Position numbers and translations under genes: made by a program
Shown here: piece by piece, positions 1-64,000 of the stretch
How positions within the stretch are numbered: the stretch's first letter is position 1
How the letters are laid out: every line of letters begins with the position of its first letter
Notes under the pieces: generated by a model
Told to the model about the DNA's origin: nothing
The model's database searches: none
Seen by the model: only the letters and a program-made list of their open reading frames with translations
Assembly (NCBI GenBank): GCA_039583875.1
Contig: CM077153.1
Span: 113,332,568 to 113,396,567 of the forward strand
DNA length: 64,000 bases
Direction of reading: 5' to 3'
DNA from: Platanthera guangdongensis
Lineage: Eukaryota; Streptophyta; Magnoliopsida; Asparagales; Orchidaceae

Positions 1-370
1 CTTGAGTCCGCTCAGTTCGCTGTTTCCAGTTTCAAAGGCACATGAAGCATATTTCAAGGCATAATATAAGTGGACACAATTTTAGTCCGCTCAGCTTGCG
101 ACTTTTTCAACCTACAATTCAACATATTTTAGAGCATAGTATAAGCGGACACAACATCAGTCCGCACAGTTCGTCACAATCTTGCACAGAACTTAAATCA
201 TGCAGAGCGCAGCATCGAGTAAACAAATGCAATTTCTAATTTAAGATCAGAATATGCGAATATCACATCAGTCCGCATAGAAAAACAAAGCATTGTTCAG
301 ATCGTGGCAGAAAACAAAGAATTGTTTAAACATACAAATTATACACCAAATAGTTCACAATTTCGCAACC

Positions 371-2362
371 TCATCGGTCTCTATTTTCAGATCGCGTAGG
401 TCGCTCGGTTCGGTCTCTGCATAAATGCACTGCTTGGTCACTCATTTGGAGAATTTCACCATACAGATGGAAGATGTTGTGATGCATGGAATTGATAGTT
501 CGGTGCATATGCATGGCCTCCCGGTCTACCCGGCTCAAAGGGACTACTGGCTCCGTTGCTGGCCTCGGAATCTCGTCCGTGGCAGGCTGGCTACCTTCAG
601 CTGGGGCTGGAGCCTCCAATGGAGCAGCGCGATCTAGCAATCACAACCTCTCCACCGGCAGCTCGGCAGCCCGCTTGCCCTTGTCCTCCCACGCCAGCGC
701 CAAGTATTTTCCTTTGTAGAAGCGGGCGTCATCTACAAACCACTTCTTCTCCTTGTCAGATCTCTCCAGCGCCCTTGATATATTGGTGACCTGGTCTTTC
801 AGAGCATTCTTCCGCTCTGCCCCTCTCTTCAACTCTGCTCGAATTTCATTAATTTTATCTTAAAAGTTCTTCTCTAACTTCGTGATTTTGTCCAGGTCGG
901 ACTGCTCATCTTTTGCGGACTCATCAAGTGAGATCGCGTCAGTTGAAGCATCTAACGTGGGCATGATCTCGCCAGTCTCAACAGAGCCTGTGGCGAACTC
1001 CGTCCTGGAACAAACAAAGAAAAAATAATATTCAAATCCAGGCCGCAGCGGACTCAAAATAAAGAGATAAAAGATCACTTTCGGCAAAGGCCACGGCGAG
1101 CTGATGACTGTCAAACACAGGCCGCCGTGTCCGCTCCGGGTCAAAGGCACTCAGCCGCTTCCTCCATTCACGGTGGACCTTGGCTCTCTTCTTAGCCGTC
1201 GAGCTCGTCGACAAAACAATATTTTTAGTTTTGGTGACAATTTTGATTGGCCTTGACTTCCGCTGTGGATACCTGTAAAGCCACTGATGCTTAAAGTATT
1301 TTGGCGCCGGTTGGAGTTTGCCTGACCGCAGCAGCTCTACAGTAGCTTGCAGATCCTCTGCTTGCTTGTCTGTGGCGGTCTGCTTTGAGGCCGCCTCAAC
1401 TGATGCCATGTGAGCATCGATCTTCTCATGTTGCTCGGCTATCTTCCACTTCAGCTCATCTGCTCTTCCTCTTCAACGACAGATGTAGAGGGGTTGTCTG
1501 CGACCTTTACCCCCAGGATTTCGACACCGTGCTACAACACCTCTAATTAGGTTTGATTTATGAGGTAAAGCTGCTCGACATCTATAGAATTCAATATTTC
1601 GTCAGTTGACAGACTGACCGTTCAGAGGGAATTATTTCCATAGATATTGGCCTCTGGAGTAACAAGTCTGCCTTCAGGTACTTCCTTCTCTTGTGGCCTA
1701 TGCTGCAAGCTCGTGGCCCCAGTCCACTTGGAGATGTTCTTCTCCTTCCTTGCTCGTAATTTCTTCCCAACCAGCTCCGCGATGGTGGATTTGTCCCTCT
1801 TCCTCGTCTTCTTCTCGGAGGGGCCTTCTTTCTCAGTGGAGTCCGCGGCGACCTGCCCTAGGTCCAGCAGTCTCTCGCGTACTGTCTCCGTGTTCACAAC
1901 AACCAATGCCTGTGAAGGCACCTCATCCTCAGCTTCTTCTCCAGCAAGCCACCTATCTTGATCCAAATCAATGATAGGTTGATGGCCCAGTAAGGAGGCT
2001 TCAGCTTCGTTACTCATACAGAGCATGACCGCTGAGTTCATAGATTTCTGATTACAAGAGGTCTCAGGAGAATTCAACGTCTTGTCCGCACTCTTTGATG
2101 GGTCTACTGAATGAGATGCAGTGGCATCCCCGATTTTCTTGCGCGTAGGCTCATCAGCCTGGCAGACTGTCTCTATAGCAGGTTTCCTACTATGAGAGCT
2201 CTCTCCAGCAGAGCTGACAGGCTCCACTCTCTTCACCACCTTTTTGGTTTTCATCGGCGGCCTTGGTTTCTCATCTTTGGAAGTGAGGCTGCTGAAGAAC
2301 GCTCTAAGTCTCGCCATGCCAAACTGCAAAGTCGAGAACGCAAGAGGTGAGAAGAGACCCAT
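371..2362 (-). pseudogene. T1 antisense gene 1, coiled-coil protein, broken
   Basis: Minus-strand remnant of cassette gene 1. The start ATG at 2362 is followed by a second Met at 2317 (MARLRAFFSSLT) that is shared with Z. Recognisable blocks in order are a basic KKTRKRDKS/KKLRARKEKNISKWTG region, the QHRPQEKEVPEG motif, LLRSGKLQPAPKYF, a PERTRRPVF block, a coiled-coil (ALERSDKEKKWF) and the C-terminal VPLSRVDREAMHMHRTINSMHHN block. The frame is broken several times between 1622 and 641. A likely intron at about 1003-1078 matches introns in V and Z and contains an in-frame stop, so it must be spliced for the protein to be made. Function is unknown; a nuclear role is only suggested by the basic clusters. 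Confidence 0.7.
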
Positions 2363-2401
2363 GGCGTTGGAAACTTTGGGAAAATGCAGGCCTTCCAGCG
2401 A

Positions 2402-2409
2402 TATTTATA
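2402..2409 (-). promoter_or_regulatory. TATA box of T1 antisense gene 1
   Basis: On the minus strand the sequence reads TATAAATA, 40 bp before the ATG at 2362. Comparable boxes precede the antisense genes in Z, W and V, so the box is probably a real antisense promoter and not chance. Confidence 0.55.
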
Positions 2410-2497
2410 GCGCTGACAGCATTAATGAATGTTGTGGACTCGGCGGTTAAGCAAACATTTTCGAAGTTTTTGGAAACTTAAAAATGTGCGGGGATTA

Positions 2498-3262
2498 TGT
2501 TAATCCCAAAGTCCGCAACACGCCGAAGGTCCCAGGCATATCAGTGGTGGACTCGGTTAGGCAGTCTGCCCAGATCAGCAAAGCATCGACATTCAACAAG
2601 TCCCAGGATTGATCCTCTTCATCAGCAGACTCAGTCTTCAATCCTCCCAGCTCGGCATGCCCCAGGAGATCAGCTCCAACTGCTCTTCAGGCAGACTCAA
2701 AGCTAAGTTCTCCCAGGCCGCGGCCCTCCGGCAGGATCGCGCCTTGCAGCACCATGTGGAAGCATCAGCCTGCAAGCCCAGTCTACCCCTCTTGTGCGGA
2801 CTGGTGTTTCTTTTCTTTTTGCTTCCTGTCACCGCTGCATGGTTCTCCTATACCCCGGGCAACCGGTTATTTTGTCCCTACCCGTTTGGACAGGCCCCAT
2901 AACCTATAAATAGGGGGAAGTGGTGCACCCAAAGCATGCTGACTCGAGCCCTAGAGCCTACCTATTGAAAGCTGCGAACTCGAATCTCAGTCTTTGCAGT
3001 CTCCAGCTTGCTCTACACTTGGTCTTTTCCTTCAATCAACTCTGTAATCAAGCTCTTTTTCAATCAAAGGAAAGCTCGCAAGAGAATCATTCAGGTCGTG
3101 ACGGGAGAAGTATGTTGTTGTCGTGGCTCACTGTCCTGCTGTTCTTTTTCTCTCGTCTGCTCAGTAGATTGCTACTTGCAGTTGCCTTTCCCCTTCCATT
3201 CTCCGGTTCTCGAACCGTTAGATGGTGGTGCTCGACTCCCTTTCCAATTTCGTGCATCAACA
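2498..3262 (+). repeat. T1 3' LTR
   Basis: A 765-bp LTR starting TGTTAATCCC and ending GTGCATCAACA. It is homologous to the LTRs of Z (771 and 769 bp) and V (745 bp). It contains a TATA box at 2905-2912 just after a degraded GC-rich palindrome, CCTACCCGTTTGGACAGG, that is perfect in Z and V. It is more diverged than the others, so T1 is probably older. Confidence 0.85.
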
Positions 3263-3332
3263 GGTGATACACATTATGGGGTCCAGACCAGAAGCAGGAG
3301 CATGAATACAACTCTCTACTCAAGCTTCTTGT

Positions 3333-4863
3333 CTTAAGAAGAGCCAAAGAAGTTTGAAGAAGCAATCAAGAACCAGTTCTGGATTGGAGCAATTCAAGAA
3401 GAACTGGACCAATTCAAGAGATGCAATGTCTGGAAGTTGGTCCCCAGACCTCAAGGTCAAAATGTCATAGGGACTAAGTGCAGCTACAAGAATAAATTAG
3501 ATTTAGATGGATTATTGTTAAGAATAAGCCTAGACTGGTGGCTAAAGGCTACAAATAAGAAGAGGGCATAGACTTTGACCAGACCTTTGCCCAAGTAGAC
3601 GGACTGAAAGCCATAAGGATCTTCCTTGCATTTGATGCACATCAGGGATTTAGAGTCTACCAGATGGATGTTAAATCAACATTCCTGAATGGGGACCTCG
3701 AAGAGGAAGTATATGTGGCTCAGCCACCTGGTTTTGTAGATCCTAACTCTCCTAATTTTGTATATAAGCTTAGGAAAGCTCTATATGGGCTAAAGCAAGT
3801 GCCTAGGGCCTGGTATGAAATCTTGTCCAGCTTCCTCATTGAGATTAAATTCTCAAGGGGGAAAATAGACAAGACCCTATTTCTAAGGAAATCAAAGGGC
3901 AAGCTTTTCCTAGTCCAAATATATGCCGATGACATTATATTTAGATCTACTTATGACAACCTTTGCAGGAAGTTTGCTAAACTTTTGGAAAGAAAATTTG
4001 AAATGAGCAGCATAGGTGAGCTCAAGTTTTTCTTGGGACTCCAAGTAAGACAGACTGATGATGGCTTGTCCATATCCCAGTCCAAGTTCACCAGGGAGAT
4101 AATCAATAAGTATGGTACGGAGAATGCCTTCACCATGAGAACTCTCACGGGATTAAGTATGCCTATAGGCATAGATGAGGCAGGAAAATCTGTTGATGAG
4201 TCTTTGTATTGAGGGATAATTGGCACCCTTCTATACCTGACTGGTAGTAGGCCTGACATCATATATGCCATATGTGTATGTGGTAGGTATCAAGCCTGCC
4301 CTAAAGACTCTCATTACTCTGATGCAAAGAGAATCTTGAGATATCTTAAGTGCATACCAGATCTTGGCCTATGGTACCCTTGAAATAGGAATTTTGATCT
4401 AATAGGATTTTCAGATGCAGATATTGCAGGTTGCAAAGAAGACAGGAAAAGCACAACTGGAACCTATCAGTTCTTAGGAAGAAGGCTATTTTCTTGGAGC
4501 AGCAAGAAGCAAACTAGTGTGGCTATATCCACTCCTGAGTCAAAATATATATTAGCAGGCAGCGACTGTGGTCAGCTGCCATGGATCCAATATAAGCTCT
4601 AGGATTACAACCTACAGGTAAGTAGAACTCCCCTTTACTGTGATTCTACAAGTGTTATTTCTATTACTAGGAATCCTATCTCACTTAGCAGGACTAAGCA
4701 TATAGAAATAAGATATCATTTTTTAGGGAGATTTGGAGAAGGAAGACATCAGTCTTGAATTTTTCACCACAGGCAAGCAAGTTGCTGATATCTTCACTAA
4801 GCCATTAGATGAAGCAAAGTTCAACACCCTCAAATTTGAGTTGGGTATGTTAAACTTGGCATA
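3333..4863 (+). pseudogene. C1 copia reverse transcriptase and RNase H, decayed
   Basis: The clearest frame (3664-4212) carries RT landmarks [41 protein letters not shown] and the catalytic YADD at about 3922. Upstream the frame is broken by stops in the segment that should read as the finger region. Downstream, RNase H can be followed through stops: GTLLYLTGSRPDIIYA, FSDADIAGCKEDRKSTTG, KHIEIRYHFL and a final frame at 4733 with GKQVADIFTKPLDEAKF. The 5' part (gag, protease, integrase) is missing, apparently cut off by the T1 insertion. It cannot make a working enzyme. Confidence 0.85.
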
Positions 4864-5500
4864 TCCTCAGGCACTCCCTATTATATTGTTTTTGTGCTGG
4901 TATTGTTCCTCTTGGTGGACATTCAGACTCCCCAGTATTATTAGTTCACGGATGCTTCTACTAAGGGGGAGTAAGCTACTCTGGATAAAAGAAAGAAGGT
5001 CAGCCAATGGCAAGGCCAGCCCCCATCTGCCTATTCTGCAGAAGTCCAAAGGGGGAGAAAAGAGAAAAAGAGATGAGAGAAGGTCCTAGCAAGGGGGAGT
5101 CATAGCAAGTGGGAGAGATGGCAAAGGGAAAGAAAGTGATGTGGTACTCAAGGAAGGACAAACACCTTGCAGCAAAATAGGGGGAGTAAGTAAATGAGAT
5201 ACACTTACTCATATCTTTTCAAAATTTCCATAGTTATTTCTTTTGTTGTATAGGTTGTGTGTGCATTGACCAAGGACAACAATGAGGCTTTGACCTCTTC
5301 AAATAACGAGAGATTATTGAGTTCATTGTTCCCAATGTCCCTGATTTGAGAGAAGTCAAACAGGTCAATGTCACACACATCAACTGTATTTGATGTGCAT
5401 TTGAGTTCTTGAGTGCAGGTTAGTACATTTCATATTGATTGGACATGTGGACACAATAATTGGTTGCTGGACACAACAGAAAAGTCGACTAAGTCCACAG
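4864..5500 (+). other. C1 3' noncoding tail
   Basis: No coding signal. It contains repeated purine-rich AAGGGGGAG-type runs at about 4974, 5050, 5092 and 5180, like copia polypurine tracts. The ORF at 4733-5089 is real pol only for its first 40 or so codons and then random sequence. Confidence 0.5.
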
Positions 5501-5593
5501 TGGTTGAGTGGAGCAAGCTCACTCAATGCCAGAGCTATGGATTCAATAGTGTCTAGTAGAAATGTGCCTAAGTACAAAAGCGTTGATTGTAGT
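5501..5593. repeat. C1 hairpin repeats, left part
   Basis: Hairpin 1 pairs TTGAGTG (5504-5510) with CACTCAA (5520-5526). Hairpin 2 begins with GCGTTGATTG (5580-5589); its other arm, CACTCAACGC, is at 47128-47137, because X is inserted in the loop between them. Confidence 0.75.
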
Positions 5594-7298
5594 TGATGAG
5601 TCCGATATTTATAGGGTTTTTCGTACTCATCTGATCTGGTTTTCTCACTCGTGCACTGCATTTCAACTGATTATCAGTTATATTTGCATCGTTCGGTCAT
5701 GGACCATTTTGTGCACTGTTTTGGCCCGAGGTTGTGCAATTGTGCATTCTGTTGTTGGGGGTATGCACATGGTGCTCCCCATGACTCTTTCCAGCTATTT
5801 TTTGTTGTATGTTTGGTGTTGGGAGCTTTTGCTCCAGCTTTGGTTTTGCTTTGCAGGTGGTGCGTTTTCCCCAAGTCTGGAATTCTGGTTTGACGAAAAC
5901 GCACGGTCATGCGTTTCCTTCATGCACAGTTTGTGCCGATCGTGCGTTCTATTGAGCAGGAGAAACGTCGAGTTGAGCTCGACGAATTTCGTCGAGCTTA
6001 ATTCGACGATCTTGGCGCACGGTTAACGCACGGTTTCTTCGGAACCGTGCTCGAAGAAAACGAACGGTTTTCCTATAGCTTTCTTGTTTGCACCAATCTA
6101 TGGTTATTCCTGTGTTTTGTTAATGCACGGGCGGAAGCGCCCGTGTGCGTGTAAAACGCAAGGATCCCCTGTAGTATCCCGATTTCTTGTGCTCTGTTTT
6201 TACCCTTGTGATTTTTTTCATGCACGGGCGGAATTACCCGTGCACGAGTAAAACGCACGGGTCAATGCATCTTCATCCGCAAGCTTGGCCTGGAAGTTGA
6301 TATCGTACGGTTAGCGTACGGTCGTGCGCCAGGCTGTGCGTCACTATTTTTCTGACCTACTTCTATTTAAGAGCCGATTTTATTCCATTTTAAGGACTAG
6401 ACTTCAGCCATTCCATCCGTCATTTTATGCCAAAGTTCTGCCATTTCCCTTCATTCTCCACAGTGGAGAGGCCTCCGGGCAAGCTTTTAAAGACAAATTT
6501 AAGCCGGAGCTTCCTCTCGGCCTCCTCCTTCATCCTTGAGCTTCAAGAAAACTTTGATCTACCTTTCTCCATCAAATTAGGAGAAGTTTGTGCCATGCTC
6601 CATCAGATCGTGACATGAAGAAGACGGGTCCATTGAGAGTCAGTGACAGCCTCCTCCACCCCTGAAGCAGTTGAGGACAGAGCTAGGACGCGGATTGACA
6701 ACACGACGATTCCTTCCGTGAATCCTTGACAAGACTTCGAATATGGTTGATTTCACACACTCTCTTTCTTTTTTATTGTAGATAGTGTAGTTTGATCTCT
6801 TTGTAGTTGATGATGTGTGCTTAATGTAATATACATTAGTATACAATCATGTCTATGTGATTTTATATTTACGTTATTTGCTTGTGGTGCACCTTTCCTT
6901 CCGCCACCACATCTGGTTTTGCCGCTCTAGTGATTGCTAGAGGTGTGCGTAGCGAAGTGGTGCTCTCGACCCTCATTCTGCATTTCTAACCACCCCATCT
7001 GCAAGCCTACGCGTCCATCTGCCTAGCAATTCGGTGCATAGCAGCCCGTGCAGTCATCCATCCCGCCTGGCGAAGCACCGCATAGCGGCGTTGCATAGGA
7101 GTAGTTTATTAGCATTTTACTTTCTTTTTCCGCAACAATCAAAACCCACCTTCGTAAACTCCGACCTAAGGACTTCAATCTCAAGTCCTCCTCAAAATTA
7201 ACTACACCTTATTGTATTCCTTGAGAGATCGATACTTGGGGACATTCGCTCATTTTATATTACTTGTGCGACCGGTACACTTACCGTTCAATGCATCA
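5594..7298 (+). repeat. X 5' LTR
   Basis: A 1705-bp LTR, TGATGAGTCC to AATGCATCA. It is homologous along its length to 45423-47117 and to the split middle LTR. It holds many GCACGG/CCGTGC motifs and small perfect palindromes, for example CACGGGCG-GAAG-CGCCCGTG near 6128 and TGCACGGG...CCCGTGCA near 6222, plus GCTCGACGA-ATT-TCGTCGAGC near 5977. Confidence 0.85.
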
Positions 7299-7304
7299 AG
7301 TTTT

Positions 7305-7322
7305 TGGCGCCGTTGCCGGGGA
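7305..7322 (+). promoter_or_regulatory. X primer-binding site, tRNA-Asp
   Basis: TGGCGCCGTTGCCGGGGA, six bases after the LTR end, is the exact complement of the 3' end of plant tRNA-Asp as I recall it. This primer is typical of Athila elements. Confidence 0.85.
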
Positions 7323-8803
7323 GTGATTCACGTAATTTCAATATCATATGTTGTGTAGCTTAGTTTAAGCCTGGGGTAGAGCCAGTTTTTGTTACCTTTT
7401 GCACGCGCACATTTCATTTGTATACTAGAAGCTTTTATTTTTATATTTTGATTAGTTCATCGCATTGCACACCACTGCACCCACATGAGCGCGTGCTTAG
7501 CTCTTAGCGTGCTGCGAGTTAAACACATTTCTTTTGTCTGATTTGGGAAATTTTTGTGATGGCATAGGATTGTGAGATGTAGTAAAATGTTGACGCAGTT
7601 GTGGTCTTGTTCAAGTGCTCTCGTATTGTGTAGAAATTGGAGTAGATTTAATTTTTCTGTATGCTTATAGTTTTATATCTTTCTAATTGCTGAAATACTA
7701 TTTTATTCTACTCAAAAATTGGTGAATCCGGTGTGAATCCGACGGTAGCTTAGGGATGTGTGTAGACGGCCGTTAGATTCGTATTACTCTAGTCGGCAGG
7801 ATGGATAGTCTTTCTTGTTGGCTAAGAACTTGCCCCAAGCTATTCTTGAAGCATGGGTATAGGTTAGTTCATTCACATGAGCATGATGTAGGCCATCATT
7901 TTGGACCGTTTGAGCTTTGTATCGTTCCTAAAGTCTTATCCTCGCTATCCCCGTTGTGACTACCTTCCTTTTGATTCAGCTCCATTATTTCACCAAAGCC
8001 TCATAGACAATCCTAGTCGCACACCCAAGTCGAGCTTTAGTGTTTTATATTTTCATTTTGGGGTGTTGATGTGGTGATATTCATTATGAATATGTGGATG
8101 TGCTCCAAAGTTTTCATTTCCTGAATTTGTTAAAATAAAAAGATGATTTTAAAAATATACAAAAAAAATAAATAGTTGTGAAAACGAAAAGTGAAAAGAA
8201 AGAAAGCATAATTAGAAATCCTATTTGAGATGAGATTGTATTTGGAGTAGGCGGTGCACACACCCATATTTTAAAAAAATTAAGTCTGGGGGTGTGGTGT
8301 GCCTGCATGTATTTTGGTTAGCTGATAGCTTTTTTTATGCTAGCTCATTTGGGTTAGTTGCGTAGCCTTCTTATTTATCTTGGTTTACCTCACCGAAACC
8401 CAAGCCCCATCTCTTCACCTGAAGTCCTACTGATTTGTGGTGAACCAAACCAGTGCCGTGGAGAGAGTGTGAACGGGGAAACATATGGTCACCGACATTG
8501 GTTGTTTCCTTTGGAGGTTATCCCGAGCTCTGATCTTTGGCAATGCTCGCCCGAGCGATTAGTTTACTTTCTCCGTACGCATGACCGGAAGATTCACCGT
8601 GATTCCATTTTTGAGTAATAATAAAATCTAGATACGCATTGTGAAATTTCTTCAAGTATAAACTATTTTGTCTACTTAGAAATTTCTTCAATTATATTTT
8701 TACGCGCGTGCATGCGGCTTCGCATGGTACTCAGTATCTCATTTTCTATGTTAGCTAGTTTATTTTCCCAATCTGCATTGATTTTGTTTGTTCGGGATGC
8801 GAT
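7323..8803 (+). other. X left internal remnant (3' noncoding part only)
   Basis: No gene. From about 7340 it matches 43975-45412, the segment that normally precedes the 3' LTR, so everything between the primer site and the 3' untranslated region was deleted. It ends at 8803, where the Y LTR begins in TTCGGGATGCGAT; the uninterrupted copy at 45390 reads CTCGGGACACGCAAACAGG. Confidence 0.7.
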
Positions 8804-11800
8804 TGTAAGAACCCCCCCCCCCCCTTTGTTTTTTGAAACACCGGGATCTTAGACCCAGAACCGCCGCTTTGCGGTGACACCTTCACGCTCGGAAAGGTCA
8901 TCACTACAAAATACTGATTCTGCCGGTCAAATCGATCACAACTGTAGCAAAATAATAAAAGGCATGTCCACAGAAAATCACATATATAATAATAATCTCC
9001 ACGAAGGGAGTGTACACAGATATAACAAAATACTAAAATCCTGGGCTCATGCCCAATATATCAAATCCTCACTACATATCTCTCATCGCGGAAGCAAAAC
9101 TAAAACCACTAGTAGCGAACAGGACTCACAGTCCCTGCCGTCTGAACTCCGGTACAAGATTGCCCCATCTCCAAGCGTGCCGACCTCTGGGGCTGCTGCT
9201 CCATGTTGGGCTCCACAGACCCCTAAAATGATGTGGTTCGAAAACAGTTGCTCTAAAATACTAAGTCCTATCATCCCCCACCCCTTCCCCCATGGCTCCT
9301 AGGCACCGAGCGGGGAGGAAGAGAGGAGAGGACATGAAAGTGGAGAATAACAAATAAGCAGATGGCGGCGGAACTAACCTAGTAGTTCTATAGTATATAA
9401 GGCAGTAATAGAGGTATGAAAAACTGAACAAGAAAAGTAACCTTAACTTATATGATAACACATAAGCCAAAGGATCTTTTGCAGGGCTACTATCGTATAA
9501 AAAGTCTCATACCAATTTATACGATAGGGTGTCGGTTTTCTAGCAATTATATATTTATATTTACTGAAATAAAGCTTAACTTATAAGCATGCTCGCACGA
9601 GCTTATAAACCAAGGGGTCGTTCTGCAGGGCCTATTGTATAAGCGCCCCATACCACTTATAGAATAAGTGTCGGGTTATATGCAATGATTATGCCATGAA
9701 ATACAATTATGACATGATGTGAACATGCATGTGCAACTCACCCACTCGACTCTGTGTACACAGACCTTTAGTTCCCCCTTTTTGGAGCCGAACCTCCCAG
9801 GATACCTCCGTAGTGGAAAACGGTAGCGGTGGGTTGGGCCTCGCCCACCTCTAAATCGGTAATTTCACTACCAATCAGACCTATTGTACGCCTAAATGTT
9901 GGCGCACTAAGCGGAGCTCCTGCATACTCTTGCCGGCTGGCGCACCGGACTTTATTTGGCCAAGTGCTAAACCACACTCGCCGAGTCAATGTATTGGCGT
10001 CGGTTCATCGACTCTCCAATACCGAAGACCCACCACCTTATACTTTATGCACATGCAACCTTAATGTATCACCACCAAGCCTAAGCTCCCCGGACCAACC
10101 CGTCCGTCACAAACGACAACCGAGCCAAAGCTCGTTGGGCCAACCTGCCCATCACAGACAACACCCGAGCCAAAGCTCGTCGGGCCAACCTGCCCATCAC
10201 CAAATCCACCGAGCCTACTGCCCGAGTGACCCAACCTAACATTCTGAGACATCGAGGTGAGTGAGAGTGAACCACTAGTTACACTAGTTACTCTTGCAAT
10301 TTAGTTTACCTACAGCTTAGGTTAGCCCAGGACTGCCCAAGGTATACCCCATGAAGGGCTCTCGAAGGCACTAGGAACAATGATGGGATTACGCCCAAGG
10401 CTCCCTTTTCGCAAGGCACTTACTATTTTTAGTTTCTATCAAATTTCCCAAACCCTTCCTTGTTGTACTGGATCTAACCCTAGAGTATTTGACACTTCCT
10501 CCCCTCCGAAAAACGATCTTTCGTCGATCCCGAGCTCTACCTAACGCTAGCCAATCCAACACTCTACTCATCCTAACTTCCAAAGATGAACTCAATCTTA
10601 TTTATCCAACCCAGCAAACATCTAATCCCAACTCATGTGCCCAAATTCATATTCCATCCTAACTTCTGCAGTTTTACTAAATGCAGAGCAACATAAGCTA
10701 TATGGTGTGTAAAATGGGAGGTACTCAAAATAATCATCCGATAATACTATAATAATTATTGGGGGTCTATCATGACCCTTTTAACCTAAATTCAGAATTT
10801 CATAATTTTCCTAATTTATCTAATAATTTATTTAATTATTATAGTTTTCCAAAACCCCAAGTTTGAACATGAAGTTCCAATTTCACACATGAAAATGCTC
10901 CTTAAAATTTGTGATAACTTCCATATGACTATTGAACATAAAATCAAAAGTCTCCCAAATTTTCATCAAGGTTTAGCCTCTAATTCTAATTTTGAATATA
11001 ATCTATTTTTATCAATATTAAGAGGCATGTGCATCACAAATATTTCCACAAATTCTGAGAAAATTCTAGAATGATTGTAAGGACAAACAAATGCTCTAAG
11101 TAAAGTTTCATAATATATTAACAAGTAATGAGCTCTAAGCAATTTATTGAACAATTTGTCAAGTTAATGATCTTGTGAAGTAAGTACTGCAAATATGTAT
11201 TCAAAAATTCTAATAAAATTCGCACATAAGAAATAAGGTATAAAACTCTCTCTACCAAATTTTCATGACTTTCCAATGGGCAGTGGGATCATAATATCCA
11301 GATAAATTATTAGGGCTAACTCATGCATTAATAAAGGAAGTACCCGAATTAATGACCAAAAATTCTCAATTAAATTACCAGAGATTCATTCTACTCCTAA
11401 AACCACACTACCCAAATTTCATTATTGTTCAAGGAGTTTTACTAACCTATTCTAGCACTACAAAGTTTGTGCCCTAAAGTAGGGTTAGGGTTTTGTGGGG
11501 CCTACCCTTTCCCGAATCCCCTAATATTTTTATCAGAGAGTTCTAGATATCCTAGCACCCTCCCTACCAAATTTCAAGTTCACTCAAGGTCTTTTGACCT
11601 CATTCCCTTCACAAGACACAAAATCCCTTCCTTAGGTTTTGGTCTTAGGTTTAGGGCAAATCAATTTCAAACTACCAGATCTTCCATGGTGAGGTTCTAA
11701 AATCCATGCCAAGTCAATGGCCCCGATTTCAACCTCTGTTGAAGTGATTTGGCCACTCAAAACCCAAAGTGTACTTTTTGACCAAAATACCCTTATTATG

Positions 11801-13978
11801 GCAAGGCTAGGGTTTGCATGATTTCAATTCAAACCACCTCCAAATGCGATGAAATTTTAACCAGAGCTTTATAATGACCCGAAGTACCACTCACCAAAAC
11901 TTGGGTGAGTTTTGATGTAATTTGGTCCCTAAATTAAATTACCCTAGAGAAATAAAATTATTCCCAAAACTATAGAAACATTGTCCCCAAAAATTCTCAT
12001 TTTTGGGCCGACCTAGATATGATCTATGGTGAATCCCTGTCCAAATTACAAGTCATTTGGACTAGAGATGAAGGGTGGGCATCCATTTTAATTTTTGCCT
12101 AGCCCTAGGTATAGACCCCACCAAAATGAGTGCCCTGGTCAAACCAGGTAGCTAAATTGGTTTAAACCAATTTTGAATTTAATTAGACCAATAGGGCTAC
12201 AAATCATGGGTTGACCATTTTCTCATACAGGGCCTCTAACTATTTTTAGTAATTTAAAACATTAAATAGTAAACGTGTGATCGAATTGAAATAATCAAAA
12301 TAATTATATCCTATAGTTTAAATCATTGCCAGAGGGAATCTTGACGCAGATCGGGCGGCGGCCTGTTGTCTTCAACCTCCAGCCAACTGTCCCAATTCAA
12401 CCCGCATGGAGCCATTTCCAAACGCTGCCGCCGGCCATCCGGCCACCTACCTAGCCGGCCACCGCCACCACCACCTCCGTTGAGGTGGTGGCGTCGCCAG
12501 ACGGCTGCACAACCACCGGAGGGCCCTTTTCTGGCGATCCCGACAATCTCAATTTTCTCCAAAAACCAGGAAAATCGATCCTCTGATCGAGCTCAATTGA
12601 GCACGAACCTTGACCATAATTAGTCCTACGATCTACCCATGGAAAAAGGAGAAGGGGAGGACCTGCTGGGATTGCTGGAGGCGAGCTGATCTCCGGGTTG
12701 CCATGGCGGTGGTGGCGCCGATCGGGTTTCTGCAACAGCACCATCAAACGCCTTGAATCCTCCAGGTAAAGGCTGTAACCTCCACCCGTCTGTCTGGTGA
12801 TGCTTTTAATACTCTCAGTTGGGGAAGGGGAAGGGTGTAACTCCAATGGCCATGAATGGCCATAATGGGCAAATTTCGGTTTCACAAACTTGAAGAACTG
12901 AGCCACCCCACTGGCCGGCCACCTGCTGAAAACTCCTCCCCTGCCTCCAAGGAGTTAAAGCCCCATCAAAAAGGGGGGGGGGGGGGGGGGGGGGGGTTAT
13001 GGGGCCTCCATGGCTATGATGGCCATTAAGCTCCTCTTTCTCTCTCCTCCAAGTTTGGGTAACTCCCTCTTTCTCTCTCCTAGTCACTCATTTCTGAATT
13101 TAGTGGGCCCAAAATGTGTCTTACCACCTCCTAGACATATGGGCCACACTTTCCTAGGCCTAGCCCACTTGGATTGGGCTTATGTTAGCCATTTAGGCTT
13201 GTTTGACAACTTTGACCCAAGCGTTGACTTTGGTCAAATTAGCCACTAGGGCTGACCCCAATGGGTCCTTGGTGACCCAGGTGCCTCCTCTAAGGTATAG
13301 GAGTACTTGGGTAGGGTAAAATCGCACACTGTAGGTCACTAGCCTCTTAGTTAGGGCACTTTGACCCTTTTAGGACTAAGGTTGACTTGGGTCAACTTAG
13401 GCTATAGAGTTGACCCTAATGGGTCGTAGGTGACCCATTGAAATCACTTTAGGGTTAGGAGGGCATGTGTGGGGTCCACTTGGGTAGGGGATGGTCAATT
13501 GACCCAAAGTAGGCTAGTTTGACCAACTTATGGTGAGAGTTGACTTCGGTCAACTTAACCACTTTGACTGCCCTCCATGGGTCCTTAATGACCCATTGAC
13601 CCCACTTTAGGTCTAGGAAGACCCTGGTAGGGTTAGTTGGGCTTAACTAGAGCACACTGCCCTTAATTAGGGCACCTTGCCCAATTTAGGCCTAGAGTAT
13701 TTCTAGGTCAACTTGGCCACCTTGGGTCTTCTCCAATGGACCCTTAGGACTCTAATGGACCTTACAGTGGATTGGTGAGACAATGGTGGGGTCTTGAAGT
13801 CTTGGTGAAGCCCCACGATCATCTTAAACTAGGGTTCAAAAATCTATTATTTGTAGACCTTAGTGGTCTCACCTTCATTCCTAGGTTCACTTGGCCTTCT
13901 TTGGTTTCCTAGGGTTTTGTCATGACCTAGTCATGACAAAACCACTCCTAGGGGTCTAGTTGTTTGAGGGATGTTACA
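8804..13978 (-). repeat. Y 3' LTR (5.2 kb)
   Basis: Read on the minus strand it starts TGTAACATCCC at 13978 and ends TCTTACA at 8804. It is homologous, in opposite orientation, to 22435-36433 minus W. At 5175 bp it is unusually long. It includes a 45-bp minisatellite (10087-10200, three units), a C13 run 8 bp from its end, a G24 run at 12973-12996, degenerate GGGTCA-rich repeats (13200-13800) and a perfect hairpin CCACCACCTC-CGTT-GAGGTGGTGG near 12471. ORFs inside it are not conserved genes. Confidence 0.85.
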
Positions 13979-14335
13979 AATCACAATATATAAACAAAAA
14001 AATTTCGTCCTCGAAATTCTAGTTAGGCCTGCGGGGTTTCAAATATGAAAGGAAAATTATAACAACCCGAGAGGTTGTGAGTAATACCTGACTGAAAAAG
14101 CCCTGGGTACCTCTGTTGCATCAAGTCATGAGGCTCCCATGTGTGCTCCTCTCGCCCATGATTCCTCCACAGGACCATGACCAATGGAACCTTCTTGCGG
14201 CGCAAGACTCGTATTCCCTTGTCGTCGATCCGGACCGGTTCCAGGTGAACTGACCGATCAGATGCTACCGGCCCATCCGTGGACGTAATCTGCTGCTCCG
14301 GGCATAGTAGAGCCCTCCTAAGAGAGGATACATGG
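13979..14335 (-). pseudogene. Y pol 3' end: integrase chromodomain and polypurine tract
   Basis: Minus-strand reading gives LRRALLCPEQQ, then a chromodomain (PVRIDDKGIRVLRRKKVPLV, VLWRNHGREEHTWEP, YPGLF). This is the C-terminus of a chromovirus integrase, which in this family reads histone marks to guide insertion. The rest of the protein ends at 38726 (NLHDVFHM), where Z is inserted. Downstream, minus-strand GAATTTCGAGGACGAAATTT followed by a T-rich run precedes the LTR, as is typical for Tekay/Del-type elements. Confidence 0.85.
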
Positions 14336-15104
14336 TGTTGATGCACGAAAACGCAAAGGGGATCGAGCAGCACCAGCTAACGGTTCGAGCACAAGGGAAA
14401 AGGAAGGAAAGGAGACACTGCGAGTAGCAATCTACTAAGCGGAAGAGAGCAGGAAAAAGCAGTAGGGCCGTGAGCCACGATAACAACAGACTTCGCCCGT
14501 CGCGGCCTGAATGCCTCTCTTTCGACGGGCTTTTCCTTGATTGAAGAAAGGTTTGGTTACAGGTGAAGGAAAAAGGAAGACAAGAGCAGAGCACGTTGGA
14601 GTACGCAAGGCAGAAGATTCGAGTCCGCAGCCTTTAACAAGTAGGCTCCTGAGCACGAGTCAACGTCCCTTGGGTGCACCACCTCCCCCAATTTATAGGA
14701 TGGGGGGCCTGCCCAAACGGGCAGGGCTAAAATAACCGGCTGCCCGGGGTACAGGAGAACCGGGCAGCGGTGACGGGAAGCAAAAAGAAAGAACACGACA
14801 GTCCGCGCAGAAGGGGCGGACTGGGCTCGCGGGCTGGAGCTTCCATCTGCTGCTGCTAGGCGCGATCCTGCTGGAGGACGGTGACCTGGGCGGACGAGAC
14901 ACTGCGTCCGCCGTTATAGAGAATCCAAAGATCCATAGGCATGGCGGACTGGCGAACAGTGCGTTGAGTCCGCCGCTGGGGGATCATCCTTGGTGGCCAA
15001 TTGCTGCTACTTTGCCGGATTGGGCGGACTCCCTAATTGAGTCCGCGAGTGTTGAAAGGGGGGTCTTGGCATCTTTTAGGATGTTGCGGACTGAGGGGTT
15101 AACA
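14336..15104 (-). repeat. Z 3' LTR
   Basis: 769 bp, TGTTGATGCACG to GGGTTAACA on the plus strand, homologous over its whole length to 38727-39497. The minus-strand TATA box lies near 14697 beside the palindrome CCTGCCC-GTTT-GGGCAGG. The polypurine tract is immediately right (15103-15118, minus GTGCGGGGATTAT). Confidence 0.85.
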
Positions 15105-15175
15105 TAATCCCCGCACATTTTTAAGTTTCCAGAAAACTTCGAAAATGTTTCCTTAACCGCGGAGTCCGCAAGCCT

Positions 15176-15183
15176 CATAAATA
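15176..15183 (+). promoter_or_regulatory. TATA-like box of Z antisense gene 1
   Basis: CATAAATA, about 100 bp before the conserved Met at 15286 and at the same place as the TATA boxes of T1 and W gene 1. One base differs from the perfect box. Confidence 0.4.
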
Positions 15184-15285
15184 CCGCCAGCGCTATACAT
15201 ATCGCTGGAGGGCCTGGAACTGTTGGAAATTCCGATCGACACGGGGCGCTATTCTCCACTTGCGGTCTCCACTTTGCAGTCCGGC

Positions 15286-17245
15286 ATGGCAAGGCTTGGA
15301 GCTTTCTTCTCTAGTCTTACTGCAAAAGGCGAGATGGCACCAACGCCCATGAAGACTAAGAAGATAATAAAGAGGTCGATGAGAAAGGATCCTGTCCGCT
15401 CTACTGGAGAAGGTTCCCACAGCCAGAAGCCTGCTGAGAAAGCAGTCCGCCGCACTGATGTATCTGTGCGCGAGGATGCCGCAGTTCTTGATGTTGAACC
15501 ACTGAGAAGTGAAAAGATATTGACTTTGTCGGATACTGCGCCTTCCCAGAAAACCGCGGATTCGGCAGACACTGTTGGCGAACACAATGAAGCCGAAACA
15601 TCATCCCCCAATGCCCAAGTACTCATTGTTAACCTGGATGAAGAAGATAGGCGGACTTCGGGAGAAGAGGTTGGCAAGGATGCACCCTCAAAGGCACTGA
15701 TTGTTGTGAACCCTGAGACTGTCCGCGAGATCCAGCTCGACTTAGGAGTGGCTGCAGCGGACTCTGCCGAGAAGAGAGCTAAAAGAAAGAAGAGGAAGAG
15801 GGACGGGTCACCGTTGCCGAGCGGGTTGAGAAGAAACTGCGCGCGATGAAAGAGAAGAACATCTCCAAGTAGACTGGAGATGCGGACTTACAGCACAGAC
15901 CGCGCGACAAAGAAGTTCCCGACAACGATTTGATTACACTGGAGGCCCAAAACCAGGGAGACAATTCCCTCTCCACGTTAGTTTAACCACGGATGAGATA
16001 TTAGACTCCATAAACGTCAATGAAGTTGATCTAATCAACGAATCCTTGCTGATTGTACTGCAGCAATCTGAGGTGGAAGTCATTGGGGACAAGGGTAGCG
16101 AACTCCCTTCTTTGTTCGATGCGGAGGAAGAGAGAGGGAGAGACTGAAGCAGAAGATAGAGGAGCAGAAGAAACAAATCGCTACTCAGGTAGCTGTGGTG
16201 GAGGCGGCCTCGAAGCAGGTCGCGGCGGATAAGAACGCTGAGGACCTGCGGGCTGCTGCAGTGCTATTGCGGTCAGGTAAACTTCAACCGGCGCCTAAGT
16301 ATTTTAAGCGTCAATGGCTTTTCAGGTCGTCGCCGCGGAAGTCGAGACCAATCAAGATCATCACCGAAACTGAGGACATCGTGGTTTCAAAAACTTCTGC
16401 TGCTGAGAAAAGAGCTAAAGTGCAATCCGAATGGAAGAAGCGGTTAAGCGTCTTTGACCCGGAGCGGGCAAGGCGGCCTATCATCTTCGATAGTCGGCAA
16501 ATCGCTACGGGTATATCCAAATGTGATTTTTTATCCTTTCTTTGAGTCCGCCGCGGACTGTTTTTGAATGATGAAGTTGACCTTCTTTCTTGCTGGTAGA
16601 AAATCGTCGTCGGGCTCCGTTGAGAGTGGCGACATCGTGGTTACCCCGAATACTGGTGTTAACGCGGTCTCGCATGAGGAATCTGCGGGGGATGAGCTGC
16701 CCAACCTGAACAACATCAAAGAGTTAGAAAAGAAATTTCAAGCTGAAATTCAGAATATCAAAGCAGAGTTAAGGAAGGCTGAAGAGCGCGAGAAGGCGTC
16801 CGCGGAGCGGGAGAAAGCCCTAAAAGACCAGATCGCCAGCATCTACAGGGCGCTGGAGAGGTCCGATAGGGAGAAAAAGAGGCTCGCGGATGATGTCCGC
16901 TTCTACAAGAGGAAACACTTGGCATCAACGAGGGAGGAGAAAGGGAAGCGGGCTGCTGAGGTCGCCGAGCAGAGGTCGCGATTGCAAGATCGCGATGCTC
17001 CGGAGGTCGCAGCACCGGCGGGTGGTCAACAGGTTGCGGACGAGGAGCCGAGGCCGGCAGTGGAGCCAATGGTGCCCCTTAGCCGGGTAGACCGGGAGGC
17101 TGCCCACATGCACCAGACTATCAACGTCCTTCATCATCACCTCTGCCGTATGTATATCGAGATCCTTCAAATAAGCGACCAAACTGCACATCTGTGTAGA
17201 GATAGGATGGAAAGGCCAGTGCGGACCGAAACTAAGGACCGCTGA
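15286..17245 (+). pseudogene. Z antisense gene 1, coiled-coil protein, frameshifted
   Basis: I start at ATG 15286 (MARLGAFFSSLTAKGEM), the start shared with T1; the open frame before it has no ATG. Blocks are a Lys/Arg-rich region (KRAKRKKRKRD), a frameshift at about 15830, LLRSGKLQPAPKYF at about 16265, ERARRPIIF, a likely intron from about GTGATTTTTTATCC (16523) to GGTAG (16600) that contains stops, then a long coiled-coil (EKKFQAEIQ to LERSDREKKR) and the end block VPLSRVDREAAHMHQTINVLHHH. There is an additional stop near 15870 (ISK-stop-TGDADLQH). It is a decayed copy of the gene that is still open in V and W. Confidence 0.7.
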
Positions 17246-17783
17246 GTCCGTGATGCCATGAACTATGAATATGTTTGATTGTATAATTATGTGTTTTTAA
17301 ACAATGCTGTTGTAGATTGAACTGCGTTGCGATCTGCGCGGACTGAATAATATATCCGGAAATTATGTTGCTTGTTATTGCTGTGATCTGTGGCGAACTG
17401 TGCGGACTAATATTGTGTCCGCTTCACCTAATTTAACATTTGCAGGTGGGAAATGCTGCGAACTAAGCGGACTGAAACTGTGTCTGTTTCTCATGTTTGA
17501 CTTGTCTGCAGGAAGGAAGCACCGCGAGCTTGGCGGACTGAAACTGTGCCCGCCTTAACTTTTTTGCTTTGAACTTTTCTTGTCATGTGAATGTATGTTT
17601 GTGTCCGCGTTATCTTTAACTTTTGCTGCGTGAATGATTGGATTTTTTCGGACTATGCGGATTGCAAATGCGAGCTGCGCGGCCTGACCAAAAAGCTGTC
17701 AGACCCAATAACTATAAATATGGCCCTGCCGCTTCTTTCATGCAGGAAAACATTTGAAGTAAAAGAACCATGTGGCCTGCAAA
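17246..17783 (+). other. Z intergenic region between antisense genes, with TATA box
   Basis: No ORF of note. It contains repeated GCGGACTGAA...TGTGTCCGC units (about 17335, 17400, 17465, 17530) that look like a diverged tandem repeat of about 65 bp. A TATAAATA box at 17713-17720 lies about 64 bp before the gene 2 ATG. Confidence 0.55.
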
Positions 17784-19628
17784 ATGGTATCCGCCAGGAC
17801 CGATGCTGCTGTTGCCTTCCACGCTGCCGACCACCAAAAGCGCACCTTAACTGAGGCTGATCTGGAGGCCATTGTTGAGAAGAAGATGGCGAATTCAAAT
17901 ATTCTTGTCCGCCTTCCAGCCCACGAAGAAATGCTGAACTTTTCAACCGCGACTCAGATCGCTATTCCTGTAGACCATTTTGACAGCGGATTCAGGTTTC
18001 CGCTTTTATGGGAGCTCATCGAAGTCTTCGAGCACTATGGAATAGTGCCGGGCCAGCTCGCGCCCAACACACTCGCTGCGATTTGCAGCTTCATTTCCTA
18101 TTTGCGGGCTGAAAGAATTGCTTTCTCCATGAACGTCTTCCGCAAGATGTTCTCCGTCCGCTCGATAACTGCTTTTGGAGGCCGCCCCTACAAGGGGGTG
18201 ATATATTTTTACTGCAGGGGGATGAATGTTGAGAGCCTTCCCAAAAAGATCCACACCTGGACCTCCAGGTTCTTGATATTTGAAGGCGACCTAGGGTTGC
18301 GCACACCTATTCGCAAGTGCGCGCGGACTCCGCCTTCAAGAGTGAGCCGCTTGATGACGTGGAATCTGCCATCGTCGAGTTCTTGGCCAATGTCGGCTTG
18401 ACATAGAGCATTACATTTCGCTACTAGCGGGCATGGCGGGCGTTCCTCCCGAAGAAAGTAAGCGCTTTGCGAACTCAAACTTTGTATCCGCAACGACCTT
18501 TAGTGTTTAACTTATCTGCTTTTGCAGCGATCTTGGCGGTACCAGCCAACCTGCCGCAAACTCCAAGCGGCTTTATTCCTACACAAAGAGAGAAGAAAGA
18601 AGAAGTCGCGAGGAAGAGAAAGGAAGAAGGGGATCCCGCGGCGGGCTACTCCTCTTCCGAAAGCTTCACAATGAACGGCTTCGGAAACAGCCAGAAGGAT
18701 CTTAGGGGGGGAACCCTATGATCCACTGGCATAACAAGGATAAACATGTTTGCTTGTCCACCACTCTCCCCTCGTGGAAGAGTCCGTGAATAACCCGCCA
18801 CGCCTATGTTGCGATCTCTGCGCTCTACGGAAAACGCAACTTGAGCGACCTTAAGAAGGTGGCCGCCGCCGACCTCCCTCTGCTAGCCTCTCAGGCCGCT
18901 GCGAACAGTGTGGTGACGAACCACTTTGTCGCTTCCTTGGCAAGAGACCTGCTCAGGTAGAATGAGCAACTTCAAGAAGATAACAAAGTGCTAAAGGAGA
19001 GAAATGCGCGACTAGGGAAGAAAGTCGCGCAGCAAAAGGAAGAGCTCGGGGTGAGTTGAATTCGCAGTGGCTTTAATTTGCAGTCCGTCGCGATCTATCT
19101 GATGTTTGCTCTTGCTTTGCGCAGGTCACCTACGACTTGGAGAACAATAATTCCCAGGCCGACATGCTCCCCTTTGTGAAGGAAACCGTCGAGGTCGCCA
19201 TCGAGCGATTCGTCCGCGGAGGCTTTGCAAAGGAAGGAGTGAATGGCATCCCCTTTTTGGAGCTCTTTCCAGAGTTGGCACCGCAGGTCGCAGCGATGGA
19301 GCGGGCTAAAAAGGGCAAAGATATCGTTGAGGAAGAGGAAGGTGAAGAAGAAGGAGAAGGAGAAGAAGGCAGAGAGCAAGGCGAAGGACAAGGAGTCATG
19401 GAGACAGCGGACGACACTGGTTCAAGCCAGCGAGGCGGAGAACAGTCCGCCGAGTTCAGCACTTCTGCATCCTCCTCTGCTTCCAGGAGCTCGGATAGCG
19501 AGTCCGCCTCAAGCACTGGATCAGATAGTAGTGGAAGCGGCTCGGAGGGCTATTCTCCGGAAGTCGACATCGATGGCGTAAGTCCTGCACCTCCAGCTGA
19601 AAATAAACAAAAGACTGCAGACGATTAA
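17784..19628 (+). pseudogene. Z antisense gene 2, PF04195-like protein, broken
   Basis: Start ATG 17784 (MVSARTDAAVAFHAADHQKR). Exon 1 ends at 18457 before GTAAGC; exon 2 is 18528-19050; exon 3 is 19125-19628. Exon 1 carries the PF04195-like domain (IPVDHFDSGFRFPLLWELIE, YGIVPGQLAPN, GVIYFYCRGM) but loses one base near 18297. Exon 2 has an expanded G7 run near 18707 where V has G5, and a TAG at 18958 where V has CAG. Exon 3 is intact: VTYDLENN, then an acidic (EEEEGEEEGEGEE) and Ser-rich tail ending YSPEVDIDGVSPAPP. The family name is from memory; biochemical function is unknown. Confidence 0.75.
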
Positions 19629-21228
19629 TGTATTTTTGCTTTTTTGATTTTGTAAATGTAGCGGACTCAAGATTGCAGTCCGCCGAATAGATAGAAAGAT
19701 GTAAAGAATTTTTTGATGAAATAGAAAGGATATATTCTGTCATGTGTGCTTTCTGCGATGTTCTTTATTTTCTGTTTAATGCAATTAAGTTCGATCTGAT
19801 TTAGCAGTCCGCGTGATAACCAGATTGATCATAGAGCTTTTTGACTTGCCGACCAGGCAGACTGCGTTGAGCTCCATTTGCAGTCCGCGAGATAAGAAGA
19901 TCATCCATAATTTCTTGGACTTGCTGATTAGGAAATTCCATTAATCCATCCGGTCATTGTCCGTCGTAAGAATGAACACTTGCCGAAACTATAAGGCGGA
20001 CTCTGTTGAGTTCCAATAGCAGTCAGCAATTCTCTTTATTAATCTTTCAAACTTTATAGAAATGATAATATATGGGAAGCTATTCGGCGGACTAAGCTGA
20101 TATAATTTCATAGTTCGCACATATGCTAATAGAAATGATCTATAGCTTGCGACCAGGCGGGCAGGTGCGCATGACATTGCTTTCCTCACCAGGTCACAAG
20201 CTATAAAACCAACCCAAGGAAACCGGCGGACTGAGCGGATATAGAAAACCAGTCTGCCTAGAACAAGAAATGATCTACATCTTGCGACCAGGCGGGCAGG
20301 TGCGCGTGGCATTGTTTTCCTCACTAGGTCACAAGCTATAAAATCAACCCAAGGAGAATCAGGCGGACTGCGCGGATAGAGAAAACCAGTCCGCTCTCTA
20401 AACAGAAGAAATGATCTATAGCTTGCGACCAGGTGGGCAGGTGCGCATGACATTGCTTTCTTCACCAGGCCACAAGCTATACAATCAACCCAAAGAAACC
20501 TGGCGGACTGCGCAGATAAAGAAAAGCAGTCCGCAATAGGAAGATTCCCTGCGAAGAGCAAGATGCAGACTTGCCGGAACGGTCCCCTGCCCTCTATCCT
20601 GGAGTACAGTCTAAGCTGTGGTTCTCCTGCAGGCACTGCTTGAGGGTACCATGGAGTGTTCGAGGGTTGCAAGCTAAGATGATCGGTGGGCAGGTGCGAT
20701 AGGCATTGCTTTCCTCACCATATCATCAAAGTTGTAACGATATCCCAAATGCGGCATGGTAGAGCTTTACACCGACCCTGCCCTCCATAATGCAGAGGTG
20801 GGTCAGGTACTAGCCGGGATCCGAAGCCCAGAATCCTACCGCACTAGAGCCTGCAAGCTCCCACTACACGGTGCGAAATCTCCTCGCAACACATGGTCTT
20901 TGTGGTGTTACGCTAATGACAACAGCTCTGGGGGAGGTCTAGCTGAACTCAGCAATGTCTCCTGGTATCAGGGAACCGTTATAGATCTTTTGGAGAGAAA
21001 GAGAGAACACTAGGAAAGAGTGTCAGTATGAATCCTTTGATTAATAAAATGCATTTGCAAAGCAAGCATAAGAAAGAAAAGAAAGTTCAAGGTTAGAACC
21101 GTTTTGCAATCTTTCTTAGCATGCCATCTGTTATGCTTGAATACAGAAAACACTTGAAGAAGTGTTAGCAAGCAGTTTCTATTCATAATGACTCTTGAAG
21201 AGGATACACAAAGTATAAAAGAGGAGGT
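19629..21228. other. Z region between integrase and antisense genes, with hairpin repeats
   Basis: Noncoding. Four copies of a structured motif lie at 20141-20205, 20281-20340, 20415-20480 and 20666-20738. Each has a conserved core close to GGGCAGGTGCGC...GGCATTGCTTTCCTCAC. The first three have stems TATAGCTTGCGACC/GGTCACAAGCTATA; the fourth has a different stem around GATGATCGGTG. A further block at 20756-21010 is homologous to V 58800-59070. The ORFs at 19989-20672 and 20756-21013 are not supported as genes. Confidence 0.7.
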
Positions 21229-21832
21229 TCAGGAATAGAACCGCTTGAGATCATTCCCGCTCCATGTATGCAGCATATCCTCTCCTTCGTATGTCAGCAA
21301 GCGGTAAGCGCCGCTCCTTAATTCTTCTTTGATAATGAAAGGGCCGGCCCAATTCGGATTGAGCTTCCCGACTGAACCAGCTCTTGCAGCAACGTCAACT
21401 TTCTTTAGAACTAGATCTCCCACTTGAAAGTGTTTGATTCTTACGTTCTGATCAAAGTAACGGGCCATCCTTCTTTTGACCTCCTCCTGCCTTATGACTG
21501 CTTGGTCTCTGATTGCCTCAACGTGTTCGAGGCTGAACCTCATCTCTTCATTATTCAACTCAAGCCAGTCCTCAACGCCTTGTCTTTCAAGCAAAACTCT
21601 AGGTGACGGGACTTCAAACTCAACTGGAATGAGTGCCTCTGAGCCATGAGAAAGTTTGAATGGAGTCTCCCCAGTTGCGGATGAAGGCGTTGTCCTAAGG
21701 GACCAGAGGACTGATGGAAGCTGATCAGCCCAACTGCCCTTGAGATTCTACACTTTCTTCTTGAGCAAATTGAGGATCTGCTTGTTGGCTGCTGCTACTA
21801 CTTTGCCATTGCTTCTGGGATGATGAACTGAT
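21229..21832 (-). pseudogene. Z integrase C-terminal part
   Basis: Minus strand, starting abruptly at SVHHPRSNGK. It corresponds to V from about 58005 to the end. The catalytic Glu expected in GQVEAAN is lost here (GKVVAAAN), and a TAG at 21748-21750 replaces the CAG of V. It then runs EEVKRRMARYFDQNVRIKHF to the conserved end DLKRFYS. The N-terminal part of the same protein is at 41340-41869, so the gene is cut at the inversion breakpoint with only about 6 bases missing. Confidence 0.85.
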
Positions 21833-22409
21833 CCATGCAGGAAATCAGGAAAATACAGGGGAACCATGCCTTTTACACGCGCACGGGCGCTTCCGACCGT
21901 GCATGAACAAAGTGCATGATTAACCACAGATTGGTACAAACCAGAAAGCTACAGGAAAACCGCATGTTTCCTTCGCTCACGGTTCTGAAGATCGTCGAAC
22001 TCAACTCGACGAAATTCGTCAAGCTCAACTCGACGTTTCCCCAGCTCAACCAAAACAAACGATCAAGAAGAATCGTGTGCTAAGAAAATGCACGATTGTG
22101 TGTTTTCCTCAAACCTGAATTCCATAGTTGGGGAAAACTCACCACCTGCATACAAACAAATAAATCAAAAGAGGACCCTCCAGTAATGCAGAAATGCAAC
22201 AAAAGCAACTGGAAAGAGCCCCTGGGGAGCACCATTCGCTTACCCCCAACAACAGAATGCGCAATTGCACACCTTTGGGCCAAAAAAGTGAAAAAATGGA
22301 CATATACCAGCTGATGCAAATATAATCGAATAACGGTTGAAATGCGGTGCACGAGTGAGAAAACCAGCCCAGATGAGTCCGAAAAACCATATAAATATCG
22401 GACTCATCA
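21833..22409 (-). repeat. X middle LTR, 5' part (inverted)
   Basis: Reverse complement of an X LTR from TGATGAGTCC (at 22409) to TTCCTGC (near 21838). The next LTR bases are found at 41870 onward. Just outside, 22410-22434, is the inverted X polypurine tract (minus CAAGTCTGGGGGTG). Confidence 0.85.
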
Positions 22410-22835
22410 CACCCCCAGACTTGCCTGTTTGCGCTGTAACATCCCTCAAACAACTAGACCCCTAGGAGTGGTTTTGTCACGACTAGGTCATGACAAAACC
22501 CTAGGAAGCACAAGAAGGGCAAGTGAACCTAGGAATGAAGGTGAGACCACTAAGGTCTACAAATAGTAGATTTCTGAACCCTAGTTTAACATGATCGTGG
22601 GGGCTTCACCAAGACTTCAATACCCAACCATTGTCTCACCAATCCACTGTAAGGTCCATTAGAGCACTAAGGGTCCATTGGAGTCGACCTAGGGTTGCCA
22701 AGTTTACCTAGAACCACTCTAGGCCTAAATTGGGCAAGGTGCCCTAATTAAGAGCAGTGTGCCCTAGTTAAGCCCAACTAACCCTACCAGGGTCTTCCTA
22801 GACCTAAAGTGGGGTCAATGGGTCAATGGGTCACC

Positions 22836-23476
22836 CAGGGAGTCGGGCACCACCAGCTAACGGTTCGAACACCGGGGAATAGGGGAGGAAAGGAGGAGAC
22901 TGTCGACCAATCGGTTACTAGCGGTCGCGGCTAAAGGACCGGAGAAGGGGGCCGCTGGCAGCGGCAACAGCAGAGTTCGCCCGCCGCGGCTTAAATGCCA
23001 CTCTTGCGGCGGGCTTCCCTTTACTTCAAATAAGAAACAGTTACAACGAGTAAAAGAAGAAGCCGGCCGGACTACAAGCCGCAATACACTAGACTTGAGA
23101 CCGCAGCTCTTAACAGGCGAGCTCCTGGATCCCAGTCAGCGTGTCTTGGGGAGTGCACCCTCCCCCTATTTATAGGCTCGGGGGCCTGCCCAAACGGGCA
23201 GGGCTAAAGTTACCGGCTGCCCGGGGTACAGGAGAACCGGGCAGAGGTGAGGGGAAGCAAAAGAGAAAGAAACAAGAAAGGAGGGAAGCCGCGCGGCCTG
23301 GCGGATTCCTCCTGGCGAGTTGATGGCTGGGTCCTTGGGCCTTGTCGCTGAGCAGGGTCGGCGTTGGCAGCGGCCTGACATGGAGACCGCCCGACTTGGG
23401 AGGCTTGGCGGCTTGAGTAGGCAGGCCGCCCGGTCTGGAAAGCTGCGCGGGCAGGTCGCGGATTCCGGGCTTATCA
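22836..23476 (-). repeat. W 3' LTR, lacking its last 20 bp
   Basis: 641 bp, near identical to 31002-31642. Compared with the other LTR it lacks the outer 20 bp (TGTTGATGCACG...), with Y LTR joined directly at CAGGG. Small terminal deletion; also no clear target duplication. Confidence 0.8.
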
Positions 23477-23558
23477 TAATCCCCGCACATTTTTAAGTTT
23501 CCAAAAAACTTCGAAAATGTAGAACTAAGCCGGAGACCGCGACTGCCTCATCGTTGTC

Positions 23559-23566
23559 TATAAAAT
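23559..23566 (+). promoter_or_regulatory. TATA box of W antisense gene 1
   Basis: TATAAAAT, 100 bp before the ATG at 23666, in the same position as in T1 and Z. Confidence 0.55.
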
Positions 23567-23665
23567 CCCCTGACCCTTGACATTCCTCAGGATTCCTGCC
23601 AAGCCACGGGTCGCTACTCGCCACTTGCGGTCAGAATTTTGCAAGCCGACGCGATTTCTCTAGCG

Positions 23666-25741
23666 ATGGATGTAATGTCATCAATGTTAGCCCGCAACAA
23701 GAAACCGCCAGAAACGAAGCAGAGCCGGAGCGAGAACTCGAATGATTCTGCCCGTCAGACTGCCAAGAAGACTGGGAAGCCGGAGACATCAGCGGCTTCT
23801 GGAGCTGAAAAAAGGCCGACAGAGACCGTCGGCAGACCATCGCAGGCCGCAGTAGATCCCAAAGCGGTTTCGAAGGCTTCTCCACTGCAAACCGGAATTG
23901 CCAAATCCTTCGACCTGACTTTCTCTCCATCAGGAGAACCACTCCTAAAAATCGGTGGGGCGGAGGAGAACAGTGTTGAATCTGGGAAACCGTCCGAATT
24001 GCCGGGCAAGGTCGACTTAATCGTTGTGGATGACAACGAGCCGAAGAAGGAGCTGGAGACCAAACAGATTGTAGGCGAACAGCGCAAGCGGACTGAAAAG
24101 GTGTTCGGCTCCCTGAAACGGCGGAAAGAAAGGAGCGAAACCCTTGAAGAAAGGATGAAGAGAAAGATGAGGAAGTTGCACGCCAGAAACCGGAACATTT
24201 CCGAAAAGACCGGCGCGGACAGTCTGCAACACATGCCGCACGAGAAGGAGGTACCCGAGAACCCGCCTACACCGGAGTACAAGCCGAGCGAACTGGAGAG
24301 TATGCCAGCGGTTAGCGACTCGCTCAGCGAGCTCCTGAAGGGCATGGAGACTCTCCAGCGGCAAGCCGCGCTATTGTCGACACCAGCGGCCTCTGTGGAG
24401 GTTGACCTCCCGGACATCCAGGTTATTGGGGAGAAGCCTGGCGATCCGGCTTCCGCGGCTTCTGAAGGAGCCGAGAAACTGAAGCTTCGCGAGAAGATGG
24501 AGGAGATGAAGAAACTGATCGCCGATAAGCCGGTGGCGACCGCACATCCATTGTTGCAAGGTAAACACCGGGACGTTAGCCGAATTATTAAATTCTACAA
24601 GTCGCGGTCAAGGAAGAAGGGGGCGAATATTATATTCAATCCGCCGGCCAGCTTTTTCCTGACCACGGCTCAACTGAAAAGCCGAGCTAAGGAAACCGAG
24701 CGGCTATGGAAAGAAAAGCTGAAGAGGATAGATCCTGAGCGGCTCAGGCGGCCAGTGATTAAAATACATATCGCGGCCTCTGGAGGAGATAAACATCAAA
24801 CCGGCGGTCTTATCCTACCGATTTCCTTACTAGAAGGTCGCAACAATCCGGCTGAACCTGACTGCGGTTTCTCTTATGCAGGTGTACCGGAGACCGCGAT
24901 GAAACCGGGCGACTTGACGTCGTATTTGTCTATGCTGCCACCGCCTCTGCCTCCAAGTGTTCGCGAGAAGGAGATGGCCGACTTCCAGAAGGACGTCGGC
25001 ACGCTGCAGGCGGCTTTGGACGCGGCCACCGAAACCCTGCGGATTAAAGACGAACAGCAGCGGGTTGCCCAGGAGGCCGCGGAAAAAAGGATCCAAGAGC
25101 TGCAAACCACCCTGGAGCGAGAGACCGCTAGGTTGCAAACTGCGCTTGAGCAGGAGACCGCGAGGATGAATACTGCGATGGAACAAGAGACTGCCAGGCT
25201 CCAGACCGCGATGAAGGAAGAGACCGCCAGGCTCCAGACCGCGAGGAAGGAAGAGACCGCCAGGCTCCAGACCGCGATGGAAACCGCTGAGGCGAAGATT
25301 GCTGAGATGCAGGTCGCCTTGGAGCAGGAGAGGGCGGAGAAGTATTTGCTGATGGCCGCGCGGCTGGAAGGTGACAGAGAAGAGATCCCACATGCGGAAG
25401 GCGGCGAGAACCAAGACCTACCGGCGGAGACCGGCGGAGAACAGCGGCCTGCACTACCAACTCCTGCAGAGTTGCCGGGTACTAGCCGCCCGGCCTCTGG
25501 CGAGACTTCGCATCCGTCGGTGGCCGCGGCGCCTAACCAGGTCGCAGTTCCAAGCGGTCTGGGGGTTCAGGCGATCCCCATGATACCGTTTGCGAGAGTA
25601 GAGCGCGACGCTGCGCGAGTTCATCGGTCTCTGCATGCGCTTCATAATCTGGTTAGCCAGGTGTATGTTGCGATTGTGCAGACCGGTGAGCAGGTCGCGC
25701 ACATAGGACGAGATAGGCCGGAAGACGACAAACGATCCTGA
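23666..25741 (+). CDS. W antisense gene 1: basic coiled-coil protein, intact
   Basis: I start at ATG 23666; the frame is open from 23639 but without an upstream ATG. The 691-residue product has a Ser/Lys-rich N-terminus, a basic cluster (KRRKERSE, KRKMRKLHARNRNISEKTG, nuclear-signal-like), QHMPHEKEVPE, a DPERLRRPVI block near residue 360, and a long coiled-coil. The coil contains about five 11-residue repeats of the type ETARLQTAMKE (about 25115-25280). The C-terminal block IPFARVERDAARVHRSLHAL is shared with Z and V. A possible 75-bp intron (24807-24881, GTCTTA...ATGCAG) keeps the frame; splicing would give 666 residues. Function unknown. An intact 2-kb frame in an element without pol suggests selection. 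Confidence 0.75.
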   Translation: MDVMSSMLARNKKPPETKQSRSENSNDSARQTAKKTGKPETSAASGAEKRPTETVGRPSQAAVDPKAVSKASPLQTGIAKSFDLTFSPSGEPLLKIGGAEENSVESGKPSELPGKVDLIVVDDNEPKKELETKQIVGEQRKRTEKVFGSLKRRKERSETLEERMKRKMRKLHARNRNISEKTGADSLQHMPHEKEVPENPPTPEYKPSELESMPAVSDSLSELLKGMETLQRQAALLSTPAASVEVDLPDIQVIGEKPGDPASAASEGAEKLKLREKMEEMKKLIADKPVATAHPLLQGKHRDVSRIIKFYKSRSRKKGANIIFNPPASFFLTTAQLKSRAKETERLWKEKLKRIDPERLRRPVIKIHIAASGGDKHQTGGLILPISLLEGRNNPAEPDCGFSYAGVPETAMKPGDLTSYLSMLPPPLPPSVREKEMADFQKDVGTLQAALDAATETLRIKDEQQRVAQEAAEKRIQELQTTLERETARLQTALEQETARMNTAMEQETARLQTAMKEETARLQTARKEETARLQTAMETAEAKIAEMQVALEQERAEKYLLMAARLEGDREEIPHAEGGENQDLPAETGGEQRPALPTPAELPGTSRPASGETSHPSVAAAPNQVAVPSGLGVQAIPMIPFARVERDAARVHRSLHALHNLVSQVYVAIVQTGEQVAHIGRDRPEDDKRS

Positions 25742-26157
25742 GCGACTTGAGAGAACTAAGTCGCGCGGACAATCGCAAATTATGTTGTAATATATATATT
25801 TTTCTCTGGATGTTGGACAATTTGATTGCTGTAAATTGTTGTATTCTATTATGCTGCGAACTGAATGCGGCTTATGCGGTTTGTATTTATAATCCACATG
25901 TCTGCTGCTTTGTTCTGAGAAATTTAAAGATTAGGATAGTAGCCGCGCGGTCTGGCGAACAGAACACCGGCTTGAATACTTGATATCCACATGATATGCC
26001 ATAAAAAATTTCTAAGTGCAGGGAAATAGCCGTGCGGACTGATGGACTAAACGGCGGCTTGGTCCCTAAGCTGATCTGCACTTCCAGCGGACTTAGGCCG
26101 CGCGGCGTGACGACTAGCCGCGATTTGACGTTGGGCACTATAGCTTCACGGATTTTC

Positions 26158-26165
26158 TATAAATA
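26158..26165 (+). promoter_or_regulatory. TATA box of W antisense gene 2
   Basis: TATAAATA, 38 bp before ATG 26203, implying a very short 5' leader. It is matched in Z (17713) and V (62093-62100, minus). The stretch 25742-26157 before it is noncoding and probably promoter. Confidence 0.6.
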
Positions 26166-26202
26166 GAGCAGATCTCGTAGATTTCATCACAAATCAAGAA
26201 GG

Positions 26203-28001
26203 ATGCGGGCTAAGTCCAAGTCGTTGCGGTCTGACAAGGCCACTGCGGTTAGGACAGACGCGGCCTCCGCTTTCCACTCAGCTGACCATAAAGAATGCCG
26301 GCTTACAAAAGCCGAGCTGGATGACTTTGTCGAGAAACACATGCAAGGAAGTCCGCTGATCGCGCGGCTTCCCCGACAGGATCAGCGGATCAACTCCTCC
26401 AATGCAAATCAGATCGCGTTCCCCATCGACCACTTTGACTGCGGCTTCAGCTTCCCGGTCATGCTGGAGGCCGTAGCGGTCTTCGACCACTACGGAGTTG
26501 TGCCCGGACAACTTCCCCCAAACTCGATAGCCGCCATCTACAGCTTCATCTCCTACCTCAGGTCGGAAAGAGTCCGCTTCTCTATGAGGCTCTTTCGAGA
26601 GTGCTTTTCGGTGTGGTCTATCCCGGACTCCGGGACAAAGATCTTCCGGGGGCACCTCTACTTCGGCTGCAGAGGGCTGAAGATAGTCAACTTGGCCAAC
26701 AAGATCGCGAACTGGCCGGAGCGGTTTCTCATCTTCGAGGGAAACCTGGGGTTGCTGCCGGTCGACCCCCAAATCCGCGAAGAAGCCGCCTTCGGCAGCA
26801 GCGGCTTGGACGGCATGGAGAAGGAGATCTACGACTTCTTCAAAGGCGAGCGGCTTGATGTAAACCACTACATCCCGCTGTTGCCGTCGCTAGTAGGAGT
26901 AGAGGCGGAAGACAGTAAGCTCCAAGCCGGCCGACCTGATATCTTAGCCGCACGGACTGGAAACTAACTTTGCCTTTATCTTTGCAGCGGCTGTGGCGGT
27001 CCCGCTGAACAAGCCGCAGACTCCTGGCAGCTTGACCCTCACTCAAAGAGAAAAGAGAGCGAAGCGGGCCAAGCCGGCGCGAGCTGCGGAGGAGGAGGAG
27101 TCGGACTCCTCTGGAGAGTTCATTCTGCAAGAAACAGGCAGCAGCTTGAAGGATGTCCACGGCGATCCGGCCTTGCGGTGGAGTCCGAACGGCAAGTCGG
27201 TGACGATCTCCACCGCCCTCCCCTACTGGGGAGCGGAAGAAGTAAGCCGCCATGCGAGCGCGGTTGGCGGCGCGCTGTATGGTAAGCGCAACTTGAGGGC
27301 TATGCGACGAGTTCCTCCAGACGACCTGCCGCGGCTAGCCGCGCAAGTCGGCGCGAGGAGCTTCGTGGCAAGTCACTTCATGGGCCTTGCCTACAAGCAG
27401 CTGATGAAGGAGAACAGCGGCCTGAAGACACAGTTAGGCGAACAACAAGAAGAGAACAAGCGGCTTAAGGAAAAGGAGGCGGTAAGTCATTACCAATACT
27501 CGTGCGGTTAGCATTATGTAACCGCGCGACCTTACCTTTACTTTTGCTTTGCAGGAAATGTATAACCCGGCCAATCCCATCTTCCAAGACCAAGTCTTCC
27601 CCCAACTCGTCCAAGGGATTGATGGAGCACTTAATCGCCTCCGGGACCTTGGCGGCTTGGCCACCGGCTTCACCGACTTTACATGCGCCGACATCTACCC
27701 CTCCCTGAAAGAGCAGGTGGCCGACGTCTATAGGTCGATCAAGGGCAAGGCCAAGGTCGGGGAAGAAGTCGGCGAGGTGGTCGGAGAAGCCGTGGAAGAG
27801 GTCGGCCAGGGAAGCCGGAGTCCACGCACATCGCTTGAGTCCGGCGTCCAAGAATCGGAGACCGCGCGGCCAGACTCGACAACTTCTGGCGGTTCAGCGA
27901 GCTCCGCAACTAGCAGCGGATACTCTCTATCATCCGTCGACATCGGCGACGGCAGTGATTTGTATTCTCCTGCGACTAAGAAGCTCAAACCGGGCGATTA
28001 G
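26203..28001 (+). CDS. W antisense gene 2: PF04195-like protein, three exons, intact
   Basis: Exons 26203-26914, 26988-27481 and 27555-28001; introns are 73 bp each with GTAAGC...TTTGCAG and GTAAGT...TTTGCAG. Total 1653 bases, 550 residues, in frame. Exon 1 is the domain I recall as 'putative gypsy type transposon' (PF04195): FPIDHFDCGFSFPVMLEAVA, YGVVPGQLPPN, SFISYLRSERVRFSM, GHLYFGCRGL, RFLIFEGNLG. Exon 2 has a basic segment (KRAKRAKPA), then YGKRNLRAM, LAYKQLMKENSGLKTQL and a coiled-coil. Exon 3 is Ser-rich and acidic, ending YSPATKKLKPGD. The same exon boundaries occur in Z and V. Role unknown; possibly nuclear or a regulator of the element. Confidence 0.8.
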
Positions 28002-29596
28002 AAAATCTGTAACTTGTTTTTGTATTTTGAACTTTTTTTTTGAAATCGGCGGTATTGTTTTTGTAACCGCGCGATTAAGACTTTGTAATACTTAATGAAA
28101 TGGAAATGAAGGCATTTTTACCTTTCTCTTTGTTATATTTCACTTTTCTTACTTGACTAAGTCCGCGCGGTCTCAGTTTAGCTTCCGATTTAAAATATGA
28201 GTATGTAAACCGGCTGAGTTTGCGCTGCGACTTCAACAAAGCTATCCGCAAGAGAGAGATATTTTCCTGCGGTTAATACCGGAGTGCACGTCGACGATAA
28301 GCCGAGCGGCTAATAACTTAAACCGCAATTTTCCTTAATGAATTATTCAACGTTATCTGTTGGAAGGGCTGAATTGCCGCGGCTTGCTCATACATAAACC
28401 GTGACCGCTAAGCCGCGCGGCCACCTGTTGCGGTCGGCAGACATCCATAACATTGAAATATTAGATTGCGGCTAGGGCGAACTCTGAAACGAATTGCCCA
28501 TTTGATTAAAGGAACAAGAATAGAGAAACAAGCTTCGGCTTCCGATAATACATGCCGATATAGGCATATGGAAGCCGGGAATTGTTGTGACGACAGTTCG
28601 CTGATTAGCTAATATAATTAATACCATAAGCCGGCAGATCAAAGCCAGGAATTAAGTGCCAGACGCAGGTCGGGCGACTTCCTTTCCATATGAATAACAA
28701 ACCGGCAACTGATATATTTGAACCAAATAAGATACTGAATAGCGGATAGGCGGACGTAAGTCGGCCGAGTTCCCAAATATATTAATGATAATCCGGCAGG
28801 TAGGAACAGGAAAGTTAAAAAACTTAAGCCGGAATATGAAACCGGGCTGCTTGTGTAATTAATTATACAACCTGCACAGGCCGCTTAGTAAAACCGCGAG
28901 ATAGCGGATAGGCGCGTGTTGTCCTGCAAAAATAGGTAAAGACATGCACTTATGTGTCAATGTGGGCAGGTGCGCGCGGCATTGCTTTCCACACAAAGAA
29001 CCCATAAGCGAGATCGAAATTCTTAAAATCCATGACCGATGTCAAGCGGGACAAGTACGCAACGTCTGCAACTGAAGTCAAATAGGACAAGTACGCAATG
29101 TCTGCGACGAAGGTCAAGCGGGACAAGTACGTAATGCCTGTCTGTGACTGAAGTCATGCGTGACGGGTACGCAATGTCTGCGACTGAAGGCCAAGCGGAA
29201 AACCCACTACACATCTGCGACTGAAGTCAAGCAGGACAAGTACGCAATGTCTGCGACGAAGGTCAAGCGGGACAAGTACGTAATGCCTGTCTGTGACTGA
29301 AGTCAAGCGGGATGTGGAGGGCTTAAGAATTCGAAAGGGGCTCTTGCCCCTACATGCATGCATATTGGCATAAAGAGTAAAGCTAAAAATAAGCTTCAAA
29401 TGAAAAAGTAACATTTGCACGATGTTAAGGAAGTGACAAAGGATATATATCTGTAGTTTTATCATGCCTCATTAATACCGATTGTGAAGGAGATGTTATG
29501 TACTATTCTGAACATAAGCACTTTTCTTTATAGAAAGAAAGAGGAATCACTGCTTGAATTATTGAGCAAGAAATGAAAGATTGCCTTAGAGAGTTA
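28002..29596. other. W noncoding region with tandem repeats and conserved hairpin
   Basis: No gene. The hairpin core GGGCAGGTGCGCGCGGCATTG seen in Z and V is at about 28963-28990, with outer arms CTTATG and CATAAG (28947-29010). At 29030-29320 there are about seven units of a 36-40 bp repeat of the type GTCAAGCGGGACAAGTACGC..TGTCTGCGAC. ORFs reported across this array are repeat artefacts. Confidence 0.7.
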
Positions 29597-30706
29597 CTAA
29601 ATAACATATTCTTGCAACTTTCCAGCTCTTACAAGTTGATTAGCCAATTCCCTAAGAGCTATGCAATCTTCTGCTAGATGACCAATATCTTTATGATACT
29701 TGCAAAAAAGTTGCTCGTGCCGATACTTGATTTTGGATTTCATACGCCGAGGCTTCTTGAACTCGGGCATTCCCTGAATGATTATCAAAAGATCTTCCAT
29801 AGGAATTTTAAACTTAACATACTTACCTGAACCTTTTTCATACTTTGGAGTTTTATCCTGGAGAATATAAGGAGACTTGGAATATTCAACTTGCAAAACA
29901 TCTTGTGAGGAAGTAGATTGCTGTTGACCAGAAGTCCCTTGAGATTGTTTGGCCATTTGATTCAGAAATGAAACATAACCTTTTTTTGCCTCTTCGCCCA
30001 TTATGAATGTATTAACTATATCAATAAGATCTCCGTAGCTCTTGGGATATTTTGTGGTGAGCTTGAATTTCAATGGGCCTTCTTGAAGTGCGTTTATGAA
30101 AGCATACAAGTAATAGTCTTGATGGACGCTACAAATATCTAAAACCTCCTTTTGAAACCGATCAACAAAATCTGGATTAGACTCGTCAATTCCTTGCTTG
30201 ATTCGGAAGAGAGCTCCAACGTCTCTTTTCCGCTTCCTGTAAATAGCGAATCTAGAAATAAATTGACTTCGAAGATCCTTAAAGCTGGTTACTGATCGAG
30301 GTGGGAGGCTATAAAACCATTCTCTTACAACATTGCCAAAAGATACAACGAAGAGTTTGCATTTTACTCCATTTGACACTTTTCTCAATGAAATAGCTGA
30401 TTCAAAAGCTTGCAAATGAGAAAACGGATCATCACATCCAGAATACTCCGGGAGACGCGGTACTCTAAAGTTATCAGAGACAGTATCCCACCGAATACGA
30501 TTAATGAATGGAGAAGGGGCCTCTTCTTCGTCCTCACAAAGAGGTTCATTTGCAACAGATTCTAGTCCACGCTCAACACTGTTTGCAAAAATTTCTCTTT
30601 GAGGGTCAACAACCTCACTATTAAAATACGAGCAATCCTGCACTTCTGAGAGATCTGTAGTCACTGAGATGCAGCTTGATTTACCATGGCCCTTTGCATG
30701 ATTCAT
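29597..30706 (-). CDS. gag: W gag polyprotein
   Basis: 369 residues, ATG at 30706. The capsid-like region matches V and Z gag: FINRIRWDTVSDNFRVPRLP, YSGCDDPFSHLQAFESAISL, VREWFYSLPPRSVTSFKDL, FVDRFQKEVLDIC and LQEGPLKFKLTTKYP. It ends just after a zinc knuckle CKYHKDIGHLAEDC (C-x2-H-x4-H-x4-C). It would package element RNA in cytoplasmic particles. The frame is uninterrupted, unlike Z and V gag. No protease follows; the stop comes about 20 residues after the knuckle. Confidence 0.85.
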   Translation of the reverse strand: MNHAKGHGKSSCISVTTDLSEVQDCSYFNSEVVDPQREIFANSVERGLESVANEPLCEDEEEAPSPFINRIRWDTVSDNFRVPRLPEYSGCDDPFSHLQAFESAISLRKVSNGVKCKLFVVSFGNVVREWFYSLPPRSVTSFKDLRSQFISRFAIYRKRKRDVGALFRIKQGIDESNPDFVDRFQKEVLDICSVHQDYYLYAFINALQEGPLKFKLTTKYPKSYGDLIDIVNTFIMGEEAKKGYVSFLNQMAKQSQGTSGQQQSTSSQDVLQVEYSKSPYILQDKTPKYEKGSGKYVKFKIPMEDLLIIIQGMPEFKKPRRMKSKIKYRHEQLFCKYHKDIGHLAEDCIALRELANQLVRAGKLQEYVI

Positions 30707-30981
30707 CCTGAAAAGAAAGAATAGCCGAACTTTTTCAAGAGACCGCAGAACAGCGGCGGCTTAATGTGGCGGCTAGAGGATACTGCAAACCGATAAGAAG
30801 ACCGGCTGAAAAGAGAGCGGATAGAATGCCAGGTTCCACAGCACTGGAGGCGGGCTGAAAACCTTAGCCGGCGAAACCGCGGCTTGCTCGACAGGCCGCC
30901 GAACTCTAGAGGATAGAGCGGTCTAATTAGCTAGACCGCTGATTTCATCGATTAGTCGAGATCTGAAGGTCGCGTGTTAAC

Positions 30982-31642
30982 TGTTGATGCACGAAAACGG
31001 ACAGGGAGTCGGGCACCACCAGCTAACGGTTCGAACACCGGGGAATAGGGGAGGAAAGGAGGAGACTGTTGACCAATCGGTTACTAGCGGTCGCGGCTAA
31101 AGGACCGGAGAAGGGGGCCGCTGGCAGCGGCAACAGCAGAGTTCGCCCGCCGCGGCTTAAATGCCACTCTTGCGGCGGGCTTTCCCTTACTTCAAATAAG
31201 AAACAGTTACAACGAGTAAAAGAAGAAGCCGGCCGGACTACAAGCCGCAATACACTAGACTTGAGACCGCAGCTCTTAACAGGCGAGCTCCTGGATCCCA
31301 GTCAGCGTGTCTTGGGGAGTGCACCCTCCCCCTATTTATAGGCTCGGGGGCCTGCCCAAACGGGCAGGGCTAAAGTTACCGACTGCCCGGGGTACAGGAG
31401 AACCGGGCAGAGGTGAGGGGAAGCAAAAGAGAAAGAAACAAGAAAGGAGGGAAGCCGCGCGGCCTGGCGGATTCCTCCTGGCGAGCTGACGGCTGCGTCC
31501 TTGGGCCTTGTCGCTGAGCAGGGTCGGCGTTGGCAGCGGCCTGACATGGAGACCGCCCGGCTTGGGAGGCTTGGCGGCTTGAGTAGGCAGGCCGCCCGGT
31601 CTGGAAAGCTGCGCGGGCAGGTCGCGGATTCCGGGCTTATCA
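30982..31642 (-). repeat. W 5' LTR
   Basis: 661 bp, TGTTGATGCACG to GGGCTTATCA on the plus strand. Immediately left (minus strand, downstream) is GTTAACACGCGACCTTCAGA, the conserved candidate primer site. Confidence 0.85.
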
Positions 31643-34600
31643 GATAGCAATCAAAGTGGTTAAGTTGACCAAAGTCAACTCTAACACTAAATGGGTCAAA
31701 CTAGCCTACTTACGAATTGACCATCCCCTAGCCAGGTGGACCCCACCCATGCCCTCCTAACCTTAACGTGAGGTCAATGGGTCACCTAGGACCCATTAGG
31801 GTCAACTCTATACCCTAAGTTGACCCAAGTCAACCTTAGTCCTAAAAGGGTCAAAGTGCCCTAACTAAGAGGCTGGTGACCTACAATGTGCGAGTTGACC
31901 CTACCCAAGTACTCCTATACCTTAGGGGAGGCCCATGGGTCACCAATGACCCATTGGGTCAGCCCTAGTGGCTAATTTGACCAAAGTCAACCCTCGGGTC
32001 AAAGTGGTCAAACTAGCCTAAATGGCTAACTCAAGCCCAATCCAAGTGGGCTACGCCTAGGCAAGTGTGGCCCATTGGTCTAGGAGGTGGTAAGACACAT
32101 TTTGGGTCCACCAAATTCAGAAATGGGTGACTAGGAGAGAGAAAGAGGGAGTTACCCAAACTTTGAGGAGAGAGAAAGAGGAGCTTAATGTCCATCATGG
32201 CCATGGATGCCCTTTACCCCCCCCCCCTTTTGATGGGGCTTTAACTCCTTAGAGGCAGGGGAGGAGTTTTCAGCAGGTGGTCGGCCAGTGGGGTGGCTCA
32301 GCTCTTCAAGTTTGTGAAAACAAAATTTTCCCATTATGACCATTCATGGCCATTGGAGTTACACCCTTCCCCATCCCCAACTGAGAGTCTTAAAAGCATC
32401 ACCAGGTAGAGGGGAGGAGGTTACAACCTTTACCTGGAGGATTCAAGGCGTTTGACGGTGCTATTGCAGAAACCCGATCGCCGCCACCACCACCATGGCA
32501 ACCTGGAGATCAGCTCGCCTCTAGCCTTCCCAGCAGGTCCTCCCCTTCTCCATTTTCCATGGGTAGATCGTAGGACTAATTAGGGTAAAGGTTCGGGCTC
32601 AATTGAGCTCGATTAGAGGATCTATTTTCCTGGATTTTGGAGAAAATTGAGACTGTCGGGATTGCCAGAAAAGGGCCCTCCGGCATCCGTGCCGCCGTCT
32701 GGCGACAGCCACCACCTCAACGGAGGTGGTGGTGGCGGTGGCCGGCCAGGGAGGTGGCCGGAAGACCGGCGACATCGTTTGGAAATGGCTCCAAGCGGGT
32801 TGAATCGGGACCGTTGGATGGAGGTTGAAGACAACCGGCCGCCGCCCGATTTGCGTCAAGATTCCCGCTGGCAATGATTTAAACTATAGGATATAATTAT
32901 TTTGATTATTTCAATTCTGTCACACTTTTACTATTTAATGTTTGAAATTACTAAAAATAGTTAGAGGCTCTGTATGAGAAAATGGTCAACACATGATTTG
33001 TAGCCCTATGGGTGTTTTTTAATTCAAAATTAGTTTGAACCAATTTGGGTGCCTAGTTTGACCAGGGCACTCGTTTTGGTAGGGTATATACCTAGGTCTA
33101 GGCAGAAATTAAAATGGATGCCCACCCTTCATCTCTGGTCAAAATGACTTGAAATTTGGAAAAGGAGTCTCCCTAGATCATATCTAGGTCTTGCCAAAAA
33201 ATGAAAATTTTTGGGCACAATTTTTCTATAGTTTTGGAAATAATTTAATTTCTCTAGGGTAATTTAATTTAGAGACCAAATGACATCCAAACTCAACCAA
33301 ATTTTGGTGCGCGGTACCTGGGGTCATTATAAAGCTCTAGTTATAATTTCAACTCATTTGGAGGTGCTTTGAGTTGAAATCATGCAAACCCTAGCCTTGT
33401 CATAATAAAGGTCTTTGGTCAAAAAGTGCAATTTGTGTTTTGAGTGGCCAAATTACCTAAACAGAGGTTGAAATTGGGGCCACTGACTTGTCATGGCTTT
33501 TAGCATCTCGCCATGGAAGATGGGATAGTTTGGAATTGATTTGCCCTAAGACCTAAGGCCAAACCCTAAGGAAGGGCTTTTATGTCTTGTGAAGGGCATG
33601 AGGTCAAAAGAGCTTGAGTGAACTTCAAATTTGGTAGGGAGACTGCTATGGTAGCTAAATCTCCGTGGTAAAAATATTAGGGGATTTGGGAAAGAGTAGG
33701 CCCCACAAAACCGTATCCCTAGTTAGTGCACAAACTTTGTTGTGCTAGAATAGGTTAGTAAAACTCCTTGAACAATAACGAAATTTGGGTAGTGTGAACT
33801 TAGGAGTAGAATGAATCTCTGGTATTTTAAAAGAGTATTTTGAGTCATTAATTCTGGTACTTCCTTTATAAATGCATGAGTTAGCCCTAATTATTTATCT
33901 GGATATTATGATCTCATTTCCCATTGGAAGGTCATGAAAATTTGGTTGAGAGAGTTTTAGACCTTATTGCTTATGTGAGAATTTTATTAGAATTTTTGAA
34001 TGCATATTTGCAGTACTTACTTCACAAGCTCATTAACTTGGAAAATTGTTCAATAAATTGCTTAGAGCTCATTACTTGTTAATAAATTATGACACTTTTC
34101 CTCGAACATTTATTTCTCCTTACAATTATTCTTGAATTTTCTCCGAATTTTTGGAAATATTTTTGCTGCACATGCCTCTTAATATTGATAAAAATAGATT
34201 ATATTCAAAATTAGAATTAGAGGATAAACCTTACTGAAAATTTGGGACATTTTGCATTTTAAGATAAAAAGTCATATTGAATTTATCATAAATTTTAAGG
34301 ACCATTTGATTGTTTGAAGTTGATACTTCATGTTCAAACTTGGGGTTTTGAATTACTACAATAATTAAATAAACTATCAGATAAATTAGGAAAATTATGA
34401 AATTCTGTATTTAGTTAAAAAGGTCATGATAGACCCCCAATAATTATTATAGGGTTATCAGATGATTATTTTGAGTACCTCCCATTTTACACACCATATA
34501 GCTTATATTGATCTACATTTAGTAAAACTGCAGAAGTTAGGATGGAATATGAATTTGGGCACATGAGTTGGCGTTAGATATTTGCTGGGTTGGATAAATA

Positions 34601-36433
34601 AGATTGAGTTCATCTTTGGAAGTTACGATGAGTAAAGTGTTGGATTGGCTAGCGTTAGGTAGAGCTCGGGATCGACGAAAGATCGTTTTTCCGAGGGGAG
34701 GAAGTGTCAAATACTCTAGGGTTAGATCCAGTACAACAAGGAAAGGTTAGGGAAACTTCATAGCAACTAACAATAGTAAGTGCCTTGCGAAAGGGAGCCT
34801 TGGGCATAATCCAATCATAATTCCTAGTGCCTTTGAGAGCCCTTCACGGGGTATACCTTGGGCAGTCCTAGGCTAACCTAAGTTGTAGGTAACTAAATTA
34901 CAAGAGTAACTAGTGTAACTAGGGGTTCACTCAAACTATCCTCGATGTCACAAAATGCTAGGTTGGGTCACTCGGGCAATAGGCGCGGTGGATATGGTGA
35001 TGGGCAGGTTGGCCCGGCGAGCTTTGGCTCGGGTGTTTTCTGTGATGGGCAGGTTGCCCCGGCGAGCTTTGGCTCAGGTGTTGTCTGTGATGGGCAGGTT
35101 GGCTCGGCGAGCTTTTGCTCGGTTGTCGTTTGTGACGGACGGGTTGGTCCAGGGAGCTTAGGTTTGGTGGTGATACATTAAGGTTGCATGTGCATAAATT
35201 ATAAGATTGTGGGTCTTCGGTATTGGAGAGTCGATGCACCGACGCCAATACGTTGACTCGGTAAGTGTGGTTTAGCACTTTTCCAAATAAAGTCTAGTGC
35301 GCCAGCCGGCAAGAGTACGCAGGAGCTCCGCTTAGTGCACCAGCATTGAGGCGTACGATAGGTCTGACTGGTAGTGAAATTACCAGTTTAGAGGTTGGCG
35401 AGGCCCAACCCACCGCTTCTGTTTGCCACTACGAAGGTATCCTGGGAGGTTCGGCTCCAGAAAGGGGGAACTAAAGGTCTGTGTACACAGAGTCGAGTGG
35501 GTGAGTTGCACATGCATGTTCACATCATGGCATAATTGTATTTCATGGCATAATCATTGCATATAACCCGACACTTATTTTATAAGTGGTATGGGGCGCT
35601 TATACAATAGGCCCTGCAGAACGACCCCTTGGTTTATAAGCTCGTGCGAGCATGCTTATAAGTTAAGGTTTATTTCAGTAAATATAAATATATAATTGCT
35701 AGAAAACCGACACCCTATCGTATAAATTGGTATGAGACTTTTTATACGATAGTAGCCCTGCAAAAGATCCTTTGGCTTATGTGTTATCATATAAGTTAAG
35801 GTTACTTCTCTTGTTCAGTTTTTCATACCTCTATTACTGCCTTATATACTATAGAACTGCTAGGTTAGTTCCGCCACCATCTCCTTATTTGTTATTCTCC
35901 ACTTTCATGTCCTCTCCTCTCTTCCTCCCCGCTCGATGCCTAGGAGCCATGGGGGAAGGGGCGGGGGATGATAGGACTTAGTATTTTAGACTAACGGTTT
36001 TCGAACCACATCATGTTAGGGGACCGTGGAGCCCAGCATGGAGGAGCAGCCCCGGAGGTCGGCACGCTTGGAGATGGGGCAATCTAGTACCGAAGTTCAG
36101 ATGGCAGGGACTGTGAGTCCTGTTCGGTACTAGTGGTTTTAGTTTTGCTTCCGCGATGAGAGATATGTAGTGACGATTTGATGTACTGGGCATGAGACCA
36201 AGATTTTAGTATTTTGTTATATCTATGGACACTCCCTTCGGGGAGATTATTTTTATGTGGACTTGCCTTTTATTATTTTGCTACAGTTGTGATCGATTTG
36301 GCCGGCAGGATCGGCATTTTGTAGTGATGACCATCCCAGGCGTGAAGGTGTCACCGCAAAGCAGCAATTCTGGGCCTAAGACCCCAGTGTTTCAAAAAAA
36401 AAACGGGGGGGGGGGGGGGGGGGGGGTCTTACA

Positions 36434-36603
36434 AGTGTTATCAGAGCAGACCTCGATCGAAAGTAGCAGTCCACAACCCCTGGGTCACCCCTGCGTAGGT
36501 TTAGTTTGGGGACACACTAAGCAGTGGAAGCACTAGTGTGGCCATATGGGGGATCACATGTAAATTGTCCACTTTTAATTAGTTTTGAGTCAATTACTTA
36601 CAA
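36434..36603 (+). promoter_or_regulatory. Y primer-binding site and leader
   Basis: AGTGTTATCAGAGCAGA directly after the LTR resembles TGGTATCAGAGC, the initiator tRNA-Met site, with one base changed. The rest up to the ATG at 36604 is leader. Confidence 0.7.
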
Positions 36604-38726
36604 ATGGAGTTTGTTACGCAGCCCCCAGCACAGCCTATGCCACAGGGCGGAGTCCAGCAGACTCTGATTGTTGCACCACCTCCCCCAGTCCCCACTCAGT
36701 TCCTACAGTCAGAGATGGGGCAGACTCTGACAGCTATCTTGGAGGCTTTTATGGCTAAACAAGTTCCGGCTCCGCAGCCAAACCAGGGGGCCAACTGGCT
36801 GAGTATAATCCGAGGACTTTCTCCCCCATCCTACTTGGGGACAGATTCGGCCACAGACGTGCGGAGTTTTCTAGGACTTGCCAGTTACTACCGGAAGTTC
36901 GTGGAGGGATTTTCTGGTATTGCCCTTCCACTAACATCCCTGAAGAGGAAGGAGATGCCCTTTGTCTGGAACCCACGGTGCGATGTTGATTTTCAGGTGC
37001 TGAAGGATCGACTCACCTCGGCTCCTATACTAGCCCTCCCTTCGGGGAAAGAAGGATTCCAGGTCTACACCGACGCTTCCTACCAGGGCATGGGTACAGT
37101 GCTGATGCAGAATGGTCATGTGATGGTGTATGCCTCACGACAGCTGAAGAAGCATGAGCAGAAATACCGTGTTCATGACTTAGAGATAGGAACAGTCATA
37201 CTTGCTCTGAAGGTCTGGCGGCACTGTCTGTATGGTGTACACTGCGACATATACTCCGACCACAAAAATTTGAGGTATGTGGACACGTAGAAAGAGCTGA
37301 ATATCAGGCAGAGGCGGTGGGTGGAGCTCCTAGCAGATTACCAGTACGAGATGCACTACCACCCTATGAAGGAGAATGTGGTGGTAGATGCGCTGAGCCG
37401 GAAGGCCATAAACTCTAGAGCAGGTACGCAGTTGATGTCCTTGGAGTTATTTCAGATGTTAGAAAAGATGCAGATATCCTTGGTATCCGAGGATAACCCT
37501 GAGCTATACCGTTAGTACCTAGCTTCGTTGGTTGCCCTAGATGACATTCGAGACCGAGTCAGAGATGGGCAGAGGCAGGATGCACAGCTAGAGCCGAAAT
37601 TCCGGGCCTTAGAAGCAGGCACAGCTGGAGATTACTCACTGAGGGATGGTCTAGTGTGTTTCAGAGGACGGATTTACATACCAGAGGGAGGCCAGGTCCG
37701 GGAAGATATCATGATGGAGTCTCATTGCAGTCGCTATTCAGTACACCCGGGAGTTACGAAGATGTCTGCGTACCTGAAAAAGACCATGTACTGGCCAGGC
37801 ATGAAGAAGAATATCACCTACTTTGTGACCCATTGCGAGGCATGCCCACTGGTGAAGGCAGAATGCAGAAACCCCGCAGGATTACTGCAGCCGCTCCCAG
37901 TGCCAGAGTGGAAGTTCGATGATATCGCGATTGACTTCATACACGGGCTTCCTCGATTGCGGACGGGAAATGATTGTTTCTGGGTGATCGTCGACCGGCT
38001 GACAAAGGTAGCCAGATTTATTCTGATCCGAAAGGATGACTCGGTTACTGTGCTGGTTCGGAAATTCGTGGAGTAATTCGTTCGTTATCATGGTGTACCC
38101 AGGTCGACTGTATTGGATTGGGATGGACGGTTTACGTCCAGGAAGTGGAGATCAGTGCAGACTTACTTGGCCACTTCTCATTCAGTACAACCTTCCATTC
38201 CCAGACTAATGGGTAGACGGAACGCACGAATCGGATCTTGGAAGATCTATTCCAACTTTGCATATTGGATTGCAGTGAGCCTTGGGAGAAGCTATTGCCA
38301 CTGATCGAGTTCTCATATAACAACAGCTACCAGTCCAGCATAAGGATGGCTCCTTATGAGGCCTTATACGGACAGAGGTGTAGGACTCCGCTATCATGGA
38401 TACAGGACGAGGATCAGAAGGATTTGGGTTCGGAGTTTGTTGAGGACACCGAGACCAGGTGAGGTTGATACGGGACAGGATGCTAGAGGCACAGAGCCGA
38501 CAGGCTAATTATTACGACGCTCGGCATGGTCAGGTGGAGTTCCAGGTGGGGGACAAGGTGTTCTGGAATATCCGACCGATGCATGGGGTTTCACGGGTAC
38601 GCGATCGGAAGAAGAAGCTCAGCCCAAGATATATGGGGCCTTATAGGATGCGGGAGTGGATCAGTCCCTCGGCTTATAGGCTGGAGCTGCCACCGGAGCT
38701 GGGAAACCTACACGACGTGTTCCATA
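36604..38726 (+). pseudogene. Y gag-pol remnant: gag N-terminus fused to RNase H, then integrase
   Basis: The first frame (36604-37290) starts as gag (MEFVTQPPAQP, then RGLSPPSYLGTDSATD) and switches straight into the end of RT (VRSFLGLASYYRKFVEGF) and RNase H (FQVYTDASYQGMGTVLMQ). Most of gag, all of protease and the RT fingers and palm are deleted. Integrase follows with a zinc module (HCSRYSVHPG, HCEACP), DFIHGLP, and a damaged second half. Stops at 37288 (TAG), 37513 (TAG), 38074 (TAA) and 38214 (TAG) each sit where CAG or CAA is expected. The last frame (38459-38726) ends LPPELGNLHDVFHM at the Z insertion; its chromodomain end is at 14335-13979. Confidence 0.85.
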
Positions 38727-39497
38727 TGTTAACCCCTCAGTCCGCAACATCCTACAAGATGCCAAGACCCTCCTTTCAACACTCGCGGACTCAATTAGGC
38801 AGTCCGCCCAGTCCGTCAATATAGCAGCAATCGGCCACCAAGGATGATCCCCCAGCGGCGGACTCAACGCTCTATTCGCTAGTCCGCCATGCCTAAGGAT
38901 CTATAGATTCTCTATAACGGCGGATGCAGTGTCTCGTCCGCCCAGGTCGTCGTCCTCCAGTAGGATCGCGCCTAGCAGCAGCAGATGGAAGCTCCAGCCC
39001 GCGAGCCCAGTCCGCCCCTTCTGTACGGACTGGTGTGTTCTATCTTTTTGCTTCCCGTCACCGCTGCCCGGTTCTCCTGTACCCCGGGCAGCCGTTTGTT
39101 TTAGCCCTGCCCGTTTGGGCAGGCCCCCCATCCTATAAATAAGGGGGAGGTGGTGCACCCAAGGGACGCTGACTCGTGCCCAGGAGCCTACTTGTTAAAG
39201 GCTGCGGACTCGAATCTTCTGCCTTGCGGACTCCAGCTTGCTCTGCTCTTATCTTCCTTTTTTCCTTCACCTGTAACCAAACCTTTCTTCAATCAAGGAA
39301 AAGCCCGTTGCAAGAGAGGCATTCAGGCCGCGACGGGCGAAGTCTGTTGTTGTCGTGGCTCACGGCCCTGCTGCTTTTTCCTGCTCTCGTCCACTTAGTA
39401 GATTGCTACTCGCAGTCTCTCCTTTCCTTTCGTTTCCCTTGTGCTCGAACCGTTAGCTGGTGCTGCTCGATCCCCTTTGCATTTTCATGCATCAACA
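38727..39497 (+). repeat. Z 5' LTR
   Basis: 771 bp, TGTTAACCCC to GCATCAACA. TATAAATA at 39134-39141 follows the palindrome CCTGCCC-GTTT-GGGCAGG (about 39106), a layout shared by Z and V LTRs. Then comes the conserved GTTAACACGCGACCTTCAGA. Confidence 0.9.
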
Positions 39498-39549
39498 GTT
39501 AACACGCGACCTTCAGATTCGAGTGTCATTTTGAATTCAGCGGATATAA

Positions 39550-40432
39550 ATGTCAGACCGCAGAGCCCACTCTTCAGACCGCTCCAGTTCTTTAGAGGAC
39601 TCCCTCTAGGATGCAATTGAACAAGCTCACTTTGAGGCCAAGCAGTCCCGCATTCCGACTGACCAGCGTCTCGACACGATCAGCCAAGCCCTGCTTGTCT
39701 TAACCCAGCGGCTTGCTCCTCAGGCCGCAGCACAACCAGCGGACTCACCGGTCCGCCAGACTCCAGCTCGCCGAACTCCGCTTCGGCAGTCGCCAGCCAC
39801 TCCTCGGAATCCTGCTCAGTTCTCCGCCCCTCTGCGCCCTCAGGAGGAGCAGTTTGCTTTCAGGAATTTCTTCAGAGAAGCTGCCAGGGGCACTCCTGCC
39901 CGCCAGCTTCATTTTGCTGACCGCCAGTCCGCCGAGCCCGCGGACTCCCCTGCTTCAGTCCGCCCCTTCTAACCTGCTAAGTTCGAGACTCCGTCTCCCT
40001 TCGTTGATCGAATCCGATGGGAGTCGGCTCCGAACAACTTCAGAGAGCATCGCCTTCCCTTCTATTCGGGGGAGACTGACCAGTCTCTCACCTCCAAGCA
40101 TTTGAAGGGGCATTTGCTTTGAGATGCCTCTCAGATGCCATCAAGTGTAAACTCCTGGTAACCACTCTCGAAGGACAGGCGAGAGAGTGATTCTATGAGC
40201 TGCCTTCGGGAACAATTTCTTCTTTCGCTGAGCTTCGCAGCGAGTTGTTGCTTCGGTTTGCTACCTCCAAGAAGAGGAAGGATGGGCCAGCTGCCCTCTT
40301 TGAAATCAAACAAAGGGACAACGAATCAGTGGCGAGATTCGTTGATCGCTTTCAAAAGGAGATCCAAGGGGTAAGGAATGTGAACCCGATTATTACAAGG
40401 TCGCCTTGATCCATGGCCTCCGCCTGATAAGG
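39550..40432 (+). pseudogene. gag: Z gag, decayed
   Basis: Starts MSDRRAHSSDRSSSLEDSL with a stop immediately after. It can be followed through several stops and frameshifts by comparison with V gag (QRLDTISQALL, FVDRIRWESAP, DAIKCKLLVTTLEGQ, FVDRFQKEIQGVRNVN). It ends in ALIHGLR at the internal deletion, so the zinc knuckle is missing. Confidence 0.75.
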
Positions 40433-40433
40433 A

Positions 40434-41869
40434 ATGTTCCCAATATACTATGTTAGCCATATCCTGAAGAGTGCTGAGACACGGTATCCGATCTTGGAGA
40501 AGTTAGCCTTGGCACTAGTCATGTCAGCCCGCAGACTCCGTCCATATTTCCAAGTGCACTCGATTCAAGTCGTCACCGATCAACCTTTGAAGAGTGTGTT
40601 GGAGAAGCCGGACCATTCTGGCAGATTAGCTAAGTGGGCAATAGAGTTGAGTGAATTTGAAATCTCTTATGTGCCCAAGACAGCCATCAAAGCTCAAGTC
40701 CTAGCAGACTTCCTAATTGACATGCCAGAGTCCAGTTCTGATCGAGCAGAAAGGTCACCTTTGGCTTGGACCATCTATGTTGATGGTGCCTCAGGCAGAA
40801 GTTCTTCTAGAGCAGGAGTGATTCTCATTAATCCAAACGGTGTCAAATTGGAACAGGCCATCAAGTTTTACTTTCCAGTAACCAATAACCAGGCCGAGTA
40901 TGAAGCTCTGCTAGCAGGCTTGAGACTTGCAAGGGAACTCAGAATCGATCATGTTCACATCAAAACCGATTCTGTTGTAATGGCGTCGCAAGTCCTTGGC
41001 AATTTTGAGACAAGAGAGGCTATATTGAAGAAGTATCTGGCTCTTGTGAAGATAGAGATCGACAAGTTCAAGAGCTTCATCATTGAGCATATTTCTAGAA
41101 CCGAGAACGAGGAGGATGATGTTCTTGCTAAGCATGGGATGCCATCAGGAGGAACAACTTCCGAGCTTTTCTGCCCGGCAGTGGAGGAAGGAGAATTGAT
41201 GCAAGTAGATCAACGTCCCTCCTGGATGGACCCATTCATTCTCTATCTGTCAACAGAAGATTTCCACCATTCAGTCAAGGATAAAAAAAAATTCAGAATA
41301 AAAGCAACACATTATTTCTTACTGGTAGGAATCCTTTATGGAAGAACATTCCTTTCTAACATGTCCCGGTGTGTTTCAGAAGAAGAAGCTCCCCTTCTTT
41401 TACAAGAAGTTCATTCAGGAGAGTGTGGAAGTCACTCGGGAGCAAGAACCTTGGAAAGGCGGATCCTGCGGCAGGGATATTTCTGGCCCACTATGAAGAG
41501 AGACTCTGAGATCTATGCTAGAAAGTGTATTCAATGCCAGAAGTTTGCTCCACTTCAACTTCAAGCAGCTCAGTCACTCGGATTGATTGCAACTCCTTGG
41601 CCCTTTGCGGTTTGGGGGATGGATCTCATTGGTCCTTTTCCCATGGCAAGCGGACAACGGCGTTTCATCATTGTAATGATCGACTACTTCAGCAAGTGGA
41701 TTGAAGCCAAGGCATTGGCTAAGACAACTACTGAGGTCATCAAAAACTTCATTTGGGGAGAGATTGTCTGCCGACATGGAATTCCTATGGCTATAAACAC
41801 TGATAATGGGCCACAATTCAACAACTCAGAGATGATAGATTTTTGCAAGCAGGTCGGAACAGAGCTGCG
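40434..41869 (+). pseudogene. pol: Z RNase H, second RNase H and N-terminal integrase
   Basis: Open frame. First comes the end of the RT-linked RNase H (PIYYVSHILKSAETRYPILE, VPKTAIKAQVLADFLID). Then a second RNase H of the archaeal-like type that marks the Tat group, with active-site motifs YVDGAS, NQAEYEALL, KTDS and a changed EDDVLAKHG. The integrase zinc module is complete (HSGECGSHSGA and CIQC). The core has WGMDLIGPF and NTDNGPQF, then is cut at GTELR at the inversion breakpoint; the ORF runs on into X LTR. The remaining part is at 21832-21229. Confidence 0.85.
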
Positions 41870-42971
41870 GTTGTTTACCAGTACGATTTCCTTCATACAC
41901 AGGCGGAAGCGTTCGTGCGCGATTAAAATGCATGGGTCAACGCATCTTCATCAACAAGCTTGGCCTATAAGTTAATAATGCACGGTTACCGCACGGTCAT
42001 TCGCCAGACAGTGCGTGACTATTTTTCTGACCTGCTTCTATTTAAGCACAGATTTTCCTCCAATTTAAAGACCGGACTTCAGCCATTCCAGTCGCCATTT
42101 AGGGCAAAGTTCTATTGTTTCCCTTCATTCTCCACTGTGCAGAGGCCTCCGGGCAAGCTTTTAATGCCAAATTAAAGCCGGAGCTTCTTCTCGGCGTCCT
42201 CCCTCATCCTTGAGCTTCAAGAAGAGTTTGATCTAGCTTTCTCCGTCAAGTTAGGAGAAGTTTCTACCATCCTACACCGGATCATGACACGAAGAAGACA
42301 GGTCCATTAGTACTTAGTGACAACCTCCTCTACCCCGGAAGCAGTTGAGGACCGAGCTAGGACGCGGATTGACAACCTGGCTATTCCTTCCGTGAATCCT
42401 CAGCAAGACCGTCGGATCTGGTTGATTTTGCACACTCTCTTCCTGTTTTATTGTTGATAGTGTAGTTTGATCTCTTTGTATATGATAAAGTGTGCTTAAT
42501 GTAATATATGTTTGTATACAATTTTGTCTATTTGATTTTATATTTATGTTTTTTTGCTTGAGGTGCGCCATTTCCTTCTGCCACCACATCTAGTTTTGCC
42601 GCTCTAGCTATTGCTAGAGGCGTGCGTAGCGAAGAGGTGCTCTTGACCCTCATTCTGCCATTCTAACCACCTCATCTGCAAGACTACTCGTCCATCCGCC
42701 TAGCGATTTGGTGCATAGCGGCCAGTGTAGTTTTCCATCCCGCCTGGCGAAGCATCGCACAGTGTCGTTGCATAGGAGTAGTTTATTATCATATTACTTT
42801 CTTTTTCCGCAACAATCAAAACCCACCTTCGTAAACTCTGACCTAAGCACTTAAATATAAAGTCCTCAAAATAAACTCCACCTTACTGTGTTCCTTGAGA
42901 GATCGATACTTGGTGACTTTCACCCATTTTATATTACTTGTGCAACCGGTACACTTGTCGTTAAACGTTCA
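41870..42971 (+). repeat. X middle LTR, 3' part
   Basis: Begins TTGTTTACCAGTACGATTTCC, homologous to TGTTTTTACCCGTGCGATTTCC at 46014 inside the complete LTR, and ends ACGTTCA at 42971. With 21833-22409 it makes about 1.68 kb. Confidence 0.8.
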
Positions 42972-43554
42972 TGGCGTCCCTCTCCACCTCGGCTTGGTTC
43001 TAGCGGATTACTTCATTCACCAGGCCACGTACGTGCCTCTGAAGGCCATCAGTGGTTCGCACTTTACTACGCGAATCGCCAAGGGATTAGGAGTTTTTGA
43101 CACTTTTCACGCCATGTCTCCCGTTTGCCATGGCGATTTCATCTTGGCCACCATGATGACTGCCTTCAGATTGGTACGTCGCGTTTCCTCTGGCAGTTCA
43201 TGGCGCTTCGTTATTCATACTATGGAGCCTGAGCAGCCAACTAGGGCTTTTTCTGCTGATGCAGGATCCTCTTCAGAGTCCCTCTGGATCGACGATGTCG
43301 TTCCGGTCCATCCCGTGCCCCTGGCACCAGCACCTTCTTTTGCCCATGCCTCGCATCGTACGAGTTTCGCGGAGGATTGTCCCAACTTCTACGCACGACA
43401 TATGCAGATGGAGGAGCTGTTGCGCGAGCAACACGACATGATGATGCGCATTGTTGACCTTCTTCAGGTGCCCCCTGCTGCCCCTGCTCGATCTTCTACT
43501 TCTCGTGCCCGTACTCCGCTTCCGCCTCCATCTTTTCCCGATCAGCCTGAGTGA
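42972..43554 (+). pseudogene. X Athila-type ORF, C-terminal fragment
   Basis: The frame enters from the LTR (VPLHLGLVLADYFIHQATYV, ISGSHFTTRIAKGLGVFDTF) and runs to a stop at 43554 with a His/Pro/Ser-rich end (MQMEELLREQHDMMMRIVDL, then PPAAPARSS). Layout and wording resemble the end of the ATHILA ORF-1 group, by memory only. The 5' part and pol are missing; the LTR joins it directly, so it has no start of its own. Confidence 0.5.
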
Positions 43555-45422
43555 CTGCTGCTTTTCTCCTTGGATGGGGTTGTGTGTTGTTTTTCTTCAT
43601 TGTTTGTGTTTTTGTTGAGTTGACTGATTATGCATTTACTTTATTCAGCTAGGGATTCGTCCCCACGGTGGTTAGTAGATATATTGTTTGTAGTGCCTTT
43701 CGTTCTTTTGTCACTGTGCTTAGTTTTGTTTTATATACGTGATGACTTTGTTTAGTTTAATAACTTGCAAGCATTGCTTAGATTAAATTTGTTATGGCTT
43801 TGTGTATACATTTTTTTTGCGGAGCTCCCCCCTTGCAGGTATTCAAGGCAAATTCGCATTGGCAGGGTTGTGATTCTTCGTATGGCGGACTTGCTTCTGT
43901 GTTTTCACGCGTCTTCTGGTATGCTCACCAGCTGAGCAATGGGTAACCTCTTCCCTTATCTCTATCTGATTTTAATTTCGATATCATATACGGTGTAGCT
44001 TAGTTTAAGTCTGGGGGAGAGCCAGTATTTGTTACCTTTTGCACGCGCACATTTCATTTGCATACTTGAAGCTTTTATTGTTTATATTTTGATTAGTTCA
44101 TCACATCGCACACCACTGCACCCACATGAGCGCCTGCTTAGTTGTTAGCGTGCTGCGAGTTAAACTCGTTTCTTTTATATGATTTGGGAAAATTTTTGTG
44201 TTGGTATAGGATTATGAGATAGAGTAAAATGTTGACCCTGCTGTGCTCCTAGTCAAGTTCTCTCGTCTCGTGTAGAAATTGGAGAGATTTAATATTTCTA
44301 TACGCTTATAATATTATATTTTTCTAATTGCGTAAATACTATTTATTCTACTCAAAAAATGGTGAATCTGTTGTGAATCCGACTGTAGCTTAGGGACGTG
44401 TGTAGACGGCCGTTAGATTCGTATTACTCGAGTAGGGAGGATGGTTAGTCTTTCTCGTTGGCTAAGAACATGCCCCAAGCTATTCTTGAAGCATGGGTAT
44501 AGGTTAGTTCAATCGCATAAGCGTGATGTAGGCCATCATTCTGGCCCGGTTGAGCTTTGTACCATTCCTAACGTCTTATCCTTGTTAGTCCCGTTGTGCC
44601 TACCCTTACTTTTGATTCAGCTCCACCATTATTTCACCAAACCCTCATAGTCGATCCTAGTCGCACACCCAAGTCAAGCTTTAGTGTTTTACATTTTCAT
44701 TTTGGGGTGTTGATGTGGTGATATTTCTTGTAATATGTGGATGTGCTCCAAAGTTTTTATTTGCTGAATTTGTTAAAATAAAAACATGATTTGAAAAAAA
44801 TATACAAAAAAATATATAATTGCGAAAAAGAAACATGAGAAGAAAAAGTATAATTGAAAATTCTATTTGAGATGAGATTGTATTTGGAGTAAGTGGTGCA
44901 CACACCCATATTCTAAAAAAATTAAGTCTGGGGGTGCGGTGTATCTGCATGTATTTTGGTTAGGTGTGTAGCCTTCTTATTTATCTATGTTTACCTCACC
45001 AAAACCTTTGCCCATCTTTTCACCTAAAGTTCTACTGATTCGTGGTGAACCAAACAAGTGACGTGGAGAGAGTGCAAACAGGCAAGCATATGGTCACCAA
45101 CATTGGTGGATTCCTTTGCAGGTTATCCCGAGCCCCGATCTTTGGCATTGTTCTCAATAGCAATTAGTCTACTTTCTCCCTACCCGTGACCGGAAGATTC
45201 ACCGTGATTTGATTTTTGAGTAGTAATAAACTCTAGAAACGCATTGTTAATAGTATAAACTATTTTGTATACTTAAAAATTTCCTCTATTATATTTTTAT
45301 GTGTGCGAGCATGCGACTTCGCATGGTACTCCTTATCTTAATTTCTATGTTAGCTAGTTTATTTTCCCTATCTTCAAAGATCTTGTTTGCTCGGGACACG
45401 CAAACAGGTAAGTCTGGGGGTG
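43555..45422 (+). other. X 3' noncoding region
   Basis: No gene. From about 43975 it is homologous to 7340-8800. It ends in the polypurine tract AAGTCTGGGGGTG at 45409-45421. Confidence 0.65.
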
Positions 45423-47117
45423 TGATGAGTCCGATTTTTATAGGGTTTTTCGGACTCATCAGAGCTGGTTTTCTCACTCGTGCACTGCAATTCAATTGGT
45501 TATTGATTATATTTGCATTGTTCGATCATGGACCATTTTGCGCACTGTTTTGGCCCGAGGGTGTGCAATTGTGCATTCTTTTGTTGGGGGTATGCACATG
45601 GTGCTCCCCATAGCTCTTTCCAGCAATTTTTTCCTGTATGTTTGGTGTTGGGAGCTTTTGCTCTAGCTTTGGTTTTGCTTTGCAGGTGGTGCATTTTCCC
45701 CAAGTCTGGAATTCAGGTTTGAGGAAAACACACGGTCGTACGTTTCCTTCACGGTCGGTTTGTGCCCGATTGTGCGTTCTGTTGAGCTGGAGAAACGTCA
45801 AGTTAAGCTGGATGAATTTCGTTGATCTGATTTCGACGATCTTCACGCACGGTTTCTTCGGAACCGTGCATGAAGAAAACGCACGGTTTTCCTGTAGCTT
45901 TCATGTTTGCACATATCTGTGGTTAATCGTGCGTTTTGTTCACGCACAGGTGGAAGCACTCGTGCGTGTATAAAACGCACGGTTCCCCTGAAGTATCCCG
46001 ATTTCTTGCGCTCTGTTTTTACCCGTGCGATTTCCTCCACGCACGGACGAAAGTGCCCGTGCGGGAGTAAAACACACGGGTCAACGAACCTTCATTCGCA
46101 AGCTTAGCCTGGAATTTAATAACGCACGGTTAGCGCACGGTCGTGCTCCAGAGCGTGCGTGACTATTTTCTGACTTGCTTTTATTTAAGCGCAGATTTCC
46201 CTGCATTTTAAGGACCGGACTTCAGCCATTCCAGCCGTAGTTTTAGGGCAAAGTTCTGCCGTTTCCCTTCATTCCCCACTGTGGAGTGGCCTCTGGGCAA
46301 GCTTTTAACGCCAAATTAAAGCCGGAGCTTTCTCTCGGTCTCCTCCTTCATCCTTGAGCTTCAAGAAAAGTTTGATCTAGCTTTCTCCATCAAATTAGGA
46401 GAAGTTTGTGCCATCCTCCACCGGACCGTGAAACAAAGAAGACGAGTCCATTTGGAGATAGTGACAGCCTCCTCTACCCTGGACGCAGTTGAGGACAGAG
46501 GTAGGATACGGATTGACAACCCGACGATTCCTTCCGTGAATCCTCGGCGAGACTTCAGATCAGGTTGATTTCAAACACTCTCTTCCTGTTTTGTTATTGA
46601 TAGTGTAGTTTCATCTCTTTGTATTTGATGAAGTGTTCTAATTGTAATATACGTTTGTATACAATCATGTCTATGTGAATTTATATTTGCGTTATTTGCT
46701 TGAGGTGCACCCTTTCCTTCCGCCACCACATCCAGTTTTGCCGCTCTAGCGATTGCTAGAGGTGTGCGTAGTGAAGAGGTGCTCTCGACCCTCATTCCGC
46801 CATTCTAACCACCCCATTCACAAGCCTACTCGTCCATCCACCTAGCGATTCGGTGCATAGCAGCCCGTGTAGTCTTCCATCCCGCCTGGCAAAGCATCCA
46901 ATAGTGGCGTTGCATAGGAGTAGTTTATTAGCATTTTACTTTCTTTTTCCGCAATAATCAAAACCCACCTTCGTAAACTCTGACCTAAGGACTTCAATCT
47001 CAAGTCCTCCTCAAAATTAACTCCACCTTACTGTGTTACTTGAGAGATCGATACTTGGGTACATTCGTCCATTTTATATTACTTGTGCGACCGGTACACT
47101 TGCCGATCAACGCATCA
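45423..47117 (+). repeat. X 3' LTR
   Basis: 1695 bp, TGATGAGTCC to AACGCATCA, followed by target duplication GTAGT. ORFs inside are LTR sequence, not genes. Confidence 0.85.
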
Positions 47118-47544
47118 GTAGTCCACTCACTCAACGCCATAAAACATATAGCTTTGAGACTATCTCAGCCTAACAGAAAGTTAGCCAAACAAGATGGCTA
47201 AGTACAAAAGCGTTGAGTGTAGTCTACTCACTCAACGTCATACAACAAAATACTGTAAGTCAGGCTGAGTCAGTCTAAGCCTAGAAAACTTTGCTAAAAT
47301 GTGGCCAAGTCCACAAGCGTTGAGTATGGTCTACTCACTCAACGCCATACAGCTCAAAGCATTGAGGGTTGCTGTGCCAGTCAACTCCACAGAAATATTA
47401 AGCAAAAAATTTGACTAATTTCTCAGGCGTTGAGTGTAGCTTACTCACTCAACGCAAGATAACAGAAAAATTATGTTAAGTAGTTTGACATTGAGTGGAG
47501 TAACTTACTCTCTCAATGTCAAGACAAAAGGCGTTGAGTGTAGC
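47118..47544. repeat. C1 hairpin array, right part
   Basis: Repeated modules with stem GCGTTGAGTG...CACTCAACGC, roughly 30-110 bp apart: 47210/47237, 47317/47345, 47427/47455. A variant at 47487/47520 has GACATTGAG pairing with CTCAATGTC, so both arms changed together. A last left arm is at 47531-47540, its right arm displaced by U. Confidence 0.8.
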
Positions 47545-49440
47545 TGATACTTGCAATCGCAAAGGTGGAGAAGAGGTGTTAAAGAAAAGAGAAGGTGGAT
47601 TGTGGAATTGAAAATATTCTCCGATTCTATATCCGATAAAGGCAAGTGTACCTTATCGTTTATAGCAAAGGATACTAAAGATTAATATCAGGGTCGTATT
47701 TTCCCTTGGGCATAATGATTACTTCTACTTCGAGGAGATCGCTATTATTTTATTAAAATGATTTTTTCGATTAATTTTTTAAACTAAAAACAGGAACTAA
47801 ATTTCTAAGCTAAAAAGAAAATTAAATTACTTGTAGAAATAAAAGGTTAGAACTAAAGATAAAAGGTGAGTACTCAATCTTGAATCACTTTGAAATAATA
47901 AAATCAAAATGAAATAACAACTAATTCTAAATAAAGTAAAACACCTTGACCGTGGAGGTTCCTAAAGCATGAACACGCTTCTCTCGAAGTCATGCCCACC
48001 TGAGTTTAAGAAGGTCCAACGGAACTCTAGTCCAAATCGGAGGCCTAAAGCTCGCTTTATGCTGTGAACCCCGCTATTGAATTTCACTCCAATCCAGTAG
48101 ATTTAACGCCTGCCTCTCTCAACGGGTGTGTGCAACTCTCTTTACTCTAGAGTGATCGATTCAATCTACGAACCACTCGGCCAACTAAGATTGAAAACCA
48201 AAATGGAAACTATATACCAGCAATATAATCCCACTAAATAAAAGCCAAAGAGTAAATTAAAGGTAATAACTTTAAGAAGAAAAAGAAAGCTAAAACATCA
48301 TAACTTGATCAACTCATTCTCAGATCATCGCGATCGAGTACAAATGAGGATAGTTACTCAAGGTAATAGGAAAAGAGAGGGGTAAATAATAAAGGTGCAT
48401 GAAAACTAAAGAGAGAGAAAAAGAGAAAACTAACTACAATTTCATTAAACAGAAAAATGGATTACATCTAGGAATGAAAATTACAAGTGCTTGAAAAAGA
48501 GAACAAACTACTGCTACAACACTAATAAAAAGTGATTACAAGTAAATAAAATACAGTGCATGAAAAGTAAAGCTAGAAATGGAGGGAGAGAGAGAGAGAG
48601 CAAAAACATGTGAAAAACACCATAAAAGCCTAAGAATCGACCAAGCAGCACCTCCCTCTCCCCAAAAGTTCTGTATTTTTTCACAAGGGGATGTCTGAAT
48701 TTATAGACATTTTTTAGGATGGTCACGCCCCCGTGTCACGCCCGGGGAGGGCATGTCAGTGGGCGTGATAGGTAAGGGGTTGACCTTGTATGAATATTTG
48801 CGGCAATATGTTGATTGCCTCTGTACGGGTGACGTGCATATATTGCGACAGCAGACTTTTATGAAAAAGGCGGGACTTGTCCTCGGCAGCAGGTAAGCTT
48901 GACGAAATGGATTGAGAGCTCGACGAAAGAAGAGAAGGAGGGAGAGCTCGACGAATGGCGAATAGAAGGAGCAGGAGGAGTTCGACGATTGTCGAACGTA
49001 GAAAGTGAGATCGACGAACTGGGAGAATTTCGTCGAACGTAGAACTGAAGTCGAGATCGATGAATTTGTAGACGATCATCGAATGAAGAACTGATTGCTG
49101 AGTTCGACGAATTGGGAGAAGATCGTCAAACGCATAAATGAAGCCTGAGCTCGAAGAACATGCTGAGCTCGACAAAATAAGCTGAGCTCGACTATATGGC
49201 TTCTGGCAGCAATCTTCCTAGGGATCAGGCTACATGCCGGTGACATACCTAGGGAGGGCGTGTCAGGGGGCGTGTCATGTCATTTTGGCCGAAAACTGAG
49301 AAAATCTGCAAAAATAAGAGAAAACATTAGTGGTATTAAAATATATACAAAATGAGGTCAAAATAAAACTTTACAAACATGATTTCAATATTAGAAACTA
49401 GTAACTACCCTAGTAATTTTGACTACGAAACGTAATATCA
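47545..49440 (-). repeat. U 3' LTR
   Basis: About 1896 bp between TGATACTTGC and CGTAATATCA, ends that form the inverted TGATA/TATCA. On the minus strand it is preceded by AAGCTTAAGCTTGGGGGAATT, a common plant LTR-element polypurine context. No second copy is in the window, so the limits are inferred. It contains many CTCGACGA repeats (48895-49195) and two copies of a GGGAGGGCRTGTCA motif. Confidence 0.55.
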
Positions 49441-51620
<2,180 letters not shown>

Positions 51621-51622
51621 TT

Positions 51623-52237
51623 TTATTTTTTAAATAAAACAAAAGAAAAAGATTTAGAAAAAGAAAATTTGTTAGTAAAAGAAAATAAACTATTAGAAGA
51701 GGGATAGGAAGAAGAACTAGAAACTAAATTAGAAGGAGAAATAAAAGAAGAAAAAGAAGAGAAATTTTCGCAAGGAGGGGGAAGAGGTGAAAAAGAAGAA
51801 GGCGTCGGCGGTTGATCACAAGAAAATTTTTGGATAAAAAGATCTGGTTGCTCCACTTGGATAGCAATCATTTCCGTTGATTGGGAACAAAACATTATAT
51901 CCAAAAAATCAATCTCCCTCGATATCCCGATTTTTTTCCAATTTTTGTGGAAGACGAACTTTCCTGTATTCTATCGACAGAGAGTCCGAAGATTCATCAT
52001 TCGAAAGATAAGTAGGAGGAGGAGGAAGAAAAGAAAGAATTGAGGCCTGAGATGCTAAAGCATCAGAAATTATTTTGAAATGAGCATTGATGTGTGCATC
52101 AGATGCTACATAATCAAAAATATTTTCATTTTCGCTAAAATAAAAAACAGGAGGCGCACAAACTTGCGGATAAAAAGTGGAGAATTTTTGAGATGGAATG
52201 GGTTGATGATCACCATGGCCCCATGAATGATCTGGGC
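51623..52237 (-). pseudogene. U degenerate ORF, unrecognised
   Basis: Two consecutive minus-strand frames (from 52237 to 51909 and 51904 to 51623). Visible pieces are SENENIFDYVASDAHINAHF, a Ser/Pro-rich PPPPTYLSNDESSDSL stretch and IQVEQPDLFIQKFS. No known motif. It may be part of a gag-like or extra ORF of U; it may also be chance. Confidence 0.3.
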
Positions 52238-52328
52238 TGTTGATGCACGAAAACTCATTGGGAGTCGGGCACCACCAGCTAACAGTTCGAGCACCGGGGG
52301 AAGGAAGGGAAAGGAGGAGACTGTCTAC
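52238..52328 (-). repeat. Tat LTR fragment, inverted relative to V
   Basis: 91 bp starting TGTTGATGCACGAAAAC, the last bases of a Tat LTR in minus orientation, ending where V's LTR begins. Closest in wording to W's LTR (GGGAGTCGGGCACCACC). Probably V inserted into the LTR of another Tat element whose remainder lies right of the window. Confidence 0.7.
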
Positions 52329-53073
52329 TGTTAACCCCTCAGCCCGCAACGTACTGCAAGACTCCAAAACCCCCCATTCAGTAGGCGCGGACAGGATTTG
52401 TCCGTCCGCCCAGTCCGGCACTGTCACCAGTCGGGCGCCAAGGGTGATACTCCAGCAGCGGACGCAAAGTCCAGTCCGCTCAGTCCGCCGGCGCGTTGGG
52501 CAAGTCTCCAGCGGCGGACGCAGTATCTCGTCCGCCCAGGCCGCCAGCCTCCAGTGGCCGCGCCCAGCAGCAGTGGAAGCTCCAGTTCGCGAGCCCAGTC
52601 CGCCCTTCTGTGCGGACTGGCGTGTTCTTCCTTTTTGCTTCCCGTCACCACTGCCCAGTTCTCCTGTACCCCGGGCAGCCGGTTATTTTAGCCCTGCCCG
52701 CTTGGGCAGGCCCCCTATCCTATAAATAGGGGGGAGGTGGTGCACTCAAGGCACGCTGACTCGTACCCAGGAGCCTACTTGTTACAGGCTGCGGACTCGA
52801 ATCCTGTGCCTTGCGGACTCCCCCTTGTTCTACTTCCCTCAGTCTTTTCCTTTCACTTGTAACCCACTTCTTCTTCAATCAAGGGAAAGCCCGTCGCAAG
52901 AGAGGCATTCAGGCCGCGACGGGCGAAGTCTGTTGTTGCCGTGGTTCACGGCCCTGCTCCTCTTTCAGCTCTCATCCGCTTAGTAGATCGCTGCTCGCAG
53001 TCTCCCCTTTTTCCCCTGTGTTCGAATAGTTAGCTGGTTGTGCTCGACCCCCTTGTGTTTTCGTGCATCAACA
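52329..53073 (+). repeat. V 5' LTR
   Basis: 745 bp, TGTTAACCCC to GCATCAACA. TATAAATA at 52721-52728 follows the palindrome CCTGCCC-GCTT-GGGCAGG. GTTAACACGCGGCCTTCAGA follows the LTR. Confidence 0.9.
52721..52728 (+). promoter_or_regulatory. V LTR TATA box
   Basis: TATAAATA directly after a 7-bp GC palindrome, conserved with Z (39134) and T1 (2905). Likely promoter of the genomic transcript. Confidence 0.65.
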
Positions 53074-53126
53074 GTTAACACGCGGCCTTCAGATCCGAGT
53101 AGTGTTTTGAAATCAGCGGACACAAG

Positions 53127-55480
53127 ATGTCAGACCGCAGAGCCCGCTCTTCAGACCGCTCCAGCTCTTCAGAAGACTCCCTTTGGGACGCGATTGAACA
53201 AGCTCGCCTTGAGGCCGAGCAATCTCGCCGGCAGACCGACCAGCGTCTTGACACAATCAGCCAAGCTCTGCTTGCCTTGGCCCAGCGGCTTGCTCCTCAG
53301 GCCGCAGCGGACCCAGCGGACTCGCCAGTCCGCCAGACCCCAGCTCGCCGAACTCCGCTTTGGCAGTCGTCAGCAACTCCCCGGAACGCTGCTCAGTCCG
53401 CTGCCCCTCTGCGCCCTCAAGAGGAAGAGTTTGCTTTCAGAGAGTTCTTCAGAGATGCTGCTAGGGGCACTCCTGCCCGCCAACTTCACTTTACTGATCG
53501 CCAGTCCGCCGAGCCCGCGGACTCCTCGGCTCCAGTCCGCCCTTTCTACCCTGCAGAATTTGACACCCCGTCTCCCTTTGTTGACCGAATTCGATGGGAA
53601 TCAGCTCCAAGCAACTTCAGGGAGCCTCGCATCCCTTCCTATTCGGGAACGACAGATCCAGTTTCTCATCTCCAGGCATTTGAGGGGGCAGTACTTTGAG
53701 ATGCCTCACAGATGCCATCAAGTGTAAATTGCTGGTTACCACTCTCGAAGGGCAAGCGAGAGAATGGTTCTATGAGCTGCCTTCGGGCACTATTTCTTCT
53801 TTTGCAGAGCTCCGTAGCCAGTTACTGCTGAGGTTTGCTACCTCAAGGAAGAGGAAGAATGGGCCAGCTGCCCTATTCGAGATCAAGCAGAGGGATAACG
53901 AATCGGTAGCACGATTCGTTGATCGCTTTCAAAGAGAAATCCAGGGGGTGAGGAATGTGAACCCCGACTATTACAAAGTTGCCTTGATCCACGGCCTCCG
54001 GGAGGGCCCTCTGAAGTTTAAGGCGACGACAAAGGCACCCGAGACCTATCAGGAGTTGATCGCCATGGTCAACCGCTTCATAGAAGGGGAAAATGCCAAT
54101 CCGACCTATGTTTCATCCCTGACAGCTAAGGCTGAAGGAAGGGATGCCTCCGCTTCTTCTTCTCGTGGCAGGCCCCCTCGTCCAGACTTCCAGCCTCCGT
54201 CTCAAAGAGGCAGAAACTTCCGCAACAAAAAACCTTTCCAAGGCCATCAACAGTTTCACGAGCAGAGACTGCCGTTGGCCGCCGCTCCCGCAGTTCCTTT
54301 GCAAGCTCTTCCCATCCTCCAGCAGGCAGCCTTGCCTGCCCCGTGCCAATATGATGAAAGTCCCATGGAGGACCCTGCAGATCTGGACCTTGACGAAGTC
54401 ATCCAGATCCTGCAAAGATCAGGAGAGAGGAGGCAAGGGCCTCAGAAGATGTGGAAGCCGAGGGATAATTCACAATTCTGCCAATTCCACAAGGAAAAGG
54501 GCCATCTGACAGAGGACTGCAAGGTCCTTCGTGCGCTGATAGAGAAGTTGCTTGCCGAGGGCAAGATTGACCTGACCAAGAAGGATTCTCCTTCCTCTTC
54601 AAAGCCATCCACCTCGAAAGGCAAAGAGGTAGCTGAGGCCTACCAGGAGTGTGTAGATGTGGAGGATGAAGGCCGTCTGGGGCCGATCAACGTCCCAGTA
54701 GAATGCTTTGATGCAAATGATGAAGGGATTCTAGGGCGCCTCTTCTTCATCCATGGTGGAGCTGGGACCGAGTCCACCCGGAAATCTTCAATTTCAAGGG
54801 TCACCCAGACAGAGGTGGCCTCTTCTTCCGTCACTCCTCCAAGGGAAGTCGTCACCTTTGGTCCAGAAGATCTTCCTCGTACAGCCAATCCATTTGATGA
54901 TGCAGTCGTAATCCAGGCTGGTATTGGGGACTTCACAGTGGACAGAATTCTTGTTGACACGGGCAGTTCAGTCAACCTCCTCTTCAAGTCTACCTTCGAG
55001 GCCCTGAGGACCGGAAAGCCTCTGCTTTCCACTGAGGGGCCGCTCTATGGATTCTCAGGAGAGAGGAAAGAGGTGGAGGGCAGCGTCACCTTGCCAGTAA
55101 AGCTTGGAGGGGCAATAAAGCAGATACAGTTCATAGTGGTCGACGCCCCCAGCAGTTATCATGCCATCTTCGGCAGGCCCCTGCTGAACAAGTACCAAGC
55201 AGTAATTTCCACTTATCACCTCGCCATCAAGTTCTTTGCCGATGGGAGGATGTGCCGGGTCAGGAGCGACCCAAGGAGAGCAAGGGAGTGCTACGTTCGC
55301 ACTGTCAACATGGTTGAAGCTTCCCTTGCTCCAGCAGAGGCTGCAGAAGCCCCTTCCAGTTCGAAAGTTGCTGCTGATGAAGGTGCTCACCTGGAACCTG
55401 CCCAGGTGACGCAAGGAGTCCCCATTGCTGAAGGGGAGGAAAGGAAACTCTCCATCAACTCGGAGCTTCCTGAAGATCAA
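53127..55480 (+). pseudogene. gag: V gag and protease, one frameshift
   Basis: ATG 53127 (MSDRRARSSDRSSSSED). An Ala/Arg-rich N-terminus with a short coil is followed by FVDRIRWESAPSNFREPRIP and SHLQAFEGA. A 1-base loss near 53688, compared with Z, shifts the frame; gag then continues from 53696 (DAIKCKLLVTTLEGQAREWF, FVDRFQREIQGVRNVNPDYY). The zinc knuckle CQFHKEKGHLTEDC is at about 54478. Protease has the active site ILVDTGSSVNLLF at about 54950 and IFGRPLLNKYQ. Gag forms the particle; protease would cut the polyprotein. Apart from the frameshift this part looks functional. Confidence 0.85.
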
Positions 55481-56440
55481 AAGGCTGAGTTGATTTCCTG
55501 CCTGCTGAAGAACCTGGATGTCTTTGCCTGGTCAGCAGAAGACATGCCGGGGGTGGATCCTGATGTAGCTTGCCACCATCTGAATGTCGATCCCAGCTAC
55601 AAGCCCATCCAACAGAAGAAGAGGGACGTGGCGACAAAGCTTGCAGAACCAATAAGGGAGGAGGTTGCAAAACTCCTCAAGGCAAATTTTATTAAAGAAA
55701 TGCAATATCCCACCTGGATTTCAAATGTTGTAATGGTTAAAAAACCAGGGGAAAGTGGCGAATGTGTGTAGACTTTACAAAACTTAATAAAGCATGTCCT
55801 AAAGATTGCTACCCCCTGCCTCGGATAGATTCTTTAGTTGATTCCGCGGTAGGATACTCTTGCATGAGTTTTTTAGATGCGTTTTCTGGTTATCACCAGA
55901 TAAGAATGCATAAACCCGACGTTCCTCACACGTCGTTCATAACTAACGATGGATGTTATTGCTATCTTGTCATGCCCTTTGGGCTTAAGAATGCTGGCGC
56001 GACCTATCAACGGATGATGGACCGTGTGTTTAACCATCAAAAAGGAAGAAACCTAGAAGTGTATGTAGACGATCTTTTGATTAAAAGTAAATCGTTTTCG
56101 CTGCACTTGCTAGATCTAGCAGAGACGTTCGCTACTCTGCGTAGATACAAGATGAAGCTCAATCCTTTGAAGTGTACTTTTGGAGCGAGTAAGGGGAAGT
56201 TTCTTGGTCATCTCCTTACTCCGGAGGGACTTGCCCCCAATCCCGACAAGGTAAAAGCTATTCTTGAAATGCCTACCCCTCGTTCACCGAAGGAAGTTCA
56301 GCAGTTAGGGGAAGGCTGGCAGGTCTTGCAAGATTCCTCTCTCGGGTCTGAGATAGGAGTGCCCCCTTTTTCAAAACTCTCCGCGGTGCATCCAAGTTTG
56401 AGTGGACAGAAGAGTGCTCCCATGCTTTTGAGCAGTTAAA
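55481..56440 (+). pseudogene. pol: V reverse transcriptase, frameshifted
   Basis: Begins ELISCLLKNLDVFAWSAEDM and PIQQKKRDVATKLAEPIREE. One base is lost near 55747 (AGGGGAAAG where AGGGGGAAAG is expected), then MCVDFTKLNKACPKDCYPLP, FLDAFSGYHQI, MPFGLKNAGATYQRMMD and catalytic YVDD in LEVYVDDLLIKS at about 56060. Another base is lost near 56311 (TTAGGGGAAGG), an in-frame TGA lies at 56349, and a third loss is near 56440 (TTAAAATGC). It synthesises cDNA in an intact element; this copy cannot be translated in one piece as written. Confidence 0.9.
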
Positions 56441-58603
56441 ATGCAGCTCACCTCATCGCCTCTGCTTCAGAGTCCCCGGCCAGGAGAGGTTCTTTTCTTG
56501 TATCTAGGGGTTGGCCCTGAGGCCGTCAGCTCCGTTCTCCTTCGGGAAGAAGGCAGAAAGCAGTTTCCAATCTACTATGTCAGCCATATCTTGAAGAGTG
56601 CTGAAACGCGGTATCCGATCTTGGAAAAGTTAGCCTTGGCACTGGTCATGTCAGCTCGCAGGCTCCGTCCATACTTCCAAGCACATTCAGTCCAAGTCAT
56701 CACCGATCAACCTTTGAAGGGTGTGTTGGAAAAGCCCGAGCATTCCGGCAGGCTAGCTAAGTGGGCAATAGAGCTAAGTGAATTTGAAATTTCTTATGTG
56801 CCCAAGACAGCCATCAAAGCTCAAGTCCTAGCAGATTTTCTGATTGACATGCCAGAGTCCAGTTCTGATCAGGCAGAAAGGTCACCTTTGGCTTGGACCA
56901 TCTATGTTGATGGTGCCTCAGGCAGAAGTTCTTCTGGAGCAGGAGTGGTCCTCATCAATCCAAATGGAATTAAGTTGGAGCAGTCCATCAAGTTCTACTT
57001 TCCAGTAACAAATAACCAGGCCGAATATGAATCTCTGCTAGCAGGCTTGAGGCTCGCGAGGGAATTAGGGGTCGATCATGTCCACATCAAAACTGATTCT
57101 CTTGTAATGGCGTCGCAAGTCCTTGGTAACTTTGAAGCAAGGGAGCCAGTCTTGAAAAAGTATCTAGCTCTTGTGAAAATAGAAATCGGCAGGTTTAAAA
57201 GCTTCACCATCGAACATATTCCTAGAACAGAGAATGAGGAGGCCGATTTTCTCTCTAAGCATGGGATACCTTCAGGAGGCACAACTTCCGAGCTCTTCCG
57301 CCCGGCAGTGGTGGAAGGAGATCTGATGCAAGTCGACCAGCGTGTCTCTTGGATGGACCCGTTCATCCTATATCTATCAACAGGAAATTATCATCATACA
57401 GTTAGAGACAAGAAGAAGTTCAGAATAAAAGCAGCTCACTACTTTCTAGTGGCGGGAATCCTTTATAGAAAGACCTTCCTCTCAACCATGGCCCGATGTG
57501 TTTCAGAAGAAGAAGCTCACAACATTTTGCAAGAAGTTCATTCAGGAGAGTGTGGAAGTCACTCTGGAGCAAGAACTCTTGAAAGACGAGTCCTACGGCA
57601 AGGGTATTTCTGGCCCACAATGAAGAAAGACTCAGAGATCTGTGCCAGAAGGAGTGTTCAATGCCAGAAGTTTGCTCCGCTTCAGCACCAAGCAGCTCAG
57701 TCCCTCAGGTCGATTGCAACTCCTTGGCCCTTTGCGGTTTGGGGAATGGATCTCATTGGTCCTTTTCCCTTGGCAAGCGGGCAACGGCGTTTTATCATCG
57801 TAATGATCGACTATTTCAGCAAGTGGATCGAAGCCAAGGCATTGGCCAAGACAACGACTCAGATCGTCAAGAACTTCATTTGGGGAGAAATTGTATGTCG
57901 GCACGGGATACCAATGGCAATAATCACTGACAATGGGCCGCAGTTCAACAATTCAGAGATGATAGATTTTTGCAGGCAGATCGGAACAGAGCTGCGTTTT
58001 GCATCAGTTCATCATCCCCGAAGCAATGGCCAGGTGGAAGCTGCCAACAAGCAGATCCTCAACTTGCTCAAGAAGAAAGTGCAGAATCTCAAGGGCAGTT
58101 GGGCCGATCAGCTTCCATCAGTCCTCTGGTCCCTTAGAACAACGCCATCATCCGCAACCGGGGAGACTCCTTTCAAACTCTCTCATGGCTCAGAGGCACT
58201 CATCCCGATTGAATTTGAAGTCCCATCACCCAGAGTGCTGCTTGCAAGAGAAGGTGTTGATGATTGGGCTGAGTTGAATAATGAGGAGATGAGGTTCAGC
58301 TTGGAACACATCGAGGAGGTCAGAGATCAAGCGGCTGTAAGGCAGGAAGAGGTCAAAAGGAGGATGGCCCGTTATTTCGATCAGAATATAAGGATCAAAC
58401 ACTTCCAAGTGGGAGATCTAGTTCTAAAGAAGGTCGATGCTGCTGCAAGAGCTGGTTCAGTTGGAAAGCTTAATCCAAATTGGGCCGGCCCTTTTGTCGT
58501 CAAAGAAACATTAAAGAGCGGCGCTTATCGCTTGCAGACGTACGAAGGAGAGGATATACCACACACGTGGAGTGGGGATGACCTCAAGCGGTTCTATTCT
58601 TAA
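56441..58603 (+). pseudogene. pol: V RNase H, archaeal-like RNase H and integrase
   Basis: One open frame of 720 codons whose start is set by the frameshift. RT-linked RNase H: QFPIYYVSHILKSAETRYPI. Archaeal-like RNase H with YVDGAS, NQAEYESLL, KTDSLVMASQ and NEEADFLSKHG. Integrase zinc module: HSGECGSHSG, but the expected first Cys of C-x2-C is Ser (RRSVQC; Z has RKCIQC), which should weaken zinc binding. Catalytic D, D, E lie in WGMDLIGPF, ITDNGPQF and GQVEAANK. The end is HTWSGDDLKRFYS. No chromodomain, as expected for Tat. Confidence 0.9.
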
Positions 58604-60206
58604 AACCTCCTTCTACTTTCTGTATTCTCTTCAAAAATTGTTATGAATAGAAACTGCTTGCTAACACTTCTTCGAGTGTTTTGTTGTAATCATAACAGAT
58701 AAGGCGCTAAGAGAGATTTCAAAAACGGTTCTACACCCGAACCCCCTTTTTCTTTCTTATGCTTTCTTTGCAAATGCATTTTCTTAATCAAAGAATCCGT
58801 ACTAACACCTTTTTCTAGTGTTTTCTCTCACTCCCAAAGACCTATAACGGTTCCCTGATACCAGGAGACATCGCCGAAGTTCAGCTAGACCTCCCCTAGA
58901 GCCGTTGTCATTAGCGTAACACCACGAAGACCACGTGTTGCGGGGAGATTTCGCACCGTGTAGTGGGAGCTTGCAGGCTCTAGCGCGGTTGGATTCTGGA
59001 CTTCGGATCCCGACAGGTACCTGACCCCACCCTTGCATTATGGAGGGCAAGGTGGGTGTAAAGCTCTACCACGCCGCTTTAGGGATATTGTTACAACTTC
59101 GATGATCGCGTGAGGAAAGTATGCCGTTCCGGCTCACCTGCCCGCGGGTCATCTTAGCTTGTAACTCTCAAACACTCCATGGTACCCTCAAGCAGTGCCT
59201 GCGGGAGACCCACAGCTTAGACTGTACTCGAGGCAAGAGGGCAGGGAACCGTTCCGCCAAGTGAGCATCTTGCTCTTCGCAGGGAATTTTTTGGGTTGAT
59301 TCTATAGCTTGTAGCCCGGTGAGGAAAGTATGCCGCTCAGGCTCACCTGCCCACCTGGTCGCGAGTTATAGGTCATTTCTGTTTTTAGCGGACTGCTTTT
59401 CTCTGTCCGCAGAGTCCGCTTATTTGGGTTGATTCTATAGCTTATAGCCCGGTGAGGAAAGTATGCCGCTCAGGCTCACCTGCCCACCTGGTCGCAAGCT
59501 ATAGATCATTTCTATTATGAGCGGATTGGTTTTCTGTATCGCTCAGTCCGCAGGGTACATATTCAAGTTTATATTCCTGTTGTGAGCGGATTGGTTTTCT
59601 GTATCCGCTCAGTCCGTAGAATGATTCTCGCATTATTTGATAAGTTCATCAATGTGCTTTTATATTATGTGCGGTCTGGCTTGCGGACTACAGCTATAAC
59701 TAAGTACCCCAGGCATTATTATCAGCTGGCTGTTCTCTGAGGCGGATGATGAATGAGTTGATGTCTAAATACTTTAATCAACAAGGTTCATTGTAAATAA
59801 TATATCATGCGGACTGCAAGAGAAACTCGACAGAGTCCGCCTGAGTTTCTTGGTCCAAAGTGGAACAATATTCTCTAATCAGCAAGATTCATTATAAATG
59901 ACATATATCGTGCGGACTTCAATTGGAGCTAAACAGCGTCCGCCTGCTATTGTTTTTCTTCTAAAGGCGAACAGCAATTATTTCTAATCAGCAAGTTAAA
60001 AAGCCCAAGTTTATTAGCATGACGTGCGGACTGCTAAATATCGGTGCGGTGAGCGTGGAAAAAAGAGCATTGCAGAAAGCACACATGACAAAAAATATCC
60101 TTTCTATTTCTTCAAAAAATTTTACATCATTCAAAATGTTCGGCGGACTGCAATCTTGCGTCCGCCACTTTTTACAAAAAATACAAAATGTATACATATG
60201 CATTGT
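58604..60206. other. V region between integrase and antisense genes, with hairpins
   Basis: No gene. Block 58800-59070 is homologous to Z 20756-21010 and has its own stem CCACCCTTGC...GCAAGGTGGG. Structured motif copies lie at 59090-59166, 59303-59370 and 59435-59504 with core GTGAGGAAAGTATGCC...GCTCACCTGCCC, the reverse complement of the Z core. From 59390 there are GAGCGGATTGGTTTTCTGTA-type repeats. Confidence 0.7.
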
Positions 60207-62030
60207 TCAATCAGTCCGCTGTCTCTTCTCTGGAGGTGCAGGGCTGTCGCCGACGACATCTACTTCTGGAGAATAATCCCTCGAGTCGCTCTCGCTGCTA
60301 CCCGACCCCGAACTAGTGGCGGACCCGCTATGCGAGCTGCCAGTAGCAGAGGAAGAAGCAGATGTGTCGGACTCGGCGGACAGATCCTCTCCTCGCCGGC
60401 TGGATTCAGCGTTGTCCGCAGGGACTTGCTCTTCGCCTTGAGAGCCTCCGTCTTCTTCTTCGTCTTCATCATCATCTTCCTCAATAACCTCTTTTCCTTT
60501 TTTGGTTCTTTCCATCGCTGCGACCTGAGGGGCCAGCTCCGGAAAGATCTCCACAAAGGGGACGCCGCCCACTCCCTCCTTCATGAGGCCGTCGCGGGCA
60601 AGCCGCTCAACAGCAACCTCAACTGTCTCCATCACAAAAGGGAGCGTGGCGGCCTGGAATTTAGTGTTCTCCAAGTCATAGGCGACCTGCAAAAGCAAGA
60701 TTGCAAACTATCAGATAGATCGCGGCGAATAGCAAATCGAGATCGCGGCGAATTCAACTCACCGCCAGCTCCTCTCTTTGCCGGGCATTCCTTTCTCCCA
60801 GCCGCGCGTTCCTTTCCCTCAGCGCTTTAGTGTCTTTCTGAAGCTGTTCATTTTGCCTCAACAGGTCTCTGGCCAGAGTGGCAACATAATGATTTGTCAC
60901 CGCGCTGTTCGCAGAGGCCTGAGAGGCCAGCAGAGGGAGGTCGGCGGCGGGCACCTTCTTCAGTTCGCTCAAGTTGCGCTTTCCGTAGAGAGTGGAGAGC
61001 GCAACATTGGCGTGGCGCGTTATCCGCGGACTCCTCCACGAGGGAAGTGCGGTGGATAAGCGGACATGCTTCTCCTTGCTGTGCCAATGGACCATAGGGT
61101 TCCCCCTAAGGTCCCTCTGGCTGATGCCAAAGCCGGTCATGGAGAAGCTTTCGGAGGAGGAGTAGTCCGTTGCGACATCCCCTTCCTCCTTCCTCTTCTT
61201 TGCAACCGCTTCTTTCTTCTCCTTTTGTGTAGGAACAAAGCCGCTTGGCGTCTGCGGCAGGTTGGCGGGCACTGCCAAGGTCGCTGCAAAAAGAGAACCG
61301 GTTAAAAAGCATGGTGGCGGCGGATACAAAAGCTGAGTCCGCTAAGCTACTTACTGTCCTCAGGCGTGACGTCCGCTAAGCTCGCTAGCAGCGGAAGGTA
61401 GTGCTCAATATCAAGCCTGGCGTTGGCCAGGAACTCGACAATTGCGGACTCCATTTCGTCCAGCTGCACGTTTTTGAAAGCGGAGTCCGCGCGCACCTGC
61501 GGATAAGTGTGCGCGAACCCGAGGTCGCCCTCAAAGATTAAGAACCTTGAGGTCCAGTTGTGGATCTTGTTTGGAAGACCCACTACTTTCATCCCCCTGC
61601 AATAGAAATAAATTACACCCTTGTAGGGGCGGCCTCCGGAGGCAGTTATGGAGCGGACAGAAAATATTTTGCGAAAAATGTTCATTGAGAAGGCAATCCT
61701 TTCAGATCGCAGGTAAGAAAGGAAGCTGCAGATCGCAGCGACGGTATTCGGCGCGAGCTGGCCGGGCACCATCCCGTAGTGCTCGAAAATTGCGGCAAGC
61801 TCCCATAAGAGCGGGAACTTGAATCCGCTGTCGAAGTGATCAACTGGAATGGCGATCTGGGTCGCCGTCGAGAAGTTCAATCTTTCCTGGTGTGCGGGTA
61901 GGAGGACAAGAATGTTGGAGTCCGCCATATTCTTTTCAACAAAAGCCGCCAGATCAGCCTCTTTCAAAGTGCATTTTCTGTGGTCGGCAGAGTGGAAGGC
62001 AACTGCAGCATCAGTACGCGCGGACACCAT
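60207..62030 (-). CDS. V antisense gene 2: PF04195-like protein, three exons, intact
   Basis: Minus strand: exon 1 62030-61355, exon 2 61283-60763, exon 3 60686-60207. Introns are 71 bp (GTAAGT...TTTGCAG) and 76 bp (GTGAGT...TTTGCAG). The joined frame is 1677 bases, 558 residues. The domain has IPVDHFDSGFKFPLLWELAA, YGMVPGQLAPN, SFLSYLRSERIAFSM, GVIYFYCRGM and RFLIFEGDLGF. Exon 2 has LYGKRNLSELKKVPAADLPL and a coiled-coil (LLRQNEQLQKDTKALRERNA). Exon 3 has an acidic run, EEDDDEDEEEDGG, and a Ser-rich tail to YSPEVDVVGDSPAPP. TATA box at 62093-62100. Function unknown. Confidence 0.8.
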
Positions 62031-62092
62031 GTTGCAGGCCGCAGGGTTTCGTTTACTTCAAGAATTTCCTACATAGAGAAAGCAGAAGACAC

Positions 62093-62100
62093 TATTTATA
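62093..62100 (-). promoter_or_regulatory. TATA box of V antisense gene 2
   Basis: Minus strand TATAAATA, 63 bp before ATG 62030, matching Z and W. Bases 62101-62489 between the two genes are noncoding. Confidence 0.6.
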
Positions 62101-62489
62101 GATAAAATTTCTGACAGCTTTTTGGCCAGTCCGCGCAGGTCGCATATTCAATCCGCACAGTCCGCAAAATGGTTAAAAAGCAGCCAAACAAATAGCGCGG
62201 ATATAAAAGACAAATTAACATTCCAAAAGAGATTCAAGGCCAAGTCGTGGCCGTCGCAGTTCCCTATCCACTCAGATCGCGAATTTTCCCACCTGCAGGT
62301 TAACAAGAAGCGGACACAGCGCTAGTCCGCACAGTCCGCCACAGATCAAGCCAAGGTTTATTATAAAATAAGCGGATTTATAATCTGCGTCCGCATAGAT
62401 CGCGATAAAGGTTTAACCAATCACATCACAGCAATGTCAAACAATTATACAGAAGTATACATTCAACATAAAAAATGAGCACCGCGGAC

Positions 62490-64000
62490 TCAGCGGTCTC
62501 TATTTTCAGTTCGCTTCTCTGCCCTATCCCGGCACAGATGAGCCGCCTGATCGCTTATCTGAAGGATTTCACTATATACGCGGCAGAGATGATGATGAAT
62601 GACGTTTATAGTCCGGTGCATATGGGCAGCTTCCCGGTCTACTCGACTAAGGGGCACCATTGGCTCCGCCGCCGGCCTCTGCTCCTCATCCGCGGGCTGC
62701 TGGCCACCTGCCGGTGCCGCGATCTCAGGAGGAACGCGATCTGACGCCCGCGGCCTCTGCTCAGCGACCTCAGCAGTCCGCTTCTCCTTTCCTTCGCGAG
62801 CCGACGCCAAGTGCTTGCCTCTGTAGTATCGGACGTCATCCGCGAGCCTTTTCTTTTCCCTTTCAGACCTCTCCAGCGCCCGCGAGATGCTGGCGACCTG
62901 GTCTTTGAGGGCCTTCTCGCGTTCTGCGAACGCTTTCTCGCGCGTCGCGGACGCCCTCTCGCGCTCCGCCGCTTTCTCTAACTCTGCTTTGACACACTGC
63001 ATTTCAGCTTCAAATTTCTTCTCTAACTCTTTTATCATATTCAGGCTGGGTGGCTCGTCTTCCGCGGGTTCCATATTTGAGACCGCGTCAGCACCGGGGT
63101 TCGGCGTGACTGTGATCTCGCCACTCTCAGTAGAGTCCGGTGGCGACTTCTCACCTGCAACAAACAAAGTCAACTCCACATTCAAAGGCAGCTCGCGGCG
63201 GACACGAAGAAAGGATGAAAAATCACTTTGAGACATAGCAGCAGCGAGTCGCCGACTATTGAAGAAGATTGGACGCCTTGCCCGCTCCGGGTCAAAGACG
63301 CTTAATCGCTTCCTCCATTCGCGGTGGACCTTAGTTCTTTTCTCAACAGCAGAGCTTGTCGACACTACAATATCGTCCGTCTCCGTGATGATCTTTATGG
63401 GCTTCGATTTCCGCGGCGGCGATCTGTAAAGCCACTTGCGCTGAAAATATTTAGGCGCAGGTTGAAGTTTACCTGACCGCAGCAGCTCCGCGGCAATCCG
63501 CAGATCCTCAGCAGCTTTGTCCGCGGCGATCTGCTTCGAGGCCGCCCCAACTGCAGCAACATGAGCAACGATTTGCTTCTTTTGCTCCGCTATCTTCTCC
63601 CTCAGCCTCTCCCTCTCCTCTTCCTCCGCAGCGGACAGAGATGGGAGTTCGTCGCCCTTGTCTCCAGCGGTCTCCGCCTCATTCTGCTGCAGGACAACGA
63701 GCAAGGAGTCGTGGATTAAGTCAAGTTGGCCGACGTCTATGGAGTCAATAATCTCATCCGTGGAAAGACTGACCGTGGAAAGAGAATTGTCCCCCCGGAT
63801 TTGGGCCTCCGATGTTATCAGGTCACTGTCGGGGACTTCTTTGTCGCGCGGCCTGTGTTGCACGTCCGCCTCACCGGTCCGCTTGGAGATATTCTTCTCC
63901 TTCATAGCGCGCAGCTTCTTCTCCACCCGCTCAGCGACGGTCGCTCCGCTCCTCTTCCTCTTCTTCCTCTTGGCTGTCTTCTCAGCAGGATCCGCGGCGG
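62490..64000 (-). CDS. V antisense gene 1: basic coiled-coil protein, 5' end beyond window
   Basis: The minus-strand frame is open from the window edge to a stop at 62490, so the start is not visible. The first visible part is very basic (KRKKRKRSG, nuclear-signal-like), then KKLRAMKEKNISKRTG, QHRPRDKEVPD, a Glu-rich coil (EEEERERLREKIAEQKKQ), LLRSGKLQPAPKYF, ERARRPIFF and a second coil (REKAFAEREKALKDQVASIS). The end is VPLSRVDREAAHMHRTINVI. A probable 72-bp intron at 63226-63155 (GTGATT...GTTGCAG) is a multiple of three, so the frame is open with or without splicing. The homologous introns in Z and T1 contain stops, which supports real splicing. Confidence 0.75.
   Translation of the reverse strand, partial: AADPAEKTAKRKKRKRSGATVAERVEKKLRAMKEKNISKRTGEADVQHRPRDKEVPDSDLITSEAQIRGDNSLSTVSLSTDEIIDSIDVGQLDLIHDSLLVVLQQNEAETAGDKGDELPSLSAAEEEERERLREKIAEQKKQIVAHVAAVGAASKQIAADKAAEDLRIAAELLRSGKLQPAPKYFQRKWLYRSPPRKSKPIKIITETDDIVVSTSSAVEKRTKVHREWRKRLSVFDPERARRPIFFNSRRLAAAMSQSDFSSFLRVRRELPLNVELTLFVAGEKSPPDSTESGEITVTPNPGADAVSNMEPAEDEPPSLNMIKELEKKFEAEMQCVKAELEKAAERERASATREKAFAEREKALKDQVASISRALERSEREKKRLADDVRYYRGKHLASAREGKEKRTAEVAEQRPRASDRVPPEIAAPAGGQQPADEEQRPAAEPMVPLSRVDREAAHMHRTINVIHHHLCRVYSEILQISDQAAHLCRDRAEKRTENRDR

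What the first reader, a model, noticed from the sequence alone, without database searches (positions are those of the whole stretch)
21833..41869. A 20-kb inversion that scrambles three nested retrotransposons
Four independent breaks are repaired by one flip: Z integrase (41869 to 21832), X middle LTR (lengths then 577 + 1102 bp, about full size), Y pol around Z (38726 to 14335), and orientation of both Y LTRs and both Z LTRs. Losses are about 6 and 4 bases. Breakpoints show only about 4 shared bases, which fits end-joining repair and not LTR-LTR recombination. The order of events was C1, X, Y, Z, then inversion.
Basis: partly seen in the sequence, partly recalled or inferred. Interest (0 to 1): 0.85.

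Follow-up and report, generated by a model that had tools for sequence, protein, structure and literature searches.

The report
Small inversion inside nested retrotransposons
A 20,000-base piece of probable orchid DNA, made of retrotransposons sitting inside one another, was cut at two places and rejoined back to front; this is a well-documented but ordinary kind of chromosome scar.

Summary
One flip of about 21836-41872 (20,037 bp) restores the broken elements. The two halves of the Z integrase gene abut in the related element V without loss: bases 57999/58000, residues 520/521. Of 120 outside homologs used, 107 match both halves, 87 of them 0-2 residues apart. The two parts of the middle X LTR abut with 8-9 bases missing against both other X LTRs. 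Y and Z LTR pairs are now inverted; Z's target-site duplication matches only as reverse complement, 4 of 5. The break regions share only an 11-base word. Best explanation: two double-strand breaks rejoined by end joining after Z inserted. LTR distances rank X > Y > Z (0.131, 0.085, 0.058). A fourth, younger element, W, lies in the block and cannot be ordered against the flip. Corrections: Z lost nothing measurable; 'C1' was not identified; the middle X LTR is partly a divergent variant. Nearest proteins are from Platanthera orchids. Without reads, misassembly is unlikely but not excluded. A known kind of event; modest interest.

The parts
21836..41872 (.). inverted block, 20,037 bp (ends uncertain by about 3 bases)
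21835..21836 (.). junction A: Z integrase (left) joined to reversed X middle LTR (right); at most 1 extra base
41872..41873 (.). junction B: Z integrase (left) joined to X middle LTR (right); about 3 shared bases or 1 extra base
5589..5593 (+). X target-site duplication, left copy (GTAGT)
5594..7298 (+). X LTR copy L1
7299..8803 (+). X internal part 1, interrupted by Y
8804..13978 (-). Y 3' LTR, outside the inverted block (about 5.2 kb)
13979..14335 (-). Y internal end with a weak chromodomain match (in 14026-14334 minus)
14336..15104 (-). [not shown]
15105..21835 (-). [not shown]
21836..22409 (-). X middle LTR, first part (reversed by the inversion)
22435..36427 (+). Y 5' LTR, reversed by the inversion and interrupted by W
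22836..31646 (-). W, a Z-related element in the Y LTR; its left LTR lacks about 21 terminal bases
36428..38726 (+). Y internal: RT/RNase H, integrase zinc finger, SH3_Tf2-1 up to the Z insertion
38727..39497 (+). [not shown]
39498..41872 (+). [not shown]
41873..42971 (+). X middle LTR, second part (right end read by eye)
42972..45424 (+). X internal part 2 (43973-45396 duplicates part 1)
45425..47117 (+). X LTR copy L3
47118..47122 (+). X target-site duplication, right copy (GTAGT)
52329..63999 (+). [not shown]

Best explanation
A stack of nested LTR retrotransposons (Y in X, Z in Y, W in a Y LTR) suffered two double-strand breaks, one in the Z integrase gene and one in the middle LTR of X. 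The 20-kb piece between them was rejoined in reverse by non-homologous end joining. Shown: nesting, orientation of the LTR pairs, base-level abutment of both broken elements after a flip of coordinates, a small loss at one break, and lack of extended homology between the breaks. Inferred: that the two breaks were repaired together, and the pathway. It has no evident function; it splits Z's integrase frame and turns direct LTR repeats into long inverted repeats.
Against: No reads or second genome could be examined (the 'own' genome search did not complete). The X LTR part 21836-22409 is more diverged from L1/L3 (K2P 0.263/0.309) than the other part (0.163/0.154); the excess lies in alignment columns about 100-400, away from the break, while columns 500-599 beside it are 83/100 and 79/100. 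The Y duplication is only 3 of 5. The chromodomain match of Y is below Pfam's cut-off. Of 120 homologs, 13 hit only the first Z half; of the 107 with both, 19 give overlapping ends (-3 to -13) and 1 (P0001) a gap of 108 residues; P0001 also aligns to V in two overlapping pieces, so it carries its own repeat or rearrangement.
Confidence: 0.85

Rival explanations
1. Assembly or cloning error: the block was placed backwards in the assembly.
For: No reads were available. Nested retrotransposons are known to mislead assemblies: PMC2773423 reports two nested complexes of undetermined order and sequence lost through misassembly of near-identical LTRs (passages seen).
Against: The joins share at most about 3 bases and have small losses or extra bases, so an overlap assembler or a join at repeat ends would hardly produce them (inference); both would have to go wrong reciprocally in mid-element.
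Confidence: 0.1
2. Recombination between inverted repeats flipped the block.
For: A frequent route to inversions in repeat-rich DNA (PMC13393857, passages seen).
Against: The two breaks lie in different elements with no alignment better than an 11-base word (E 0.34) between 1-kb regions around them, and the Y and Z LTRs would have been direct, not inverted, before the flip.
Confidence: 0.02
3. Replication template switching (FoSTeS/MMBIR) made the inversion in two jumps.
For: About 3 shared bases at junction B.
Against: The event is balanced: nothing measurable in Z and only 5-9 bases in X are missing, and no duplicated segment was seen at the junctions. I saw no shared bases at junction A.
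Confidence: 0.02
4. Self-integration of retrotransposon DNA produced the reversed order before insertion.
For: Autointegration is known to make inversions inside LTR elements (recalled).
Against: The block includes parts of X, Y, W and Z, and neither junction has an LTR terminus.
Confidence: 0.01

Closest known systems
Inversion by end joining of paired double-strand breaks in plant repeat DNA (discussed in PMC13393857, passages seen)
   Same: Two breaks, reversed piece, minimal loss, little or no shared sequence.
   Different: Nothing essential; here the witnesses are the nested elements themselves, not a second genome.
Maize p1 cluster: end joining in a region of nested retrotransposons (PMC2686159, passages seen)
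   Same: Nested stack used to order and date events; end-joining scar nearby.
   Different: There the scar carries 50 bp of filler DNA and a deletion; here a balanced inversion with at most one extra base per join.
Nested-element reconstruction (REANNOTATE, PMC2672092, passages seen)
   Same: Same logic of assembling fragments into element models to recover history.
   Different: That tool, in 2008, assembled collinear fragments and named inversion detection as future work.

Membership tests
Two-break end-joining inversion | Both junctions reciprocal; a flip restores collinearity | tested here: met
Two-break end-joining inversion | No extended homology between breakpoints | tested here: met
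   best alignment an 11-base word, E 0.34
Two-break end-joining inversion | Small losses or extra bases at joins | tested here: met
   5-9 bases lost in X, about 0 in Z, at most 1 extra base at each join
Two-break end-joining inversion | Present in the real chromosome (reads cross the junctions) | not testable with these tools
   no reads; genome search unanswered
Ty3/gypsy, Tat-like lineage (Z, V) | Second RNase H domain between RT/RNase H and integrase (lineage marker recalled) | tested here: met
   RVT_3 at residues 157-274 of V ORF 56441-58603 and 117-234 of Z ORF 40434-41975
Ty3/gypsy chromovirus (Y) | Chromodomain after the integrase | tested here: inconclusive
   Chromo E 0.0025, 18.2 bits, below the Pfam cut-off of 25.1

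The most novel reading that the evidence does not exclude
Balanced inversions of tens of kilobases made by end joining are common in the repeat-packed genomes of large orchids but go uncounted because they hold no genes; nested retrotransposon stacks are built-in recorders from which they could be counted and dated in a single genome, as here.
Probability: 0.25. Interest if true: 0.5.

Novelty: new member of a known kind. Interest (0 to 1): 0.3.

Why it matters
It is a clean, internally controlled record of a small balanced inversion, resolved to a few bases without a second genome and given a maximum age by the Z LTR distance. It shows how end joining can turn direct LTR repeats into long inverted repeats, and that annotation which assumes collinear fragments would misread such a locus. 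The event itself is ordinary.

Tried and rejected
Fragile hairpin at the X break: the 150-base stretches of L3 and L1 around the break site fold well (z -5.7 and -3.4), that of V at the Z break does not (z +1.1). In a scan of 3194 windows the best windows over those sites rank 36 (L3) and 184 (L1), over the present junctions 198 and 1845, and over the V site 1455; not supported as special. The strongest fold of that scan, about 50741-50901, is a TA repeat.

'C1': only CACTA-type end patterns were tried, in 3201-5594 and 47101-52240, with no match; not identified. The middle X LTR as two unrelated pieces: considered because of the excess divergence of the first piece, set aside because identity beside the break is similar on both sides and the X internal end runs into it across Y. 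An early guess, from base composition, that the host is a grass was dropped after the protein searches.

A first W LTR distance of 0.037 ran past the LTR end into Y; trimmed it is about 0.016 or less.

Literature: eight of nine searches were for inversions, nested elements or break repair and one for orchid genomes. Searches found nothing. No title in these listings is about this locus; that is all I can say on print. Passages of five papers were seen; none was read whole.

Full report
What was checked. The finding claims that one flip of 21833-41869 mends three nested retrotransposons. I tested it only by comparing separate pieces with uninterrupted relatives and reading coordinates; the flipped sequence was not built.

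Z. A self-comparison of the window shows 40436-41872 matching V 56563-57999 on the plus strand and 15754-21835 matching V 63998-58000 on the minus strand. The two pieces are now in opposite orientation and lie at the two ends of the block, yet in V they touch: 57999 and 58000. Junction alignments confirm this. With the V ORF 56441-58603 as query, tblastn finds residues 42-520 at 40437-41873 and 521-720 at 21834-21232; the only further matches in the window are V itself and a weak one (33%) to the SH3 region of Y, so no second copy of either half is in the window. As a test independent of V, the 120 listed proteins (of 1471 found) were compared with the window: 107 hit both Z pieces and 13 only the first; residues between the pieces were 0 in 56, 1 in 21, 2 in 10, -3 to -13 in 19, and 108 in 1, P0001, which also aligns to V in two overlapping pieces. 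Pfam's integrase core ends at profile position 95 of 102 in Z and at 102 in V. Identity to V is similar on both sides of the break, 0.875 and 0.925 in the adjoining 200-base bins.

X. Three X LTR copies exist: L1 (5594-7298), L3 (45425-47117) and a middle one in two pieces, 21836-22409 reversed and 41873-42971. Against L3 the pieces end at 46009 and restart at 46018; against L1 at 6189 and 6199. So 8 or 9 bases are missing, or about 5 if three bases shared between Z and X at junction B are counted as X. Each junction has at most one base that fits neither side (read by eye). L1 and L3 are flanked by the same five bases, GTAGT (5589-5593 and 47118-47122; the script printed the second start as 47119, one too high). 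The inverted block therefore lies wholly inside X.

Timing. K2P distances between LTRs are 0.131 (X, L1-L3), 0.085 and 0.070 (two pieces of Y) and 0.058 (Z); standard errors of the plain differences are about 0.008, 0.004 (first Y piece) and 0.008. The order X, Y, Z matches the nesting. For W the first value, 0.037, included bases beyond the LTR end; cut at 23480/31648 it is 0.016. With the rate of 1.65e-8 published for Platanthera (PMC9023349, passages seen; printed there as per Ma, which I take to mean per year) these give about 4.0 (X), 2.6 (Y), 1.8 (Z) and 0.5 (W) million years, so the flip is younger than about 1.8 million years if the host has that rate. W lies within the block in a Y LTR and may be older or younger than the flip.

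Mechanism. The 1-kb regions around the two ancestral break sites, represented by V and by L3 or L1, share nothing better than an 11-base word at E 0.34. Recombination between repeats is therefore very unlikely. Balanced structure, small loss and near-blunt joins fit end joining of two breaks, a recognised route to inversion in plant repeat DNA (PMC13393857, passages seen). Self-integration would leave an LTR terminus at a junction, and none is there. Misassembly cannot be tested here, but joins with at most about three shared bases inside two unrelated elements are not what I would expect of an assembler (inference).

Results that fit less well. The first piece of the middle X LTR is more diverged from L1 and L3 (K2P 0.263, 0.309) than the second piece (0.163, 0.154). 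The excess sits in columns about 100-400 of the alignment (61/98 to 76/99 per bin); columns 500-599, beside the break, are 83/100 and 79/100, against 77/99 and 74/99 in the first bin on the other side. I read this as a variant or mosaic LTR, not as a further rearrangement, but it is not explained. The X structure (LTR, internal, LTR, 1 kb of unknown sequence, internal, LTR) suggests a tandem X made near the time of insertion (internal distance 0.125), which is inference. 'C1' was not identified.

Host. The best matches of V's pol ORF are from Platanthera zijinensis (59-64% identity in 7 of the 120 listed rows; 38-52% in the others), and its gag-region ORF matches Platanthera proteins at 69-83% in 8 of 11 rows, while the other three (Curcuma, Actinidia, Cannabis) have 33-35%. 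The window is probably from an orchid near Platanthera; that is inference from two proteins of one element.

Verdict. The observation and the main interpretation stand. It is a new instance of a known kind of event, unusually well documented by its own nested elements.

Noticed in passing
21836-22409 against 5594-6189 and 45425-46009: The first part of the middle X LTR has a divergent tract: in alignment columns 100-400 it is about 62-77% identical to L1 and L3 per 100-column bin, elsewhere about 79-87% (the last 3 aligned columns left out).
   Followed up: partly
42972-43972: About 1 kb between the middle X LTR and the second X internal part matches nothing else in the window; its 193-aa open frame has no Pfam match up to E 1.
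   Followed up: partly
17763-18398, 26203-26967: Z and W both carry an open frame with a PF04195 match on the strand opposite to their pol or gag: an antisense ORF.
   Followed up: no
52238-52323: An 86-base inverted copy of the Z/V-family LTR end lies 5 bases before V's first LTR.
   Followed up: no
22836 and 31646: W's left LTR lacks about 21 terminal bases that the right copy has, and its left border with the Y LTR is blurred by a few bases that could belong to either.
   Followed up: partly
39-3262: Another Z-family 3' end, 68% identical to 14336-17589 in reverse, at the left edge of the window.
   Followed up: no
20085-20534, 59287-59551, 29033-29312: Short tandem repeats in the region downstream of integrase in Z and V, and another in W.
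   Followed up: no
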